Source: Clostridiales bacterium
Lineage (GTDB): Bacteria > Bacillota > Clostridia > Saccharofermentanales > Saccharofermentanaceae
Assembly (NCBI GenBank): GCA_017962145.1
Contig: JAGCVX010000017.1
Coordinates: 1 to 64,000 of the forward strand
DNA: 64,000 nt
Direction of reading: 5' to 3'
Positions within the stretch are counted from its first letter, which is position 1. Every line of letters starts with the position of its first letter. The notes below the pieces were generated by a model, which saw only the letters and a list, made by a program, of their open reading frames with translations, did not search any database and was not told the origin of the DNA. Positions 1 through 64,000 of the stretch are shown here, in pieces. A program made the position numbers and the translations under genes.

Positions 1-1
1 T

Positions 2-124
2 GAGTGTCTTCTTCCATTCCTGAACACCCCGGATATTTGGGATGCTGTATTTGGAACCGCCGGAACAGCTGTTGCATATATTTACCTTGTAATGCTTAAA
101 AGGAACGGCTTGATTGCCAAGTAG
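2..124 (+). CDS. VanZ-like membrane protein, C-terminal fragment (5' end outside window)
   Basis: An open frame runs in from the left edge and ends at TAG 122-124, giving about 40 residues. The visible part starts ECLLPFLNTPDIWDA and continues into a hydrophobic helix with a basic end. VanZ-family proteins end with an acidic/hydrophobic segment followed by a last transmembrane helix, which this resembles. Only the tail is visible, so the family call is tentative and nothing can be said about function or start. Confidence 0.4.
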   Translation, partial: ECLLPFLNTPDIWDAVFGTAGTAVAYIYLVMLKRNGLIAK

Positions 125-200
125 AAAAATACCTGTTTGTCAGGATGATGTGATGGTAAGTTATATCATCAGTATATCGTTTGAAGGAAAGTTCAGAAGA

Positions 201-608
201 ATGTGTGATATGGACAGAATGATTGAAATTGTTACACCTAACTTCAAACTTGAATTATGTCCGAAGGTTTATGAAGGAGCTTCACTATACAACGTGATTT
301 TGCATGTAAATGCAGTAAGTAATAGTTTCTCTGTAACTACCGAAATAGATACAGGAACCCTTCAATTCGATGAGTTTAAAAAGCAGCTGATAAGAATATA
401 TAACAGGTTATCCGGAACTGCGGAATTGCTTGGTAATGATCATCAGAAAATCGTATTTGAGGCAACTAAAACCGGTCATATAAAGATAGCCGGAAGTTTG
501 GGCAGGTTTCTTCGAGAAGAAGACTATAAGCTGAGTTTTGAAGTTGAAGTAGATCAGACGGACTTAAGCAGAGCTATGAAAGATTTGCCCCTCTATAAGA
601 AAGGATAG
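201..608 (+). CDS. Hypothetical protein, WapI/DUF6228-like immunity-type fold possible
   Basis: A protein of about 135 residues. It has alternating beta-strand-like segments, a central stretch about 'FKKQLIRIYNRLSGTAELLG' and an ending containing 'VEVDQTDL', a pattern I associate with the small WapI/DUF6228 family. Some members of that family are thought to be immunity proteins; the function here is unknown. The frame is open from a TTG at 114 that overlaps the upstream gene. ATGs at 153, 201 and 219 are alternatives; 201 has AAGGAA upstream and gives a typical family start. It sits 3 bases before the next gene, so the two are probably cotranscribed. Confidence 0.5.
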   Translation: MCDMDRMIEIVTPNFKLELCPKVYEGASLYNVILHVNAVSNSFSVTTEIDTGTLQFDEFKKQLIRIYNRLSGTAELLGNDHQKIVFEATKTGHIKIAGSLGRFLREEDYKLSFEVEVDQTDLSRAMKDLPLYKKG

Positions 609-611
609 CCC

Positions 612-1079
612 ATGAGTTTGAGATATAAAGAACGTAGATTATGTTTCAGCGAGTCGGATTTCGAGCATAAGGTCACCGACATTCGTCTGTATTCTACTGA
701 TGATGAACGGATCTACTTGGAATTCAAACCCGTTTTCATGCCTTCCGAAGATGGGAAAGATCTGCAATGGGAGGATTGGAACTATTATGACAGCATCTGT
801 TTCTATAAGACTGACTATGAAAAACTTCTACTCCCGGCGATCACACCGGTGTTTCCCGTGATCGATCCGGATCCAAAAGGATTTGGCGTTCAGGAAACCC
901 TTGACCTGACAACGATCAATTTCTTCGGAAAAGAAGACTGGCAGAAACTGATAGACAATCTGTCCGGATGCAGGGAAAAAGCGGATAACGACGAAGCCGA
1001 GTTCTATCGTGTGGTGATCGGTTTTCTAAACGAGTTCATGACGGCTAGTGACTGGTTCTGTATCGAAGGCAACTTGTAA
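612..1079 (+). CDS. Hypothetical acidic protein, 155 aa
   Basis: Not recognised. The protein is soluble and acidic, rich in aromatic residues (WEDWNYYD, SDWFC), with no signal peptide or membrane segment. It starts 3 bases after the preceding gene and is followed by an intrinsic terminator, so the two form a small transcription unit. A partner in an immunity or phage-defence-like pair is possible but not shown. Confidence 0.6.
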   Translation: MSLRYKERRLCFSESDFEHKVTDIRLYSTDDERIYLEFKPVFMPSEDGKDLQWEDWNYYDSICFYKTDYEKLLLPAITPVFPVIDPDPKGFGVQETLDLTTINFFGKEDWQKLIDNLSGCREKADNDEAEFYRVVIGFLNEFMTASDWFCIEGNL

Positions 1080-1125
1080 ACGCTCATATGCTTTCTTGTT
1101 TTCTTTTATCACTACACAGTAAAAG

Positions 1126-1160
1126 AATCCCGAAAGTCTGAATAGGCCTTCGGGATTTTT
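1126..1160 (+). terminator. Rho-independent terminator
   Basis: Arms AATCCCGAAAG and CCTTCGGGATT (one mismatch-tolerant end) form a GC-rich hairpin, followed directly by a run of T. It closes the two-gene unit that ends at 1079. Confidence 0.8.
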
Positions 1161-1271
1161 CTATTTCAAAAATGTTTGGAGCACAGCAGTATAAAAATAC
1201 CCACCAAAACATGATTCCGAAGTACAATATATGTTGAGAATGAAGAATCTGAGTTTTGGGAGGAAACATAC

Positions 1272-1757
1272 ATGATAGTTGTTGATGGCAAAGGAAATGA
1301 ACTTCTGGATATTATTGACGTCAATGAAGCTGATGCAGACAAGAAGTATGAGCCCATTAATCATTGCCTGGTTGTTGTGAAAATAGGTGATGATTATCTT
1401 CTTGGATGGAATAACTGGAGAAAAGACTGGGAGATATTTGGTGGCTGCAGGGAAGAAAATGAAAGTCTTAGGGAATGCATTACGAGAGAGTGTAAAGAAG
1501 AGCTGGGGCTTGATAATGTAGACTTCGAGTTTTTAGGACTCATGCATTACAAAATGGCTCCCGGATATTTCAATCCGGAATGGCATGAAGAGTATGGCGG
1601 ACTTTATGGTATCACCTTGGCGGAAGAATATCTGCCAATGATCGAAGAACACAGAAAAGATAAGGAAGAAATCGAAAAACTCGCCTTCTATCGTGAGGTT
1701 AAAGACAAAGAAGTAATCGCTGTAATCGATGAGAAGCTGTTGGAATATTGGAAGTGA
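1272..1757 (+). CDS. NUDIX hydrolase
   Basis: Protein of 161 residues carrying a complete Nudix box: G-G-C-R-E-E-N-E ... R-E-C-K-E-E-L-G-L at about residues 57-79, matching GX5EX7REUXEEXGU. The glutamates bind the metal that activates water for pyrophosphate hydrolysis of nucleotide-type substrates. An excellent GGGAGGAAAC ribosome binding site precedes ATG 1272. The Nudix substrate cannot be read from the sequence. It stands alone between a terminator and the LysR gene. Confidence 0.85.
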   Translation: MIVVDGKGNELLDIIDVNEADADKKYEPINHCLVVVKIGDDYLLGWNNWRKDWEIFGGCREENESLRECITRECKEELGLDNVDFEFLGLMHYKMAPGYFNPEWHEEYGGLYGITLAEEYLPMIEEHRKDKEEIEKLAFYREVKDKEVIAVIDEKLLEYWK

Positions 1758-1768
1758 GACACGTATGA

Positions 1769-1873
1769 CATTCGATAACACAAATAGATGATACCTTCGA
1801 GATGATAGTTGATTCATTATACGTGGAAAGAATCGGAAGTAATGATGAATCAATTAAACTGTTTGATGTATAA
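1769..1873 (+). other. Possible short gene remnant
   Basis: Between the NUDIX gene and the LysR gene, one frame is open for about 34 codons without a convincing start. It encodes DDTFEMIVDSLYVERIGSND and a short tail before TAA. It reads like the C-terminus of a decayed protein, but it is too short to identify. The remaining bases to 1985 are AT-rich and probably contain the LysR promoter. Confidence 0.2.
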
Positions 1874-1985
1874 TTTCTTCAGTAGGTGATACATGAAATA
1901 TGATCGAGAACCGTTACGTTGAAATATCGACAAATGCAGATATTCCTATAAAATAGACATATCTATATATGTGAGGACCGGTACT

Positions 1986-2897
1986 ATGACACTCAACCAG
2001 TTGAAATATGTGATTGCGCTTTCGGAGGAGAATTCGATCAACGAAGCGGCAAAGAAACTCTTTATATCGCAGCCGGCGCTGACTTCGGCGCTCAAATCCC
2101 TCGAGGAAGAAATCGGTTTTGATATCTTTCTTCGTACGAAGAGCGGGATCTCGCTGACGGTAAAGGGAAGCGAATTCCTGGGGTACGCGAAGTCGGTCAT
2201 CGAGCAGTACGATATCCTCGATGCGAAATATATATCCGGTACCAGTGCCAAGCATACTTTCCACGTATCCATGCAGCACTACACTTTTGCGGTCAATGCT
2301 TTTGTCGAGGTGATCAAGCAGTATGGCATGGACAAGTTCGAGTTCGAGATACACGAGACGAAGACACATGAGGTGATCGAGAACGTCAAGAACCAGAAAA
2401 GTGAGATCGGTGTGCTCTATCTGAATGACTTTAACCGAAGTGTGCTGACCAAGATCTTCAGCGAAGCCAATCTGGAGTTCACGCCGCTATTTGACTGTGG
2501 CATCTACGCGTATATGAGCAAGAGCAATCCACTTTCCAAGAAAAAGCTGATCACCATGAAGGATCTGGACGAGTATCCGTGTCTGGTCTTTGCGCAGGGA
2601 GATTACAATTCCTTCTACTATGCGGAAGAGGTCATGAGTACTTATGACTATAAGCAGATCGTACGGGCCAATGACCGTGCTACACTTCTGAATCTGATGG
2701 TGGGCATAAACGGCTATACTCTGTGTTCCGGTATTATCTGCGAAGACCTGAACGGATCCGATTACTGTGCCGTCAAGCTTAAGACAAAGGAGACGATGAC
2801 GATCGGGTATATTTCGAGGGAAAATGCTGTCCTGAGCGAGCTGGCGGAAAAGTATGTCGCCGAGCTTTCCAAGTACAAGGAGAATGTACTGGAGTAA
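1986..2897 (+). CDS. LysR-family transcriptional regulator (sulfur regulon candidate), paralogue 1
   Basis: 303 residues: N-terminal winged helix-turn-helix (residues 1-60, 'NEAAKKLFISQPALTSALKSLEEEIG') followed by a type-2 periplasmic-binding-like effector domain. It is clearly paralogous to the protein at 6456; both share the segment SMQHY-x-FAV-x-AF-x-EV. GTG 1971 is open in frame, but ATG 1986, preceded by GTGAGGAC, gives the normal LysR start. It lies just upstream of, and codirectional with, a transsulfuration operon whose promoter carries a T-N11-A LysR site. It is therefore a likely regulator of the four matching promoters here. Effector unknown; O-acetylserine or a sulfur metabolite is a guess from CysB/CmbR relatives. 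Confidence 0.9.
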   Translation: MTLNQLKYVIALSEENSINEAAKKLFISQPALTSALKSLEEEIGFDIFLRTKSGISLTVKGSEFLGYAKSVIEQYDILDAKYISGTSAKHTFHVSMQHYTFAVNAFVEVIKQYGMDKFEFEIHETKTHEVIENVKNQKSEIGVLYLNDFNRSVLTKIFSEANLEFTPLFDCGIYAYMSKSNPLSKKKLITMKDLDEYPCLVFAQGDYNSFYYAEEVMSTYDYKQIVRANDRATLLNLMVGINGYTLCSGIICEDLNGSDYCAVKLKTKETMTIGYISRENAVLSELAEKYVAELSKYKENVLE

Positions 2898-2925
2898 AAT
2901 TCGGAACCGATTACGAATCATAAGA

Positions 2926-2960
2926 TGCCGGAAGCATACCTGAGATGCTCCGGCTTTTTT
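2926..2960 (+). terminator. Rho-independent terminator of lysR paralogue 1
   Basis: Arms GCCGGAAGCAT and ATGCTCCGGC enclose a short loop and are followed by six T. The operator of the next promoter begins directly after the T-run, so transcription of the regulator is separated from the operon. Confidence 0.85.
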
Positions 2961-2961
2961 G

Positions 2962-3030
2962 TTATAACCTTTTCTTATAGATGATGATACAAAATCGCGA
3001 TTATTAAAAAAACTGTTCACATGTTATAGT
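2962..3030 (+). promoter_or_regulatory. LysR-type operator and promoter A (transsulfuration operon)
   Basis: T-N11-A site TAAC-N5-CTTA at 2965-2977, second block CGATTATT beginning at 2998 (21 bases after the first site) and -10 TATAGT at 3025-3030. The distance from site centre to -10 is 54 bases, the same as at 7415 and 23359. A 7-bp leader hairpin (ATCCGGC 3044-3050 with GCCGGAT 3063-3069) follows without a T-run. The spacing fits a LysR recognition site near -65 with an activation site near -35. Confidence 0.75.
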
Positions 3031-3095
3031 CCTATACAAAAGAATCCGGCGGGCTATCCGAGGCCGGATATGAGAAAAAAGACGGAGAAACACAT

Positions 3096-4250
3096 ATGGA
3101 CAGAGGAATAAATACCCGATGTTTACACTTAGAGGAAACAGAAGGGGAAACAACGAATTACGGTGCGCTGAGTTACCCGATCTATCAGACGGCGACGTAT
3201 GCCCATCCGGGTGTGGGTGCGAGTACGGGATATGACTACAGCCGCCTGCAGAATCCGACGCGTGAGCATCTCGAGAAGATCGTAGCCGGACTGGAATACG
3301 GAAAAGAAGCATTCGCACTTTCGTCCGGCATGGCCGCGATTACGCTGCTGTTCGAGCTTTTCGGGCCGGGAGACCATATCATCTCCGAGGCGGATCTCTA
3401 CGGAGGGAGTATCCGTCTCTTCGATAATGTGTCGAAAAAGAATGGGCTGGAGTTTTCTTTTCTGGATTGTGCGAAAGACGATATCGAAGCAGCCATTCGC
3501 CCGGATACAAAGGCGGTCTATATCGAGACACCGACGAATCCGATGATGAATGTCTCGGATATCGGGAAGATCGCGGAGATCTGTAAGAAGCACGGCCTGA
3601 TCCTTATCGTGGACAATACGTTTCTTTCGCCGTATTTCCAGAATCCGCTCAAGCTGGGTGCGGATATCGTGATCCACAGCGGTACGAAGTTTCTGGGCGG
3701 ACATAACGATACTCTGGCCGGGTTTATCGTCACGAGCAGAGAGGACATCATCGAGAGACTGCGATTCCTGATCAAGACGACCGGAGCGGGGCTGGCGCCG
3801 TTTGACAGCTGGCTTCTCCTTCGCGGCATCAAGACACTGGGGATCCGCATGGAAAAGGCGCAGAAGAATGCGCTCGCGCTTGCGGCCTGGCTGAAGGAGC
3901 AGAAAACCGTAAAGGATGTATTCTATCCTGGGCTTCCCGAGCATCCCGGGTATGAGATCAGTAAGAAGCAGTCGAGAGGTTTCGGCTCCATGATCACCTT
4001 TAATGTGGATACAAAGGAGCACGCGCTTCGGATCCTCGAAGAAGTGAAGATGATCAAATATGCGGAGAGCCTCGGTGGTACGGAGACGCTGATCACGTAT
4101 CCGACGACGCAAACACATGCCGATGTGCCGGAGGAGGTAAGACTTCGGAATGGAATCACACCGTGTACGCTCCGTCTGTCGACGGGAATCGAGGATGTGG
4201 AGGATCTGATCGCGGAGCTCTCTGAGGTATTTGCGAAATTGAAGGAGTGA
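3096..4250 (+). CDS. Cystathionine gamma-synthase/beta-lyase-family PLP enzyme
   Basis: 384 residues, the usual length for the Cys/Met-metabolism PLP family. The Schiff-base lysine is Lys198 in SGTKFLGGHND, with substrate/phosphate motifs SRLQNPTR (50-57) and SSGMAAI (76-82). The methionine-gamma-lyase hallmark Cys after LYG is Gly here (LYGGS), so a cystathionine lyase/synthase or O-acyl-homoserine sulfhydrylase activity is more likely than true methionine gamma-lyase. It is first in an operon with the MalY-type lyase, CysE and LysR 2. That setting suggests incorporation of sulfide or methanethiol, or interconversion of Cys and homocysteine. Confidence 0.9.
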   Translation: MDRGINTRCLHLEETEGETTNYGALSYPIYQTATYAHPGVGASTGYDYSRLQNPTREHLEKIVAGLEYGKEAFALSSGMAAITLLFELFGPGDHIISEADLYGGSIRLFDNVSKKNGLEFSFLDCAKDDIEAAIRPDTKAVYIETPTNPMMNVSDIGKIAEICKKHGLILIVDNTFLSPYFQNPLKLGADIVIHSGTKFLGGHNDTLAGFIVTSREDIIERLRFLIKTTGAGLAPFDSWLLLRGIKTLGIRMEKAQKNALALAAWLKEQKTVKDVFYPGLPEHPGYEISKKQSRGFGSMITFNVDTKEHALRILEEVKMIKYAESLGGTETLITYPTTQTHADVPEEVRLRNGITPCTLRLSTGIEDVEDLIAELSEVFAKLKE

Positions 4251-4255
4251 GAGAA

Positions 4256-5458
4256 ATGCCGGAAAGAAATCTGAATTTTGATGAAGTTATCGAGAGAAGA
4301 CATACGGACAGCCTGAAGTACGATTTTGCCGTGCGAAGAGGTCTGCCGGAGGATGTGCTGCCGCTGTGGGTCGCGGATATGGACTTTAAGACCAGCTCCT
4401 ACGTGGAGGATGCAGTCATCGAGAGGACACATCACGCGATCTTCGGATATACCGAGACGGGTGCAGACCTTTCCAATGACAGATATTTTAACGCGGTGGC
4501 CGGATGGATGAAACGTCACCATGACTGGGATGTGGATATCAGGTGGCTCGTGAAGACCCCGGGCGTGGTTTTTGCTCTCGCGATGGCGGTCAAAGCATTT
4601 ACCCAGGAAGGGGATGCAGTCCTGATCCAGCAGCCGGTCTACTATCCGTTTTCCGAAGTCATCGTGGATAATAAACGTGTCATTGTAAGTAACGACCTGA
4701 TCCTGGGAGAAGACAACCGTTACCATATTGATTTTGAAGACTTCGAGAAGAAGATCGTAGAAAACGATATCAAGCTCTTCTTCCTCTGCAATCCGCAGAA
4801 TCCGACCGGTCGTGTCTTTACGAAGGAGGAACTTGCGAAGCTGGGCGACATCTGCCTGAAACACGGAGTTCTGGTCGTTTCCGATGAGATCCATAACGAT
4901 TTCGCACTCTACGGCGAGCATACGGTCTTTGCCAAGGTGAAGGAAGAATTTGCCGATAACTGCATCATCTGCACATCAGCCAGCAAGACCTTTAATCTGG
5001 CGAGTATGCTGATGAGTAATATCTTTATCCCGAACCAGAAGATCCGTCGGGCGTTCCGTAAGCAGGTCGATGCGGCCGGGATCAGCCAGCTGTCTGCACT
5101 GGGTATCGTCGCGACGGAAACGGCGTACGAGAAAGGTGAGGAATGGTACGAGAATGTGGTATCGTATATTAAGGAGAACATCGCATTCGTGAAGCAATAT
5201 GCGAAGGAGAATCTTCCCGGTGTCACCGTGATCGACGGCGAGGGAACGTTCCTTCCGTGGCTGGATTTTCGGGGGACAGGTCTTTCCCCGGAGGAGATCG
5301 ACAGAAGGATCGTGCACGAAGCCAGGCTCTGGCTCGACAGCGGCAGGATCTTCGGCAAGGCGGGCGCGGGTTTCCAGCGGATCAACGTGGCTACGCCCAG
5401 AAGTATCTTAGAGGAGTGTCTGCGTCGTATCCGTGTATACGTCGTAGAGCAGAACTAA
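4256..5458 (+). CDS. MalY/PatB-type aminotransferase-fold C-S lyase
   Basis: 400 residues of fold-type I PLP enzyme. The lysine is Lys244 in SASKTFNLAS, a signature of the MalY/PatB cystathionine beta-lyase branch; NPQNPTGRV (179-187) and the SDEIHND segment are also present. The family cleaves C-S bonds of cystathionine and other cysteine thioethers to thiol, pyruvate and ammonia. GTG 4247 overlaps the previous stop, but ATG 4256 has AAGGAG at the right distance. Placement between a CGS-like enzyme and CysE fits release of sulfur from thioether amino acids. Confidence 0.9.
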   Translation: MPERNLNFDEVIERRHTDSLKYDFAVRRGLPEDVLPLWVADMDFKTSSYVEDAVIERTHHAIFGYTETGADLSNDRYFNAVAGWMKRHHDWDVDIRWLVKTPGVVFALAMAVKAFTQEGDAVLIQQPVYYPFSEVIVDNKRVIVSNDLILGEDNRYHIDFEDFEKKIVENDIKLFFLCNPQNPTGRVFTKEELAKLGDICLKHGVLVVSDEIHNDFALYGEHTVFAKVKEEFADNCIICTSASKTFNLASMLMSNIFIPNQKIRRAFRKQVDAAGISQLSALGIVATETAYEKGEEWYENVVSYIKENIAFVKQYAKENLPGVTVIDGEGTFLPWLDFRGTGLSPEEIDRRIVHEARLWLDSGRIFGKAGAGFQRINVATPRSILEECLRRIRVYVVEQN

Positions 5459-5476
5459 GATGTAAGGAGTGTTTAC

Positions 5477-6418
5477 ATGGGACAGTATATTGATCCGAAG
5501 ATCGGACAGGTCGTGGATCTGATCCTCAGTGACTATGAGGACGAAAGGACAGTCAACCGAATCGATATCCATAACCAGCCGGATAAGGCGGCAGTCATCG
5601 ATGTGGTGGAGAAGCTTCTGAAGATCCTGTACCCGGGCTTCTACAGCGATAAGATCTATAAGATCTACAGCCTGAAGAACAACATGTCCGCGACGATCGA
5701 AGATGTGATCTACCATCTGAAGAAGCAGATCGCGATCGTTTTGAAGTATAACGAGAATAACGAAGAAGCAGCGGAAGAGGAACTGGATGAGAAGGCCGGT
5801 GACATCACGCTGGCATTCATGAAGAAGATTCCGGAGATACGGGCGGTACTGGAGACCGATATCGATGCGGCCTTCGAGGGAGACCCGGCCGCGAAGAGCA
5901 AGGCAGAGATCATCTTCTCTTATCCGGGGCTTTATGCGATCTCGGTCTATCGTGTGGCGCACGAACTGGAGGTCCTTCATGTTCCGATGATCCCCCGTAT
6001 GATGACCGAGCATGCGCACAGCATCACGGGTATCGACATCCATCCGGGAGCGCAGATCGGGAAGTATTTCTTTATCGATCATGGTACCGGTATCGTGATC
6101 GGCGAGACGACGATCATCGGAGAACACGTCAAGATCTATCAGGGCGTGACACTGGGCGGTCTGTCGACAAGAGGAGGCCAGAAACTCAGTGGTGTCAAGC
6201 GTCATCCGACGATCGGTAACAATGTTACGATCTACTCCGGTGCTTCGATCCTGGGCGGGGAAACAGTCATCGGCGACGATGTCACGGTCGGTGGTAATAC
6301 TTTCCTGGTTAATTCCGTAGATGGCGGCACGCTGGTCAGTGCCAAAAAACAGGAACTGAAATATTCGAACAAACGGGCGCACAAGAAGCCTTCCGATAAA
6401 GACAAGACGGGGAAATAA
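5477..6418 (+). CDS. cysE: Serine O-acetyltransferase (EpsC/CysE type)
   Basis: 313 residues. Helical N-terminal domain (1-150), then a left-handed parallel beta-helix of hexapeptide repeats (about 184-285) and a charged tail. Catalytic Asp and His correspond to D187 (IDIHPGAQIG) and H202 (FIDHGTG). It acetylates serine with acetyl-CoA to O-acetylserine, the substrate of the CysK encoded at 13020 and often the inducer of sulfur LysR regulators. The N-terminal domain is of the long EpsC type common in anaerobes. It lies 18 bases after the lyase gene in the same operon. Confidence 0.93.
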   Translation: MGQYIDPKIGQVVDLILSDYEDERTVNRIDIHNQPDKAAVIDVVEKLLKILYPGFYSDKIYKIYSLKNNMSATIEDVIYHLKKQIAIVLKYNENNEEAAEEELDEKAGDITLAFMKKIPEIRAVLETDIDAAFEGDPAAKSKAEIIFSYPGLYAISVYRVAHELEVLHVPMIPRMMTEHAHSITGIDIHPGAQIGKYFFIDHGTGIVIGETTIIGEHVKIYQGVTLGGLSTRGGQKLSGVKRHPTIGNNVTIYSGASILGGETVIGDDVTVGGNTFLVNSVDGGTLVSAKKQELKYSNKRAHKKPSDKDKTGK

Positions 6419-6455
6419 GAAGAGCAGCACGCAGACGAAACAGGAGGATACACGT

Positions 6456-7358
6456 ATGACGATTCTGCAGTTGAAATATGTAATCGCGATCGCAAACTCG
6501 AAGTCTTTCCGTGAGGCGGCGAGCCGCCTGTTCGTGTCACAGCCGGCACTTTCGTCGACGATACGGGAACTGGAAGAGGAGATTGGGATCCAGCTCTTTG
6601 AGCGGACGAATAAAGGCATCCGTCTGACGGAACCCGGAAAAGAATTTCTGGTCTATGCCAAAGAAGCGGTCAGTCAGTATGAACTGATCGAGGACCGCTA
6701 TCTCGATAAGGATCTCGAAAAGAAACACTTCAGCGTCTCGATGCAGCACTATGTCTTTGCGGTGCATGCTTTTATCGAAGTCATGAAAGAATTTGATGAA
6801 GGAAAGTATACCTTCGCCGTGCATGAGACCCGTACGGACGAAGTTCTGAATAACGTCAGAAGCCTCGACAGTGAGGTCGGTGTGATCTCGTATTCGCGGA
6901 CTTCCGAGAAGGTCATGAAGAAGCTCTTCCGTGAATTCCAGCTGGAGTTTTTCCCCTTGATCACGAGGGAGACATTCGTGTATGTCTGGAAGGATCATCC
7001 GCTTTCTAAGAAGAAGGAACTGTCGCTTAAGGAACTGACGGAATATCCGTGTATCTCCTTTGATCAGAGCAGTGAGAATGACTTCTATCTGACGGAGGAG
7101 GCGCTCGGTGATTACGATTTCGACAAACTCATCAAGACCAATGACCGTGCGACATCTGCGGAGCTGATGGCGGCGATGAACGGGTATTCCATCGGCACGG
7201 GTATCATGACCGAGAGCCTCGCAATCAAGAAAGACTTCGTCACGATCAAGCTTAAAGAAGAAGATCCGCTGACGATCGGGTATATCGTGCGCGCAAATCA
7301 CAAACTCAGTGAGATCGGACAGAGATATGTCGATGAACTTCTGAAGTACAAGGAGTGA
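6456..7358 (+). CDS. LysR-family transcriptional regulator, paralogue 2
   Basis: 300 residues with N-terminal HTH (SFREAASRLFVSQPALSSTIRELEEEIG) and an effector domain like that of the protein at 1986, including the shared SMQHY-x-FAV segment. CAGGAGGATACACGT precedes the ATG. It is the last gene of the transsulfuration operon, so it probably autoregulates, and the next operon's operator starts about 45 bases after its stop. Which paralogue binds which of the four T-N11-A sites cannot be decided from sequence. Confidence 0.9.
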   Translation: MTILQLKYVIAIANSKSFREAASRLFVSQPALSSTIRELEEEIGIQLFERTNKGIRLTEPGKEFLVYAKEAVSQYELIEDRYLDKDLEKKHFSVSMQHYVFAVHAFIEVMKEFDEGKYTFAVHETRTDEVLNNVRSLDSEVGVISYSRTSEKVMKKLFREFQLEFFPLITRETFVYVWKDHPLSKKKELSLKELTEYPCISFDQSSENDFYLTEEALGDYDFDKLIKTNDRATSAELMAAMNGYSIGTGIMTESLAIKKDFVTIKLKEEDPLTIGYIVRANHKLSEIGQRYVDELLKYKE

Positions 7359-7404
7359 AAACTACGAAAAAGCCTGAAAACAGGGCATTTTAAGGAGCCC
7401 TCCC

Positions 7405-7474
7405 GCGATAACGCCAGGTTATCGCAAACGATAAAAGTTAAGCATTATTCAAGGTCGGTTTTCGATGGTATGAT
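7405..7474 (+). promoter_or_regulatory. LysR-type operator and promoter B (organosulfur importer operon)
   Basis: A perfect inverted repeat with arms GCGATAAC (7405-7412) and GTTATCGC (7418-7425) contains the T-N11-A core TAAC-N5-GTTA (7409-7421). The second block GCATTATTCAA starts at 7442 (21 bases on) and -10 TATGAT is at 7469-7474, 54 bases from the core centre. This is the most symmetrical of the four sites and so probably the strongest. Confidence 0.8.
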
Positions 7475-7495
7475 TTTGCCAAGCGATAAGAAATC

Positions 7496-7541
7496 GACCG
7501 TGACCCAAGAAAACCAGGGACAAGACGGTCTCTGGTTTTTT
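7496..7541 (+). terminator. Leader terminator/attenuator upstream of the importer operon
   Basis: A 9-bp hairpin (ACCAGGGAC / GTCTCTGGT, one G-U pair) followed by six T lies in the leader between promoter B and the first gene. Upstream, GACCGT (7497-7502) is complementary to ACGGTC (7525-7530). That pairing would break the terminator stem, so two alternative structures exist. No leader peptide with a useful ORF and no SAM-riboswitch or T-box core was seen. The element looks like a conditional terminator with an unknown ligand or protein. Confidence 0.6.
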
Positions 7542-7575
7542 ATTAGCATTACCGAAAAAGGGGAGGAATGAGATC

Positions 7576-8655
7576 ATGAAAAAACTTACGAAGAGAGTTT
7601 TGTCCGCGATGATGGTTGCGGCTTTGGGAATAACAGGTCTGACATCGTGTAGCAAGAAGAGCGAAGGTTCGAGTGTTGCCGGAGGTCAAAGCAGCGGAGA
7701 TGTGGATATCGTGATCGGAACGGCAAATGGATCGTTGTGTCTGGCTCCGCTTCACATCGCGATCGACAACGGATACTTTGAAGAAGAATTCAAGGCAGCC
7801 GGAGTAACGTGGAGAGTCGAAGAGATCGACCTGGGAAATATCTCGGAACTGGTTGCTTCCAACAAGATCGATGCTTCGACACAGCTGGCCGGGGCGATGA
7901 TCCCGCAGATCGATAACGGACTGGAGATCACGTTTACCGCAGGACTGCATACCGGATGTACGAAGTACTACACCAAGGAGGGATCGGGAATCGAATCCGT
8001 TGCGGATCTGAAGGGAAAGAAGATCGGTGTTCCGGGAATCGGAGATTCTTCCGTCATCGCGCTGAAGAGACTTCTTTACGATAACGGAATCGGTGTTACG
8101 ACAGAGAACCTGGAAGTCGAGTGGGTCGTATACGGACTGACGGATCTTCCGCTGGCACTGGAAAACGGTGCGGTCGATGTCGTTGCACTTCACGATCCGG
8201 TCGCATACAGTGCCGAACAGGAATACGGTTTTAAAAAGATCCTCGATCTGAGTACCGATGAAAAGTTCAAGAACGAATACTGCTGTATGGCATTTGTAAC
8301 GACCAAGCTTGCAAAAGAGAATCCGAAAGCCGCCGCAGCATATACCCGGGCCATGTTGAAGGCCAGTGCATTTGTACAGGCAAATCCGGAGGAAGCGGCC
8401 AAGATCCAGATCGAACATAATCAGTGCTCCGGAGATCCGGAAATCAATGCAGAGCTTCTTGCTTCGTATAACTACGGACCATCGGTCAGTATCGCGAAGG
8501 AAACGATTACGAACGCGGCCAGCGAACTGGTCCGTATCGGGGAACTGAAAGCAGACGATCCCTCGGTATTCGTCGACAAAGCATTCACCGCCTTTGACGG
8601 GGTGCCGGACTCGTTTAGGTACGAAAACGGAGAGTTTGTCGAGGTGAATCAGTAA
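7576..8655 (+). CDS. ssuA: ABC transporter substrate-binding lipoprotein (SsuA/NMT1 type)
   Basis: 359 residues. Signal peptide with lipobox L-T-S-C, Cys25 being the lipidated residue, then a Ser/Gly linker and the NMT1/SsuA-like binding fold (about 38-340; 'LAPLHIAIDNGYFEEEFKAAG', 'DLKGKKIGVPG'). Family members bind sulfonates, taurine, nitrate or pyrimidine precursors outside the membrane. With the permease and ATPase downstream and the sulfur-type operator upstream, an organosulfur ligand is inferred. GGGAGGA precedes the ATG. Symbol is by family; the substrate is not proven. Confidence 0.85.
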   Translation: MKKLTKRVLSAMMVAALGITGLTSCSKKSEGSSVAGGQSSGDVDIVIGTANGSLCLAPLHIAIDNGYFEEEFKAAGVTWRVEEIDLGNISELVASNKIDASTQLAGAMIPQIDNGLEITFTAGLHTGCTKYYTKEGSGIESVADLKGKKIGVPGIGDSSVIALKRLLYDNGIGVTTENLEVEWVVYGLTDLPLALENGAVDVVALHDPVAYSAEQEYGFKKILDLSTDEKFKNEYCCMAFVTTKLAKENPKAAAAYTRAMLKASAFVQANPEEAAKIQIEHNQCSGDPEINAELLASYNYGPSVSIAKETITNAASELVRIGELKADDPSVFVDKAFTAFDGVPDSFRYENGEFVEVNQ

Positions 8656-8674
8656 CTGGTAAAAAGAGGTATTC

Positions 8675-9637
8675 ATGAAAAAGAAACTTTTTGCAGTTCT
8701 GAAGTTGCTATTGCCGTTTCTCGCAATAGCAATTTCCGTTCTGATATACTACACCGTCAGCGATAACGGCAAGCAGAAAAAGACAGACCATCCATACTAT
8801 CTGTTCCTGCTCTACGCTATCGGCGCGGTGATCCTAATCGAGATCCTGATCGGAGTTTTCAACATAGATATAAAGAAACGGATCCTTCACAAAGCTCCTT
8901 TTCTGACAGGCGTGATCGTTTTCCTGGCTCTTTTGAATTTTATTACCACGAAGACATTACTGCTTCCGACACTGTACTTTCCTTCGCTGGATCGTATAGT
9001 CGGACTTCTGGTCGAAAGCAGGGTTTTTCTTCTGAAAAATGTGGGAGATTCATTGAAACTTCTGATCACCGGATTTCTCTGGGGCGCAACGGTCGGTTTT
9101 CTGACCGGCCTTGCGCTGGGATACTTTAAGATCGTGGGATACTGGCTCAATCCGATCACGAAGATCATCGGGCCGATCCCGACGACCGCATGGATCCCGC
9201 TGGCGCTGTCCACGTTCCCGACAACACACGGGGCGAACGTATTCCTGATCGCTTTTGCCGTATGGTTCCCGGTCACCCTGATGACCAGTTCCGGTATCCA
9301 GAGCATCAGCAATGTCAACTTCGAAGTGTCGAGAACGCTGGGCGCGTCCACCTTGTACCAGATTGTGCACGTCGCGATCCCGGCCGCGATGCCGAGTATC
9401 TTCCTCGGCGTCTTCTACGGAACGGTATCTTCTTTTGCCACCCTGATGGCAGTGGAGATGAACGGAAATGCCAGCGGAATCGGCTGGTATATCAACTGGC
9501 AGAAATCCGTCATGCTCTATGACGGCGTGTATGCCGGACTGATCATCATCGCCCTGATCTGTTCTCTGTCCCTGACGCTTCTCTTCAAGGTGCGTGACAG
9601 AGTGCTGACCTGGCAGAAAGGAGTCATCAAATGGTAG
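8675..9637 (+). CDS. ssuC: ABC transporter permease (SsuC/TauC type)
   Basis: 320 residues with about seven hydrophobic segments. The EAA loop that contacts the ATPase is visible at about 214-240 (RTLGAS ... HVAIPAAMPSIFLG), the pattern of SsuC/TauC/NrtB permeases. The N-terminal part (1-80) has two or three additional helices, longer than typical SsuC of about 250-260 residues. The gene overlaps the ATPase gene by 7 bases, indicating translational coupling. It forms the membrane channel of the importer. Confidence 0.88.
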   Translation: MKKKLFAVLKLLLPFLAIAISVLIYYTVSDNGKQKKTDHPYYLFLLYAIGAVILIEILIGVFNIDIKKRILHKAPFLTGVIVFLALLNFITTKTLLLPTLYFPSLDRIVGLLVESRVFLLKNVGDSLKLLITGFLWGATVGFLTGLALGYFKIVGYWLNPITKIIGPIPTTAWIPLALSTFPTTHGANVFLIAFAVWFPVTLMTSSGIQSISNVNFEVSRTLGASTLYQIVHVAIPAAMPSIFLGVFYGTVSSFATLMAVEMNGNASGIGWYINWQKSVMLYDGVYAGLIIIALICSLSLTLLFKVRDRVLTWQKGVIKW

Positions 9638-10416
9638 GCGAAATCAGTATCAAAGACGTATACAAGAAATTCCCGAATACCGATCCTTCGAAAGAAGATA
9701 TCGTCGCACTAAACGGGTTTTCTCTGGATATTAAACCGGGTTCCTTCGTTAGTCTCATCGGGCCTTCGGGCTGTGGTAAATCGACGTTGCTGCGTATCAT
9801 CGGAGGACTCGATAAGGCAACGAAAGGGGAGCTTTTCCTCGACGGAAAGGAGATCAGAAAACCCGGATCTGACAGAGGTTTTGCCTTCCAGGGAAGTAAT
9901 CTCTTCCCGTGGCTGACGGTGGAAAAGAATATCGCCTTCGGTCTTAAGGCCAGACACATATATAAAGAGAAGAAAGCATCTGTACAGGAGTATATCAAGC
10001 TCGTCGGTCTGGAAGGATTCGAGAAGTCCTATCCGCATCAGTTGTCGGGAGGCATGCAGCAGAGAGCGTCTCTGGCCAGAGCGCTGGTCGGCCATCCGGA
10101 TGTACTTCTCCTCGATGAGCCGCTCGGCGCGCTCGATGCCTTCACGAGAATGAATCTTCAGGATGAGATCATCGATATCTGGAAGAAACACAATATGACC
10201 ATGGTGATGGTTACTCATGATGTCGATGAAGCGATCTACATGTCCGATCAGGTCGTCGTGATGTCGGCAAGACCTTCCAAGGTAGAAGCGATTATCGATA
10301 TTAAACTTCCGCGTCCGAGGGCGCGTGCCCAGGACACGTTCCAGGAATACAGGACAAAGATCCTGAATGTCCTGAATCTCGGCGGAAAAGTAGATGAAGT
10401 CGAGTACTATCTGTAA
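9631..10416 (+). CDS. ssuB: ABC transporter ATPase (SsuB/TauB type)
   Basis: 261 residues. Walker A GPSGCGKST (44-52), signature LSGGMQQR, Walker B VLLLDEPLGALD and switch VTHDVDEA are all intact, and the C-terminus 'SARPSKVEAIIDIKLPRPR' is typical of the nitrate/sulfonate/taurine ATPases. It drives import through the upstream permease at the inner face of the membrane. Confidence 0.9.
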   Translation: MVGEISIKDVYKKFPNTDPSKEDIVALNGFSLDIKPGSFVSLIGPSGCGKSTLLRIIGGLDKATKGELFLDGKEIRKPGSDRGFAFQGSNLFPWLTVEKNIAFGLKARHIYKEKKASVQEYIKLVGLEGFEKSYPHQLSGGMQQRASLARALVGHPDVLLLDEPLGALDAFTRMNLQDEIIDIWKKHNMTMVMVTHDVDEAIYMSDQVVVMSARPSKVEAIIDIKLPRPRARAQDTFQEYRTKILNVLNLGGKVDEVEYYL

Positions 10417-10472
10417 AACGAAAAAGTCAGAAGCAGTAAACTTGAAAAACACATGAAATGAGGAATATATAA

Positions 10473-10871
10473 ATGAAAAACAGGATTATCTTTGCAGCCG
10501 TATTCGTCCTTCTCGGACTTCTCGTGATACTTGCACCGACGGTGCTCTTCCCTGTATGCGAAAGCGAGATGAAGATGGCCTGCTTCTTTACGAAGAAAGC
10601 AGAGATCGGTGTCGGTCTTGTGATCGTGGCACTCGGCGTGATCTACTTCTTCCTGAAAAATAAGGACATCCGTCTCGGTATTTCCATCGCACAGTTCCTG
10701 AATGCTGCGCTCGTTCTTGCGCTCCCACTAAAGCTCACGGGCCTTTGCAAGATGAGCGACATGGCCTGCCGCGTAAAGACCTATCCGGCCCTGATCGTGC
10801 TGAGCGTCCTTCTGGCCGTTTCTGCGGCGGCAGATATCTTCCTTCTTGCAAGAAGCGAGAATGAAAAATGA
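10473..10871 (+). CDS. DUF4418-family four-helix membrane protein
   Basis: 132 residues with four predicted transmembrane helices and cysteine pairs between helices (PVCESEMKMACFFT and LCKMSDMACR). This matches the DUF4418 pattern, in which the motif around 'MACFFTKKAEIG' is characteristic. Function unknown; the family usually sits next to FtsX/MacB-like permeases and LolD-like ATPases, as it does here. Its stop overlaps the next start in ATGA. Confidence 0.75.
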   Translation: MKNRIIFAAVFVLLGLLVILAPTVLFPVCESEMKMACFFTKKAEIGVGLVIVALGVIYFFLKNKDIRLGISIAQFLNAALVLALPLKLTGLCKMSDMACRVKTYPALIVLSVLLAVSAAADIFLLARSENEK

Positions 10872-12070
10872 GCCTGAGAAGAACAAAAAACACGATAAAA
10901 GACATCCAGAGACACGCGTTTCTTAACGCGTGCCTTTTGGCAACTGTCGTCATTCTTTCGGTCATGCTTTTCTCCGTGACAGTGATCAGTGTGAGCCTCA
11001 AAAAAGGGATGGGCAATATGCGGAAGCGCCTCGGCGCGGACATCATGCTGGTCCCGAAAGGCGAACGGGAAAAAGCAGAGAATATGCTTTTGGAGGGAAG
11101 CCGCAGTAACTTCTACTTCGAGGGAGAAGTCTATGAAAAAGTGCAGTCGATCGACGGGATCTCGGATTCCACTTCGCAGTGCTTCCTGAAGTCTCTGTCT
11201 GCCGATTGCTGCAGCAGTGAAGTGCAGATCGTCTTTTTCGATCCGGCCAGTGATTTTGTCGTCGGCCCGTGGATCGAGACGGAGTATAAGCAGAAACTCT
11301 CCGGGGACGCGGTCATCGTCGGAAGTGACATCGTCAGTGAAGACGGAATGATCAAGCTCTTCGGGCAGGAATATGCGATCGCATCGCAGATGGCAAGGAC
11401 CGGAACCGCGCTCGACAGATCGGTGTATTTCTCTACCGATGCAAAAGCGGAACTCCTCAGAAATGCCGAAGAGAAAGGATCTTTCTTAACCGAGGAACAG
11501 AAGAAGGGAGATATCCTTTCTTCAATCTTCATCAACGTGGACGGCTCCCACACGGCCGAGCAGATCATCGACTCCGCGCATAAGACGATCGGCGATATCT
11601 TCGATGTCGTCTATCCGAAGAAACTTCACGAATCTTTATCCGGAAGCCTTGGGAAAATCACCGGTGTGGTGAATGCCATCTCGCTGTCTCTCGGGATCCT
11701 TCTGGTCGCGATACTTCTGATCATCAACAGCATCATCATGAAGGGAAGAAAATCGGAGATCGCACTTCTCCGGGTGCTCGGCCACAGAAAGAAAGATCTC
11801 ATCAGAAAGCTTCTTTCCGAGATGGGACTCATCAGCCTTGCAGGCGCGCTAGGCGGAAGTCTCCTTGGCGCCCTGATCGTGATCCCGTTCGGAAGATATA
11901 TCGGAAAGTCCCTGGATATGCCGTATCTCGGTCCGGGGATCGCATCTGTTCTTGTTCAGATCCTGCTGATCGTAGGTATCGTGATCCTGATCGTATTCCT
12001 GGCCTCGGTGTTCTTTATCATACACACGACAAATACTGAGCCGTATCTGGCACTACGGAAGGAGGAGTGA
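10868..12070 (+). CDS. FtsX/MacB-type ABC transporter permease
   Basis: 400 residues. One N-terminal helix (about 19-40), a large extracytoplasmic domain (45-270) and three C-terminal helices (about 275-300, 320-345, 360-385), the FtsX/MacB topology. ATP-binding partner and DUF4418 protein are adjacent and overlapping. Such systems act on lipoproteins, peptides or signalling rather than importing solutes. Several cysteines (SADCCSSEVQ) sit in the external domain. Its role in this sulfur operon is unexplained. Confidence 0.85.
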   Translation: MSLRRTKNTIKDIQRHAFLNACLLATVVILSVMLFSVTVISVSLKKGMGNMRKRLGADIMLVPKGEREKAENMLLEGSRSNFYFEGEVYEKVQSIDGISDSTSQCFLKSLSADCCSSEVQIVFFDPASDFVVGPWIETEYKQKLSGDAVIVGSDIVSEDGMIKLFGQEYAIASQMARTGTALDRSVYFSTDAKAELLRNAEEKGSFLTEEQKKGDILSSIFINVDGSHTAEQIIDSAHKTIGDIFDVVYPKKLHESLSGSLGKITGVVNAISLSLGILLVAILLIINSIIMKGRKSEIALLRVLGHRKKDLIRKLLSEMGLISLAGALGGSLLGALIVIPFGRYIGKSLDMPYLGPGIASVLVQILLIVGIVILIVFLASVFFIIHTTNTEPYLALRKEE

Positions 12071-12074
12071 GTAG

Positions 12075-12722
12075 ATGCTTTGCGCAGAAGGTATAAGTAA
12101 GAGTTACAAATCAAACAGAAGAAAGATCCTGGATTCCCTGGAGATCTCTATCGATGAAGGGGAGTTCATCGCTGTGATGGGCGAATCCGGCTCCGGCAAA
12201 AGCACTCTCCTTGCAGTCTTAGCGGGCATACTCGACCCGGACGAGGGACAAGTGCTTTTCGAGGGGAAGGATCTGTATAAACTTTCGGACGAGGAACTGT
12301 CCGATATCCATAAAAGAAAGATCGGCTATGTGCCGCAGAGTAATTTCTTTCTTAAAAACTATACGATCCTTGAGAATATCGTGGAGCCGTTTCTGGCTGG
12401 TTCGTCCGAAGAGAGAATAGCATACGAAGAGAAGGCGAAGCGGCATCTTGAGAATCTCGGGATCGGTGATCTTGCCGACAGATTTCCCCATGAACTGTCG
12501 GGCGGTGAACTAAAGCGCGCAGCCATCGCCAGGGCGCTTCTTACGGAGCCTGTCCTTCTGATCGCGGATGAACCGACCACCGGACTTGACAGCGGAACGG
12601 GAAGGATCATCCTGGAATACCTTTCGGAATACGTCGTTTCCGGCCATGCGGTATTGGTCGCGACGCACGATGATCATGTGAAGGAGTATGCCGGCCGTGT
12701 TTTTGATATCCAAAAATCGTAA
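12075..12722 (+). CDS. LolD/MacB-type ABC ATPase
   Basis: 215 residues with Walker A GESGSGKS (36-43), signature LSGGELKR, Walker B LLIADEPTTGLD and switch ATHD. The length and the 'YTILENIVEP' region place it with LolD/FtsE/MacB ATPases. It pairs with the FtsX-like permease encoded just upstream. Its stop codon is only a few bases before operator C, so the importer operon ends here. Confidence 0.88.
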   Translation: MLCAEGISKSYKSNRRKILDSLEISIDEGEFIAVMGESGSGKSTLLAVLAGILDPDEGQVLFEGKDLYKLSDEELSDIHKRKIGYVPQSNFFLKNYTILENIVEPFLAGSSEERIAYEEKAKRHLENLGIGDLADRFPHELSGGELKRAAIARALLTEPVLLIADEPTTGLDSGTGRIILEYLSEYVVSGHAVLVATHDDHVKEYAGRVFDIQKS

Positions 12723-12728
12723 TCGGGG

Positions 12729-12800
12729 TTATAAGCGGAAGTTATCACAGACGATAATTACAAACGATTTTTCAAACGCCAAGGTGCGTGATACTATAAT
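12729..12800 (+). promoter_or_regulatory. LysR-type operator and promoter C (cysK and nitrogenase-like cluster)
   Basis: T-N11-A core TAAG-N5-GTTA at 12732-12744 inside GTTATAAG-N5-GTTATCAC. Second block ACGATTTTTCAA with C at 12765 (21 bases after the core) and a consensus -10 TATAAT at 12795-12800, 57 bases from the core centre. Same architecture as promoters A, B and D. It drives the leader peptide, cysK and, by continuous same-strand spacing, the nitrogenase-like genes. Confidence 0.8.
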
Positions 12801-12850
12801 CTCAGCTTGAAGAGAGCGACGAAAAACACTGCAAGCGGGAGGTAAAAAAC

Positions 12851-12931
12851 ATGAAGAATATGATGGATCGAAACGATATGCAGATGTGTGGCATGTGTTG
12901 TATGTGTTCGACATGTTTCATAGAAAAATAA
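12851..12931 (+). CDS. Cys/Met-rich leader peptide, 26 aa (putative attenuation peptide)
   Basis: A 26-codon ORF preceded by GGGAGGT at ideal spacing and located about 50 bases after the -10 of promoter C. It contains 7 Met and 5 Cys, concentrated in the stretch MQMCGMCCMCSTC (residues 10-22), with a tandem Cys pair (codons 16-17, TGT TGT at 12896-12901). That composition is far from chance and matches amino-acid-sensing leader peptides. The stop at 12929-12931 is followed by alternative hairpins and a terminator before cysK. Slow translation at Cys or Met codons is inferred to prevent termination. It could also be a small metal-binding peptide, but the downstream structures favour attenuation. 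Confidence 0.75.
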   Translation: MKNMMDRNDMQMCGMCCMCSTCFIEK

Positions 12932-12950
12932 CACCTGACCGATTGCGGAT

Positions 12951-12999
12951 AACAACTTTAATGTGCGGTTGTTCCCGGGAAGGTAACGACCGATTTTTT
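12951..12999 (+). terminator. Attenuator: antiterminator/terminator pair before cysK
   Basis: Terminator stem CGGTTGTT (12966-12973) with AACGACCG (12985-12992, one U-G pair) followed by six T (12994-12999). The competing antiterminator is AACAAC (12951-12956) with GTTGTT (12968-12973). In addition ACAAC (12952-12956) can pair with GTTGT (12897-12901), which overlaps the tandem Cys codons of the leader peptide. This gives the 1:2, 2:3, 3:4 logic of classical attenuators. The cysK ribosome binding site TAGGAGG follows the T-run. Confidence 0.7.
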
Positions 13000-13019
13000 A
13001 TCTTTAGGAGGAAAATAAA

Positions 13020-13955
13020 ATGAGTGAGATTAAGCAAAGTGCACTGGACCTGATTGGAAATACGCCGATTCTTAAGCTGAATGCGTATGCGAAGAAAAGA
13101 GAAATAACCGAAGCGACCGTCCTGGCGAAGCTCGAGTACCTGAACCCGGCCGGATCCGTAAAGGACAGAATCGCTCTGGCGATGATCGAGGATGCCGAGG
13201 AAAAGGGACTTTTGAAGCCGGGCGCGACGATCATCGAACCTACATCCGGTAACACCGGTATCGGACTTGCGGCTGTGGCTGCAGCCAAGGGCTATAAGGC
13301 CATCCTGACACTCCCGGATACGATGAGTGTCGAGAGAAGAAATCTTCTTCATGCATATGGCGCGGAGCTCGTTCTGACAGAGGGCGCCAAGGGCATGAAG
13401 GGTGCGATCGCCAAGGCGGAAGAACTGAATAAAGAGATCGAAGGCTCGATCATCCTCGGTCAGTTCGTAAACCCGGCGAACCCGAAAGTACATAAGGAAA
13501 CAACAGGACCGGAGATCTGGAAGCAGACCGAAGGTAAGATAGATATATTTGTAGCAGGTGTCGGTACCGGCGGAACCATCACAGGTGTCGGCGAGTACCT
13601 GAAATCCCAGAACCCGGACATCAAGGTTGTCGCAGTCGAACCGGCTACGAGTGCCGTCCTCTCGACAGGTAAGCCGGGAGCCCATAAGATCCAGGGCATC
13701 GGTGCCGGTTTCGTACCGGAAGTCCTGAATACGAAGGTATATGACGAGATCCTCGCGATCGAGAACGAAGATGCATTTGCAGAGGGAAAGGCGTTCGCTA
13801 CTTCGGAAGGTATCCTGGTCGGTATCTCTTCCGGCGCCGCACTGAAGGCAGCCGAGATCCTCGCCAAGAGACCGGAAAACAAGGGTAAAGTGATCGTTGC
13901 ACTTCTTCCTGACTCCGGTGACCGTTATCTCTCTACTCCGCTGTTCAAAGACTGA
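13020..13955 (+). CDS. cysK: Cysteine synthase (O-acetylserine sulfhydrylase)
   Basis: 311 residues of PLP fold type II. The lysine is Lys48 in NPAGSVKDR, with the phosphate/substrate loop EPTSGNTG (73-80), GTGGTITG and the C-terminal SSGAA, all canonical. It converts O-acetylserine plus sulfide to cysteine, using the product of CysE at 5477. It is the first structural gene behind the Cys/Met leader attenuator and 15 bases before the NifB-like gene. Confidence 0.95.
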
Positions 13956-13970
13956 ACAGTGGGATAGCAG

Positions 13971-14843
13971 ATGAGTAACACATACGAGGATCTGCAGCAC
14001 TCCCATCCATGCTTCGGCGGTCATAAGAATAATGCAGGAAGGATCCATCTTCCTGTCAGTCCGGGATGTAATATCGCATGCCGCTTCTGTGACCGCGCCA
14101 TCAACGACGTCGAAGAACGGCCGGGAGTGACATCCAAAGTCCTGAAACCTGCAGAATGTGAAGAGATCCTGCGAAAAGCGCTGGAGATCTGCCCTGACAT
14201 AAAAGTGGCAGGAATCGCAGGACCCGGAGATACGCTGGCATCAGATTATGCACTTGAGACCTTTAAAATCGTAAAAGAAAAGTTCCCACAGTTGATCAAG
14301 TGCATGAGTACGAATGGACTTCTTTTAAACGAAAGAGCCGAAGATGTCATTCGTATCGGGGTAGATTCCCTGACCGTTACAGTGAATGCGGTGGATCCGG
14401 AGATCGAGAATAAGCTGAATGCTTACATCATCTACCACGGTGAGAAGATCGAAGGAGTCGAGGGGGCGAAGATCCTGATCCGAAATCAGCTCGAGGGTAT
14501 ACGGAAAGTGGCCGCCGCAGGGATCACGATCAAGGTCAACACGGTACTGGTACCCGAGATCAACGGAGAGCATATCGAGACGATCGCCAGGACGGTAAAG
14601 GAAGCCGGTGCGAAGATCTACAATATCATTCCCCTGATCCCGCAGCATGAGCTGAAGGATATAAAAGCTCCCACCTGTGCTGAGATCGATGCGGCCAGGA
14701 CGAGAGCAGGAAAGTATATCGATGTCTTCCGGCACTGTCAGCACTGCCGGGCGGATGCGGTAGGTGTTCCGGGGAAGTCCGAATTCGGAGATCAGATCTA
14801 CCAGAGAAGACTCGGAGTAAAGGAGACATTCTCACATGGCTGA
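13971..14843 (+). CDS. NifB-like radical SAM protein (FeS cofactor core synthase)
   Basis: 290 residues. Radical-SAM motif CX3CX2C is C33-NIA-C37-RF-C40; HPC near the N-terminus (Cys14) and RHCQHCRADAVG near the C-terminus (C256, C259) correspond to NifB ligands for the accessory [4Fe-4S] clusters. NifB uses SAM to fuse two [4Fe-4S] clusters with a carbide carbon and a sulfide into the [8Fe-9S-C] precursor. This is the core form without a fused NifX domain; a separate NifX-like gene overlaps it by 8 bases. Presence of all cluster ligands implies that a NifB-co-type cofactor is made. Marker of a nitrogenase-family system. Confidence 0.93.
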   Translation: MSNTYEDLQHSHPCFGGHKNNAGRIHLPVSPGCNIACRFCDRAINDVEERPGVTSKVLKPAECEEILRKALEICPDIKVAGIAGPGDTLASDYALETFKIVKEKFPQLIKCMSTNGLLLNERAEDVIRIGVDSLTVTVNAVDPEIENKLNAYIIYHGEKIEGVEGAKILIRNQLEGIRKVAAAGITIKVNTVLVPEINGEHIETIARTVKEAGAKIYNIIPLIPQHELKDIKAPTCAEIDAARTRAGKYIDVFRHCQHCRADAVGVPGKSEFGDQIYQRRLGVKETFSHG

Positions 14844-15192
14844 TATGAAATACCGGATCGCCGTGGCCAGTTCTGACGGAATCGTGGTGAATAACCACTT
14901 TGGAAAAGCGCGTGCTTTCTATATCTATGACGTGAACGAAGAATCACTGAAACTTCAGGAAGTGAGAAAGCTGCCGCCCGTCTGCGAGATGGGAGACCAC
15001 GATGAAAAAAGGCTCTCGGAAAATGTAGAAAGACTTTCCGATTGCACCCATCTTCTGGCCAGCCGGGTAGGAAACGGTGCCAGGGCGGTACTGGAGAGAA
15101 AAGGGATCAGCGTCTATGAGATCCCGGGGATCATCCCGGAATCGATCGATAAGCTGGTGAAATACGAACAAGTAAATGAATTATTTAAGTGA
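14836..15192 (+). CDS. NifX-like cofactor-carrier protein 1
   Basis: 118 residues of the dinitrogenase iron-molybdenum cofactor biosynthesis (NifX/NafY/NifB-C-terminal) fold: 'IAVASSDGIVVNNHFGKARAFYIYDV' at the start and a 'LLASRVGNGARAVLERKGI' region. Such proteins bind and ferry NifB-co or related clusters. Overlap with the NifB-like gene (as if split from a NifB-NifX fusion) makes a carrier for its product likely. Confidence 0.88.
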   Translation: MADMKYRIAVASSDGIVVNNHFGKARAFYIYDVNEESLKLQEVRKLPPVCEMGDHDEKRLSENVERLSDCTHLLASRVGNGARAVLERKGISVYEIPGIIPESIDKLVKYEQVNELFK

Positions 15193-16056
<864 letters not shown>

Positions 16057-16101
16057 TCAGGAAAATCATTACCCGATCGGGGAATATAGGAGGAAACAAA
16101 A

Positions 16102-17118
16102 ATGGGAAAGATTTACAATTCAATCACAGAACTGGTCGGACATACCCCGATCGTAGAATTCAAAAGACTTGAAGAAAAGCTCGGCCTCAAGGGCCGTATC
16201 GCCGGAAAACTTGAGTACTTCAATCCGGCAGGATCCCACAAGGACAGAATGGCGATCGAGATCATCGAAGCTGCCGAAAAGCGCGGTGAGATCAGCCCGG
16301 ATAAGACCACACTTGTTGAGTTCACATCCGGTAACACAGGTGTCGCGATGGCCGCTTTTGCCGCAGCAAAGGGCTATAAGTTTAAGATCGGTCTTCAGAA
16401 CGGTGTATCCGTAGAAAGACTCAAGCTTCTTCAGGCTTACCAGGCAGAGATCGCAGATGTTCCGCAGGAACTGATCGCAGGCGTTTTTGAAAAGGGTATC
16501 GCTGCTTTTGCCGATGTACTTGAATACATGGAAAAGGGCGTTGAGCATCCGTTCTCCACACGCCAGCTCGATAATCCGGATAACATCAATGCACACTACA
16601 AGCACACAGGTCCGGAGATCTGGGAAGATACCGACGGAAAAGTAGATATCTTTGTCGGCGGTGTCGGCACAGGCGGATCCACACACGGCGTAAGTAAGTT
16701 CCTGAAGGAAAAGAACCCGAACGTAAAAGTAGTTATCACACAGCCGCAGCCGGAAGACGTTGTCAACTCGAAGGTAAAAGGCGCTGAGGACGGAGGTTTC
16801 CACGGTATCCATCAGGTACATAACGACGACGGCCTGACACCGATGGCTCCGACAAACTTCAACGGAGATCTGGCAGATGAATATAACTTCATCTCCTATG
16901 CAGAGACACTGCGTGCGATCCATCTTCTTGCCAAGTACGAAGGTATCTTCGTAGGTGCTTCTGCAGGTGCTTCCCTCGCAGTTGCCATCAAGCTTGCACA
17001 GAAAGAAGAGAATGCAGGAAAACTGATCGTACCGCTTCTGCCGGATAACGGTGAGCGTTACCTGTCCGAGGATCTTCAGAATATCCGTCCGGAACTCGAA
17101 GAAAATCTTGCTTTCTAA
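16102..17118 (+). CDS. Divergent cysteine-synthase-like PLP enzyme inside the nitrogenase-like cluster
   Basis: 338 residues of PLP fold type II, with Lys47 in NPAGSHKDR. The usual loops are altered: EFTSGNTGVAMAAF instead of [23 protein letters not shown] instead of GTGGTITG, and GASAGASL near the end. A true CysK is already encoded at 13020. This copy is embedded between the H and D genes with a strong AGGAGG site. A changed acceptor or nucleophile (for example a thiol, or another beta-replacement) is inferred; activity is unknown. Confidence 0.85.
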   Translation: MGKIYNSITELVGHTPIVEFKRLEEKLGLKGRIAGKLEYFNPAGSHKDRMAIEIIEAAEKRGEISPDKTTLVEFTSGNTGVAMAAFAAAKGYKFKIGLQNGVSVERLKLLQAYQAEIADVPQELIAGVFEKGIAAFADVLEYMEKGVEHPFSTRQLDNPDNINAHYKHTGPEIWEDTDGKVDIFVGGVGTGGSTHGVSKFLKEKNPNVKVVITQPQPEDVVNSKVKGAEDGGFHGIHQVHNDDGLTPMAPTNFNGDLADEYNFISYAETLRAIHLLAKYEGIFVGASAGASLAVAIKLAQKEENAGKLIVPLLPDNGERYLSEDLQNIRPELEENLAF

Positions 17119-17135
17119 GAAAAGGAAATAAACAC

Positions 17136-18602
17136 ATGGCTATTAACTTAAGTAATTCCAATGTCGCGACAAGAGAAAACCGAATCGGTTCCATTACCGG
17201 TTATGTAGGAACTCTAAAGGATCTCGCGACACAGAGTGAGTGCGGAACGCTGAAAGGTTGTTCCCGGTGCTTTTCCCAGTCGAGTACATGTCTTTCGTCC
17301 TGCGGTCTGGGTCAGCTCTCCGCAATCCGTGATGTCGCGGTCATCCACCACGGTCCGGCCGGATGCTCGGTCGCCGCGGCAGGCGCGTACTACATGTCCC
17401 GCGTTATGCCGAAGAAGCGCGGAGTGACCAGTAATACGATCTATGTCGGAACGGACATGAATGAGAATGATACGATCTTCGGATCCACGAATGCGCTCCG
17501 GAACATCATTCTGGAAGTCAATAAGAGATACTCTCCGAAGGCGATCTTCGTATCCTCTTCCTGCGCGACAGGTATCATCGGTGAGGATATCGACAGCATC
17601 GTAGATGAAGTCAGAGACGAAGTCGGTGTTCCGATCGTTGCCGTTAACTGCGAAGGCTTTAAGTCCAGGATCTGGGCGACGGGCTTCGATATCGCGGACC
17701 ATGCGGTGCTTCAGGAGATCGTTAAGCCGCCGAGAGAAGGCATCAAGTCGAATAAGATCAACTTCAAGAACTTCTTCGAGAGTGCGCGTCCGGAGATTAT
17801 CGAGATGTTCAAAAACTTCGATCTCGATCCGGTATTCCTGTACTGTAACTCCACGATCGAAGAACTTTCCCACATCTCGGAGAGCCTCGCGACCACATGT
17901 ATCTGTGGTACTCTCGGAAATTACTTAGGTAATGCACTCGAAGAAAAGTACGGCGTTCCGTATGTCCGATCCATCAACCAGTGCGGTATCGTCGGATTTG
18001 AAGCCTGGCTTCGTGAGATCGGAAGAGTGACCGGAAGATCCGAGCCGATCGAAAAGTATATCCAGGAGCAGCGCGCGATCTATCTCCCGCAGATCGAGGA
18101 GATCAAGAAGCAGCTTCAGGGAAAGACTGCGGTCCTCGGCATGGGTCCGGGCTACACATTCGAAGTCTCCCGTGTTCTTAATGAACTCGGCATCAAGGTC
18201 GTATGGGCGCTCGCATGGCACTACGACAAGAAGTACGAAAACGGCGATGTACCGCCGTCCATGAAGTACCTCCTCGATAACGATATCGACTTTGAGGCAA
18301 GTGTTGCTGACCAGCAGAACTACGAAGTCATGAACATCCTTCACAAGTATCAGCCGGATATGTACCTTTCCCGTCACCCGGGATCCACAGTATGGGCGAT
18401 CAAGAACGGTACACCTGCGATCTATGTGGCTGACGAATACACGATCTTCGGCTATAAGCATACCCTCGAGTTTGCCAAGACGATCCTCGATGCGATCAAT
18501 AACAGATCTTTCGAAGAGAACCTGGCCAAGAGAAGCAAGCTTCCTTACACCGACTGGTGGTACCAGCAGAACGTGGATAAGTTTTTGGAGGAGATCAAGT
18601 AA
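17136..18602 (+). CDS. Nitrogenase-like NifD-family subunit, D1
   Basis: 488 residues. P-cluster-type cysteines are C52 (STCLSSC), C77 (HHGPAGC) and C143 (SSSCATGIIGEDI). Cofactor-type Cys is C257, 12 residues before EEKYGVPY as in NifD Cys275. The NifD His442 region reads AIYVADEYTIFGYK, with no histidine at the aligned place. The nitrogenase segment EGFRGVSQSLGHH is EGFKSRIWATGFD here, so Gln191 and His195 become Trp180 and Phe184. The N-terminus has extra cysteines (C36, C42, C45, C56). It pairs with the K-like protein that starts at the very next base. A non-nitrogen substrate, or a NifE-like scaffold role, is inferred. Confidence 0.92.
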   Translation: MAINLSNSNVATRENRIGSITGYVGTLKDLATQSECGTLKGCSRCFSQSSTCLSSCGLGQLSAIRDVAVIHHGPAGCSVAAAGAYYMSRVMPKKRGVTSNTIYVGTDMNENDTIFGSTNALRNIILEVNKRYSPKAIFVSSSCATGIIGEDIDSIVDEVRDEVGVPIVAVNCEGFKSRIWATGFDIADHAVLQEIVKPPREGIKSNKINFKNFFESARPEIIEMFKNFDLDPVFLYCNSTIEELSHISESLATTCICGTLGNYLGNALEEKYGVPYVRSINQCGIVGFEAWLREIGRVTGRSEPIEKYIQEQRAIYLPQIEEIKKQLQGKTAVLGMGPGYTFEVSRVLNELGIKVVWALAWHYDKKYENGDVPPSMKYLLDNDIDFEASVADQQNYEVMNILHKYQPDMYLSRHPGSTVWAIKNGTPAIYVADEYTIFGYKHTLEFAKTILDAINNRSFEENLAKRSKLPYTDWWYQQNVDKFLEEIK

Positions 18603-19901
18603 ATGGCAAAACTTCTAGACAAGCAAAGATATAAATGCGCGCTGGGCGCGATGCAGACCGTACAGGCGATCGACCGGGCTCTCCCGATCCTGCACAGCGG
18701 CCCGGGCTGCGCGCAGAAACTCTCGGATACCACAGGAAGTTCCGGATACTTTTCTCCGAATATTTTCCCGTGTACCAGTATCAATGAGAAGGACGTGGTT
18801 TTCGGTGGCGTAAAGAAACTCAATTCCACGATCGAGAACGCACTGAAGGTCATCGACGCGGATCTGTACGTAGTCCTTACGGGCTGCATCCCGGAGATCG
18901 TCGGTGATGATTCCGGTGAAGTCGTATCGAGATTTGAAGACGCGGAAAAGCCGGTCGTATATGCACCAACTGCAGGCTTTAAGGGTAACAACTATAAGGG
19001 CCATGAGCAGGTCGTCGACGCAATCATCGACCAGTACCTCAAGAAGTCCGACAAAAAGCAGAAGGGCCTCATAAACATCTGGGCCGACGTTCCGTATCAG
19101 GATCTCTTCTGGCTCGGAAATATCCGTCAGCTCGAGAAGCTTATCGCTGAACTGGGACTTACCCCGAACACGATCTTCGGCTATAAGCGCGGTATCGAAA
19201 ACATCAATAAGATCCCGGAGGCAGAGTTCAATCTTCTCGTTTCTCCGTGGGTGGGCCTGAATAACGTCAAGAAGATGGAGAAGAAGTTCGGGACTCCCTA
19301 TCTTCACTATCCGACACTTCCGATCGGCGCGACCGAAACATCGAAGTTCCTGCGTGAAGTAGGAAAGTTCGCGGGGGTTGCTGAAGAGAAGGTGGAATCC
19401 GTCATCAAGGAACATGAGGATTACTACTATTACCTCATCGGACGCTATGCCGATCTGTTCCTCGAGAACCGTGTCATCAACAAGCAGTTCACTGTGGTTG
19501 CCGATGCGCAGTATGCACTGGGTATCACGAAGTTTCTCGTCAATGACCTCGGTCTTATCCCGGCCAAGCAGTTCGTCGTCGATGATACTCCGAAGAACCA
19601 TCGTGACCGCATCACCGAAGAGTTCAAGAATCTGAACTTCGGTATCGAGGCGGAAGTTTCCTTCGAGACCGACGGATTCAAGATCCATGAAGAGATCAAA
19701 AACCACGATTACCACGGCTATCCGCTGGTGCTCGGCGGGTACTACGAGAAGGAAGTGACGGAAGGCTTAAAGGGCAACTTCCTGAACATTTCCTGGCCGG
19801 TACAGGATAAGGTCGTTTTCGACAGTTTCTATGCCGGATACGAAGGTGCGATACGCCTGATCGAAGATATTTATACAGTGGCCGTATCGAGGTTCAACTG
19901 A
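18603..19901 (+). CDS. Nitrogenase-like NifK-family subunit, K1
   Basis: 432 residues. P-cluster-type cysteines C12 (KCALGAMQ), C36 (HSGPGC) and C95 (LTGCIPEIVGDD) are all kept. The protein lacks the long N-terminal extension of molybdenum NifK, like most nitrogenase-like K proteins. ATG 18603 directly follows the D1 stop, so the subunits are translationally coupled and expected to form an alpha2-beta2 complex. Confidence 0.92.
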   Translation: MAKLLDKQRYKCALGAMQTVQAIDRALPILHSGPGCAQKLSDTTGSSGYFSPNIFPCTSINEKDVVFGGVKKLNSTIENALKVIDADLYVVLTGCIPEIVGDDSGEVVSRFEDAEKPVVYAPTAGFKGNNYKGHEQVVDAIIDQYLKKSDKKQKGLINIWADVPYQDLFWLGNIRQLEKLIAELGLTPNTIFGYKRGIENINKIPEAEFNLLVSPWVGLNNVKKMEKKFGTPYLHYPTLPIGATETSKFLREVGKFAGVAEEKVESVIKEHEDYYYYLIGRYADLFLENRVINKQFTVVADAQYALGITKFLVNDLGLIPAKQFVVDDTPKNHRDRITEEFKNLNFGIEAEVSFETDGFKIHEEIKNHDYHGYPLVLGGYYEKEVTEGLKGNFLNISWPVQDKVVFDSFYAGYEGAIRLIEDIYTVAVSRFN

Positions 19902-19988
19902 GAAATATTGCGTGGGAATGTGCCGGGTAAAGAGGGAAAGTTTCTTAACCCGGCAGATTCTTTAAAAGTAACGAAAGGAGACAGGAAA

Positions 19989-20456
19989 ATGGCATATACC
20001 ATCGCGGTCGCGACATCGGACGGAGTGAATGTGGATCTGAAGTTCGGGCAGGCCGTCAAGTTCTATATCTACCGTGTGGAAGAAAAGGATATCGAACTTG
20101 CCGAGATCCGAGAAGTTCCTGTTTCTTCCGAGGATGCGGGAAAAGCACTTCCCGGCGCGTCTTCCTGCGGATCGGGGGATGAGAACAGCTGCGGCTCCGG
20201 ATGCTCAGGAAACGGGCACGGATGCGGAGGCGGCGGTGAAGTGATCGCGAAGGTCGCCCTGATCGAAGACAGCCGCTGTGTCGTTGCCAAGAAAGTCGGC
20301 TTTCAGGCACAGAAGCAGTTCGAGAAGAAAGCGATCTCCGTATTTGATATCGAAGTCAGTGTGAAAGAAGCACTCGACAAGATCACATCGTATTATTACA
20401 AGATCGATCACCGCCAGTCTCTTCGGGCGGCAGAAGAAAACGAAAGAAGAGGATAA
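19989..20456 (+). CDS. NifX-like protein 2 with Cys/Gly-rich insertion
   Basis: 155 residues. A NifX/NafY fold ('IAVATSDGVNVDLKFGQAVKFYIYRV') is interrupted at about 58-84 by an insertion with five cysteines and a histidine (segments SSCGSGDENSCGSG and GHGCGGGG). The rest of the fold resumes with 'VALIEDSRCVVAKKVG'. Carrier proteins of this fold deliver cofactor to DK-type apo-proteins. The insertion could bind a metal cluster. The frame is open from 19908, but ATG 19989 has AAAGGAGA before it. It lies between the two D/K pairs. Confidence 0.85.
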   Translation: MAYTIAVATSDGVNVDLKFGQAVKFYIYRVEEKDIELAEIREVPVSSEDAGKALPGASSCGSGDENSCGSGCSGNGHGCGGGGEVIAKVALIEDSRCVVAKKVGFQAQKQFEKKAISVFDIEVSVKEALDKITSYYYKIDHRQSLRAAEENERRG

Positions 20457-20523
20457 GTGCTTTTGCCGTGGGAGCGGGGAAAGCCGAATGAGTGAGAGAA
20501 CAGGATAAGGAAGGATCATTGTT

Positions 20524-21981
20524 ATGGCGAAAGTGACGTATTCCGGCGTTCGTGAGAGTAAGCCGGGAAGACTCAATGATTTAGGAACGACCGGACAGAA
20601 GGTCAGCGAAGATTATAAGAAAGGGTGCCTAAAGCGCGCTGACAGATCGTTCGCACAGGGACTCCAGTGCCAGCAGATCAACAGTCTGGCAGCGCTGATG
20701 TCCCTTGAGGACGCGGTATTTATATCACATTCTCCACAAGGATGCGTGGGATGCTCGATCATGGCGGTCGATATGTACCGTGTCGGCCAGATCCACCGTG
20801 GTATCCGGAACGTCAAGAACCCGCACCTGATCGTGTCGAACATCGATCAGAAGAGCGTCGTTTTCGGCGGGGAGAAGAAGCTCCGTGAAGCCGTCGCAAA
20901 GGCTGTCGAGAGATACAGCCCGAAGATCGCTTTCGTCTTTGCTTCCTGCGCATCCGGCATCATCGGCGACGACATCGACGCGATCTGCTCGGATCTTCAG
21001 ACCGAATACCCGGATACACTGATCATCCCGATCCACTGCGAAGGCTTTAAGTCGAAGATCTGCGCATCCGGATTTGACGCGGCCTTCATCGCGATCAACA
21101 AGTATATCCTGAAATCTCAGAAAGTAGAAAAAGAGCCGGGTCTGATCAATCTGTTCGCACCGACGACGGTCAGCTACGCCGACCAGAAAGAGATGGAGAG
21201 GATGATCCAGCTCCTCGGCGCGAAAGTGAACTACATTCCTTTCTACAGTTCTCTCGAAAAGATCAGGAAGATCCCGGCGGCGGAAGCGTCTACCTCGATC
21301 TGTAAAGTATTCGCGGATGAGTTCATGAAGACCCTCTACGAAGAGTACGATATCCCGTACTCGCACACCGTAATGCCGATCGGTATCCGTAATACCGACA
21401 AGTGGTACAGAGGTATCGCGAAGGTCATCGGAAAAGAAAAGGAAGTCGAAGAGATCATCGCGAAAGAACACGAGAGGATCGAACCGCTCGTCAAGAAGAT
21501 CCGTGACCGCCTCCAGGGCAAGCGTGTATTCATCTGCGGCGGTACGGGAAGATCTTTTGCCGCGGCGGCCCTGATCGATGACTTTGGTATGGAGCTCGTC
21601 GGTCTCGAGACACCGACCTACGATGACGATGCGCAAGTCGATATCGAATACTTAAACGGTATCCATAAGGAATTTGTCGTGGATATCGCCAACATGCAGC
21701 CGTTCGAGCAGGTCAACCTCGTCAATAAGCTCAAGCCGGATGCCTTTATCGGTGTACCGGAATGGGCGGCAAAACTCGGTGTTCCGACGACGCATGTTCT
21801 TGATGGAAAGCGCCCGACGATGGGATACGACGGACTTCTGTTCCTCGGCAACAAGATCGCCGACCAGCTCGAGAATCCGGGCTTTAACAAGAAGCTTTCC
21901 GAGCACGTCAAGCTACCGTATAAGGAGTCCTGGTATCAGGAAGATGCGTTTAAATATATCATCCGGGAAGGAGGGAACTGA
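20524..21981 (+). CDS. Nitrogenase-like NifD-family subunit, D2
   Basis: 485 residues. P-cluster-type cysteines are C49 (LQCQQINS), C74 (SHSPQGC) and C142 (ASCASGIIGDDI). Cofactor ligands appear complete: C260, 12 residues before the EEYDIPY segment, and H424 in THVLDGKRPTMGYDG, which aligns without gaps to the NifD MHSWDY...HGFDG stretch containing His442. Gln191 and His195 of nitrogenase are replaced by Cys180 and Phe184 (EGFKSKICASGFD). D2 is thus better equipped than D1 to hold a NifB-derived cofactor, but it is not a canonical nitrogenase. Confidence 0.92.
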   Translation: MAKVTYSGVRESKPGRLNDLGTTGQKVSEDYKKGCLKRADRSFAQGLQCQQINSLAALMSLEDAVFISHSPQGCVGCSIMAVDMYRVGQIHRGIRNVKNPHLIVSNIDQKSVVFGGEKKLREAVAKAVERYSPKIAFVFASCASGIIGDDIDAICSDLQTEYPDTLIIPIHCEGFKSKICASGFDAAFIAINKYILKSQKVEKEPGLINLFAPTTVSYADQKEMERMIQLLGAKVNYIPFYSSLEKIRKIPAAEASTSICKVFADEFMKTLYEEYDIPYSHTVMPIGIRNTDKWYRGIAKVIGKEKEVEEIIAKEHERIEPLVKKIRDRLQGKRVFICGGTGRSFAAAALIDDFGMELVGLETPTYDDDAQVDIEYLNGIHKEFVVDIANMQPFEQVNLVNKLKPDAFIGVPEWAAKLGVPTTHVLDGKRPTMGYDGLLFLGNKIADQLENPGFNKKLSEHVKLPYKESWYQEDAFKYIIREGGN

Positions 21982-21984
21982 CGC

Positions 21985-23274
21985 ATGTCTAATGTAACGG
22001 AATTTCCAAAGGGCGGCTGCGTGCTGGCCGGTATCAATTCAGTATTAGGTGCGATCGACAGAGTCTGCCCGATCTATCACAGCGGCCCCGGCTGCTGCAT
22101 GCAGACAACGGCATCGGATGCGGGGCAGTCCGGACATAAGTCCTCCTGCTTCGTAAGTTCGGTTTCGATTCCTTCCAGCAACATGCTAGAAAAGGAAGTC
22201 GTCTTCGGAGGGACAAACAAGCTTCGTACGACGATCCAGGGTGCCGTCGACATCATTGATGCAGATGCGTATTTCGTTCTGACAGGCTGCACCGCCGGCA
22301 TCATCGGCGACGATATCGCCAGCGTCGCAAACGAATTCTTCGAAAAGGGCATCCCGGTCTATCCGATCGAGACACCCGGTTTTACCGGAGACAGCAACCT
22401 CGGTTACGAGACGGTATGGAATACTTTTCTCGATAAGGTCATCGAGAAAGATGTACCGAAGGACGACAAACTCGTAAACATCTTCGGCATCATCCCGTAC
22501 CACGATCCTTTCTGGAGCGGCACGCTCGAAGAGATCGACCGTATCCTTTCCCGTCTGGGTCTTCGTGTCAACACCTTCTTTACCAAGGGACAGGGCATCG
22601 AGGACGTCAAGAAGAGCTCTGCCGCGGCACTGAATATCATCGTGAATCCATGGCTTTTCAAAGGTCCTGCCGCCAAGTATGAATCCAAGTTCGGTGTGCC
22701 GAGTCTTCGTATCCCGGGACTTTTCGTCGGCGCGACGGATACGAGCAAGTTCGTACGTAGTGTAGGTGAGGCTCTCCATCTGGATAAGGATCTCGTGGAG
22801 AAGGTCATCGCAGACGAAGAGAAATATGTATACAACTACCTCGGTCAGGCAATCGGTGCTCTCAGCTGGAAACGCTTCGCGGTCATCGCGGATGCGAACA
22901 ATGCCGTAGGATTTACCCGATACCTTGCCAATGACTATAGCTTTACACCGGTGCTGGTCATCGTGTCCGAACCGATCTTCCGTCCGGAGGATAAGGAGAC
23001 GATCATCAAAGAGATCTCGGACCTCGAGTATGCCCAGCCACCAAAGATCCTTTTCCTTACGGATCAGTATGAGATCAATCAGGCGATCCGTGAGGAAGAA
23101 GAGGAGATCACGCTTCTGGTCGGATCCAGTAATGATCGTGAGATCGCGCTGGAAAAAGACATCCAGTTCATCCTGGGCGCGTTCCCGATGAGCGAGCGCC
23201 TGATCTTCAACCGTACTTATGCTGGTTATCGTGGTAGTCTGACGTTTACGGAAGACATCTACGACAACAACTGA
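21985..23274 (+). CDS. Nitrogenase-like NifK-family subunit, K2
   Basis: 429 residues. P-cluster-type cysteines are C12 (GGCVLAG), C37 (HSGPGCC, doubled) and C102 (LTGCTAGIIGDD). The gene starts 3 bases after D2 with AAGGAGG in the D2 tail. It ends the nitrogenase-like operon and is followed by a strong terminator. It is paralogous to K1, consistent with an ancient or imported duplication of the whole DK pair. Confidence 0.92.
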   Translation: MSNVTEFPKGGCVLAGINSVLGAIDRVCPIYHSGPGCCMQTTASDAGQSGHKSSCFVSSVSIPSSNMLEKEVVFGGTNKLRTTIQGAVDIIDADAYFVLTGCTAGIIGDDIASVANEFFEKGIPVYPIETPGFTGDSNLGYETVWNTFLDKVIEKDVPKDDKLVNIFGIIPYHDPFWSGTLEEIDRILSRLGLRVNTFFTKGQGIEDVKKSSAAALNIIVNPWLFKGPAAKYESKFGVPSLRIPGLFVGATDTSKFVRSVGEALHLDKDLVEKVIADEEKYVYNYLGQAIGALSWKRFAVIADANNAVGFTRYLANDYSFTPVLVIVSEPIFRPEDKETIIKEISDLEYAQPPKILFLTDQYEINQAIREEEEEITLLVGSSNDREIALEKDIQFILGAFPMSERLIFNRTYAGYRGSLTFTEDIYDNN

Positions 23275-23309
23275 CGGAACGATCCATCCGTCGGATAATC
23301 TCACTCTGG

Positions 23310-23340
23310 AAAGGGCTGCCGGAAGGCGGCCCTTTCTGTT
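23310..23340 (+). terminator. Rho-independent terminator of the nitrogenase-like operon
   Basis: Eleven-pair hairpin: AAAGGGCTGCC (23310-23320), loop GGAA, GGCGGCCCTTT (23325-23335, one G-U pair), then CTGTTT. It separates the cluster from promoter D. Confidence 0.88.
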
Positions 23341-23349
23341 TGCGGGTGG

Positions 23350-23418
23350 TTATAAGTTTTGGTTATCACCTACCATATAAGGAAACGATTATTCAAGCAC
23401 AGCCTCCTCTGCTATGAT
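23350..23418 (+). promoter_or_regulatory. LysR-type operator and promoter D (HD and LanC-like operon)
   Basis: T-N11-A core TAAG-N5-GTTA at 23353-23365 in GTTATAAG...GTTATCAC, nearly the same as operator C. Block ACGATTATTCAA has its C at 23386 (21 bases after the core) and -10 TATGAT is at 23413-23418, 54 bases from the core centre. It marks the two following genes as members of the same regulon. Confidence 0.78.
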
Positions 23419-23477
23419 GTTGCTAACGAAAAAAGCAGATTATTGATTCAAAAATACAGAGGAAAGAAGGATGAACT

Positions 23478-24077
23478 ATGATCACCAGAGAACAGGCATT
23501 TGCACTTCTTAAGGAATATAACAAAGACGCATTTCACATCCAGCATGCGCTGACTGTCGAAGCAGTCATGAAGTGGTTCAGTCAAGAACTCGGATACTCT
23601 TCGGAAGAAGAATACTGGGGCATCGTGGGACTTCTTCACGATATCGACTTTGAACTTTATCCCGAAGAGCATTGCCTAAAAGCACCGGAACTTCTTTCTA
23701 ATGGCGGTGTCGGCGAAGACATCATCCACGCAGTATGTTCGCACGGATACGGGATCACGGTCGGAAACGGAACAACGATCGAAGTCGAACCCGTACATGA
23801 GATGGAGAAAGTGCTTTTCGCGACGGATGAACTGACCGGTCTGATCGGTGCGGCGGCATTGATGCGACCGTCGAAGAGTACGAAAGATATGGAGCTGAAG
23901 TCCTTGAAAAAGAAATATAAGAGCAAGGGTTTCGCAGCCGGGTGTTCCCGCGAAGTGATCGAGCGAGGCGCAGACCAGCTCGGATGGGAACTGGACAAGC
24001 TTCTGTCGCTGACGCTTCAGGCGATGGCGGAGACGGAAGATATCCTAAGCGAAGAATTGAAAAAGGAAGGGATCTGA
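23478..24077 (+). CDS. HD-domain metal-dependent phosphohydrolase
   Basis: 199 residues. HD-superfamily ligands visible are H23 (FHIQHALTV), H54-D55 (GLLHDIDFEL) and a later CSHGYG histidine. Small HD proteins hydrolyse phosphate esters of nucleotides or other metabolites. It is the first gene behind promoter D, 4 bases from the LanC-like gene. An out-of-frame ATG at 23471 gives only a short frame, so 23478 is preferred. Confidence 0.85.
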   Translation: MITREQAFALLKEYNKDAFHIQHALTVEAVMKWFSQELGYSSEEEYWGIVGLLHDIDFELYPEEHCLKAPELLSNGGVGEDIIHAVCSHGYGITVGNGTTIEVEPVHEMEKVLFATDELTGLIGAAALMRPSKSTKDMELKSLKKKYKSKGFAAGCSREVIERGADQLGWELDKLLSLTLQAMAETEDILSEELKKEGI

Positions 24078-24081
24078 ACAT

Positions 24082-25464
24082 ATGAGCAAACTTGGATTTA
24101 TAAGAAGATTCGAACCGGTCACCTCCGAGCGGCTGATCGAGAAGGCGGTCGAGACCGCGGGGTGGATCGAACAATATGCGCACGAAGAAGGAGATACGAA
24201 GTACTGGGATGTGCTCCCGGGGAAAGAACAGGAAGGGTCATTTCTGCTGAAGGAGACCGGCATCTACGGAGGTGCGCCGGGTGTCGCGCTGTTCTTCCTG
24301 AGACTATATGCGGTAACGAACGACGAGAAATATCTCAATAATGCGAAAGCAGGCATCAACTATGTGATCTCGAAGTACAGAGGCGCGGAGGATTTCGTAT
24401 CGAACGCGGAATTCCTTCCCGGCGCGGAGATCGGATTCCTGAACGGCCCCGCCGGAGGTGCATTTGCCGCGAGTAAACTATTCGCGATCACGCGGGAAGA
24501 GAGATACAAGGACTACGCACTGAAGGTCACCAATGACCTGATCGATGCAGCGCACGAAGAGGACGGAAAACTCTTCTGGTACGGGGAGTACGGTATCATC
24601 GGCGAGGGAAGCCTGATCCTGTATCTGGTGGACGCATATGAGACATACGGTGTACAGAGATTTATCGACGCAGCCTATAAAGGTGCGAAGTATATCGTAA
24701 GCAAGAAAGAAGAAGCCCCGAACGGAGGATACCGCTGGTACGCGATGGATACGGAAAAGTTCCCGACGATCGGAAAACCGGGCGGATACTTCCCGGGATT
24801 TGAGTATGGTGCGGCCGGGTCCGGCTATATTCTGGCAGAAGTTTATGAGCATACGAAGGATCCGGAACTACTCGAGACGGCGAAGGGCGCGGCGCAGTAT
24901 ATCCAGAGTGTCGCAGTCTATTCGGATGATCAGGAAGCCGCGCTGGTTCCGTATAACGATACCTATCTGCAGGGACTCTTCTACCTGGGTGTCTGCCAGG
25001 GACCGGTCGGGACATCGAGACTTTTCTATAAGCTCTATGAGATCACGATCGATGAATCGTATAAGAAGTTCATCCTGCAGCTGACCAACGGCATCCTGGC
25101 GACCGGCGCGCCGGCGAAGCACTCGGAAGGATACTGGCGAACGAACTGCTACTGCTGCGGCGCGGCCGGCATGCTGGAGCACTTCATTCATCTGCATAAA
25201 CTGACAGGAAACGGAGCGTTTATCCAGGCGGCGAAAGATGCCGCGGAGACACTGGTCGGCGAGTCGACATATGATTCCCTCAAGAAGTATACGAACTGGT
25301 ACACGCAGTGGAACCGTCATGAGCCATGGAAGTCCGAAGCTTATACCGGCCTTTATCACGGGAGTGCGGGATGTGCCTCGTCGCTCCTGGCACTGGCACA
25401 GTACCTGAAAGAGGGAAAATTCGGGCCTACGTATCTCGAAGATCCGTATCACGATCTGTATTGA
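24082..25464 (+). CDS. LanC-like alpha/alpha-toroid protein
   Basis: 460 residues. Seven GXXG-type repeats mark an alpha/alpha barrel: GGAPGVAL (63-70), NGPAGGAF, GEGSLIL, YGAAGSGY, CQGPVGTS, CYCCGAAG and YHGSAGC. The LanC zinc motifs align with Y-C358-C-G-A-A-G and Y425-H426-G, so the second zinc cysteine of LanC (Cys-His-Gly) is Tyr, while Cys359 and Cys431 could compensate. LanC proteins activate a thiol to add to dehydroamino acids. No lantibiotic precursor or LanB is nearby. The promoter places it in the sulfur regulon, suggesting small-molecule thioether chemistry, or loss of that chemistry. Confidence 0.8.
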   Translation: MSKLGFIRRFEPVTSERLIEKAVETAGWIEQYAHEEGDTKYWDVLPGKEQEGSFLLKETGIYGGAPGVALFFLRLYAVTNDEKYLNNAKAGINYVISKYRGAEDFVSNAEFLPGAEIGFLNGPAGGAFAASKLFAITREERYKDYALKVTNDLIDAAHEEDGKLFWYGEYGIIGEGSLILYLVDAYETYGVQRFIDAAYKGAKYIVSKKEEAPNGGYRWYAMDTEKFPTIGKPGGYFPGFEYGAAGSGYILAEVYEHTKDPELLETAKGAAQYIQSVAVYSDDQEAALVPYNDTYLQGLFYLGVCQGPVGTSRLFYKLYEITIDESYKKFILQLTNGILATGAPAKHSEGYWRTNCYCCGAAGMLEHFIHLHKLTGNGAFIQAAKDAAETLVGESTYDSLKKYTNWYTQWNRHEPWKSEAYTGLYHGSAGCASSLLALAQYLKEGKFGPTYLEDPYHDLY

Positions 25465-25497
25465 TGCGGGTGCTTACCCATACAAAACTAAGCTGGG

Positions 25498-25535
25498 ATC
25501 CCGAGGGTCTGAAAAAACCTTCGGGATTATCTTTT
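25498..25535 (+). terminator. Rho-independent terminator after the LanC-like gene
   Basis: Arms ATCCCGAGGGT and AACCTTCGGGAT (11 pairs, one G-U) around an A-rich loop, then TATCTTTT. It closes the sulfur locus. Confidence 0.8.
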
Positions 25536-25663
25536 GCCACAAATATAGTATCTGACGAAGAATACGGTGCTTTACTGTTGGTAGGATGAAAACTATGATA
25601 GTAAAGGAATGACCTGCTTCTATCAGTGATAGACGGAAAATAGTGCAAACAGGAGATTTAAGT

Positions 25664-25840
25664 ATGTGGCTGAAAACGCATCCGTGGGTGTTTCCCGGTA
25701 TAATCGGCGGCATCCATATTCTTATCGCGGGACTTATCTCACCATGTAAATGGCTCGCATTATTATGCGTAGTGGATTACACCTTCTGGAGTTTTCTGTA
25801 TGCAGTTCATCTGGGTTGTTTCAGAAAGAACAAAGGATAG
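25664..25840 (+). CDS. Small hypothetical membrane protein, 58 aa
   Basis: AGGAG lies 8 bases before ATG 25664. The product has two hydrophobic segments (about 9-27 and 30-50) and a basic end RKNKG. Not recognised. It converges with the minus-strand HXXEE gene, whose stop lies 2 bases further. The 200 bases upstream hold the terminator at 25498 and no other gene. Confidence 0.5.
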   Translation: MWLKTHPWVFPGIIGGIHILIAGLISPCKWLALLCVVDYTFWSFLYAVHLGCFRKNKG

Positions 25841-25842
25841 GA

Positions 25843-26343
25843 TTACGATGCCTGGTTTACAAGGTGCATGACCGCATGTGCGATTTTGAAGTTCACGATC
25901 AGGAGAACGATGCCCGAAATTGCGAGCGTGACGGTTACTGCACTCCATTCAAGAAATGCAGCGCTTTTTACCAGGATCAGAATACTGACCGGAAGACAGA
26001 GAATACTCGTGATGATGCATGGTATGTATTTTCTGATGAGAATGGCCTGTCCGAGGTGAATGAAGAAGTGTCCTGTGAGTGCCAAGAACATCCCATACCA
26101 CAACGCGAAAAGCACTTGAGACGGGAAATAATACGCGATCAGGCTTACTCCGAAAAACGGTATGAATTCTTCATATACTGCCGCAGAGAACCCCATATGT
26201 GTGATGTTTTTGTACGACTTCAGTATTTTTGGAAAGCGCTCAAACACCCACGGGTTTTTCGAGTAAAACCACTCCATTCCGACAACTTCCTCCATATCGT
26301 GAAAGATAAAGATAATCGGCAGTAACAACAAGTATTCTCTCAT
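25843..26343 (-). CDS. HXXEE-motif membrane protein
   Basis: About 166 residues with several hydrophobic helices and the motif F-H-D-M-E-E near the N-terminus, the signature of the HXXEE family of putative membrane metal proteins. The start at 26343 is chosen because it overlaps the stop of the upstream flavoprotein in ATGA and has AAGGAG 8 bases before; an earlier ATG at 26361 lies within that site. Function unknown. Confidence 0.75.
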   Translation of the reverse strand: MREYLLLLPIIFIFHDMEEVVGMEWFYSKNPWVFERFPKILKSYKNITHMGFSAAVYEEFIPFFGVSLIAYYFPSQVLFALWYGMFLALTGHFFIHLGQAILIRKYIPCIITSILCLPVSILILVKSAAFLEWSAVTVTLAISGIVLLIVNFKIAHAVMHLVNQAS

Positions 26344-26999
26344 ACGCCATACTCCTTCCATTTGGTGACAACACCACGATATTTCTCGCCTTTCTTCTTG
26401 ACAAAGGGCTTGATCCCGAACGAGAAAATGATCCCGTGAAACAGACTTTGAAAAGGGTATCTTTTGTGTTTGTTAATCGCCCGGAAAAGCTTTTGCGCGG
26501 AAACTTCAATTTGCTTTTCTTCACTACGCGAAATGCCACTGTTAAAAGGTGCGTTGATGACAATGCTTCTGACCAGATACCCACCTGAATAGAGGATCAG
26601 TTTTTTCAATACTTTGGAGGCGTCTTTGCTACCGTAGTTTTCTCCCGTTGTGACCGTGATACAGTGTTTTTGGGAAAGTAATTGTTCAATGACGAAGTGG
26701 CCTCTATCGATCAGGAGTTTCATGTAGCCTGAGACATTACTCGCATAAGTTGGTGTTCCGAGAATGAGACCGTCTGCGTTTTCAATCGCATGAGATAGCA
26801 TCTCCGCATCGTCATTTATGCTGCATCTGCCTGTTGTATAGCAAGCACAGCAGCCCCGGCACTGGGCCATCTTCAGCGTACTTAAGTCATAGAACTCAAC
26901 ATCCGCGCCTTGTTCGGTCAGGTTTTTCTCGAGGCGGCGAAGAACACCCGCAGTCAGTCCTTTTTCACGAGGACTTCCGTTGATAATGACGATCTTCAT
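26340..26999 (-). CDS. Flavodoxin-like NAD(P)H-dependent FMN reductase / iron-sulfur flavoprotein
   Basis: 219 residues. FMN-phosphate loop INGSPREKGLTAG at the N-terminus, a compact cysteine cluster CRGCCACYTTGRC (about 49-61) as in iron-sulfur flavoproteins, and GTPTYASNVSG for the flavin. It probably reduces quinone-like or other acceptors with FMN. AAAGGAG 8 bases before ATG 26999 sets the start. Divergent from a TetR gene with two inverted repeats between them, so it is probably the repressed target. Confidence 0.82.
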   Translation of the reverse strand: MKIVIINGSPREKGLTAGVLRRLEKNLTEQGADVEFYDLSTLKMAQCRGCCACYTTGRCSINDDAEMLSHAIENADGLILGTPTYASNVSGYMKLLIDRGHFVIEQLLSQKHCITVTTGENYGSKDASKVLKKLILYSGGYLVRSIVINAPFNSGISRSEEKQIEVSAQKLFRAINKHKRYPFQSLFHGIIFSFGIKPFVKKKGEKYRGVVTKWKEYGV

Positions 27000-27021
27000 T
27001 GGCATTTCTCCTTTGAAAAGG

Positions 27022-27113
27022 TACACATGTGTGTATTTTTATGTCATACTATTATCAGAACGAATCAAAATCAACGGATTCAGCGAAAGATACACAAACT
27101 CGTACTTTTGTGT
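27022..27113. promoter_or_regulatory. Divergent promoter region with two inverted repeats (TetR operator candidates)
   Basis: ACACATGTGT (27023-27032) is a perfect palindrome. ACACAAA (27092-27098) and TTTTGTGT (27106-27113) form a second repeat with the same ACACA/TGTGT half sites. Both lie between the divergent flavoprotein and TetR genes, one near each start, the usual arrangement for a self-regulating TetR pair. Confidence 0.6.
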
Positions 27114-27134
27114 CATTTCGCAAGGGAGAATACC

Positions 27135-27701
27135 ATGAACGATTCAAACAACCCATCTGCAATCAGATCCAAAAAACAGATCACCGACGCGCTTCTTCTA
27201 TTGATGGAGAAATACCCGTACAGCGAGATCAGCGTGAAACAGATCGTGCTTGAGACGGACCTTGTCAGAAAGACTTTTTACCGTAATTTCGAATCGAAAG
27301 ACGATGTGCTTCGGTCGTATATCAGAACGATCCTTCGCGACTATTTCGACATCGTAAATAATGCCAGAGGCGACGTTCTTACGACGATCTTCGAGTTCGC
27401 GAAAAAGAACAAGAAGCTGCTGAGATTACTCGATAAAAATGACATGATGCACTTCGTCCTCCAAGGCATGAACGAATTCATACTATCGGTCAAATCCGAA
27501 CAGAATCCGGAGCTCAATCCGTTCTCAAAGCTGTTCACCGGCCTTGATTCAAACTACCTGATTACGCTCAACATCGGCGGCATCTGGAATGTCATTTCTC
27601 TCTGGGTCAGACGCGGCATGAAGGACAAGCCCGAAGATGTAAGATCTGCGATTCAGCAGTATCTTTCAAGAATGGGGAGCGCTGATCTTCGGAATTTGTG
27701 A
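27135..27701 (+). CDS. TetR-family transcriptional regulator
   Basis: 188 residues. N-terminal HTH (about 10-55; ITDALLLLMEKYPYSEISVKQIVLETDLVRKTFYRNF style) and a C-terminal TetR ligand domain of the TetR/C-14-like clostridial type. AAGGGAG precedes ATG 27135; the longer upstream frame runs through the neighbouring promoter and is rejected. It probably represses the divergent flavoprotein and HXXEE genes. Confidence 0.85.
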   Translation: MNDSNNPSAIRSKKQITDALLLLMEKYPYSEISVKQIVLETDLVRKTFYRNFESKDDVLRSYIRTILRDYFDIVNNARGDVLTTIFEFAKKNKKLLRLLDKNDMMHFVLQGMNEFILSVKSEQNPELNPFSKLFTGLDSNYLITLNIGGIWNVISLWVRRGMKDKPEDVRSAIQQYLSRMGSADLRNL

Positions 27702-27763
27702 TACAACCTTCGGTTTGTTGCGCAGCATTATTGTGCTATAATTATGTCACGGAGGTGATGAGC

Positions 27764-28027
27764 ATGCCTACAATAATGCCGATTAGAGATTTGAGAAATA
27801 CAAGTGAGATTTCAGATTTGGCGCACAGGATTCAGGAGCCGATCTTTATAACTAAAAACGGATACAGTGATCTGGTAGTGATGAGTGCTGAATTGTATGA
27901 AAAGTTTGCACAGTCCAACAAGATTGATCTGGCTATCTTCGAGGCAGAGAAAGAGATTGAGGAGGGTGCTGAACCAATTTCGGCAAAATCTGCAAAGAAG
28001 AAGCTGGATGAGAAATACTATGGCTAA
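27764..28027 (+). CDS. Phd/YefM-type antitoxin
   Basis: 87 residues. Begins MPTIMPIRDLRNTSEISDLA and contains 'PIFITKNGYSDLVVMS', the Phd/YefM antitoxin pattern; the acidic C-terminus would wrap the toxin. GGAGGTG precedes the ATG and TATAAT sits at 27737-27742. It overlaps the toxin gene by 8 bases, the normal antitoxin-first order. Confidence 0.85.
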   Translation: MPTIMPIRDLRNTSEISDLAHRIQEPIFITKNGYSDLVVMSAELYEKFAQSNKIDLAIFEAEKEIEEGAEPISAKSAKKKLDEKYYG

Positions 28028-28322
28028 GTACGAAGTATTACTGTATCCAAAGGCTTATCGCGATATTGAGGAGATTTACACCTATATTGCACTCGAAAAA
28101 CTGGAACTATCTGTCGCGAAGGGACTGACAGACCGGATTTGGGATGCAATCAATTCTCTAGAGTTATATCCCTATTCACACCAGGATCGGCAAACTGGCC
28201 GGTATGCAAATAAGGGATACAAACAGTTGATTATAGATAATTACATAGCTATTTTTCGAATTGATGAAGACAACAAGCAGGTGTTTGTAATAACTGTACA
28301 ATATGGTGGCAGAAATCTATGA
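28020..28322 (+). CDS. RelE/ParE-family toxin
   Basis: 100 residues: 'YEVLLYPKAYRDIEEIYTYI' at the start and 'YKQLIIDNYIAIFRIDEDNKQVFVITVQYGGRNL' style beta-sheet end, as in RelE/ParE proteins. Inhibits translation or gyrase depending on subfamily; the basic end suggests the RelE side, but this is uncertain. Forms a type II module with the overlapping antitoxin gene. Confidence 0.85.
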   Translation: MAKYEVLLYPKAYRDIEEIYTYIALEKLELSVAKGLTDRIWDAINSLELYPYSHQDRQTGRYANKGYKQLIIDNYIAIFRIDEDNKQVFVITVQYGGRNL

Positions 28323-28385
28323 GTAAAGAATCAACCATCGCTATGAAATAAGTAAAAACAAGCCTTCAGAAGAGGAATAATCAAT

Positions 28386-28841
28386 ATGCGGATCGAATAT
28401 AGAAAAGCAGATATTGCTGATGCAGAGTTACTGATCGATATATACAATTCTTCGTTTTACAGCGATTTCATCCGATATGGAGAATGCCCTGCATATGGGA
28501 AATCGAAGGAAGAGATGGAGCAGTCGATCATCGAGTATTCCAAATTCCTGTTCATCTGTGACGGTAAGCCGGTCGGCTGCATTTCATGCCAGGAGACGAA
28601 TCCCGGAGTTTATTATGTCGGATGCTTATGCGTGATTCCGGAGTATCAGGGAAAAGGTATCGGCACAGCGGCGATGAAATTTGCGAAAGAACAGTATAGT
28701 AACTGGAGCAAATTTACGTTGGTGACACCGGTAGATAAAAGTGAGAACGTGAAGTTCTATACAGAAAGATGTGGCTTTACCATAGAGTCTGAGCATATGG
28801 ACGGGAACGTCAAAGTATTCAACTTCGTTTTAGAAAGATAA
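28386..28841 (+). CDS. GNAT-family N-acetyltransferase
   Basis: 151 residues. The acetyl-CoA pyrophosphate loop is visible as VIPEYQGKGIGTAAMKFA (Q/R-x-x-G-x-G/A), with a C-terminal 'VKFYTERCGFTIE' strand. Substrate unknown. First of about eleven GNAT genes between here and 49 kb. Confidence 0.85.
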   Translation: MRIEYRKADIADAELLIDIYNSSFYSDFIRYGECPAYGKSKEEMEQSIIEYSKFLFICDGKPVGCISCQETNPGVYYVGCLCVIPEYQGKGIGTAAMKFAKEQYSNWSKFTLVTPVDKSENVKFYTERCGFTIESEHMDGNVKVFNFVLER

Positions 28842-28851
28842 AGGGTGAAAC

Positions 28852-29289
28852 ATGAAAGTTGCATTGTGTACTGACAAAGAATGGCTGTTATCTGAAGAGG
28901 CATTCCACATATATGCTCCGTGCATGTATCAGGCAACATATGCGGACTATATGGCGAAGATGGAGAGTTATCTACTAGACCCGTCTGTGGAGTTTTATGT
29001 ATGCGAAGATGAAGGGAAAAAGACAGGGATCCTGGTTCTGTCAAAAGATCAGCGAGATGCGGAGATAATCGGTATTTCTGTTTTGGATCCATCACGCAAA
29101 AAGGGGATTGGAAGATACATGATTTCGTCTGTTATGAACCAAGAGAATCTGAATTGTATCAAGGCACAGACCGATGATGATGCAATCGGATTCTACCGCA
29201 AATGTGGTTTTTCCGATGAAATGGTTGAGATCGAATACCCTGACGGGAAGGCAGTCCGGTATAACTGTGTACTAAGAAAGTACAAGTAG
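28852..29289 (+). CDS. GNAT-family N-acetyltransferase
   Basis: 145 residues. Motif A SVLDPSRKKGIGRYMIS and a 'AIGFYRKCGFSDE' C-terminal element support the GNAT fold. Only 10 bases from the preceding GNAT gene. Substrate not predictable. Confidence 0.8.
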   Translation: MKVALCTDKEWLLSEEAFHIYAPCMYQATYADYMAKMESYLLDPSVEFYVCEDEGKKTGILVLSKDQRDAEIIGISVLDPSRKKGIGRYMISSVMNQENLNCIKAQTDDDAIGFYRKCGFSDEMVEIEYPDGKAVRYNCVLRKYK

Positions 29290-29424
29290 AGTTATTTTAT
29301 GAGGATCGTTCGTGAAGAAATACTATTTTGGATGATGAAGTCATTACAGAAGCGGTATATTGAACGACCCGACCCCGATGGTGTATCATGCAACAAAAAA
29401 GCAAAGAAAGGGCATAGATGAATT

Positions 29425-30303
29425 ATGGCTGCTCCAACTCCACCCTGGATCGATGAGATCCCTGAAGGTGCATTTATTTCCACAGAACCATCGTATGAAA
29501 CAGGCAAGTATTTCGACCGCTTCAAGAATGATCAGGCGGAAGGACTGAAGTACTATTTCTTCGATCCTTCCGAGCATGGTTTTCCGAAGAAAAAAGACTA
29601 TCCGCTCCTTATTTTCCTGCACGGAGGATCGAATGCGCTGGTTGGTGAGCTCTGCATTAACTATACGGGTGCGGAATACTATGCATCGGATGAGTACCAG
29701 AAGACTCTTGGCGGTGCGTATATCCTGATCCCGATCGCAAATGAATACAAGATAGAGAGTGGCGGCTACGCGGGCAGTTGGGATGAAACCTATATTGAGC
29801 CGGTCATGAAATTGATCAGTGCTTTTGAAGCGAAATATACAGAAGGTGTCGGCGTGAAGTTCCTGCTGGGAAATTCTGCCGGCGCGAGATTCACGTTTGC
29901 GCTGGCGACACATGCTCCGGATAAGTTTGATGTGCTGGTTCCCGTCGGGACCGATGCAATCCCGAATGATGACGTGATGGACGAGCTGGAAAGAAACGGT
30001 GTCACACTGTTTTTTGCCGACGGCATGCGCGATGAGATCGTAAGCCACGAGAAAATCGAGGCAAGGCGCGCACGTATGGAAAGAATGAAGAACAGTTTCA
30101 TCTATACTCCGGATTGGGTCAGGAATGCGGACAAGGGCATCGCTTCGATCAACTTCGGCTTCGAGATGGGTCAGCATTGCCTGATGAACGGTGTGCAGTC
30201 GAACCTTATGTTCTTGGACGGGACTCCGATGGATCCGCGGCTCCCGAACGGGATGACCGGCTGGATGGCCGAAGAACTGAAAAGACGGAAGACTGCTGGC
30301 TGA
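29425..30303 (+). CDS. Alpha/beta-hydrolase (esterase/phospholipase-like)
   Basis: 292 residues. Oxyanion segment LIFLHGGSNA, nucleophile elbow GNSAGARF (Ser in G-x-S-x-G), and a late 'MGQHCLMNG' that may hold the catalytic histidine. Resembles polyhydroxybutyrate-depolymerase/esterase-type hydrolases. The weak AAAGGGC site leaves the start uncertain by a few codons. Confidence 0.78.
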   Translation: MAAPTPPWIDEIPEGAFISTEPSYETGKYFDRFKNDQAEGLKYYFFDPSEHGFPKKKDYPLLIFLHGGSNALVGELCINYTGAEYYASDEYQKTLGGAYILIPIANEYKIESGGYAGSWDETYIEPVMKLISAFEAKYTEGVGVKFLLGNSAGARFTFALATHAPDKFDVLVPVGTDAIPNDDVMDELERNGVTLFFADGMRDEIVSHEKIEARRARMERMKNSFIYTPDWVRNADKGIASINFGFEMGQHCLMNGVQSNLMFLDGTPMDPRLPNGMTGWMAEELKRRKTAG

Positions 30304-30340
30304 TGGAATCTCTAGATGGTGAATGAGGAGAAGAGTAAAA

Positions 30341-31276
30341 ATGAGTGACAGCAGTCTGGTATTCGCATTAGAAAATGATTCTCTTTCCGCTCTTTCGAAA
30401 ATACCTAAGAGCGATCTTCACAGCCATGCGGGAAGAGGCGGACATATCTCGTATATCGAGAAATATGCAAACGTAAAGATCACACCAAATGAAGTTCCTT
30501 TCGAGAGTCTTTATGAGATGAATCAGTGGTTTAAGGAGAATGTGAAATGTCACCTTCCCGGCGGTGCAGAAGGGTATCTCAAGCAGATCGAAGCTTCTTT
30601 TACACAGGCGACAGCTGACAACGTTACTGTACTGGCATTAAGCTTCTGTGTAGATGAGATTCAATTGCTCGGCGGCATGGAAGCTTTTCAGAAAACAATA
30701 GTTGGATTACGCGAAAGATATGCTCCGAATACGAAACTGTATCCGGATCTGGCTCTCGGTTACTTCCCTGAAGAAGTAAATGCCCTGGACGAGATCTTGG
30801 AGCGCAAGTTCTTTTGCGGTGTGGATATTATGAACTACATGGGTACATATACGATAGATGAGTTGAAGCCTATCTGCAGGAAACTGAAAGAAAACGGGCT
30901 GATTCTGAAGGCGCATATCGGGGAGTTTGGTGAGGTCGATGATGTATGGAGATATGCGGAAGAACTTGGTCTGGATCAGATCCAGCACGGAGTTCTAGCC
31001 GCAAAGTCGGACAAGGTCATGAGGTATCTTGCGGATAACGAGATCCAGCTCAATGTCTGCCCGACAAGCAACGTCATGCTGAAGGTGAGTTCTGACTACG
31101 AAACCCACCCGATCCATACACTCTTTGCAAACGGCGTGAAGGTCACGATTAATACGGACGATCTGCTGATATTCAACTCCACCTTGTCGGAAGAATACTT
31201 AAAGCTATATAAAGCCGGCATGAAGGCCGCCGATCTGGAAGTGATCCGACAGACGGGACAGGATTATCTGGTGTGA
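30341..31276 (+). CDS. Adenosine deaminase-family hydrolase
   Basis: 311 residues. Metal ligands and catalytic motifs of the amidohydrolase ADA group: DLHSHAGRGG (H-x-H), KAHIGEFG (HxGE), IQHGV and NTDD near the end. Slightly short for bacterial adenosine deaminase (about 330-350). GAGGAGAAG before ATG 30341 sets the start. It would deaminate adenosine, adenine or a related aminopurine. Confidence 0.85.
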   Translation: MSDSSLVFALENDSLSALSKIPKSDLHSHAGRGGHISYIEKYANVKITPNEVPFESLYEMNQWFKENVKCHLPGGAEGYLKQIEASFTQATADNVTVLALSFCVDEIQLLGGMEAFQKTIVGLRERYAPNTKLYPDLALGYFPEEVNALDEILERKFFCGVDIMNYMGTYTIDELKPICRKLKENGLILKAHIGEFGEVDDVWRYAEELGLDQIQHGVLAAKSDKVMRYLADNEIQLNVCPTSNVMLKVSSDYETHPIHTLFANGVKVTINTDDLLIFNSTLSEEYLKLYKAGMKAADLEVIRQTGQDYLV

Positions 31277-31349
31277 CAAGTTTTCTAGTTTTTTCACAAA
31301 GAATTGTTCGTTAGTATAGATTTAGTTGAATACGCGTGTTCTTTCAACC

Positions 31350-31406
31350 TGACAAAATGGAATTGACACAGCCCGTATAGAATTGTATACTTATGACAAA
31401 ATGGAA
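31350..31406 (+). promoter_or_regulatory. Sigma-70-type promoter flanked by a direct repeat
   Basis: TTGACA (31363-31368), 17-base spacer, TATACT (31386-31391). The 13-mer TGACAAAATGGAA occurs at 31350-31362 and again at 31394-31406, one copy on each side of the promoter, which could be a pair of operator half sites for the phage-type gene downstream. Confidence 0.65.
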
Positions 31407-31430
31407 ATGGCAGTAAAAAGAGGAACAAAT

Positions 31431-32318
31431 ATGGATCAGGATAAAGTGTATTTGTTTGAAGATCAACCTATCAGGAGTGCATGGGTTGAAGAAGAAGAAG
31501 AATGGTATTTTTCGATAGTGGATGTGGTTGGTGTGCTAACAGAGCAACCCGATATTGACGGGGCTCGCAACTATTGGAAAGTGCTAAAGAACAGGCTGAA
31601 AGAAGAAGGCAGTCAGTTGGTTACAAATTGTAACCAACTGAAAATGACGTCGCCTAAGGATGGAAAAAAGTATAATACCGACGTTGCCAACACTGAACAA
31701 CTCTTACGACTGATTCAATCTATTCCTTCTAAGAAAGCAGAACCGTTTAAGTTATGGTTGGCTCTGGTCGGAAGAGAACGGATAGAAGAGGTTATTGATC
31801 CCGAACTCACTATAGAACGTGCACTTGAAACCTATGCTAAGAAGGGCTATTCACGTGAGTGAATCAATCAACGTTTGCAGGCGATTCAAGTCAGAAAAGA
31901 ACTGACCGATGAATGGAATAAGCGAGGTGTGAAGAAGGGCTCGGAATATGCTATTCTTACCGATGAGATCACGAGAGCATGGTCCGGGATGTCGACACGG
32001 CAATACAAAAACCTTAAGGGGCTAAAGAAGGAAAATCTCAGAGATAATATGTCTACTTTGGAATTGGTTCTGAATATGCTTGCAGAAGCAACAACTACTG
32101 AAATATCCAAACAGAAACAGCCGGAAACCTTTGAGGAAAACAGAAATATCGCACAAGAAGGCGGAGCTGCAGCTGGTGAAGCGAGAGAAGCTGTAGAAAA
32201 GAGAACAGGCAAGCCGGTGATTACAAGTAAAAATGCGGCTCAATTACAGGGTTTAGTAACAGGATTAATTGAATCAGATATAGGGGATGACATAGATGAA
32301 AAAGATTACAACACTTGA
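31431..32318 (+). pseudogene. BRO/DinD-like antirepressor-type gene interrupted by in-frame UGA
   Basis: Two parts in the same frame form one protein of about 295 residues. Part 1 holds the BRO-N-like domain (IRSAWVEEEEEWYFSIVDVVGVLT ... SIPSKKAEPFKLWLALVG) and ends KGYSRE-stop at 31860-31862. Part 2 continues INQRLQAIQVRKELTDEWNKRG ... with the conserved second half. Relatives have Trp at the stop position (KGYS-x-EWINQRL), so a single TGG to TGA change explains it. Promoter and ribosome binding site are intact. Elsewhere in the window UGA terminates normally. Probably a recently inactivated phage-derived gene. Confidence 0.75.
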
Positions 32319-32568
32319 AGCCGCATTGAAAAGAATAGAGGAGTTAGAAAAAGAAAACGCTGATCTGAAAGAAGAAATAACGTATCTGAGAAAGCGAAAA
32401 GCCAGTGGACGACAGCGGCATAATGCAAAGTGGTTGGCGATCTATAACGACTTCGTGATCTGCTATGAAAAAGGCATGACTATGGTTGAGATCGCCAAGC
32501 GGAATGGAATAAGTGAGCGAAGTATATACCGTTACAAAGCCTACTACGAGGAAATGAAGAAGAGGTGA
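32296..32568 (+). CDS. Coiled-coil plus helix-turn-helix small protein
   Basis: 90 residues. Residues 5-38 form a heptad-rich coiled coil (ALKRIEELEKENADLKEEI); residues 58-82 (EKGMTMVEIAKRNGISERSIYRY) are a resolvase/transposase-type HTH. It overlaps the end of the BRO-like gene by 23 bases. Probably part of the same phage-derived module; no recombinase catalytic domain is present. Confidence 0.65.
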   Translation: MKKITTLEAALKRIEELEKENADLKEEITYLRKRKASGRQRHNAKWLAIYNDFVICYEKGMTMVEIAKRNGISERSIYRYKAYYEEMKKR

Positions 32569-32698
32569 AGGGCTGAGCCCGATGCACCATCTCCTTACCT
32601 TTTTAAGAACTGTATACCGATAATCTAAATCCATACAATTCGTAATACAAGATGGTATGATATAGCTGTGATTTGGATATGGAGAAGAGGTGGAAAGC

Positions 32699-33478
32699 AT
32701 GAAACAGTACATTGTAGATGCATTTACGGATAAGCTATTTGGAGGAAATCAGGCCGCGGTCTGCATCCTTGATAACTGGATATCTGATGAATTAATGCAG
32801 AGCATTGCTAAGGAGAATAATTTTTCCGAAACAGCTTTTGCAGTGAAAGAAGGCGAAGCGTATCACCTTCGCTGGTTTACACCTGCAGCGGAAATCAATT
32901 TCTGCGGACATGCTACACTTGGGACTGCATATGTTCTTTATAACTTCTACGAAAAGGATGCAACGAGGATCACATTTAAAACGCAAGTCGGAGAGCTCTC
33001 GGTAGAAAAACAAGATGATCTGTTTAGAATGGATTTTCCGGCATACGTTTGTAAAAGAACAGAAGTAACGGAAACGATGGAATCTGCGCTTGGCGTAAGA
33101 CCTGTAGAAGCATACTTAGACAGGGATCTGTTGCTTGTTTTGGAGAATGCGGAACAGGTCAGAACGCTTTGCCCCGATCAGAATAAACTGAAAGAACTCG
33201 ATGGATTAGCTATAGCTGTAACAGCGAAGTCCGATGTTCCGGAATATGATTGTATTAGCCGTGTTTTCGTACCGGAATTGAGTATCTCGGAAGACCCTGT
33301 CACCGGAAGCTCGCATTGCATGATTGTTCCGTACTGGTGCGATCAACTGGGAAAAGAAAAACTGGTATGTTTTCAGGCGTCTGAAAGGACCGGGATACTG
33401 TATGCGGAAAGAATGCATAACAGAATCTTACTATCGGGAAAAGCGGTTTTGTTTTCCATAGCAGATATCTATTGCTGA
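32699..33478 (+). CDS. PhzF-family isomerase/epimerase
   Basis: 259 residues. Signatures FTDKLFGGNQAAVC, NFSETAFA (with the acidic catalytic residue), GHATLGTAYVL and EDPVTGSSHC are all present. The family has the diaminopimelate-epimerase fold and performs acid/base isomerisations; physiological substrates are mostly unknown. ATG 32699 after AGAGGTGG is preferred over GTG 32690. Confidence 0.88.
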   Translation: MKQYIVDAFTDKLFGGNQAAVCILDNWISDELMQSIAKENNFSETAFAVKEGEAYHLRWFTPAAEINFCGHATLGTAYVLYNFYEKDATRITFKTQVGELSVEKQDDLFRMDFPAYVCKRTEVTETMESALGVRPVEAYLDRDLLLVLENAEQVRTLCPDQNKLKELDGLAIAVTAKSDVPEYDCISRVFVPELSISEDPVTGSSHCMIVPYWCDQLGKEKLVCFQASERTGILYAERMHNRILLSGKAVLFSIADIYC

Positions 33479-33504
33479 TTAGTTATTTACGGAGGTGAGA
33501 AGTC

Positions 33505-34266
33505 ATGATCACGGATTCATTTGATAAAAATACAGAGGAGATCATCAAGGTCTGGAAGAACGAAGAAGCGAAGAAAGTAGATGCGTGTATCCTGACTTTT
33601 TCGAACGAGATATTCCAGTATGTGCTGGAAGCATATGACTGCGAAAAGATCGGAGATCTGTATTCCACGAACGGTCCTAAACCGATATATGGTTTTGCGT
33701 ATAAGGGAAAAGAATTCGCCGTGTATATGTCCTTCATCGGAGGCCCCGGATGCGTGGCAGATATGGAAGACACCATGTCCATCATCAACACGAATAAATA
33801 CATCGTTTTCGGTGGCAGCGGATGTCTGAATAAAGAGATCGCCAGAGGCAGGGTCATGGTTCCGACAGCGGCCTATCGTGACGAAGGAACATCGTATCAT
33901 TTTGCGCCGGCATCGGACTATATCGAAGTGAAAAACTGCGATGTGGTTGCCGCTTTTATGGAGGAAGCAGGACTTCCTTATATCAAGGGAAAGACCTGGA
34001 CGACAGATGCGCCGCACCGTGAAACAAGGGGCAATTTCGAAAAGAGAAAGAGCGAAGGCTGCATCTCTGTCGAGATGGAGTGCGCTGCGGTGCAGGCTAT
34101 GTGCGATTTCAGAGGATTAAACGTTTACTACTTCCTTACCTGTGGAGATCTTCTCGATGCACCGAAGTGGGATGCAAGGATGGAGAAAAACCAGAAGAAA
34201 CATACACAGCACGATCCGGGACATTTTGATATCGCCCTGGAACTCGCGTGCTATGTGACGGATTGA
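33505..34266 (+). CDS. Nucleoside phosphorylase (uridine/purine nucleoside phosphorylase family)
   Basis: 253 residues. Phosphate-binding and nucleoside segments FIGGPGCVADMED, VFGGSGCLNKEIARG and the C-terminal VEMECAAVQAMCDFRG (ribose/base binding glutamates). Splits nucleosides with phosphate to base and ribose-1-phosphate. CGGAGGTGAG gives a firm start. With the adenosine-deaminase-like gene nearby it could support nucleoside salvage. Confidence 0.88.
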   Translation: MITDSFDKNTEEIIKVWKNEEAKKVDACILTFSNEIFQYVLEAYDCEKIGDLYSTNGPKPIYGFAYKGKEFAVYMSFIGGPGCVADMEDTMSIINTNKYIVFGGSGCLNKEIARGRVMVPTAAYRDEGTSYHFAPASDYIEVKNCDVVAAFMEEAGLPYIKGKTWTTDAPHRETRGNFEKRKSEGCISVEMECAAVQAMCDFRGLNVYYFLTCGDLLDAPKWDARMEKNQKKHTQHDPGHFDIALELACYVTD

Positions 34267-34302
34267 GTTCGTCGGAGAAAGCAAGGATGAAGAACAACGA
34301 TC

Positions 34303-35217
34303 ATGGATGAGAGAAAACTTCAAGAGATACTGACGGATAAATATGGAATCGAGACCCCTTCTTTGGAATTTCTGCGAGAAGGAGGCACCCACACCTATGT
34401 TGTGAATGGGAAGGGGAAATTTCTCCTTAAGGTTATTGGTTCTGCTTTTTCTGATACCGCAATGCAGTCGGTTTCTATTATGAGATATCTGGAAGGCTGT
34501 GGATTCCCGGTTCCCAAGACGATACTGACGAAAGACGGGGACGCGATCTTTTCTGCGGATGTCGATGGGGAGAGAGTTCTGATTGTTCTGATGGAATACA
34601 TCGAGGGCGACGAACCGGATCTGAAAGAATGTGCAACCGAAGTCGGCGAGCTGGTCGGAAGACTTCATGAACTGATGGAAAAGTGTCCGATAGAACCGAT
34701 CGAGCATGGAAAAGAGTTTTTCATCGAACGTTATCTGAAGCTTCTTCGCCAAAAGAACTATCCGCGGATCGCCGCCTACGAAGAAATAGCAGAGCGTTCA
34801 TGGGAGAAGGTGAAGGATCTTCCTTGCGGGAACTGTCACGGGGATCTGCATAGAGGAAATCTTCTTCAAAGTCCGGATGGAAAGATCTACCTTATCGACT
34901 TTGATACGGTCTGCCGTGCGCCCATCATGTTTGATATCATGGTGATGTGCGATATGACGGACTATTTCATGTTGAAACCAGAAGACATCGAGCTTACCAA
35001 AGAAGTGTATCGGAAGTTTCTTTCCGGGTATTCGAAATACCATGCACTCAGCCGTGAAGAAGTGCTTTCTTTTCCGGATTGGGTAGTGATCCGGCATTTC
35101 CAGCTTCAGGCCACGATACTTGAAGTACATGGGATAGACTGCATCGATGAACAGTTTATCGACTATCAGCTGTACTGGCTGAATAAATGGCAGGAGAGTG
35201 CGAAAGGATTAATATGA
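34303..35217 (+). CDS. APH-type phosphotransferase (aminoglycoside/choline kinase-like)
   Basis: 304 residues with kinase-like fold. Catalytic loop NCHGDLHRGNLL (HxDxxxxN) and metal motif LIDFDTVCRAP are intact. Members phosphorylate small alcohols, homoserine, choline or antibiotics; the substrate cannot be deduced. Stop overlaps the next GNAT start in ATGA. Confidence 0.85.
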   Translation: MDERKLQEILTDKYGIETPSLEFLREGGTHTYVVNGKGKFLLKVIGSAFSDTAMQSVSIMRYLEGCGFPVPKTILTKDGDAIFSADVDGERVLIVLMEYIEGDEPDLKECATEVGELVGRLHELMEKCPIEPIEHGKEFFIERYLKLLRQKNYPRIAAYEEIAERSWEKVKDLPCGNCHGDLHRGNLLQSPDGKIYLIDFDTVCRAPIMFDIMVMCDMTDYFMLKPEDIELTKEVYRKFLSGYSKYHALSREEVLSFPDWVVIRHFQLQATILEVHGIDCIDEQFIDYQLYWLNKWQESAKGLI

Positions 35218-35771
35218 TCTATTTGGAAACAGACAGACTGATATTGAGAGATTATTCTGCGGATGATATTGACGCATACTACCGTCTGAAGACGGACGAG
35301 CAGACGATGTATTATATGCAGGATATCAAGCTTGATTCCTTCGATGCGGCAAAAGAAGAGTTAGCGGACGTGCTGGCGGACATGGCAAAGGAAGACCGCA
35401 AGTTCTACTTCCTTCACATGGAGCTGAAAGATACGCATGAGCAGGTGGGAAGCATCGGATACACGGTTGTGGACAGAACGCCGGTCGGGAAGATCGTTCA
35501 CATGGGGTACTTTACTTACCCGAAATTCTGGGGAAACGGATACACTTCCGAAGCGTTAAGAAGCGTACTTGAATATGCATTCACAAAGGATGATGTATAT
35601 CGGGTAACGACGGGCTGCCTTGCGGAAAACAAAGGCTCGGAGCGTGTCATGCAGAAGAACGGATTGATCAAAGAAGCCGAGCACAAAGATTATGAGTGGC
35701 ACGACGGAAAAATGAAGGATCGTCTGGAATACAGATTGCTTAAAACTGAGTGGGAGAATAACCGATCATGA
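35214..35771 (+). CDS. GNAT-family acetyltransferase (RimJ/RimL-like)
   Basis: 185 residues. Begins MIYLETDRLILRDYS, a RimJ/RimL hallmark, with acetyl-CoA loop YPKFWGNGYTSEALR and C-terminal ENKGSERVMQKNGL. ATGA overlaps join it to both neighbours, making a three-gene coupled unit (kinase-like, GNAT, HAD). Confidence 0.88.
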   Translation: MIYLETDRLILRDYSADDIDAYYRLKTDEQTMYYMQDIKLDSFDAAKEELADVLADMAKEDRKFYFLHMELKDTHEQVGSIGYTVVDRTPVGKIVHMGYFTYPKFWGNGYTSEALRSVLEYAFTKDDVYRVTTGCLAENKGSERVMQKNGLIKEAEHKDYEWHDGKMKDRLEYRLLKTEWENNRS

Positions 35772-36472
35772 TTCTGATATTCGATTATTTCGAGACGATT
35801 CTTAACACAAAGAGCATGGATTTTAACCGTGGTCTTTATGTGTTTTGGGAAAGATACTATCAGGACAAATGCCTTTTTTCGGACATGAAGAAATACGGTG
35901 AGGATCTCTTTCTTGTGCTGATGGAAAAGCATAGAGGCGGAGAAGAGTATCCTTTCGTGGAAAATGAACTGCCGCTTTTTGCGAAGAAATTCGGTGGAGA
36001 TAAGGTGACTATGAGCGTGGAGGAGGAAGCGGATTTTCTGATGCAGTGCAATGACTTTGTACTAGATCCGGAGATCGAAAGATTCCTTCAGAAATGCAGT
36101 CAGATGAATATCCCGATGTATGTGCTGTCGAACAGTGGATTTCGTGAAGAAGCACTCATGGAAGTGCTGAATAGATTCGGGATCGGAAAGTATTTTACTC
36201 AACTCTGGTCCAGCGCGAATTTCGGGAGAATCAAACCGTGCAGGGAATTCTTCGAACTCGCGATAGAAACAGCGCTGGAAGAAAATCCGGAGGAGATCCG
36301 GGAGAACATAGTCTTTATCGGAGATATCTACGAGACCGATGTGGTCGGAGCGCATCAGGCCGGAATCAAGTCGGCATGGCTCAATAAGAAGAACGAAAAA
36401 GATGAGGATGGCTGGGCAACATACGACATAAAGTCGGCGAGCCGGCTAAATGGGATCCTCGAGGGTGAGTAG
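35768..36472 (+). CDS. HAD-superfamily hydrolase
   Basis: 234 residues. Motif I FDYFETIL (nucleophile Asp6; the third position is Phe rather than Asp, as in dehalogenase-like members), motif II VLSNSGF, a Lys in GRIKPCREFFE and motif IV FIGDIYETDVVGAHQAG. Phosphatase or related activity on a small molecule. Confidence 0.87.
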   Translation: MILIFDYFETILNTKSMDFNRGLYVFWERYYQDKCLFSDMKKYGEDLFLVLMEKHRGGEEYPFVENELPLFAKKFGGDKVTMSVEEEADFLMQCNDFVLDPEIERFLQKCSQMNIPMYVLSNSGFREEALMEVLNRFGIGKYFTQLWSSANFGRIKPCREFFELAIETALEENPEEIRENIVFIGDIYETDVVGAHQAGIKSAWLNKKNEKDEDGWATYDIKSASRLNGILEGE

Positions 36473-36473
36473 G

Positions 36474-36926
36474 ATGATCGAACTGAGACCTTTAAGTGAT
36501 GCGAATAAAGACGAATGCTTTCGCATGAAGGTGTCGGAAGCGCAGGCGGAGAACATCGCAACGAACGCAAGTTCATTTGAAGCAGCGAAAGAGCATCCGG
36601 ATGTGGCCAGACCTTTTGTGATCTATGCGGATGGGGTAGCTGTCGGGTTTACTATGTTTGCGTTTGACCTGGCGTGCGAAGATCCGGATGACCGGTACTG
36701 GTTATGGAGATTCATGATCGATGAGAGGTATCAGGGCCGTGGATATGGGAAAGAAACACTGAATAACATTGTTACATATTTCAAAGAAAACGGGGCTACG
36801 AACATCCGGCTCTCCACAAAAGAGAGCAACGTCAATGCGATCCGGCTGTACAGATCCGTCGGCTTCGAGGCGACCGGTGAGGTCATCGACGGCGAGACGG
36901 TATTTGAATACGATTTGACCACGTGA
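36474..36926 (+). CDS. GNAT-family N-acetyltransferase
   Basis: 150 residues. Motif A MIDERYQGRGYGKETLNNI and C-terminal NAIRLYRSVGFEATGE, resembling spermidine/diamine acetyltransferases of Bacillus type. The start ATG 36474 follows directly after the HAD stop. Confidence 0.87.
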   Translation: MIELRPLSDANKDECFRMKVSEAQAENIATNASSFEAAKEHPDVARPFVIYADGVAVGFTMFAFDLACEDPDDRYWLWRFMIDERYQGRGYGKETLNNIVTYFKENGATNIRLSTKESNVNAIRLYRSVGFEATGEVIDGETVFEYDLTT

Positions 36927-37012
36927 TTATACCTGTATTCTAAATTCGCCGTTTTCGGCCGTGCAACGTGATAAGATAAAGAAAAAGAGTATCAGGAAGA
37001 AGATGGCCGAAT

Positions 37013-37319
37013 ATGAACGAGTTATGTAAGATCATCAAGGATATGGTGAAACCGAATTTCCTTAACATAAGAACTTCTATCCAGGCGTATGACAGAGACG
37101 CTTTGTGCTGCGGCGCGCCGTGCTGGAGATGGGCGTTTCACGCACTTCATTCTGCAGATAAATGGTTTATCAACCCATGCGTGTTTGAAGAGCCTGCGTT
37201 TTATGAGGAAGGCATGGATAATCCGGATAACCCGACATCTGTGGGTCTCCCAGGCGGACAAGTATGTCGACGATGGTATTCTGTTTGGAAGATATCGGAA
37301 AGGCCGGGTAACGAAATAG
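37013..37319 (+). pseudogene. DinB-like fold gene, frameshifted and truncated
   Basis: The first frame encodes a DinB-type N-terminal half (WRWAFHALHSADKWFINPC, FEEPAFYEEGMD). At about 37240 the plausible continuation moves to another frame (VSQADKYVDDGILFGRYRKG) and stops at 37319, without the second half of the usual four-helix bundle. The next gene starts 10 bases later. A frameshift plus deletion is the simplest reading. Confidence 0.55.
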
Positions 37320-37329
37320 AGGGATTGGT

Positions 37330-38043
37330 ATGGCAACACAAGATATTTATGAGATCTGGAATAAGGATGGAAGCGGCGTTCTTTCAGAGGAACCGCTGAT
37401 CCTCACGGCGTGTAAAGAAGGAAAGCTCGGGACGGTTTTTTCGTATCCGGGCGGCGCGATCTACAAGACGATATTTACGTATTTGTGTGGAAAACCAGAT
37501 GAAGCTTTTCTCGCGGATAATCCGGACGTGATCTATAACACCAGGCTGGTATGTATGAGTTCGGAGTGGGAGGAGTATATCCGGAAACTTCCGATCAAGT
37601 TTATCCTCCGAAGAGAACTGATGGAGCCCTTAAGAGCGGAATCCACAAAAGAGATGCGTGGGCTTCCGGATGGGTACAGCATCAGTGCATTTACAGAAGA
37701 AATCTTCGAAGCACATCCCTTCGATCACGGAAGAGGGTATGCAGATTTCCGGGACTTTTCGGAAAGAGGGACCGGTGCGGTGGTGCTTTGTGACGGGAAG
37801 GTCGTGTCGGCATCGTCGAGCTTTCTGACTTTCGAAGATCACGTGGAACTGGATGTGTTTACGGATGAAGAACACAGAGGCAAGGGACTTGCGGATCACT
37901 GTGTTTTCGAGATGATCCGGCAAAGTTACGATAAGGGTCTGACCGTGCACTGGGATGCGCAGAATCCGATGTCATCGAAGATGGCGATGGGTCACGGTTT
38001 TGTACCGGCGGCCGAATACGCAGTATACTGGTTAGAGAAGTGA
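37330..38043 (+). CDS. GNAT acetyltransferase, large type with N-terminal domain
   Basis: 237 residues. The N-terminal half (1-110) has no clear motif; the C-terminal half carries the GNAT core VFTDEEHRGKGLADHCVFEM and GHGFVPAAEYAVYWLE. This arrangement fits the 'GNAT acetyltransferase' family of Firmicutes (PF12746-like). Substrate unknown. Confidence 0.8.
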   Translation: MATQDIYEIWNKDGSGVLSEEPLILTACKEGKLGTVFSYPGGAIYKTIFTYLCGKPDEAFLADNPDVIYNTRLVCMSSEWEEYIRKLPIKFILRRELMEPLRAESTKEMRGLPDGYSISAFTEEIFEAHPFDHGRGYADFRDFSERGTGAVVLCDGKVVSASSSFLTFEDHVELDVFTDEEHRGKGLADHCVFEMIRQSYDKGLTVHWDAQNPMSSKMAMGHGFVPAAEYAVYWLEK

Positions 38044-38081
38044 TATCGCACTGCTGAGGATGAAAAGAGAAGCATAATAAC

Positions 38082-38504
38082 ATGATCGATTATGAGATAA
38101 CCAACTACTTAACACCGGAAGAGTACATGAAGATGCGTGAGATCGCAGGCTGGAGTCTGTTCCCGCTGGAGCAGGCGGAACAGGGATTGAAAAATTCCTT
38201 TGTCCTCGTCTGTCTGCGAAAAGACGGAAAGCCCATCGGAATCGGAAGAGCTGTCAGTGACCAGGGCTATGTCATCTATATCGCCGATGTTATTGTCTCT
38301 CCGGAATACCAGGGACAGGGTCTGGGCAGGACGATCATGGAAGAACTGATGTTGCGTATCAAGGCGACGTTAAAGCCCGGATATAAGGTCATGGTCACGC
38401 TCATGGCAGCGAAAGGCAAAGAAGAGTTTTACAACAAATTCGGCTTTGTAAACAGACCCAGTGAGCGATTCGGATGCGGCATGCATCAGTGGCTCGACGG
38501 CTAA
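38082..38504 (+). CDS. GNAT-family N-acetyltransferase
   Basis: 140 residues. Motif A SPEYQGQGLGRTIMEELM and a C-terminal 'FYNKFGFVNRPSERFGCGMHQWL' are typical of short clostridial GNAT proteins. Separated from the convergent methyltransferase gene by a small palindrome at 38569. Confidence 0.87.
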   Translation: MIDYEITNYLTPEEYMKMREIAGWSLFPLEQAEQGLKNSFVLVCLRKDGKPIGIGRAVSDQGYVIYIADVIVSPEYQGQGLGRTIMEELMLRIKATLKPGYKVMVTLMAAKGKEEFYNKFGFVNRPSERFGCGMHQWLDG

Positions 38505-38568
38505 AGTGCATTTCAAGAGGTGAGAAAAGATGGTAATTGAACCGATAACGATCGGCGTATCGATATAA

Positions 38569-38586
38569 GTGCATTTTTAAATGCAC
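38569..38586. terminator. Small palindrome between convergent genes, possible bidirectional terminator
   Basis: GTGCATTT and AAATGCAC around TT lie between the converging stops at 38504 and 38591. The internal T-run is on one side of a 6-7 pair stem, so it would be a weak terminator at best. Confidence 0.35.
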
Positions 38587-38590
38587 CGGA

Positions 38591-39280
38591 TCAATTTCTG
38601 TATTCCGCGAAAAAGAACAGGGGCAGATCGGGATTTCTGTCTGCGTCTTCATATGCCTTCGGCTCCTCGGTATGGACGAGGGTAAGGCCTGCGTCGGAAG
38701 CGATATTCAGGTAGTAGGAAAGCGGGCGGTGATAGTGTGTCGTACTGCCCCAGAATGTATTCTCGGATGTCTCTTCAGTGAGGTAGGAAGAGATGAGTTT
38801 TCCGGTCTTTCCTGTATCGGGATCTTTCGTCCATTTTCCGCCGAAGAATGCGGGATGCACGATGGAGTAGTAGAGGATGCCGCCGGATTTTAGAACCCTT
38901 TTGCACTCCTTTAAAACAGTCTCAACGTTTTCAATATCCATCAGAACCTGATTGCAGAAGACGATGTCGAAGGAGTCGTCTTCAAAAGGAAGAGGCTGAG
39001 TAATATCTGCAGTCATGAATGTGCAGTCGGGATTCTTTTCTTTTGCGATATCGACCATGGTTTGCGCGCCGTCAACGCCGATCACATCGCCACCGATACT
39101 GCGAAGATAGTCCGTATAAAAGCCATAGCCGCAGCCGAGATCCAGGATTTTTTCGCCATGAAGTGCAGTGAATCTTTTCGATACGATGGATCGATTGAGC
39201 TGCGCAAACAAGGAGCGTTCCTGTTCTTCAGAATACGCTTGGGCGGCATCGTTCCACTGATCGATCACTTTTATACTCAT
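38591..39280 (-). CDS. SAM-dependent methyltransferase, class I
   Basis: 229 residues. Motif I ILDLGCGYGFYTDYL, motif II VIGVDGAQTMVDIA and post-motif 'FDIVFCNQVLMDIENVE' define the Rossmann-type fold. Acceptor unknown. One of four similar methyltransferases here and the only one on the minus strand. Confidence 0.88.
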   Translation of the reverse strand: MSIKVIDQWNDAAQAYSEEQERSLFAQLNRSIVSKRFTALHGEKILDLGCGYGFYTDYLRSIGGDVIGVDGAQTMVDIAKEKNPDCTFMTADITQPLPFEDDSFDIVFCNQVLMDIENVETVLKECKRVLKSGGILYYSIVHPAFFGGKWTKDPDTGKTGKLISSYLTEETSENTFWGSTTHYHRPLSYYLNIASDAGLTLVHTEEPKAYEDADRNPDLPLFFFAEYRN

Positions 39281-39365
39281 AGGCTACTCCCTTTTTCATC
39301 TTATACGCATTCTATCATGGTATGATATAGAAGTGAACGTTGTGAGACAGGAAACACGGTTCGGC

Positions 39366-39407
39366 GGAGATGAACTGTTTATTTCCCAGGGAAGTATGCA
39401 GGGTGGA
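39366..39407 (+). pseudogene. Remnant of a duplicated cupin gene
   Basis: 42 bases match 40079-40120 inside the intact cupin gene at 36 positions and encode the same GDELFI-x-x-GSMQGG block. No start or barrel core is left. The remnant sits just before the VOC gene, as the intact copy sits just after it, suggesting a cupin-VOC-cupin duplication from which the first copy decayed. Confidence 0.55.
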
Positions 39408-39423
39408 ATAAGGAGAAACACGA

Positions 39424-39813
39424 ATGAAGTTCAATTCTTTAATACCGGAACTGACGGTAACGGATATCGAACGCACAAAGGATTTCTACTTGAATATCCT
39501 GGGCTTCAAGATGGAGTACGAAAGGCCGGAGAATAAGTTTATCTTTGTCTCGCTGGAAGGTAACCAGATGATGCTCGAACAGGAAAACGGACACTGGAGT
39601 GTCGGAGAGCTCGAGTATCCTTTCGGAAGAGGTATCAACTTCGAGATGACGGTCTCTGACGTGGATGCGATCTACAAGAGAGTTCTGGACGCGGGGATCA
39701 AACCGTTCCATGAGATGCAGGTCAGTAACTATAGAAGTAACGATGAGGTCGTCGTGCAGAAAGAGTTTCTGGTACAGGATCCGGACGGATATCTGCTGCG
39801 GTTTACGGACTGA
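39424..39813 (+). CDS. VOC-superfamily (glyoxalase/bleomycin-resistance-like) protein
   Basis: 129 residues with two beta-alpha-beta-beta-beta units: 'IPELTVTDIERTKDFYLNILGF' and 'VLDAGIKPFHEMQV ... FLVQDPDGYLLRFTD'. Binds metal or a small ligand; could sequester or transform a toxic compound. GGAG before ATG 39424 fixes the start. Confidence 0.88.
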   Translation: MKFNSLIPELTVTDIERTKDFYLNILGFKMEYERPENKFIFVSLEGNQMMLEQENGHWSVGELEYPFGRGINFEMTVSDVDAIYKRVLDAGIKPFHEMQVSNYRSNDEVVVQKEFLVQDPDGYLLRFTD

Positions 39814-39841
39814 TACGAGCGAGAGAAAAGGAGCGATGAAA

Positions 39842-40177
39842 ATGAACTTCCCGGAATTCATGTTTCGAGCACAGAATAAGATTCCTGCGTCACAGCAAAA
39901 CACGCCGGATATTGAAGGATATTACTACACCGCCAATGACGGAAGCCAGATGGCTTTCTGGATCTATAAAGCAGATCGGGTTTCCAAAGAGCACACGCAT
40001 GATTACGATGAGTATATGCTGTGTGTAGAAGGCGAATATGTGGTGACGATCAATGGCGAAGAGCATGTGCTTCATGCCGGAGATGAGCTATTTATTCCCA
40101 AAGGAAGCATGCAGGGTGGAAGAGTCAAAGCCGGAACGCGATCGATTCATGCCTTCGGCGGACAGAGAGTGAAGTGA
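39842..40177 (+). CDS. Single-domain cupin
   Basis: About 111 residues. Cupin motif 1 SKEHTHDYDEYMLCVEGEY (two His and Glu as metal ligands) and motif 2 LHAGDELFIPKGSMQGG. ATG 39842 has GGAG at better spacing than ATG 39836; the difference is two residues. Function not predictable; a decayed sister copy lies at 39366. Confidence 0.8.
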   Translation: MNFPEFMFRAQNKIPASQQNTPDIEGYYYTANDGSQMAFWIYKADRVSKEHTHDYDEYMLCVEGEYVVTINGEEHVLHAGDELFIPKGSMQGGRVKAGTRSIHAFGGQRVK

Positions 40178-40256
40178 GAAGCATATATGGACAGATACTA
40201 CATCGTTGAAGTCAAAGTCAGATTCAAGAGGTGTTAAGGAACAGGATGTGAACGGT

Positions 40257-40694
40257 ATGGTGCTGGCATACGAGATGGAATATAAACACCCGGTTCAGGA
40301 GAGATCTGCTGTTGAGCTGATCCCATATTCTTCTTCGTATCAGGAGCAGTATAAGACACTGTATAACGAGTGTTATCATGAGATGAGAGAAGCACTGGAT
40401 ATCAAGCCTTATGACTTTATCCAGGATGATTCTTTTTTCGATTCGGGCATGGAGAATGTGTATCTCCTCGTTGAGAATGGAGAGATCATCGGAAGTGTGG
40501 CGTTGAAGAAAGATGAGATCGATGATCTTATCGTGAACCGAAAGTTCCAGGGCCAGGGATATGGAAAGCAGATCCTTCTTTGGGCGCTGGAACACATGAA
40601 AACAGAGCGCGTGATACTTCACGTTGCGGATTGGAATAAGAGAGCGATCGAGCTGTATAAGAAGACCGGTTTTGAGATTACGGGTAAAGGCTAG
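40257..40694 (+). CDS. GNAT-family N-acetyltransferase
   Basis: About 145 residues. Motif A VNRKFQGQGYGKQILLWAL and NKRAIELYKKTGFEITGKG at the end. The frame is open upstream to about 40206, but no ATG lies there; ATG 40257 is taken with an AGGA-like site upstream. The next gene begins 2 bases after the stop. Confidence 0.8.
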   Translation: MVLAYEMEYKHPVQERSAVELIPYSSSYQEQYKTLYNECYHEMREALDIKPYDFIQDDSFFDSGMENVYLLVENGEIIGSVALKKDEIDDLIVNRKFQGQGYGKQILLWALEHMKTERVILHVADWNKRAIELYKKTGFEITGKG

Positions 40695-40696
40695 AG

Positions 40697-41383
40697 ATGG
40701 AACAGGATCTGTTTGAACCGATAAAGAGATATTTTACGGAACTCGGATATGTCTGCGATGGTGAGGTCAATGATATCGATCTTTATATGCAGAAAGATGA
40801 GGAATCCTGTGCTGTCGAGCTGAAGCAGACTCTGGATTTTAAGTCGATCCGTCAGGCGGCGCTCCGCCAGAAAATCGTGGATACGGTTTATATCGGGATC
40901 TTTACACCGAAGAACCTGTACACAAAGGAATTCAAGGAGAAGATCTATCTTCTTAAACGCCTTGGAATCGGTCTGATCGTTGTATCCAAACGTCAGATGC
41001 GCGCGGAGATCGTTAGTAAGCCGGAAGTGGTGGAATTAAAGACTTTCCGGTCACGCAACAAGTGGAAAAAGGCGGCACTCGAGAAAGAGTTTTCGAAGCG
41101 GAAAGTGAAGTCCAATATCGGAGGTGTCACAGGCAGAAAACTGATGACCGGATACAGAGAAGATGCGCTTCTGGTGCTGGATGCCTTATCTCAGCTCGGA
41201 GGAGAATCGTCTCCGAAAAATGTGAAGGCGATCTCACATGTGGAGAAGACACCCAATATCCTTCGTGACAATCACTACGGATGGTTTGTACACGTAAGAA
41301 GTGGAGTATATGGATTAACGGATGACGGAAGATCTGCGCTTACGGAGTTCGAAGATTCGCTGAAAGTATTAAAGGGGGAATAA
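40697..41383 (+). CDS. DUF2161-type putative PD-(D/E)XK nuclease-fold protein
   Basis: 228 residues. The N-terminal part 'LFEPIKRYFTELGYVCDGEV-x-DIDLYMQ ... CAVELKQTL' shows a D...ExK-type nuclease core; the C-terminal part has winged-helix-like features (ISHVEKTPNILRDNHYGWF). Matches the pattern of DUF2161 proteins. No target or partner system is visible, so a DNA-processing role is speculative. Confidence 0.7.
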   Translation: MEQDLFEPIKRYFTELGYVCDGEVNDIDLYMQKDEESCAVELKQTLDFKSIRQAALRQKIVDTVYIGIFTPKNLYTKEFKEKIYLLKRLGIGLIVVSKRQMRAEIVSKPEVVELKTFRSRNKWKKAALEKEFSKRKVKSNIGGVTGRKLMTGYREDALLVLDALSQLGGESSPKNVKAISHVEKTPNILRDNHYGWFVHVRSGVYGLTDDGRSALTEFEDSLKVLKGE

Positions 41384-41386
41384 CCT

Positions 41387-41932
41387 ATGGCTAAGAATGA
41401 AGATCCGAACATGATGCGTCTTTTGGAAAGTATGGAGAAACATGGGCAGAAAGAAGCGGGAGAGAAGTTTTCTAAAGAGAACCCGATCGAAGAGTCTGCG
41501 GATATCAAGGGTAAATTCGAATGGGCGAAGAAGACATGTGCTTTTCTCGAAGAAAACTTCGATGACGATACCGTAAAAGCGATCCGCATGGACTGCGCGT
41601 GCGGACCGCAATACGAGTGGATCCAGAGCGTGAAAGACGCATACGACGCCTCAACGTCACCAGAGGATTTCGTTGAGAAAACAAACGCGCTGGAGCTGGG
41701 TTACTGGCTCGAATTTGACGGCACTTCTTACTATCTGATGTATCCGCAGTGCTACTGCGATTTCGTAAATCAGGTCGAGGATACACTTCCGAAAGCATGG
41801 TGTTACTGCACACTCGGATATACGAAGAAAATGTTCACGTATGTCCTGGGAAAAGAGGTCGAAGTCGAGCTGATCACATCAGTGAAACTGGGCGATAAAG
41901 AATGCAGGATCAAGGTCACGGAGAAAGTATGA
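41387..41932 (+). CDS. Conserved cysteine-rich hypothetical (DUF6144-like)
   Basis: 181 residues. Regularly spaced cysteines: CACGPQYEW (72-80), YPQCYCDFVNQV and WCYCTLGYTKKMF, followed by a beta-strand end 'VEVELITSVKLGDKECRIKV'. The pattern resembles a clostridial family of unknown function that I would place near DUF6144. The cysteines could bind zinc. It overlaps the following GNAT start in ATGA. Confidence 0.6.
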   Translation: MAKNEDPNMMRLLESMEKHGQKEAGEKFSKENPIEESADIKGKFEWAKKTCAFLEENFDDDTVKAIRMDCACGPQYEWIQSVKDAYDASTSPEDFVEKTNALELGYWLEFDGTSYYLMYPQCYCDFVNQVEDTLPKAWCYCTLGYTKKMFTYVLGKEVEVELITSVKLGDKECRIKVTEKV

Positions 41933-42342
41933 GAATCGAGAAGTGTACAATCGAAGATGTGAAGACACTAGCGTTTATGAACAAGTGTCTGATCGAGGAT
42001 GAAAGAAGCAGTAATCCGATGGATCTTTCGCAGCTTACGGAGCGTATGAAAGGCTTTATCGAGGGCGATTATGACGCGTACTTTTTCAAGGAAGAGGACG
42101 AGATCGTCGGATACGCGCTCGTCAACCGCACCGAGGAGCCTCTTTATCTGAGGCAGTTTTACATCGACCGGGAACAGCGTAGAAAACACTACGGGAAAAG
42201 TGCTTTTCGCGCATTACTGGAGTATCTGGGAACATCCACGATCGACCTGGACGTTCTGCCGTGGAACGAGGCAGGTGTCGTGTTTTGGAAGAGCCTGGGA
42301 TTCTCGGAACAGTATGTGGCATTGAGATTTAAGAAAAGATAA
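41929..42342 (+). CDS. GNAT-family N-acetyltransferase
   Basis: 137 residues. Motif A YIDREQRRKHYGKSAFRALLEYL and 'GVVFWKSLGFSEQYV'. Translationally coupled to the cysteine-rich protein upstream (ATGA), suggesting a functional link. Confidence 0.82.
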   Translation: MRIEKCTIEDVKTLAFMNKCLIEDERSSNPMDLSQLTERMKGFIEGDYDAYFFKEEDEIVGYALVNRTEEPLYLRQFYIDREQRRKHYGKSAFRALLEYLGTSTIDLDVLPWNEAGVVFWKSLGFSEQYVALRFKKR

Positions 42343-42420
42343 CGGAACAAGATTTAGTTCCGTTCATAGGAGAAAAATATGGAACAAATAAGAAACTACA
42401 TACGGGACGATGCGTCCCGT
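42341..42420 (+). repeat. Two perfect inverted repeats around a start codon
   Basis: AACGGAAC (42341-42348) pairs with GTTCCGTT (42357-42364) directly after the preceding stop; ACGGGACG (42402-42409) pairs with CGTCCCGT (42413-42420) within codons 8-14 of the next gene. The ribosome binding site and ATG 42379 lie between them. Neither has a T-run, so they are probably not terminators and may affect mRNA folding or translation. Confidence 0.5.
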
Positions 42421-43251
42421 CATATGCTAAATGAACTAACACAAAAGACCTTCGGATTCGATTTTGAACCCTGGGTCATGAAGGGACATTTCGAAGGTGA
42501 TTACATCCCCTATTCCATCGTGGAAGATGGGAAGATCATCTCCAATGTATCCGCGAACCGGATGCAGTTCATGCAGAACGGTGTCGTGAAAAACTACATC
42601 CAGTTCGGCACTGTTATGACGGATGAGAACTATCGTATGCAGGGCCTTGCCGCGAAGCTCATCAAGAGCGTCATCGCAGAGTACGAAGGCAAATGCGACG
42701 GCATCTATCTGTTCGGAAATCTGGATGCTTTGGGCTTCTATCAGAAGATGGGTTTTCAGATGATAAATGAGTACAAATACTTCGTCAAAGACGAGTTCTG
42801 TAAAGGAGAAAAAGCAGAAACGAGATTTAAGCCGATCAGTGATTTCGGGGAAGAGAAAAAGCAGCAGTACATGGAGCTTGTCCGAAAAAGCGCGCCGCAT
42901 TCTTCTTTTGAACAGATCAACAAGTACGGACTTCAGATGTTCTATACGATGTGGTTCGACAACGTCTTCTATGCCGAAGATATCGATTGTTTTATCGTGC
43001 TTGAGATCGAAGACGATAGTGCGACGCTGCAGTCTGTTCTGTGCAAAGAAAAGATCGCGCTTACCGAGGTTCTCAAACGCCTGGATATAGAGCACTGTAA
43101 ACTCGGATTCACGCCTCTTGATGAAGATATGAAGATATGCGATTCTGAACTGTACGATGGCGCGGATGACTACAGACTTTTCTACATGGGGGAAGAACTG
43201 AAATCTATCGAGTTGGAGAGACTTTACTTTCCGGATCTTTCACATGCTTGA
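42379..43251 (+). CDS. Eis-like two-domain GNAT acetyltransferase
   Basis: 290 residues. N-terminal GNAT core 'IQFGTVMTDENYRMQGLAAKLIKSVI' and 'ALGFYQKMGFQMINEYKYF', then a second GNAT-like half (about 150-290). Resembles clostridial proteins annotated as N-acetyltransferases related to Eis, which can modify amines and aminoglycosides. TAGGAG precedes the ATG. Confidence 0.8.
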   Translation: MEQIRNYIRDDASRHMLNELTQKTFGFDFEPWVMKGHFEGDYIPYSIVEDGKIISNVSANRMQFMQNGVVKNYIQFGTVMTDENYRMQGLAAKLIKSVIAEYEGKCDGIYLFGNLDALGFYQKMGFQMINEYKYFVKDEFCKGEKAETRFKPISDFGEEKKQQYMELVRKSAPHSSFEQINKYGLQMFYTMWFDNVFYAEDIDCFIVLEIEDDSATLQSVLCKEKIALTEVLKRLDIEHCKLGFTPLDEDMKICDSELYDGADDYRLFYMGEELKSIELERLYFPDLSHA

Positions 43252-43326
43252 TGAGGGTGCGGATATGGACGAAGTGATGAAGTATGATCATATCGATTGG
43301 ACCGAATGGACTGTGGAGTAAATGCT

Positions 43327-44124
43327 ATGAAAGAAGACAACCGAAAAGAACTGGGAGAGACTTTTGATACCACGGTGTCTTTGTACGAGAAGATGCGTCC
43401 GGGCTATGTGGATGACCTTTACAAGGCAATCTTCGATTATGTAAAGATCGATGAAAACAGCCGTGTCATCGAGGTTGGAAGCGGAAGCGGACAGGCGACG
43501 ACGCCGGTACTTCGGACAGGCTGCGAACTTACTGCTGTCGAATATGGTGAGAACTTTTCCAAGCTTCTGAAAGAGAAGTTTAAAGACTATCGGTTCAGCG
43601 TGATCACAGGTAAATTCGAGGATGTTGAGCTTGAGGAAAATACTTACGATCTGGTCTTTTCCGCGACGGCATTTCACTGGGTGCCGGAGGAGATCGGATA
43701 TCCGAAAGTACTCTCTATCCTGAAGGAAGACGGTGCTTTTGCAAGATTTGCAAACCGTCCGTGTATCAGCCAGGATATGCCGGAACTGGCAAGTGAGATC
43801 AACGCGATCTACGCCGATTACTATAACAAGCACTACAATATCCGTTCCGGCACCAGGAAATGGTTTTCGAAAGAGGATGCGGTGAGCATTTCCAAGATCC
43901 CGGAAAAGTATGGATTCAAAGATATCCGCTACCACCTTTTCTATCGTGAAAGAGTGTTTACGGCGAAAGAGTATACACAGCTTCTGGGCACGTATTCGGA
44001 CCACATTGCCATCGAAGAGACGGTGAGAAACGAGTTTTTCAAAAAGATCGAAGAAGCGATCGACCGCCATGGCGGAATAATCACGATCAAAGACACGCTG
44101 GATCTGGAACTGGCGAGAAAGTGA
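43327..44124 (+). CDS. SAM-dependent methyltransferase (class I, Tam/UbiE-like)
   Basis: About 265 residues. Motif I VIEVGSGSGQATTPVL and 'ENTYDLVFSATAFHWVPEE', a signature of trans-aconitate-methyltransferase-like proteins. An ATG at 43297 gives ten more residues but lacks a ribosome binding site; GTGGAG sits before 43327. Two terminators follow. Confidence 0.87.
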   Translation: MKEDNRKELGETFDTTVSLYEKMRPGYVDDLYKAIFDYVKIDENSRVIEVGSGSGQATTPVLRTGCELTAVEYGENFSKLLKEKFKDYRFSVITGKFEDVELEENTYDLVFSATAFHWVPEEIGYPKVLSILKEDGAFARFANRPCISQDMPELASEINAIYADYYNKHYNIRSGTRKWFSKEDAVSISKIPEKYGFKDIRYHLFYRERVFTAKEYTQLLGTYSDHIAIEETVRNEFFKKIEEAIDRHGGIITIKDTLDLELARK

Positions 44125-44150
44125 AGAAACGCAAGCAGCAGATCAAGGCA

Positions 44151-44180
44151 AAAATCTGAAAGAAAAGAACAGATTTTTTA
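44151..44180 (+). terminator. Rho-independent terminator
   Basis: AAAATCTG (44151-44158) pairs with CAGATTTT (44170-44177) and runs into a TTTTTTATTT tract. Ends the methyltransferase transcript. Confidence 0.75.
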
Positions 44181-44194
44181 TTTCGATTCCCACG

Positions 44195-44231
44195 AAAATG
44201 CACTATCCTAATACTAGGCTAGTGCATTTTT
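44195..44231. terminator. Second, long hairpin terminator (possibly bidirectional)
   Basis: AAAATGCACTA (44195-44205) pairs with TAGTGCATTTT (44220-44230), extended inwards by CCTA/TAGG. A-run on the left and T-run on the right let it work in either direction. The ATG at 44232 lies at its edge, which argues for the later start of the next gene. Confidence 0.75.
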
Positions 44232-44258
44232 ATGCGATTGATTAGGAAGGTGATTTTT

Positions 44259-45005
44259 TTGAAAGAATTCTATATCGACAGTGACGGTATCCGTCTTCAT
44301 GCGAAACTGGACATGGCAGAGGGGATCGAGAGAGGTCCGCTCTGCATCCTGTTCCACGGCTTTTCGGGAAACATGGAGGAAACGCATCTGGTCGCCGCGC
44401 AGAAGACCATGAATGAAGCGGGTCTTGCGGTTCTTCGAGTGGAGTTTTTCGGCCACGGAAAGAGCGACGGCGAGTTTATGAACCACACTCTTTTTAAGTG
44501 GGTGAACAATGCGATCTCGGTGGTCAACTATGCAAAGACGCTGGATTTCGTGACGGATCTTTATCTGTGCGGACATTCTCAGGGTGGTCTTCTGACGATG
44601 CTGGTCGGCGGCATGTTCCCCGATCTTTTCAAGGCGATCATCCCGATCTCTGCGGCCTGGATGATCCCGGACGGCGCAAGGGAAGGAAATCTGATCGGAA
44701 TTTCCTTTGATCCGAACCATATTCCGGAGAAGCTGGAAAACTGGGGTGTGGTGCTGTCCAGTGACTATGTCCGTGTGGCGCAGATGATCCATCCGGAGGA
44801 TCAGATCGAAAGATATCCGGGAACGGTCCTTCTGATCCACGGCGATGAGGACGAATCTGTTCCTTTCTCGCTTTCGGAAAAGGCACTGTCGCTTTACAAA
44901 AATGCCAAGCTCGTCCCGATCCACGGTGAGGACCACTGCTTCACCCGTCACCTCGACGAACTGACTGCAGCGCTTAGTGCATTTTTCAAGGAAGAATTGA
45001 AATGA
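44259..45005 (+). CDS. Alpha/beta-hydrolase (serine esterase/thioesterase-like)
   Basis: About 248 residues. LFHGFSGNMEE oxyanion region, nucleophile elbow CGHSQGG, acid in HGDEDESVP and histidine in GEDHCFT: a complete triad. AGGAAGGTG precedes a TTG at 44259; ATG 44232 overlaps the terminator hairpin. Typical of clostridial acyl or feruloyl-type hydrolases. Confidence 0.85.
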   Translation: MKEFYIDSDGIRLHAKLDMAEGIERGPLCILFHGFSGNMEETHLVAAQKTMNEAGLAVLRVEFFGHGKSDGEFMNHTLFKWVNNAISVVNYAKTLDFVTDLYLCGHSQGGLLTMLVGGMFPDLFKAIIPISAAWMIPDGAREGNLIGISFDPNHIPEKLENWGVVLSSDYVRVAQMIHPEDQIERYPGTVLLIHGDEDESVPFSLSEKALSLYKNAKLVPIHGEDHCFTRHLDELTAALSAFFKEELK

Positions 45006-45020
45006 AAAGAGGAGTAGACG

Positions 45021-45533
45021 ATGGAATTTAATGAAGTGATCCGAAACAGATATTCGTGTAAAAAGTACAGCGACAAGCCGGTGGAAGATGAAAAGATCAC
45101 GGCGATCCTCGAGGCAGGAAGAGTCGCTCCGACCGCGAAGAATCTTCAGGAACAGCATATCTATGTTGCTCGTTCGCAGGAGGTCCTTTCGAAGATCGAT
45201 AACGTGACCCCGTGCCGCTACGGCGCACCGGTCGTCCTGATCGTGGCATTTGACAAAGAGAATGTGTATACCTATCCGGGCGGAAGAAGAAAGTCCGGCG
45301 TAGAGGACGCGACGATCGTGGCAACGCAGATGATCCTTGCGGCCGCAAACGAGGGCGTCGACAGCTGCTGGCTGAATAACTTCGATCCGGATAAGCTCGC
45401 GAAGGATCTGGGTCTTCCTGAAAACGAAGAGATCCTGATGCTTCTGGATCTGGGCTATGCCGCGGAAGGAGCCGGCCCGCTGCCGAATCATTTCAGCCGG
45501 AAGGAACTGTCCGAGACTGTCAGCTATCTCTAA
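45021..45533 (+). CDS. Nitroreductase-family FMN oxidoreductase
   Basis: 170 residues. 'VIRNRYSCKKYSDKPVEDEKI' (FMN-binding arginines and R-x-S/R pattern), AGRVAPTAKNLQEQH and the late GYAAEGAGPLPNH. A dimeric NAD(P)H-dependent reductase of nitro, quinone or similar groups. AGAGGAG precedes the ATG. Confidence 0.9.
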   Translation: MEFNEVIRNRYSCKKYSDKPVEDEKITAILEAGRVAPTAKNLQEQHIYVARSQEVLSKIDNVTPCRYGAPVVLIVAFDKENVYTYPGGRRKSGVEDATIVATQMILAAANEGVDSCWLNNFDPDKLAKDLGLPENEEILMLLDLGYAAEGAGPLPNHFSRKELSETVSYL

Positions 45534-45551
45534 AACATAGGAGTGACGATC

Positions 45552-46964
45552 ATGAAAAAGCAAGTATTCAATCCGTATCTTCCCAGCTATGAATATATTC
45601 CGGATGGAGAGCCCCGCGTCTTTAACGGACGCCTCTATATCTACGGAAGCCATGACCGCTTTAACGGCGAAGTATACTGTGCGAACGACTATGTTTGCTG
45701 GTCGGCACCGGAGGATGACCTCTCTGACTGGCGCTACGAAGGCGTGATCTTTAAGAAAACGCAGGACCCGCGAAATGCGGATGGTTCTCACGCGCTTTGG
45801 GCACCGGATGTGTGTCAGGGAAACGATGGTAAGTACTATCTTTACTACTGTCTCGATTTTCTGAAAGAGATCGGTGTTGCTGTCGCGGATAACCCGACAG
45901 GACCTTTTGAATTCCTGGATTTCGTACGCTATAAGAACGGAGATATCCTGGGTTCGCGTCCGGACGAGATCCGTCAGTTCGATCCGGGTATCTTCATCGA
46001 TGACGACAAGCGCATCTATCTCTTCTCCGGTAACAGTCCGCGATATAAGCAGACACCGGTGGATAAGGACAGCCTCAAGATGGAACTCGAGCAGGACATG
46101 ATCACGGTAAAAGACGGTCCGTTCCATAACCTGCCGATCATCAACGACGCGGACGGCACGGAGTACGAGGCACATCCTTTCTTCGAAGCAAGTTCTGTCC
46201 GTAAGATCAACGGGAAATACTACTTCATCTATTCATCCTGCTGGATGCACGAACTGTGCTGGGCAGTGGCGGATTCCCCACTCGGCGAGTATCACTACGG
46301 CGGAGTTCTGGTATCGAATGCGGATATTGGCGCCAACGGAAATACAGAAGCACTCAACTATCGCGGAAACACCCACGGAAGTGTAGCCTTCGTAAACGGG
46401 AAATGGTATGTGTTCTATCACCGCCAGACAAACCGTCATTTCTTCTCCCGCCAGGCATGCGCTGAGGAGATCTATTTTGACGGAGAAGCATTCCATCAGG
46501 CGGAGATCACTTCCTGCGGCTTAAACGGCGGACCTCTGACGGATGAGGGCAGCTACGAAGCAAGAATCGCTTGCCACCTTTACAGCAAGAACGGCACGAC
46601 GGAGAGTCTTGCCGAGCAGCAGGACAGCAATCACCCTGCATTTACTCAGGAGGGGGAAGATCGAGAAGATAACCCGAATCAGTACATCAACAACATGGTA
46701 GACGGAGCAACTGCAGGATACCGTTATTTCGCGTTTAAAACGGCCAAGAAGCTCTCCGTTACGGTCAGAGGTACCGCAGACGGAGAATTCGTCGTAAGAG
46801 ACGGACGGGGCGGAAATATCGTTTCCAGGATCGCGATCAAGCCGTCTGAAAACTGGACAAGTTATTCGGCTCCGCTTACCATAGAATCTGGCAGACATGC
46901 CATCTATTTTACATACGAAGGGGCAGGATCAGCGGACTTTATGTCATTCCGCTTTGATGCCTGA
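45552..46964 (+). CDS. GH43-family glycoside hydrolase with C-terminal carbohydrate-binding domain
   Basis: 470 residues. Five-bladed propeller of GH43 (about 1-310): 'FNPYLPSYEYIPDGEPRVF' start, 'HALWAPDVCQGNDGKYYLYYC', and 'FEASSVRKINGKYYFIYSS' carrying the acid Glu. A CBM6-like beta-sandwich follows (about 340-470, 'YFAFKTAKKLSVTVRG ... FMSFRFDA'). Probably an arabinofuranosidase or xylosidase. No signal peptide, so it acts on imported oligosaccharides. AGGAG favours ATG 45552. Confidence 0.88.
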   Translation: MKKQVFNPYLPSYEYIPDGEPRVFNGRLYIYGSHDRFNGEVYCANDYVCWSAPEDDLSDWRYEGVIFKKTQDPRNADGSHALWAPDVCQGNDGKYYLYYCLDFLKEIGVAVADNPTGPFEFLDFVRYKNGDILGSRPDEIRQFDPGIFIDDDKRIYLFSGNSPRYKQTPVDKDSLKMELEQDMITVKDGPFHNLPIINDADGTEYEAHPFFEASSVRKINGKYYFIYSSCWMHELCWAVADSPLGEYHYGGVLVSNADIGANGNTEALNYRGNTHGSVAFVNGKWYVFYHRQTNRHFFSRQACAEEIYFDGEAFHQAEITSCGLNGGPLTDEGSYEARIACHLYSKNGTTESLAEQQDSNHPAFTQEGEDREDNPNQYINNMVDGATAGYRYFAFKTAKKLSVTVRGTADGEFVVRDGRGGNIVSRIAIKPSENWTSYSAPLTIESGRHAIYFTYEGAGSADFMSFRFDA

Positions 46965-46997
46965 TATGTTGCTGCGTGAATGGAGAGGTAGAGAAAG

Positions 46998-47228
46998 ATG
47001 AGCATTCTGATCAAAGATACGACAAGAGAAGAGCGCGAGAAGATCGTCGCAGAATCCCTGGGAAATCTCGAAGGTGCATGCGATGGGTGCATGGCCGGAC
47101 TTGCCGAGATGTATCAGGACTACATCGATGGAAAAAAAGAGATCCGTGAGATCAACATGGAATTTAATGCGCGCTATGTATCCGGAAATGACGGTCCATC
47201 CAGATCCGGATGCGGTTATGCTGACTGA
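46998..47228 (+). CDS. Small conserved hypothetical protein, 76 aa
   Basis: Starts MSILIKDTTREEREKIVAES, has C-D-G-C-M in the middle and ends SGCGYAD. I recall close look-alikes in other clostridia, always without a function. The paired cysteines might bind metal. AGAGGTAGAG lies upstream. The 100 bases after it contain no further gene. Confidence 0.6.
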   Translation: MSILIKDTTREEREKIVAESLGNLEGACDGCMAGLAEMYQDYIDGKKEIREINMEFNARYVSGNDGPSRSGCGYAD

Positions 47229-47328
47229 GGATGAGTTTAAGGAGAAAGTGCAGCTTTGATATTGACATTGTTTCTTACATTTGCCAGGATCGGCAGGACT
47301 CGGAATACTTGCTTACGGGGTGTAAAAC

Positions 47329-47988
47329 ATGAATAAAGACTGGTCAGAAAAGAACAAGAAGATGCAGACCTTGATTGGAAAAGAAGCGACGTTTCCGGAG
47401 GGAATCGATGTGCTGATCGATCTTCGAAACGACCTCTTCGAAAAGATCACATCGATCGTGAAGGAGTATCCGGAAGAAGCATTCTCTCAGATGCCGTTTG
47501 CCGGGGCTGACGGCTACCATAGTAAGACGCTTATCTATTCGATGTGGCACATCTTTAGGATCGAGGATATCGTGGCGCATGAACTGATCGCCAAAGACAA
47601 GCAGGTGCTTTTCACGAAGAACTGGCTCAAGAAAACGAAGAGCCCGGTCATTACCACCGGAAATGAATTTCACGATGAGGGGATCGCGGAGTTTTCGAAG
47701 AAACTGGATGTGAAGGCCGTGTATGAATACTGCAAGGCCGTTATGGAATCTTCGAATGAGATCCTTCGCAAGCTGATGTATAGGGACATGAAGCGGAAGT
47801 TCACGGAGGACGATAAGAAGCAGATCCTCGACAGCAAAAGCGTGAGTACCGATGAGAGCGCAATCTGGCTGATCGATTACTGGTGCGGAAAAGATGTCCG
47901 CGGCCTTGTGAAGATGCCGTTCAGCCGGCACTGGATCATGCATATCGAGGCGATGTGCCGCATCACGAGCAGACTGGAACGCAAGTAA
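47329..47988 (+). CDS. DinB-like fold protein
   Basis: 219 residues, all-helical, with histidines at 'LIYSMWHIFRIEDIVAH' and 'PFSRHWIMHIEAMCRI' placed as the three metal ligands of DinB/YfiT four-helix bundles. Family members act as thiol-dependent metal enzymes in some cases. Function here unknown. Confidence 0.78.
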   Translation: MNKDWSEKNKKMQTLIGKEATFPEGIDVLIDLRNDLFEKITSIVKEYPEEAFSQMPFAGADGYHSKTLIYSMWHIFRIEDIVAHELIAKDKQVLFTKNWLKKTKSPVITTGNEFHDEGIAEFSKKLDVKAVYEYCKAVMESSNEILRKLMYRDMKRKFTEDDKKQILDSKSVSTDESAIWLIDYWCGKDVRGLVKMPFSRHWIMHIEAMCRITSRLERK

Positions 47989-48005
47989 GACCTTAGGGAG
48001 AGAGC

Positions 48006-48452
48006 ATGGAGAGAATCGAGATCTACAACGCTTCTTTAAAGGATGCTGTGTTCGCGTTTACAGACGCGTGTTTCCGAAGCGTCGGGAAGGCATTCGAGCC
48101 CGACGGGAGGCATGCGGACTATAACGATATAAAGACGCATTTTGACCGTTTCTGGTGCCTCATTTCAGAGAACAAAGTGCTGGGAACAGTGGCAGTCAAG
48201 CGTCTGGACGAGACGACGTCCGAGCTGAAAGCACTGTATCTTGCACCGGAACTGCGCGGGAAGGGATATGGATATAAGATGCTCGATCTGGCGGTGCTTT
48301 TCGCGAGGGAAAAAGGGTATAGAAGGATCGTTCTCGATTCCATGTCAGAGTATGCCGCTGCGCTGAAACTCTACGAGAAGTATGGATTTACCCGTATCGA
48401 GCGGTACAATGAAAACCAGAAAGCAGATGTGTTTATGGAGTATGTCCTGTAG
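48006..48452 (+). CDS. GNAT-family N-acetyltransferase
   Basis: 148 residues. Motif A YLAPELRGKGYGYKMLDLAV and 'ALKLYEKYGFTRIERYNEN' with the family tyrosine. 17 bases downstream of the DinB-like gene. Confidence 0.87.
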   Translation: MERIEIYNASLKDAVFAFTDACFRSVGKAFEPDGRHADYNDIKTHFDRFWCLISENKVLGTVAVKRLDETTSELKALYLAPELRGKGYGYKMLDLAVLFAREKGYRRIVLDSMSEYAAALKLYEKYGFTRIERYNENQKADVFMEYVL

Positions 48453-48498
48453 TGCGGCACGGCCGTGAAGATCCGCGGAAAGAAAAGGGAAAAGGATA

Positions 48499-49023
48499 AT
48501 GGAGAAGATATTTGAAACAGAACATCTGGTGATCCGTAAGTTTTCAGATGAGGATGCAAAGGCACTTTATGAGAATCACCTCGAGGAAGAAGTGAAGCAG
48601 TGGATCCCGAATGAAAGTTATGCGGATCTTAATGAAGCGAAGGATGCGATCGGGTTCTTTCTGGACTGTGTGAATCAGGAAAACCTGCCGTATGTACTGG
48701 CTGTGGAAGAAAAGAAGACTAAGGAACTGATCGGCGATACCGGTATTAACGAAGTGGAGGGCCGAAGCGGAGAAGTCGAGATCGGGTACACGATCTGTAA
48801 GAGAGCAAGCGGTAAAGGATACGCCACGGAACTGGTAAAGGCGATGACGGAGTTTGCGTTCTCGAAGTTCGGCGTGGAGGTGATCTACGGACGGGTCATG
48901 CACGGAAATCAGGCCTCAGTGAGAGTACTGGAGAAGAACGGGTATACATACGAAAAAGAAGAATTCGGCGCAGAAGACGATCCGTACAACAACGGCATGT
49001 GGATCTATAAGATCCAGCGCTAA
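48499..49023 (+). CDS. GNAT-family acetyltransferase (RimJ/RimL-like)
   Basis: 174 residues. Starts MEKIFETEHLVIRKFSDEDA and contains YTICKRASGKGYATELVKAM and NQASVRVLEKNGYTYE, as in ribosomal-protein-type and other RimJ/RimL acetyltransferases. Substrate unknown. Confidence 0.88.
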   Translation: MEKIFETEHLVIRKFSDEDAKALYENHLEEEVKQWIPNESYADLNEAKDAIGFFLDCVNQENLPYVLAVEEKKTKELIGDTGINEVEGRSGEVEIGYTICKRASGKGYATELVKAMTEFAFSKFGVEVIYGRVMHGNQASVRVLEKNGYTYEKEEFGAEDDPYNNGMWIYKIQR

Positions 49024-49038
49024 GAAGAGGAGAAGAAC

Positions 49039-49359
49039 ATGGCATCGAGTAAAGAGTATCTGGAGTTTGTACTGGAGCAGCTTTCAGGGCTTGAGGACAT
49101 CACATACAAAGCAATGATGGGGGAATTCATCCTCTATTATCACGGGAAGATCGTCGGCGGCATCTACGACGACCGCTTCCTCGTGAAGAACGTGAACTCG
49201 GCGCGCAAACTGATGCCGGATGCGGAACTGGAGCTTCCCTACGAGGGTGCAAAAGAAATGCTTCTGGTAGATAATGTTGAGAACAGAGAGTTTCTGGAAG
49301 AACTTCTGGGAAGTATGTATCCGGAACTGCCGGCCCCCAAGCCGAAGAAGAAAAAGTGA
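49039..49359 (+). CDS. TfoX N-terminal-domain protein
   Basis: 106 residues with the TfoX-N pattern 'YKAMMGEFILYYHGKIVGGIYDDRFLVKNV' and an ending of lysines. No C-terminal TfoX domain, so it is the short form found across Firmicutes. Role unknown; a link to competence is not implied. AGAGGAG precedes the ATG. Confidence 0.82.
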   Translation: MASSKEYLEFVLEQLSGLEDITYKAMMGEFILYYHGKIVGGIYDDRFLVKNVNSARKLMPDAELELPYEGAKEMLLVDNVENREFLEELLGSMYPELPAPKPKKKK

Positions 49360-49369
49360 GGGGACCGCT

Positions 49370-49828
49370 ATGAAGAAGATCTATGCTTGGGAACCGTGGT
49401 TCTTTCTGTTTTTCGGGGTCTTTCATATGCACAGGATATGGGCGCTTGTCGCGCGTGAATCCTATGCTTCGTTCTGGATGGGGATCATGGAGGAAAAGGG
49501 GGCTTTCTATTTCATTCTGATGGGGATCCTGGCGATCCTTTGCCTCCTCGGGATCATCACTTTTGTCCGTGAAAGAAAGAACAATTACTGGTGGAGATGG
49601 ATCTATCTTTGCGGGGGCGCGTATCTTCTTTTTGATCTGTTTGCGATCGCGACCGGGATGGAGTTCTGGAAGAAGCTCCTGGATGTGATGTTTGACACGA
49701 ATTCTCCTTACTGGAATCTGATATGGGGATTCTTTATCCTGCTGGGCACGGCCGTCTTTGTCCTGGGGATCAAGCTTCTTCGCAAAAGCCGTTCGGACAG
49801 AGATCAGAAGACAGAGCAGCATGCCTGA
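49370..49828 (+). CDS. Four-helix membrane protein, unknown function
   Basis: 152 residues. Hydrophobic stretches at about 8-24, 46-66, 77-95 and 112-133, aromatic-rich and with a charged tail. ATG 49370 starts 10 bases after the TfoX-like stop; the frame is open further upstream, but that would overlap. Not recognised. Confidence 0.65.
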   Translation: MKKIYAWEPWFFLFFGVFHMHRIWALVARESYASFWMGIMEEKGAFYFILMGILAILCLLGIITFVRERKNNYWWRWIYLCGGAYLLFDLFAIATGMEFWKKLLDVMFDTNSPYWNLIWGFFILLGTAVFVLGIKLLRKSRSDRDQKTEQHA

Positions 49829-49877
49829 AAATGGCATAATGCTTCGTAAGTACAAAGCATAAGAGGTGAGGTGTAAC

Positions 49878-50417
49878 ATGAAAACGATCGTATTTTTGGC
49901 GGATGGTTTTGAAGAGTGTGAAGCCCTGATCGTTGTCGATATCCTGCGCCGCGCGAGGATCGAAGTGGATATGGCGTCCGTGATGGGACGAAGAGTAGTC
50001 CTGTCTTCACGAAAGATCCCGGTCACGGCGGATGTGCTTGCCGAGGATGTCGATTTTTCAGATGTCGACATGATCATCCTTCCCGGGGGACGTGCGGGAA
50101 CGGAGAATCTGAAAAAGAGTCCGATCGTGCTGGAAAAGTGCGTGGAGTTTGAAAAAGAAAAACACATCGCCGCGATATGTGCCGCACCGACGATCTTTGC
50201 GGAGCTGGGTCTTCTTGCCGGGAAAAAAGCAACATGTCATCCTGACTTTGCGGATCAGCTTCCGGAGGGTGTGGGAACAGGCGAAAGTGTTGTGGTTTGC
50301 GGAAATATCATTACCGGGCAGGCGCTCGGCGCAACATTTGAATTCGCATTTGAAATAGTAAGAATGCTTGTCGGAGAAGAGCCGATACGAAAGATCAAAA
50401 AAGCGATCTGTTACTGA
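49878..50417 (+). CDS. DJ-1/PfpI-family protein (ThiJ-like)
   Basis: 179 residues. Glu near residue 13-15 (GFEECEA) and nucleophile Cys101 in IAAICAAPTIF, the DJ-1 pattern; also 'DMIILPGGRAGTENL'. Members act in glyoxal or thiamine-related stress chemistry. GAGGTGAGGTG precedes ATG 49878. Confidence 0.87.
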   Translation: MKTIVFLADGFEECEALIVVDILRRARIEVDMASVMGRRVVLSSRKIPVTADVLAEDVDFSDVDMIILPGGRAGTENLKKSPIVLEKCVEFEKEKHIAAICAAPTIFAELGLLAGKKATCHPDFADQLPEGVGTGESVVVCGNIITGQALGATFEFAFEIVRMLVGEEPIRKIKKAICY

Positions 50418-50496
50418 TTATACTTACAGGTTCTTGAAGTTCATGTCGATACGCGGTTCAATACTTGCATAGTATCCGATAGAAAGAAGGGATAAG

Positions 50497-50679
50497 ATGG
50501 CACAGGTAGATCTTGGAAAGACGAATTGGAGTCAGTCGGTTGGCGGAGTATGTATCCAGGATGAAACAGTCCCCGATCTGACGAAGAAGATGATCCGCTG
50601 TGCGGTCAAAGGAGAGGGATTTGAACTGGTCCCGTATGAGTCGAAAACACCCGGAAGAAACTTATATCAGTCGAGGTAA
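50497..50679 (+). CDS. Hypothetical protein, 60 aa
   Basis: AAGAAGGGATAAG precedes the ATG. The short product is polar, without recognisable motif. Its stop is 2 bases before the GrpB gene, so it is probably cotranscribed. Could be a remnant of a longer gene. The gap upstream (50418-50496) shows nothing specific. Confidence 0.45.
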   Translation: MAQVDLGKTNWSQSVGGVCIQDETVPDLTKKMIRCAVKGEGFELVPYESKTPGRNLYQSR

Positions 50680-50681
50680 AT

Positions 50682-51200
50682 ATGGCGACAAGAAACATCA
50701 TCGTAGAACCGTATAATGAGGCATGGAAACAGGACTTTATCGCGATCCGCAATGAACTGTCGCCGGCACTTGGCGACCTCGCTCTTTCTATCGAGCACGT
50801 GGGCAGCACATCTGTTCCGGGACTTTCCGCTAAAGCCATCATCGATATCGACGTGGTCATCAAGGATGAGTCCATGCTGGGAGCGGTGATCTCCGCACTT
50901 TCAAAGATCGGATATACCCACGAAGGCGACAAGGGTATCCCCGGCCGCGAGGCATTTCACTACACGGGGAAAACACACCTTCGGACACATCATCTGTATG
51001 TCTGTACTAAGGATGCGGCAGAGCTGAACAGACATGTTTCTTTCCGCGATTACCTGCTTTCGCACCCGGAGGCCGTTGCCGAATACAGCCGCGTGAAAAA
51101 AGAAGGAGCGGCACTTTATCCGCACGATATCGATGCATATATCGAGCACAAGACGCCCTTCATCTTGGGAATCTACGAAAAGATCGGGTTAAAAAAGTGA
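50682..51200 (+). CDS. GrpB/UPF0157 nucleotidyltransferase-fold protein
   Basis: 172 residues. 'IEHVGSTSVPGLSAKAIIDIDVVI' is the GrpB signature (nucleotidyltransferase G-S and D-x-D), and 'HLYVCTKDAAELNRHVSFRDYLLSHP' the second block. Some relatives, such as dephospho-CoA-kinase fusions, are known, but function is open. It ends 1 base before the next gene. Confidence 0.88.
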   Translation: MATRNIIVEPYNEAWKQDFIAIRNELSPALGDLALSIEHVGSTSVPGLSAKAIIDIDVVIKDESMLGAVISALSKIGYTHEGDKGIPGREAFHYTGKTHLRTHHLYVCTKDAAELNRHVSFRDYLLSHPEAVAEYSRVKKEGAALYPHDIDAYIEHKTPFILGIYEKIGLKK

Positions 51201-51201
51201 T

Positions 51202-52629
51202 ATGAAAAAGACATACATTACGACCATGCCGAACCACATCGGTGCATTTCTCAAGGCCAGCGAATGCTTCGCCGGTCTCGGGATCAATATCACGAGAGTC
51301 AGCTATAACAAGGCGGTGGATTCCCACACGCTTTTTATCGATGCGGAGGGTGAGCCGGAGAAACTGAAGCAGGCGGATGAGATGCTGACGAAGATCGGTT
51401 ACCTGAAGACACCGGACAGCGAAAAGAAGATCGTGCTTCTGGAATTCATGCTGGTGGATAAGCCGGGAAGTGTAACGGAAGTGCTGCGCCTGATCGATCA
51501 GTATCGTCTGAACATTTCTTTCATCAGTTCTCAGGAAAACGGATCCGGGTATCAGGCTTTTAAGATGGGTCTTTTCGTGGACGATGAAAATGTCCTGAAG
51601 GACTTTCTTGAAAAGGCCGGAGAGCTCTGCGTGATCCGGGTTCTCGACTACGACCGCTCGGAAAAACTCTACGACAATTCGATCTTCTACCAGTCTTTTG
51701 TATCGGAACTCGTGCAGTGCCTCGATCTTCCGCAATCGAATCGTGACGAACTTCTTGTGAATACGAATCTGGTCATGCAGATGCTGGATGAAAAAGGTCT
51801 GTCGCCATATAAGACGTTCGAAAGCATAAGCCGTTTCGCCCATCTTCTGGCTGCGTGCCGTGGCGAGAAATTCGCGCCGAGGATCACGCGTCATACGATC
51901 ACGGAGAATACGCAGATCATCCTGATCGAACCTGCGTGCGGAAGCAATACGACGATCTTGAAAAGCTGCGGAGAAGTGCTCTTTATTGACAGTGGATATG
52001 CACTTTACAAAGAGGAGATGGAAAAGATCTTCCATGAGATCTTCCCGTATTTCGATACCATGAAAAAGCGTGTGTATGTGACACATGCGGATGTCGATCA
52101 CTGCGGACTGATCTCGCTCTTTGACGAGATCCTGGCAAGCAGCAATACCAAGGAATGTCTCCGTCTGGAATATGCCGGTGAGGATGCATTTCGAGAGCAG
52201 AATCCGCTTCATAAGCCCTATGTTAAGATCTGTAAGACACTGACGTCTTACTCTCCTGCGGATCCGGAAAAGATACAGGCGTTGTGGGAATCACCGCGTG
52301 ATCCGACGGAGCCACTGACGAAGACAGGCGTGCTCGATATCGGGGAAATGCATTTCGATGTATACGAAGGAAAAGGCGGACATCTGAAAGGTGAGACGGT
52401 CCTTGTGGATACGCAGCATCGCATCGTATTTACCGGAGATATTTATATCAATGTGCATGATCTTACGAAAGAGCAGGCGACCTATAACCAGTACGCGCCG
52501 GTTCTGATGACTTCCGTGGATACCGACCCGGCGCTTTGCGCTGTGGAACGTCACGCGATCATGCAGCTTCTGGGTACAGGGAAGTGGACAATCTTCGGTG
52601 CGCACGGCATGAAAAAGGAGATCGGATAA
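51202..52629 (+). CDS. ACT-ACT-metallo-beta-lactamase fold fusion protein
   Basis: 475 residues. Two ACT domains (about 1-70 and 77-150; 'LVDKPGSVTEVLRLIDQYRLNISFI' in the second), a linker, then an MBL fold (about 235-470) with THADVDHCGL (294-303), KGGHLKGETVL and FTGDIYIN. The metal motif is H-x-D-x-D-H instead of H-x-H-x-D-H. ACT domains bind amino acids, so an allosterically controlled hydrolase or oxidoreductase is inferred. No strong ribosome binding site; probably coupled to GrpB. Confidence 0.8.
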   Translation: MKKTYITTMPNHIGAFLKASECFAGLGINITRVSYNKAVDSHTLFIDAEGEPEKLKQADEMLTKIGYLKTPDSEKKIVLLEFMLVDKPGSVTEVLRLIDQYRLNISFISSQENGSGYQAFKMGLFVDDENVLKDFLEKAGELCVIRVLDYDRSEKLYDNSIFYQSFVSELVQCLDLPQSNRDELLVNTNLVMQMLDEKGLSPYKTFESISRFAHLLAACRGEKFAPRITRHTITENTQIILIEPACGSNTTILKSCGEVLFIDSGYALYKEEMEKIFHEIFPYFDTMKKRVYVTHADVDHCGLISLFDEILASSNTKECLRLEYAGEDAFREQNPLHKPYVKICKTLTSYSPADPEKIQALWESPRDPTEPLTKTGVLDIGEMHFDVYEGKGGHLKGETVLVDTQHRIVFTGDIYINVHDLTKEQATYNQYAPVLMTSVDTDPALCAVERHAIMQLLGTGKWTIFGAHGMKKEIG

Positions 52630-52658
52630 GTCTGATCTGAAAGAGGAGGGAACGGAAA

Positions 52659-53474
52659 ATGCGTGAAGAAAAAGATACGATCCGTGAGTACTATAACGCA
52701 GATCCGAAAAAAGAATGGGACCGTCTGAAAAAAAGACACCCATACGAAAAATATATCACGATCCACATGATGGACCGCTACATCCGCCCCGGCGACACGA
52801 TCCTCGATATCGGCGGCGGACCGGGACACTACTCGATCCATTACGCGCAACTGGGACACGACGTTACGCTTTTCGACTTAAGTGAAGAGAATGTGCGTTT
52901 TGCGAAGAAAAAAGCGAGACAGTACGGCACGAAGATCAACGCGATGCAGGGCGACGCGATGGATCTTTCACGCTTTGCGGACAATTCATTTGACGTTGTT
53001 TTCCTGATGGGTCCGCTTTATCATCTGTTGGAAGAAAAGAACCGGAAAAAGGCGCTCAATGAAGCAAAGCGCGTTTTGAAACCGGGCGGATTCCTGTTCA
53101 CCAGTTTTATCCTCATGTACGGCGGCGTCATCTTCGGTCTTCGCGACCTGCCGGGATCGATCCTCGAGGAGCGTGAGAAACTTCAGATCCTCTATGAAAT
53201 TACGGCGAAGGATGAGAGTGCGTCTTTCGAAGCATTTACCTTTTCCTACATGACGTCGATCCGTGATGCAAAAGCGCTGATGGCATCTATACCGGGGCTT
53301 TCTACCGAGACGATGTTCGGTCAGGAGAGTATCCTTTCTCCGTATAAAAACGTGCTGGCGGAAAGCCCTCGGAAAGTGCGTCAGGCATGGTATGACTACG
53401 CGATCCGTTTCTGCGAAAAAGAAGACTATATGACCCATACCGAGCATCTGATGTTCGTATCGGTGAAAGAGTGA
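52659..53474 (+). CDS. SAM-dependent methyltransferase, class I
   Basis: 271 residues. Motif I ILDIGGGPGHYSI, acidic motif II VTLFDLSEENVRFA and 'FDVVFLMGPLYHLLEEKNRKKAL' typical of UbiE-like clostridial enzymes. GAGGAGGG gives a clear start. Acceptor unknown. Confidence 0.88.
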   Translation: MREEKDTIREYYNADPKKEWDRLKKRHPYEKYITIHMMDRYIRPGDTILDIGGGPGHYSIHYAQLGHDVTLFDLSEENVRFAKKKARQYGTKINAMQGDAMDLSRFADNSFDVVFLMGPLYHLLEEKNRKKALNEAKRVLKPGGFLFTSFILMYGGVIFGLRDLPGSILEEREKLQILYEITAKDESASFEAFTFSYMTSIRDAKALMASIPGLSTETMFGQESILSPYKNVLAESPRKVRQAWYDYAIRFCEKEDYMTHTEHLMFVSVKE

Positions 53475-53504
53475 TCCCCAAGATCGATCTTGATCGAAAA
53501 GATA

Positions 53505-53548
53505 TTGACAGACTTTTTTCTGCGTCATACAATTAACCAAAAGGTTAA
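53505..53548 (+). promoter_or_regulatory. Promoter and operator of the sdpR/sdpI-like pair
   Basis: -35 TTGACA (53505-53510), 17-base spacer, -10 TACAAT (53528-53533). The perfect palindrome TTAACC-AAAA-GGTTAA (53533-53548) starts at the last base of the -10 and would block initiation when bound. The best explanation is autorepression by the ArsR-type protein encoded 20 bases downstream. Confidence 0.85.
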
Positions 53549-53568
53549 ATGTTGAAAGGGGTGATACT

Positions 53569-53832
53569 GTGGGCATTCAGAACACGATGAAGGCTTTGGC
53601 CGATCCGACCCGCAGAACCATCCTGAACCTTTTGAAGAAGACCCGCTTATCTGCAGGGGAGATCGCGGAGCATTTTAACATGAGCCTGCCGGCTGTTTCG
53701 AAGCACCTGAACGTTTTGAAAGACGCGGATCTGATTCGAGACAAACGCGAAGGCAAGTACATTTTTTACGAGCTCAATGCTTCTGTTTTGGACGAGGCGT
53801 TGCTGTGGCTGAAAGATCTGCGAGGTGAATGA
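53569..53832 (+). CDS. sdpR: ArsR-family autorepressor, SdpR-like
   Basis: 87 residues with GTG start after GAAAGGGG. Winged helix 'NTMKALADPTRRTILNLLKK ... LSAGEIAEHFNMSLPAVSKHLNVLKDADL'. No cysteine metal site, as in SdpR. It overlaps the SdpI-like gene in ATGA. In Bacillus, SdpR represses its own operon until SdpI sequesters it on binding toxin. Symbol is by homology of the pair. Confidence 0.85.
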   Translation: MGIQNTMKALADPTRRTILNLLKKTRLSAGEIAEHFNMSLPAVSKHLNVLKDADLIRDKREGKYIFYELNASVLDEALLWLKDLRGE

Positions 53833-54494
53833 GTATGAGAAAGCTGAATGTGATCCTGATTATTGCGATTCTGGTCTGTTTTGTAGGAACGGCAGTCATG
53901 CTGCTTTTGCTGCCGGATCAGGTTCCGGTACACATGAATTTTTCCGGTGAGGTGGACCGTCTCGGAAGTAAATTCGAATACCTCATCTTCCCTGCGATCG
54001 CAGCGGGTGCCGGAGTGTTTTTCCTTTTGATGTCGAAGACGGAAGAGAAAAAAGGCCCCGAGTCAAATGCAAATATCCTGATGTGGTGCGGCATCGCCGT
54101 GGTTGCGGTCTTCACGGTTCTCGGATTCATCTTCATGATGAAGGCCAGAAACTATGATCCGGATGCCGCGAAACTTACCTACGATGACGGAAGCAAGTTT
54201 ACCGGAATCGCAATCGGTGCACTCCTTGTCGTGTTGGGAAACATCATGCCGAAAGCGCGCATGAATTCGATGTTCGGCATCCGCACATCCTGGAGTCTGG
54301 CCAGTGATTCGGTATGGCAGAAGACCCAGCGCGTCGGAGGTTTCTCATCCGTGATCTGCGGATTTGTGATGGTCATCCTGTCGCTGTTTATCCCGGGTAG
54401 CTGGAGCGGTCCCATGATCCTTATCCTGGTTTTGATCATGGCAGGCGTCGGTGTCTGGGCTTCGCGTCACTATTACCTGGAGGAGATGCGATGA
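53829..54494 (+). CDS. sdpI: SdpI-family membrane protein (immunity/signal receptor-like)
   Basis: 221 residues, about six hydrophobic segments. DUF1648-type start ('LPDQVPVHMNFSGEVDRLGSKFE') and SdpI block 'PKARMNSMFGIRTSWSLASDSVWQKTQRVGG'. In Bacillus it confers immunity to the SdpC toxin and senses it. No SdpC-like gene is visible here, so it may recognise foreign toxins. ATGs at 53829 and 53835 are equivalent. Confidence 0.85.
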   Translation: MSMRKLNVILIIAILVCFVGTAVMLLLLPDQVPVHMNFSGEVDRLGSKFEYLIFPAIAAGAGVFFLLMSKTEEKKGPESNANILMWCGIAVVAVFTVLGFIFMMKARNYDPDAAKLTYDDGSKFTGIAIGALLVVLGNIMPKARMNSMFGIRTSWSLASDSVWQKTQRVGGFSSVICGFVMVILSLFIPGSWSGPMILILVLIMAGVGVWASRHYYLEEMR

Positions 54495-55384
54495 AGGCTT
54501 TTTACCACCTCCCCGGACTGTTCGAGTTCTACGAGCTCTATAAGGTATTTCTGCCCCTGTTTCGGGACCACAGAGAATACTTCTACGACTGGTGCGAGAT
54601 CGGTTCGATCTACGGCGCGCCGCAGGACTGTCTTTGGGGCGGTGGGAGAGTCGGATTCGGCGATGCGGATCCGCGTGAAGTGGCGGATCTCATGAAGGAG
54701 TTTTCGATCTCTTCGCGCCTTACGTTCAGTAATTCTCTTCTTGAGGAGCCGCATCTTTCCGATACGAAATGCAACTTTCTCTGCGAGCTTTTTGAGCATA
54801 ACGGAACAGCGGAAAATGGCGTGATCCTTCACTCGGATCTCCTTCTTTCGTACCTTTGCTCGAAGTATCCCGGATTCTATTTTGTATCCTCGACAACGAA
54901 AGTACTGACGGATTTTCCGAAGTTCGAAGCAGAACTGGACCGCGAAGATTTTCGGTTTGTGGTGCCGGATTTCCGTCTGAACAAGTCTCTTTCCGCGCTA
55001 AATGCACTGTCGCCGCAGCAAAAGCAAAAAGTGGAATTTCTCTGCAACGAATGCTGCTGGTTCGACTGCTTTGACCGGAAGAACTGCTATGAAAATGTCA
55101 GCAGAAAAAGCCTCGGTGAGGACTGCGAAGACCACGTCTGCGTTTCCACGGACGCAGAGCGGGGCTACCGCTTCTCCGATGCGATGAAAAATCCCGGCTT
55201 TATCGGGATCGATGACATCCGAAATACCTATCTGCCACAGGGCTTTTCGCACTTTAAGATCGAGGGGCGAAGCCTCGGAAGCGCAGTGATCTTAGAGTTT
55301 CTTCTTTACTACATGACAAAGCCTGAGTACCAGTTGAAAGTTCGAGAAGAAATCTATCTTGACAGCACATTAGACCTCTTTTAA
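54491..55384 (+). CDS. Conserved hypothetical, U32-peptidase/TIM-barrel-like
   Basis: 297 residues. Features LTFSNSLLEEPHLSDTKCN, 'GVILHSDLLLSYLCSKYPGFYFVSSTTK', NECCWFDCFDRKNCYENVSRK and FSHFKIEGRSLG recall U32-type collagenase-like proteins, with cysteines that could ligate a metal or cluster. No catalytic assignment possible. Coupled to sdpI by ATGA overlap, an unexpected partner for an immunity gene. Confidence 0.6.
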   Translation: MKAFYHLPGLFEFYELYKVFLPLFRDHREYFYDWCEIGSIYGAPQDCLWGGGRVGFGDADPREVADLMKEFSISSRLTFSNSLLEEPHLSDTKCNFLCELFEHNGTAENGVILHSDLLLSYLCSKYPGFYFVSSTTKVLTDFPKFEAELDREDFRFVVPDFRLNKSLSALNALSPQQKQKVEFLCNECCWFDCFDRKNCYENVSRKSLGEDCEDHVCVSTDAERGYRFSDAMKNPGFIGIDDIRNTYLPQGFSHFKIEGRSLGSAVILEFLLYYMTKPEYQLKVREEIYLDSTLDLF

Positions 55385-55494
55385 TCGCATTAGTTACCGT
55401 ATAATGTCGTCCCTGAGATGGTATAATGATTCTGGGTTCCGGCGCAGATCCGTCCGGGAATCCATATCGTTATGTTTTGGTGAGGGGATAACTT

Positions 55495-56382
55495 ATGAAG
55501 CTTGTGAATCTTACATGTCCGAACTGCGGCGGCAACCTGGTAAAAGAAGGCGATAACCTGATCTGTCAGTCGTGCGGCGGTGCATTTTCCATCGATTACG
55601 ACGACGCGGATGTCGAACACGAGAAGCTTCAGACCGAAGCCGAGCGTGACGCAAGACGCCTCGCACATGAAAAAGAACTTCTCGAAAAGCAGTACGAACT
55701 CGAGGAGAGAGCCCGTATCGATGCAGAAAACAGACAGTTCCAGAGAACCCGCCAGGTAACGGCGAATATGCGCGGCGCAAGGATCATTTTCTTCGTCATT
55801 ACCGCGCTGGTGATGTGCACGATGATCTTTGTCGCGTACCAGATGGTCAAAGGTTTCGGTTCGCACGGACGCGGCTTCGGAGTGCACACGACCCACTCGA
55901 CTCCGACTCCGACACCGGCTCCGAACTATAACGTTTCCGCGGAAGATTTTAAAGATAAGATGAATGACTTTATCGAGGCCGGAAAGACCGCGCAGATGAA
56001 TATCGATCAGTGCACATATCTTCCTGACGGCCTGGCCGGTATCCGCTACTACGACAAGGTCGACGCAGTCTTTATGGATGCATATCTGATTACGGATATC
56101 CCTGAAAAGCCGGACAGACAGTCGAACCGCCTCGTACTCGTTTACCAGGTCACCTGGCATAACGACGACCACGGCGATCAGGTCTGCTACGATGCCGTCT
56201 ATTTCGAGGGCATCCGCGTGAATCCGAACGGCGGTATCATCAGCGACTACAGCCCGAGAACGATCATCCGAAGCGACGCGGCGTGGGGCTGGGCGATGGC
56301 TTACAGCTTCGAAGAATATGACCAGTGCTACAGAGAAAACGTCGCCGCCCTTGGCGGAACAGTCGTAAAGATCGAGATCTGA
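55495..56382 (+). CDS. Zinc-ribbon membrane protein
   Basis: 295 residues. Zinc ribbon CPNC...CQSC at residues 8-27, a charged coiled coil (40-85), one transmembrane helix (about 100-118), a Thr/Pro-rich linker and a soluble domain (140-290). TATAAT sequences at 55400 and 55422 could serve as -10 elements. No function known. Confidence 0.7.
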   Translation: MKLVNLTCPNCGGNLVKEGDNLICQSCGGAFSIDYDDADVEHEKLQTEAERDARRLAHEKELLEKQYELEERARIDAENRQFQRTRQVTANMRGARIIFFVITALVMCTMIFVAYQMVKGFGSHGRGFGVHTTHSTPTPTPAPNYNVSAEDFKDKMNDFIEAGKTAQMNIDQCTYLPDGLAGIRYYDKVDAVFMDAYLITDIPEKPDRQSNRLVLVYQVTWHNDDHGDQVCYDAVYFEGIRVNPNGGIISDYSPRTIIRSDAAWGWAMAYSFEEYDQCYRENVAALGGTVVKIEI

Positions 56383-56392
56383 TCATTTCGCA

Positions 56393-56424
56393 TAAAAAAA
56401 CTGCAGCGCCGAGGCACTGCAGTT
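56393..56424 (-). terminator. Rho-independent terminator for the minus-strand gene
   Basis: AACTGCAG (56399-56406) and CTGCAGTT (56417-56424) form the stem; on the minus strand it is followed by seven T. It ends the small membrane protein gene and may also work for the convergent gene. Confidence 0.75.
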
Positions 56425-56453
56425 CTGGATAATCGTTTTTCTTTTTGTGCGTG

Positions 56454-56690
56454 TTAATACTTTCCATCTTTGTTACTATTACTGTCTTTTCCGCAGAACA
56501 TGTAATAAAGTACACCGGCGACGGGAAGACCGATGAGAAGGTATTTTCCGATAGGTGAAAGCAGATACTGATGTATGAAATCTCCTCCGTTACCGCCGTC
56601 GATGATATAGCGGATGACTGCTATGAGAAATGCACATGCTAATCCGGTCGGAGCTCCCTTAACCAGTGCGCTACCAAAAGACATTTTCAT
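56454..56690 (-). CDS. Small membrane protein, 78 aa
   Basis: Two hydrophobic segments (about 10-28 and 47-66), separated by a Gly/Asn loop, with a polar tail. AAGGAGGG lies at the right distance from ATG 56690. Not recognised. Only minus-strand gene after 39.3 kb in the window. Confidence 0.6.
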   Translation of the reverse strand: MKMSFGSALVKGAPTGLACAFLIAVIRYIIDGGNGGDFIHQYLLSPIGKYLLIGLPVAGVLYYMFCGKDSNSNKDGKY

Positions 56691-56835
56691 GATGACTACC
56701 CTCCTTGTCGTTGTCTTGTTCCTGCTACTATTATACCCATAAAAACGGGGATTTCGTCAAATATCGTGGAAACCGGCGTGTTATAATGCAATTAGTGGTA
56801 ATGACTTTGGAAGGATATGATAGAAAGGAGCCAAT

Positions 56836-58440
56836 ATGAAGAGGTTAGCATGCATATGTTTGGTTGGATCGGTTATGCTCAGTTGTGCTTGTTCTCCTAA
56901 AGAATCGAACAACTCCGGGAGTATTGCTGCAACAACGGAAAGCTCGTCAAACACAACGGCTCCGAGTGAAACAACACAGACTGAGCCTGAAGTAGATAAA
57001 GATCATCTTGTTTACGACACGGCTTTGGAATATGTTGACTTTGAAATAGAAACTGATAACGAAGTGTATAGAAAGTTCGCAGAAGAACCTGTGGAAGGTT
57101 ACTTTGGTGACTTTTATCAGACTACAGTAAACTTGCATAAATCAATTGATCGTGTTGTTTTAAGTGATGTATCGTTAATGTCGTTACAGCAGAAACTTGA
57201 TGAGGTGTATTACGTAATCAAAGAAGATGGCAATGAGAAATATCAGCAAGCCTTAGCCGAGTCAAAATCGGTGAAGGAACCTTCAAATAATGGAATTGGT
57301 TTTGAATTTGGATACGAATGGGAAAGCAGCATTTATAGATCTGACTCGCAATGCGTCACTTTTGTATCATCAAAACACACAAGAAAATACACACAAGATG
57401 ATTCAAAATATGGATATGAGATTGAGACATACAATTACAATACGGATACAGCAGAATTGATTACACTCAATGATGTCGTAAAAGACAAAGATGCGTTTTA
57501 CTCTTATTTGTTGTCGAAAAATGATGGAGAGTATTGGCAAGGGAGAATGCAAGAGATAAAGCCGCTGATAGACGATAATACCCTAATGTTTGTTCTAACG
57601 TATAACAGCATAATCTTGTACTTAGAGGATCCAGAATGGCATAGCTATTATACTATTGACCTTCCAACACTTGATTACCCGGAAATTTACAATATGCAGT
57701 ACTTTGGAAAAACTCCCTCAGAGTATTCTGTCTATAACGCAAATATGTGGGATGTTGATAACGATGGTTCATCAGATAAGATAAGCATCGAATTTGATAT
57801 AGCAACATATTCTTATTGCTTTGATGTGAAAGATACATATTCAGAAATATCCATGTATGACACATACCATGGAACGAGTGTGTATCGTGATGATCAAGAA
57901 GGAGGAAAGTATGCTATTAACGCCTGGTACTTCATTTGTATCGATTCTGGTCGTTACATCATTGTTTGTGGAGAAACAGGTGAAGGAGGAACGGAACTCG
58001 AAGGAGTATTGCTATTCAAAATCAACGACGATTTTACAGTAACATTTTGTGAAAAGTATTATGGTGATGTACAGTACATTTATAACCCGAAAAGCATCTG
58101 TGTTCGAGTTTTCTCCAATCTAGGTGGTGCATGTGGATTGACAAACAACTATGTTATTGAAAACGATCTGCTTGTATCTGATTTTACGTATATGAATCAC
58201 CAGATTACCGAAGCTATGAAGGATATCACGATGTATACGCTGGATGGTCAGCCTATTGTCATTGAGGAAGGAACAACGATAAGGCTTACTGGTTTTGATG
58301 AAGAGTTTGCATACATCGATGTATATGACTCTAATTACATGGTTGTCGATACCGTCAAGATGATACTTGATATACATACTGGCAAGTTTAATGGAGAACC
58401 ACCTACAGATTTGTTTAAAGGTTGTTTTTATGGAGGGTAA
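56836..58440 (+). CDS. Hypothetical lipoprotein, AT-rich
   Basis: 534 residues. Signal peptide with lipobox L-S-C-A-C (Cys17 or Cys19), a Ser/Thr/Asn-rich linker (about 25-50), then a long domain with 'TAELITLNDVVKDKDAFYSYL', like RsiV/DUF3298-type anti-sigma or cell-surface domains, and an FG-GAP-like 'WDVDNDGSSDKISIEF'. Codon usage is clearly more AT-rich than the flanks, suggesting separate acquisition. TATAAT at 56782-56787 is a probable -10. Anchored outside the membrane; function open. Confidence 0.65.
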   Translation: MKRLACICLVGSVMLSCACSPKESNNSGSIAATTESSSNTTAPSETTQTEPEVDKDHLVYDTALEYVDFEIETDNEVYRKFAEEPVEGYFGDFYQTTVNLHKSIDRVVLSDVSLMSLQQKLDEVYYVIKEDGNEKYQQALAESKSVKEPSNNGIGFEFGYEWESSIYRSDSQCVTFVSSKHTRKYTQDDSKYGYEIETYNYNTDTAELITLNDVVKDKDAFYSYLLSKNDGEYWQGRMQEIKPLIDDNTLMFVLTYNSIILYLEDPEWHSYYTIDLPTLDYPEIYNMQYFGKTPSEYSVYNANMWDVDNDGSSDKISIEFDIATYSYCFDVKDTYSEISMYDTYHGTSVYRDDQEGGKYAINAWYFICIDSGRYIIVCGETGEGGTELEGVLLFKINDDFTVTFCEKYYGDVQYIYNPKSICVRVFSNLGGACGLTNNYVIENDLLVSDFTYMNHQITEAMKDITMYTLDGQPIVIEEGTTIRLTGFDEEFAYIDVYDSNYMVVDTVKMILDIHTGKFNGEPPTDLFKGCFYGG

Positions 58441-58448
58441 AACAAGTT

Positions 58449-58853
58449 ATGGATAACTTACAGAACCTGATTCCAAAAGACAAATTCGATCTTTCGACAA
58501 TCGATGCGATAACGGCATTAAGCGACAGCGAGATCGATGAGATCTATCCGATCCTTCTTACATGGCTGCAGGACATGAACTGGCCGGTTTCCGAGCCGAT
58601 GGCAGGTGTTCTGGCAAGTCGGAAATGTGTGGCGGAAAAGCATATCCTGAAGATTCTTCCTGCAGAGCAGAACGACGATATCTGGAAATATAATATCATC
58701 ACATATCTTCTTTCGAAGTGGCCCGAATTACCTTCCGATCCGCGTATCGTAGATGAGATAAAAAGGATCGCTTTGCGTCCAACGGACGGGGAAAGAGATG
58801 AATGCGTTGCGGATGCAGCCGAGAAGTATCTCACTCAATTCAATCTCTTGTAA
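58449..58853 (+). CDS. DUF5071-domain protein
   Basis: 134 residues. 'LIPKDKFDL', 'LLTWLQDMNWPVSEPMAGVL' and 'DDIWKYNIITYLLSKWP' are the hallmarks of the DUF5071 family, small soluble helical repeat-like proteins of unknown role. ATG 58449 is used because the longer frame overlaps the lipoprotein. Confidence 0.75.
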   Translation: MDNLQNLIPKDKFDLSTIDAITALSDSEIDEIYPILLTWLQDMNWPVSEPMAGVLASRKCVAEKHILKILPAEQNDDIWKYNIITYLLSKWPELPSDPRIVDEIKRIALRPTDGERDECVADAAEKYLTQFNLL

Positions 58854-58964
58854 AAATGAATTTCGTGACAAACCGATTAAGATTTTGATATGCGTTCTTT
58901 TTGAGATGGCATAGTATTACCTTAGAAACATGTGAAGCGCCTTGCGGAAAGTGAGGAAGATACT

Positions 58965-60965
58965 ATGAGTGAAGCGAAATCAAAACGGATCATGGGGCTG
59001 TTTGCCGTGCTTATCATGCTGCATCATCTGGGTCAGGAAGTCTCTGCGCCCTGGATCGACGCGTCCGTGAGACAACATGGACTGGAGATCTTCGTGCCGA
59101 TCGGTTTTCTGGTGGTCGCATTTTTCTTCTTTGGTTCCGGTTATGGATTAGTTAAAAGCATGCGAAGTAAAGAGGACTACTTCGACGGCTTTTTCATACG
59201 GCGACTAAACCGTATCTTTTTCGTTTTTATCGTGACGGATCTTCTGTTTCTGGTCGGAAGAATCGACCGCGATATTGTCGCTTGGCCTGCCAATACATAC
59301 TCGTGGTTCGTCTTTACGATCATCATCCTTTATGTCGGATTCTTCCTAACTTATCGAAAGGAAAAGAAATACTCTTTCGCGCTGATGTGCGGATGGGTCC
59401 TTTTGTACTGCATCATCTGCTATAACCTTGCACTCGGAAATTGGTGGATCAACTCCTGTCCGGCATTTTTGCTTGGTATCCTGATGGCGGATAAGAAAGA
59501 AAAAACGGGACGAAACCGCATCATCATTTCCGCATCCGTATTCCTTGTGACGTTCCTCACATCGGAGTTTTCGAGCACGATCTACCGCTCGATCGGCCTT
59601 ACGAATTACGGTGTTTTAAACAGCGCCAAGATCCTGCTCGAGATGATCTCTTCCGCGGCTTTTGCGCTTCTCATCTACTACATCGCGTTAAACACAAAAG
59701 AGACGCCGAAAGAGGAAGAAAACAAGGTGCAGAAAGTGATGTCGATCTTCGGTGGGATGACGTTTGAATTCTATCTGGTACATGGTCTCTTCGTGCAGGT
59801 ATTTGGTCCGCATTTCATAGGAAAAGCGCCGTACTTTTACATCCGAAATGTGATCCTTTATGTACTGGTCGTTTTCGCGCTTTCGACCGCCGCGGCGTAT
59901 GGCCTGAAGAAGGCTTTCGAATTCCTGAAAGAATTCCACGAGCGTTCGGCCGCCATGAAGGTCTTCTGCCATAACCTGAAAAGGACGCTCATCATCCTTC
60001 TTTGCCTTTCTGTCGTCATCGTGATCGGCATGGGTGTCAAGCATGCGATGGATGCTTCGGATGCGAAAAAGAAGATGGAAGAGTATAAGAATAAAAACAT
60101 CAGTTTCGTTACGGTCGACGGCGATGAGATCGCTGTTTATTCGGAAGGAGAAGGAAAGTACACACTGGTACTGACGAGTTCGGCCTGGGTCCCCGGATCG
60201 ACGATGAATCTTCGTCCTCTCGCAGATCAGCTTTCGGAAAACTATCGTGTCGTGATCATCGATTTTCCGGGTGCGGGTTTTTCCGCGGATACGAATAAAG
60301 AGAAAACGAATGATTACTTCGCGGACATCATGAAGGGCGTTCTGGATGCGATGGACATAAAAGAAAATATCGTTCTTGTTCCGCACGCGCTGGCCGGTGT
60401 CTACGCATACCGCTACCTCGAGAAATATCCGGAAGGTGTTGTGGCGCTGGCCTGTATCGATACGGTGGTTCCTGAGATCGCGCCGCATCTTCTGTCCGGA
60501 AACTTCGGTTCTACGGAAGAATACGAATGGAATATCAAGCGTTCTCTTCAGAGCCAGTGGATCGGAAAAGAATGCGCAACGCTCACCGGATTCATCGATT
60601 TTGACATGATGGATTTCGAGGAGATGTTTGTCGCCAACATCAAAGAATACTCTCCTGCGATCCGTGAGATGTTCCTTGAAGGATACTTAAACGAAGCGTA
60701 TCGCAAGGAGTACCTGAAAGCCTATACGAACCTTATGTCCATGAAGAACTATACACTGCCGGAAGATCTTCCCGTGGTCATCCTCATGAGCAGCGATGTA
60801 GGTTCGTCAGGCGCATATAACGTAAACTGGTCGAGCTGCTACACTCGCATGTTCTCGAATTCGGAAAAACAGTCCATCGTGATCTTTTCCGGAAACACCT
60901 ATGCCGTGTACTACTCACCGAGACTGATCCAGCAGAATCTCGATACCTTCATCGCGACACTCTGA
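58965..60965 (+). CDS. Membrane acyltransferase fused to an alpha/beta-hydrolase-like domain
   Basis: 666 residues. Residues 8-325 form an acyltransferase-3-type membrane domain of about ten helices, including HHLGQE near the start, where the family has its catalytic His. A further helix at 341-358 precedes an alpha/beta-hydrolase fold (about 380-666; 'VTVDGDEIAVYSEGEGKYTLVLTSS', 'DFPGAGFS'). The nucleophile elbow reads P-H-A475-L-A-G instead of G-H-S-x-G, so the serine is missing. An extracytoplasmic modification or sensing role is possible. GAGGA before ATG 58965 sets the start. Confidence 0.8.
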   Translation: MSEAKSKRIMGLFAVLIMLHHLGQEVSAPWIDASVRQHGLEIFVPIGFLVVAFFFFGSGYGLVKSMRSKEDYFDGFFIRRLNRIFFVFIVTDLLFLVGRIDRDIVAWPANTYSWFVFTIIILYVGFFLTYRKEKKYSFALMCGWVLLYCIICYNLALGNWWINSCPAFLLGILMADKKEKTGRNRIIISASVFLVTFLTSEFSSTIYRSIGLTNYGVLNSAKILLEMISSAAFALLIYYIALNTKETPKEEENKVQKVMSIFGGMTFEFYLVHGLFVQVFGPHFIGKAPYFYIRNVILYVLVVFALSTAAAYGLKKAFEFLKEFHERSAAMKVFCHNLKRTLIILLCLSVVIVIGMGVKHAMDASDAKKKMEEYKNKNISFVTVDGDEIAVYSEGEGKYTLVLTSSAWVPGSTMNLRPLADQLSENYRVVIIDFPGAGFSADTNKEKTNDYFADIMKGVLDAMDIKENIVLVPHALAGVYAYRYLEKYPEGVVALACIDTVVPEIAPHLLSGNFGSTEEYEWNIKRSLQSQWIGKECATLTGFIDFDMMDFEEMFVANIKEYSPAIREMFLEGYLNEAYRKEYLKAYTNLMSMKNYTLPEDLPVVILMSSDVGSSGAYNVNWSSCYTRMFSNSEKQSIVIFSGNTYAVYYSPRLIQQNLDTFIATL

Positions 60966-61039
60966 TCTCGTTTCTGATCTTTTTCCGGATCCGCTCTGCT
61001 ATAATGAAGAGGATGATTTCGGAAAAGGAGACTTTAGCG

Positions 61040-61786
61040 ATGAAGAGACAATACTACGAAGACCTGGGTTACAAGCCATTCCTGTTTTATATCATTTTCG
61101 GGGTGTCCGCAGATGAACTTCAGGTTTCCCGCGAAAAGCATAAGGTCGACGGTCTTCCGGAAGCCCTTGAGATCCGTTCGCTGAACAGAACCGAGCATGC
61201 CGAGAGTATCGACGGCCTGATCGGAGGTCCGATCGGAAACGTTCTGAAGGCCACAAACGGTGATCTTTATGAGACATGCAAAGCATCTGAAAAATGCGTT
61301 TTCATAAGCGGTAGTGTGAAGGAAGACAGCACGCTGGATTATATGCGAAATGTCATCGGCATTATCGAAGCATTTATCGATCAGGGAGCCGTAGGTGTTC
61401 TCGATCTTCTGACGTTTTCTCTTTATTCTCCGAAGGAGTGGACAGAGCGTTTCTTCGATCAGAAGATCAACGCGCAAAAGCATGTCGTGATCCTTTTCTC
61501 GGAAGAGGAAGACGGAAACGGAACATGGCTTCATACCCGTGGTCTGGCAGAGTTCGGACGCCCGGATATCGGCATGCATCACGTCCCGAAAGACAAGGTC
61601 AATGACTATAAGCAGGCGATCGACCAGATGGTCTTTTATTCTGGTCAGGGACTGTTCTTCAAGGGCAAAGCAAGACTGCATACTTTCAGCGGAAAAACGA
61701 TCGTCGTGCAGCCGGAATTCGTCAATGATTTTGAAAATGATGACTACAACAATGCGTACTATAACGTGAAGGTGGTAGAAGAATGA
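61040..61786 (+). CDS. Conserved hypothetical protein
   Basis: About 248 residues, soluble. The end holds 'GTWLHTRGLAEFGRPDIGMHHV', reminiscent of a family of unknown-function proteins but not assignable. TATAAT at 61000-61005 makes the ATG at 61004 unlikely; AAGGAG precedes ATG 61040. Overlaps the following amidotransferase gene in ATGA, suggesting a joint function. Confidence 0.6.
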   Translation: MKRQYYEDLGYKPFLFYIIFGVSADELQVSREKHKVDGLPEALEIRSLNRTEHAESIDGLIGGPIGNVLKATNGDLYETCKASEKCVFISGSVKEDSTLDYMRNVIGIIEAFIDQGAVGVLDLLTFSLYSPKEWTERFFDQKINAQKHVVILFSEEEDGNGTWLHTRGLAEFGRPDIGMHHVPKDKVNDYKQAIDQMVFYSGQGLFFKGKARLHTFSGKTIVVQPEFVNDFENDDYNNAYYNVKVVEE

Positions 61787-62490
61787 AACCAATGATCGGG
61801 GTCGTTCCCCTGGTAGATGAAAAACGGGACAGTCTCTGGATGCTTCCCGGATATATGGATGGACTTGTCGAGGCGGGAGCGATACCGGTCATGTTGCCTC
61901 TGACTTCGGATAAAGAGACGATCAGTCAACTTTTGGATACCGTGCAGGGCATCCTTCTTACCGGCGGCCACGATGTGGACCCGAAAAATTATGGAGAGGA
62001 TCCGCTTCCTGTTTGCGGTGCGCCTTGCGTCGAGCGTGATGCGATGGAAAATGCACTTTTGGATCAGGCGATCGAGCGCGATTTGCCGGTCCTCGGAATC
62101 TGCCGCGGAATCCAGTTTTTAAATGCATATCTTGGCGGCACGCTGTATCAGGATCTTCCTTCGCAGCATCCTTCGAAGACCGAACACCACCAGAGCCCGC
62201 CCTACGATGTGCCGGTGCATGAGGTACAGATCCTGAAAGACAGCAGTCTCTACAAGGTGCTTCATGTGGAAACGCTTTCTGTAAACAGTTATCACCACCA
62301 GGCAATCAAGAACCCGGCGGAGAGTCTGAAGATCATGGCCATGTCAGAGGATGGGATAACGGAAGCGGTAGAGATGCCGGGAAAGAGATTTGTCTGGGCA
62401 GTACAGTGGCATCCGGAATTCTCTCATAAGACGGATGAAAACAGCAGGAGAATATTCGAGGCATTTGTCAGAAAATGCAGCGAAACGTGA
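61783..62490 (+). CDS. Gamma-glutamyl-gamma-aminobutyrate hydrolase-type class I amidotransferase (C26)
   Basis: 235 residues. Nucleophile Cys in VLGICRGIQFLN, LTGGHDVDP, and His/Glu in VQWHPEFS form the class I glutamine amidotransferase triad of peptidase family C26 (PuuD-like). Cleaves gamma-glutamyl amides. The polyamine link of PuuD is not supported by neighbours. Confidence 0.9.
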   Translation: MKPMIGVVPLVDEKRDSLWMLPGYMDGLVEAGAIPVMLPLTSDKETISQLLDTVQGILLTGGHDVDPKNYGEDPLPVCGAPCVERDAMENALLDQAIERDLPVLGICRGIQFLNAYLGGTLYQDLPSQHPSKTEHHQSPPYDVPVHEVQILKDSSLYKVLHVETLSVNSYHHQAIKNPAESLKIMAMSEDGITEAVEMPGKRFVWAVQWHPEFSHKTDENSRRIFEAFVRKCSET

Positions 62491-62624
62491 AATATGGAAA
62501 AGTAAGCGCTTGGGTAAAAAGCCACATCTCATATATTATTGGGCATGATCTTGATATAAGTAAAAATTCACCGTGATACTATAAATCTGTAGCATTTATA
62601 TCGAGTAGATCGGAGGATTTGGAT

Positions 62625-63479
62625 ATGATCGATCAGAAAAGTACGTATAAGCTTTCAAATGGTGTAGAGATCCCTTGTATCGGATTTGGAATGTGGCAGA
62701 CCCCCGATGATATCGTGGGCGTAAATTCCGTTAAGAGCGCAATCGCCGCGGGATATACGCATATCGATACAGCACAGGCATATAGAAACGAAGGTTGTGT
62801 TGGACAGGCTCTTCTGGAGACCGGTGCCAAGAGAGAAGACCTCTTTATTACGACAAAGATCTGGAACAACAATCACAGCTATGACCTCGTGATGAGTTCT
62901 ATGGAAGAATCCTTAAAGAAGATGGAGACATCCTATGCGGATCTCCTTTTGATCCACTGGCCGAATCCGATGCCTTTCCGCGACCGCTGGGAAGAGGCGA
63001 ATGCCGAGACCTGGAAGGCGATGGAAGATCTTTATAAGGCAGGTAAAGTCCGTGCGATCGGTATCAGTAATTTCCGTAAGCACCACATCGATGCACTTTT
63101 GAAGACCGCTCAGATCGTTCCGATGGTCAATCAGATCCGTCTTTGCCCCGGTGAGACACAGGATGAGGTCGTAGACTACTGCCGCTCCCTGGGTATGGTC
63201 CTGGAAGCTTACAGCCCCCTTGGAACAGGTAAGATCTTCGATGTTCCGCAGATGAAAGATCTGGCTGACAAATATGGTAAAAGCATCGCACAGATCTGCA
63301 TCCGCTGGAGTCTGCAGCGCGGCTATCTCCCGCTTCCGAAGTCGGTCACGCCTTCAAGGATCGAGGAGAATCTGAAAGTCTTCGATTTTGAGCTGGACGA
63401 GGACGATGTGAAGATGATCGCCGAAGACCTCAAGGGTTGCGTCGGTCTTTCCGGAAACCCGGATACCATGCCGTTCTGA
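62625..63479 (+). CDS. Aldo/keto reductase
   Basis: 284 residues with a complete tetrad: D48, Y53, K78 and H111 (HIDTAQAYRNE, TTKIW, LLIHWPNP), and the NADPH-binding end 'PLPKSVTPSRIEENLKVFDFEL'. Reduces carbonyls in the cytoplasm. CGGAGG precedes ATG 62625. Confidence 0.92.
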   Translation: MIDQKSTYKLSNGVEIPCIGFGMWQTPDDIVGVNSVKSAIAAGYTHIDTAQAYRNEGCVGQALLETGAKREDLFITTKIWNNNHSYDLVMSSMEESLKKMETSYADLLLIHWPNPMPFRDRWEEANAETWKAMEDLYKAGKVRAIGISNFRKHHIDALLKTAQIVPMVNQIRLCPGETQDEVVDYCRSLGMVLEAYSPLGTGKIFDVPQMKDLADKYGKSIAQICIRWSLQRGYLPLPKSVTPSRIEENLKVFDFELDEDDVKMIAEDLKGCVGLSGNPDTMPF

Positions 63480-63491
63480 TAAGTTAAACTA

Positions 63492-64000
63492 TGAGTGAAC
63501 ATAGATCATCCGTTCTGAATATGACAGAAGGCGATACGATCTCTCTGATCGTACGCTTTTCTATTCCGATGCTGATCGGAAATCTGTTTCAGCAGCTGTA
63601 TAACCTCGTTGATTCAGTCATCGTGGGCCAGTTCGTCGGTTCTGCCGCGCTGGGTTCGATCGGCGCGACCAACTCGGTGACCTTTCTGTTCTTTGCGCTC
63701 TGCAACGGATTCGGAAACGGAGGAGGAATCATCACGTCGCAGTTCTTCGGAAAAGGCGATGATGATTCGGTAAAAAAATGTATCGCCAATACGGCGTACA
63801 TCATGATGATCTTCCCGATCATCGTCGGAATTGTCTCATTTCTCATGACTGCACCGATACTGCGTCTGCTTGATACACCTTCCGAGCTAATGGCAGACGC
63901 AGTATCGTACATGCAGATCATGTGTCTTGGCATGATATTTGTTTCGCTATATAACTATGCGTCAGCGATGCTCCGCGCACTCGGGGACTCGAAGACGCCG
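63492..64000 (+). CDS. MATE-family efflux transporter (3' end outside window)
   Basis: The first 169 codons are visible. Start 'MSEHRSSVLNMTEGD', then 'FSIPMLIGNLFQQLYNLVDSVIVGQFVG' and helices 2-4, a hallmark MATE N-terminal half. The family exports cationic drugs in exchange for Na+ or H+. The gene runs past the right edge. Confidence 0.9.

What the first reader, a model, noticed from the sequence alone, without database searches (positions are those of the whole stretch)
12729..23340. Nitrogenase-like system embedded in a sulfur-assimilation regulon
The order cysK, nifB-like, nifX-like, nifH-like, divergent cysK, D1, K1, nifX-like, D2, K2 lies between sulfur genes and behind a sulfur-type promoter. 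Established: nitrogenase-family reductases other than nitrogenase exist, including methylthio-alkane reductase for sulfur acquisition in phototrophs. Inferred: this clostridial system reductively liberates sulfide or thiol from organosulfur compounds imported by the SsuABC-like transporter. The two DK pairs with one H gene and two cysteine synthase paralogues are not an arrangement I recognise from a characterised system.
Basis: partly seen in the sequence, partly recalled or inferred. Interest (0 to 1): 0.95.

Follow-up and report, generated by a model that had tools for sequence, protein, structure and literature searches.

The report
Twin nitrogenase-like sulfur-scavenging operon
A bacterium related to rumen Clostridia carries, among cysteine genes, two enzymes of the nitrogenase family that share one nitrogenase-type iron protein and likely break carbon-sulfur bonds to feed cysteine synthesis rather than fix nitrogen, which would reassign nifH genes now read as signs of nitrogen fixation in the gut.

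Summary
The ten-gene order is real, all on the + strand: two D-K pairs, one NifH, one NifB, two NifX, two CysK-type enzymes. It recurs: 189 candidate loci encode a D2 relative, and 16 of the 80 returned hold the order, nearly all rumen or gut anaerobes. D1 and D2 lie outside the NifD/NifE clade (100/100). D1 keeps every cofactor ligand of methylthio-alkane reductase (Mar), including the Arg-His hallmark, but lacks its His194 and is a separate clade. D2 lost the Mar loop and has an invariant His424 that aligns with NifD His442 in two of three alignments. Three new observations support the sulfur link: one operator precedes the metC, ssuA and nif-like units; a Cys-codon leader peptide plus terminator sits before cysK; sulfite reductase is found in 1 of 115 family genomes and in none with D1, which argues for sulfide or thiol, not sulfite, as product. 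Substrate, activity and D2K2's role (second reductase or cofactor carrier) are unproven. The NifH appears to be the kind that a gut survey read as a nitrogen-fixation marker. Verdict: new variant of a known kind, worth testing.

The parts
2961..2978 (-). operator copy before the metC-patB-cysE-lysR unit
   Evidence: 1 mismatch to ATAASN5GTTATCNC
3096..4250 (+). cystathionine gamma-lyase/synthase family PLP enzyme
   Evidence: below equivalog cut-offs
4247..5458 (+). PatB-family C-S lyase
   Evidence: TIGR04350 428 bits, cut-off 340
5477..6418 (+). CysE-like serine O-acetyltransferase
   Evidence: TIGR01172 163.6 bits, cut-off 210.65
6456..7358 (+). LysR-type regulator
7405..7425 (.). operator before ssuA, matches on both strands
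7576..8655 (+). SsuA-like substrate-binding protein
   Evidence: TIGR01728 84.5 bits, below cut-off
8675..9637 (+). ABC permease (SsuC-like; label from position, not from an HMM call)
9631..10416 (+). ABC ATPase (SsuB-like; label from position, not from an HMM call)
10473..12722 (+). DUF4418 + FtsX permease + ABC ATPase (LolD-like), recurring upstream neighbours
12731..12748 (+). operator before the nif-like operon
   Evidence: kept before cysK1 in 10 related loci
12771..12800 (+). promoter-like TTCAAA-18-TATAAT
   Evidence: 10 of 12 matches, (a consensus match only; shuffles give as many sites)
12851..12931 (+). 26-aa leader peptide with 5 Cys, all TGT codons
12966..12999 (+). terminator-like hairpin and T run between leader and cysK1
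13020..13955 (+). cysK, cysteine synthase A
   Evidence: TIGR01139 451 bits, cut-off 351
13971..14843 (+). NifB radical-SAM protein without NifX domain
   Evidence: TIGR01290 257 bits (cut-off 343.65, full-length model with NifX domain); 291 bits to solved NifB 7bi7/7jmb
14836..15192 (+). NifX-like
   Evidence: PF02579
15208..16056 (+). NifH, reductase
   Evidence: TIGR01287 464 bits, cut-off 394; 1cp2 481 bits
16102..17118 (+). second CysK-like PLP enzyme
   Evidence: TIGR01136 273 bits, cut-off 344
17136..18602 (+). D1: P-cluster C52, C77, C143; cofactor C257 and R413-H414; H362; I179 in place of Mar His194
18603..19901 (+). K1: P-cluster C12, C36, C95
   Evidence: MarK 370 bits; 54 of 54 related rows; own residues
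19989..20456 (+). NifX-like with Gly/Cys-rich insert
20524..21981 (+). D2: P-cluster C49, C74, C142; cofactor C260; Mar loop deleted; invariant H424
21985..23274 (+). K2: P-cluster C12, C37, C102
   Evidence: MarK 241 bits; 72 of 72 related rows; own residues
23352..23369 (+). operator before the HD-like/LanC-like unit (23478-25464)

Best explanation
The operon at 13020-23274 encodes two nitrogenase-family reductases, D1K1 and D2K2, with one NifH and one NifB, and likely scavenges sulfur by ATP-driven reductive C-S bond cleavage that would release sulfide (or a thiol) for the two cysteine synthases. Shown by calls: gene content, clade positions, ligand residues, operator copies, leader peptide and terminator, and lack of sulfite reductase in the family genomes with D1. 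Inferred: (1) when cysteine runs short, ribosomes stall on the TGT codons of the leader, the terminator fails to form and the operon is read, under a LysR-type regulator; (2) an SsuABC-like importer brings in an organosulfur compound; (3) NifB builds an [Fe8S9C] cluster, which the two NifX proteins may carry; (4) NifH passes electrons to D1K1, whose cluster is held Mar-style by Cys257 and His414; (5) D2K2, whose cluster would be held by Cys260 and His424, is more likely a second reductase of different specificity than a cofactor carrier; (6) CysE and CysK turn the sulfide into cysteine.
For: D1 is closest to MarD among solved proteins (293.6 bits against 128.9 for NifD) and K1 to MarK (370). 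All 50 distinct D1 sequences (51 rows) keep C66, C91, C158, C270, H375, R428 and H429 in Mar numbering; PMC12552129 (passages) says Arg428-His429 might be a Mar hallmark. Operator in the window only before the metC, ssuA, cysK1 and HD-like units; in 149 related loci (1.85 Mb) 17 sites: 10 before cysK1, 2 before D2, 2 before HD/LanC-like genes, 3 elsewhere. Cys-codon leader (4 Cys or more) in 13 of 29 cysK1 upstream regions, the window included, 11 of 27 after removing two duplicate contigs. Terminator stem 96.6% of cells paired, 3 of 11 pairs with changes on both sides. PF01077 in 1 of 115 family genomes, none of the 22 with D1. Related D3-type loci carry a MetY-like enzyme (L098, L101, L133) and a MetQ-type binding protein (L098, L101), so the acceptor enzyme seems to follow the product: cysteine here, methionine there. 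In the family, D1 (22 genomes) and the 38-40% identical D3-type D (26 genomes) never share a genome.
Against: No activity, substrate or expression data. Mar His194, near the substrate site, is Ile in all D1 sequences, so the substrate must differ. The leader RNA as a whole folds no better than shuffles (z 0.18), the antiterminator shows no covariation, and 16 of 29 regions lack a leader with 4 Cys. SsuA lies near D2 in only 8 of 31 loci of 20 kb or more. D1 and a D3-type set do occur together in Ruminiclostridium hungatei (L140, L133), so they are not strict alternatives. D2K2's role is open: three genomes of 99-100% completeness keep D1K1 without D2K2 (G061, G065, G066). His424 falls two positions off His442 in one of three alignments.
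Confidence: 0.52

Rival explanations
1. D2K2 is a dedicated cofactor carrier/maturase for D1K1, a NifEN-like scaffold that evolved separately inside the Mar branch; only D1K1 catalyses.
For: Gene order D1-K1-NifX-D2-K2 recalls DK-EN-X. D2 lost the Mar His loop (80 of 80) and has Thr at the Mar H375 site, as the NifE rows do. In 115 family genomes D1 occurs in 22, D2 in 19, both in 17; D2 without D1 in 2 incomplete genomes (73% and 84%). Dos Santos 2012 suggested scaffolding for four linked genes with Sgly tags (PMC3464626, passages).
Against: Invariant His424 sits on the NifD His442 column in two of three alignments, whereas NifEN holds its cluster by Cys and a weak Gln (PMC13031127, passages). 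A lone D2K2 has its own operator in L020 and L021. In 28 loci with D2 but no D1 nearby, SsuA-like genes lie within 6.5 kb in 8, SsuC-like in 9, SsuB-like or other ABC ATPases in 12. Five genomes have D1 and no D2, two of them perhaps through contig ends. PMC12552129 (passages) takes operons of non-nitrogenase relatives to hold one DK pair only. P-cluster cysteines do not discriminate: NifE and one NifN keep them too.
Confidence: 0.3
2. An unusual nitrogenase: D1K1 and/or D2K2 fix N2 with the L-cluster, and the sulfur genes serve Fe-S supply.
For: True NifH and NifB. L-cluster NifEN and NifDK can reduce N2 (PMC11168457, abstract). Endomicrobium proavitum fixes N2 with a NifD lacking the His (as told in PMC4995403 section 8); its sequence was not compared here.
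Against: D1 and D2 score 141 and 148 bits on nifD against a cut-off of 653.55 and lie outside NifD/NifE. A CysK-like gene lies between H and D, where clostridial nif clusters carry nifI (recalled). Cysteine leader and sulfur operator. No NifDKEN in the genome (6 PF00148 hits; genome 85% complete).
Confidence: 0.08
3. A sulfonate reductase like Isr that releases sulfite from isethionate or a similar sulfonate.
For: SsuABC-like transporter next to NifB-H-D-K, as in Rhodobacter capsulatus (PMC11423573: abstract, introduction, first parts of results and discussion).
Against: No sulfite reductase in the family genomes with D1. IsrD keeps one P-cluster Cys and lacks Cys275; D1 and D2 keep all.
Confidence: 0.06

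Closest known systems
Methylthio-alkane reductase MarBHDK (Rhodospirillum rubrum)
   Different: Separate clades; His194 is Ile; NifH-type instead of MarH-type reductase; two DK pairs; CysK/CysE and a cysteine leader. The genome of Ruminiclostridium hungatei holds both a true MarDK orthologue (L134) and D1K1/D2K2 (L140).
Isethionate reductase IsrBHDK (Rhodobacter capsulatus)
   Same: Radical-SAM B protein, H, D, K near a sulfonate-type transporter; proposed reductive C-S cleavage.
   Different: IsrD has one P-cluster Cys and no Cys275; product is sulfite.
NifEN maturase
   Same: Second DK-like pair plus NifX in one operon; D2 lacks the Mar His loop.
   Different: D2 with NifE as one clade is rejected (p-AU 1.5e-37); D2 has His424.
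Nitrogenase-like groups near cysteine synthase (Dos Santos 2012, PMC3464626)
   Same: Nitrogenase-like D with Cys275, cysteine synthase or OAH sulfhydrylase nearby; four linked genes noted.
   Different: No ligand, operator, leader or D1/D2 analysis in the passages that I read.
Cysteine leader peptides of mycobacterial cys operons (PMC1262725)
   Same: Short ORF with runs of Cys codons before cys genes.
   Different: Those lack clear terminators (passages); here a hairpin with T run follows.

Membership tests
Methylthio-alkane reductase (Mar) | D inside the clade of R. rubrum MarD | tested here: not met
   MarD and L134 form their own clade 100/100 without D1 or D2; D1 as sister of Mar is not rejected (p-AU 0.09)
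Methylthio-alkane reductase (Mar) | Six P-cluster Cys and Cys270 | tested here: met
   D1 50 of 50 distinct, D2 80 of 80; K1 54/54, K2 72/72
Methylthio-alkane reductase (Mar) | Arg428-His429 loop (D1) | tested here: met
   D1 50 of 50 distinct
Methylthio-alkane reductase (Mar) | Arg428-His429 loop (D2) | tested here: not met
   D2 0 of 80
Methylthio-alkane reductase (Mar) | His194 near the substrate site | tested here: not met
   Ile in all D1, Ile or Val in all D2
Methylthio-alkane reductase (Mar) | Releases methanethiol from methylthio-alkanes | not testable with these tools
   needs enzyme assay
Mo-nitrogenase | NifD equivalog score | tested here: not met
   TIGR01282 141 (D1) and 148 (D2) against 653.55
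Mo-nitrogenase | NifH equivalog score | tested here: met
   TIGR01287 464 against 394
Mo-nitrogenase | NifDKEN in the genome | tested here: not met
   6 PF00148 hits: these four plus a distant pair on C24; genome 85% complete
Mo-nitrogenase | NifV/homocitrate synthase | not tested
   search not answered
NifEN | D2 in the NifE clade | tested here: not met
   rejected, p-AU 1.5e-37
NifEN | No strong His at the second cluster end | tested here: inconclusive
   His424 on the His442 column, two positions off
Isethionate reductase (Isr) | Single P-cluster Cys in D, no Cys275 | tested here: not met
   against PMC11423573
Cysteine leader-peptide attenuator | Leader ORF with Cys codons, then terminator | tested here: met
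Cysteine leader-peptide attenuator | Alternative antiterminator | tested here: inconclusive
   93.8% of cells pair, no covariation
Cysteine leader-peptide attenuator | Response to cysteine | not testable with these tools
   needs reporter assay

The most novel reading that the evidence does not exclude
One operon runs two reductases whose [Fe8S9C] clusters are anchored in two different ways: D1K1 by the Mar loop, D2K2 by a nitrogenase-style His that arose within the Mar branch. D2K2 is then a new class of the nitrogenase superfamily, and the gut and rumen Lachnospiraceae-type nifH taken as a marker of nitrogen fixation belongs to a sulfur-scavenging system.
Probability: 0.35. Interest if true: 0.9.

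Novelty: new variant of a known kind. Interest (0 to 1): 0.76.

Why it matters
Nitrogenase-family enzymes that cut C-S bonds are few: Mar, and Isr by genetics. This would add one found across rumen and gut anaerobes, with a second DK pair whose His position bears on how the nitrogenase cofactor site evolved; PMC13031127 (passages) argues that the His ligands arose independently in nitrogenase and Mar, and PMC12552129 (section 12) could not place an ancestral His. It also bears on gut nitrogen fixation: Igai et al. 2016 (PMC4995403, section 8 and passages) named Clostridiales with Cluster III nifH as candidate nitrogen fixers; their OTU-08 is 98% identical to Lachnospira multipara and 97% to Butyrivibrio NifH. 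In 24 of 30 genomes that I searched, eight of them from records named Butyrivibrio, the NifH of this system (89% identity or more) is present, in 23 on the same contig and within 6 kb of D1. I did not compare the OTU sequences themselves.

Tried and rejected
Scaffold as the only reading of D2K2: I held it until His424 appeared, then made it a rival. P-cluster cysteines as a test of catalysis: dropped, because NifE and one NifN (L151) keep them. Whole-leader RNA folding: no signal (z 0.18). Rfam: no match in the window at gathering scores. A resampling test of Cys-rich ORFs used a threshold (7 Cys) above the leader's 5, so it says nothing; at 5 Cys the window has a second short Cys-rich ORF at 37-99, not followed up. 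SsuA against solved structures: only weak THI5-type and other binders. AU test of D1+NifD did not finish. A first operator pattern with fixed G gave only 4 sites in relatives, all before cysK1; the wider one is the one reported. Paper searches for a description of this operon found none in their listings (5.39 million open papers; subscription papers such as North et al. 2020 were not seen).

Rows dropped: of 189 loci only the best 80 were returned. The tree used 48 chosen rows. The 30 genomes were picked from the 80 loci, mostly those with D2 but no D1 nearby, so they are not a random sample; no dedicated NifD search was run on them. The operator scan of relatives left out the window's own loci (7) and three loci on contigs already held. 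The D3-type label rests on identity; four of those 26 genomes were opened (L098-L101).
Full report
What is there. Ten genes on the + strand from 13020 to 23274: cysK, nifB, nifX, nifH, a second CysK-like PLP enzyme, D1, K1, a NifX with a Gly/Cys-rich insert, D2, K2. Upstream lie a metC/CGS-family gene, patB, a cysE-like gene, a LysR gene, an SsuABC-like transporter and a DUF4418-FtsX-ABC cassette; downstream a gene that I call HD-like from its motif (recalled; no Pfam match) and a LanC-like gene. The own genome (2.54 Mb, 85% complete) has six PF00148 hits: these four and a distant pair on contig C24, and two NifH-like genes, this one and one at 49% identity beside that pair.

How widespread. 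189 candidate loci in a genome collection encode D2 relatives; the best 80, with 82-97% identity, were returned: rumen and gut Clostridia, Butyrivibrio, Eubacterium, Ruminococcus, Treponema, Ruminiclostridium hungatei. Nine genes keep their order in 16 of the 80, 14 of them with a CysK-like gene in the slot before D1; elsewhere D2K2 is split off, or separated from D1K1 by ssuABC and cysE, or the contig ends. In 115 genomes of the window's family I count D1 orthologues (89% identity or more) in 22, D2 in 19 and both in 17. D1 without D2 occurs in five (G061, G065, G066, G097, G111); in the first three (99-100% complete) the D1-K1-NifX run is intact and is followed by other genes, while in G097 and G111 the contig ends soon behind K1. 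D2 without D1 occurs in two incomplete genomes. In 30 genomes picked from the 80 loci, mostly for lacking D1 beside D2, 25 have D1 (24 full-length and one fragment).

Active sites. With Mar numbering checked residue by residue, all 50 distinct D1 sequences keep C66, C91, C158, C270, H375, R428 and H429, and all have Ile for H194. 80 of 80 D2 sequences keep the four Cys but lack R428-H429 and H375. PMC12552129 (passages and section 12) names Cys270 and His429 as the [Fe8S9C] ligands of Mar and says that Arg428-His429 might be its hallmark. D2 has an invariant His424 (80 of 80). In the 160-row alignment and in a profile-profile alignment it falls on the NifD His442 column, with an ungapped H..D...P..G match; in the 48-row alignment it lies two positions off. 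If the first is right, one operon holds both known ways of anchoring the cluster by His. NifEN uses Cys and a weak Gln instead (PMC13031127, passages). K1 54/54 and K2 72/72 related rows keep their three P-cluster Cys, but so do NifE and one clostridial NifN, so this does not separate enzyme from carrier.

Regulation. Operator ATAASN5GTTATCNC with up to one mismatch occurs at four places in the window, before metC, ssuA, cysK1 and the HD-like gene (five matches, one place on both strands; mean 0.44 in shuffles, 0 of 100 reach five; pattern refined on these sites). In 149 related loci (1.85 Mb) a slightly wider pattern gives 17 sites: 10 before cysK1, 2 before a D2K2 without D1 nearby, 2 before HD- or LanC-like genes, 3 elsewhere; these loci were all fetched around D or K genes, so they favour such sites. 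Between promoter and cysK1 lies a leader ORF, MKNMMDRNDMQMCGMCCMCSTCFIEK, with a Shine-Dalgarno-like stretch and then a hairpin with a T run. Leaders with four or more Cys precede cysK1 in 13 of 29 regions, 11 of 27 after removing duplicate contigs. The terminator stem pairs in 96.6% of cells, with 3 of 11 pairs changed on both sides (26 of 500 and 70 of 500 shuffles reach these). The antiterminator is not supported by covariation, nor does the whole leader fold better than shuffles. Cysteine leaders are known in Actinobacteria (PMC1262725, passages).

Product. Sulfite reductase (PF01077) is found in 1 of 115 family genomes, G024, which has no D match; the same search rings in 11 of 14 control genomes. 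A sulfite-releasing enzyme such as Isr (PMC11423573) would therefore be of little use here. Related D3-type loci carry a MetY-like enzyme (TIGR01326 the best model, 405-488 bits, under the cut-off of 495) in three loci and a MetQ-type binding protein in two, whereas D1 operons carry CysK-type enzymes. In the family, D1 (22 genomes) and D3-type D (26 genomes) never co-occur; outside it, R. hungatei holds both (L140, L133).

Nitrogen-fixation markers. In the 30 genomes, 24 hold a NifH with 89% identity or more, 23 of them on the same contig and within 6 kb of D1. With a D1 query at E 1e-12, R. hungatei alone showed a hit that the tree places with NifD; further hits in other genomes that I opened are D4 or D5 types. 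Igai et al. (PMC4995403, section 8) treat closely similar gut Cluster III nifH as a sign of candidate nitrogen fixers and note that some relatives lack the NifD His and others keep it. D1 and D2 would give that pattern; this is inference, as I did not compare their sequences.

Limits. No expression, substrate or activity data; D2K2's role is open; the operator pattern is post hoc; the genome is incomplete; the nifV search did not complete.

Noticed in passing
L102 6214-12682 (G000 contig C24): A second nitrogenase-like H-D-K set with an ABC transporter (ATPase, permease, binding protein; labels from my reading, no HMM call), like the NifH/NifEN-like genes near ABC transporters noted by Dos Santos 2012.
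   Followed up: partly
L134 7651-10577: A true MarDK orthologue (MarD 71% identity) in the genome of Ruminiclostridium hungatei, which also holds D1K1/D2K2 (L140), a canonical nif cluster (L157) and several further nitrogenase-like pairs.
   Followed up: partly
L098-L101 and L133: D3-type systems with D, K, H and NifB (fused to an N-terminal NifX domain in L098); MetQ-type importer seen in L098 and L101, MetY-like enzyme in L098, L101 and L133.
   Followed up: partly
L138, L139, L141: K-D ordered pairs whose D keeps the Mar His but not the Arg; by score nearer to D2 than to D1 or Mar, though the tree does not join them firmly.
   Followed up: no
window 19989-20456: NifX with a Gly/Cys-rich insert; 52 distinct sequences, the window's included, carry 3 to 11 Cys. 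Possible metal or cluster binding.
   Followed up: partly
window 16102-17118: The slot between nifH and D1 holds one of two different CysK-like enzymes in different lineages.
   Followed up: no
window 23478-25464: HD-like and LanC-like genes behind a copy of the sulfur operator; function unknown; the HD-like gene also lies near a D3 locus (L098, 86% identity).
   Followed up: no
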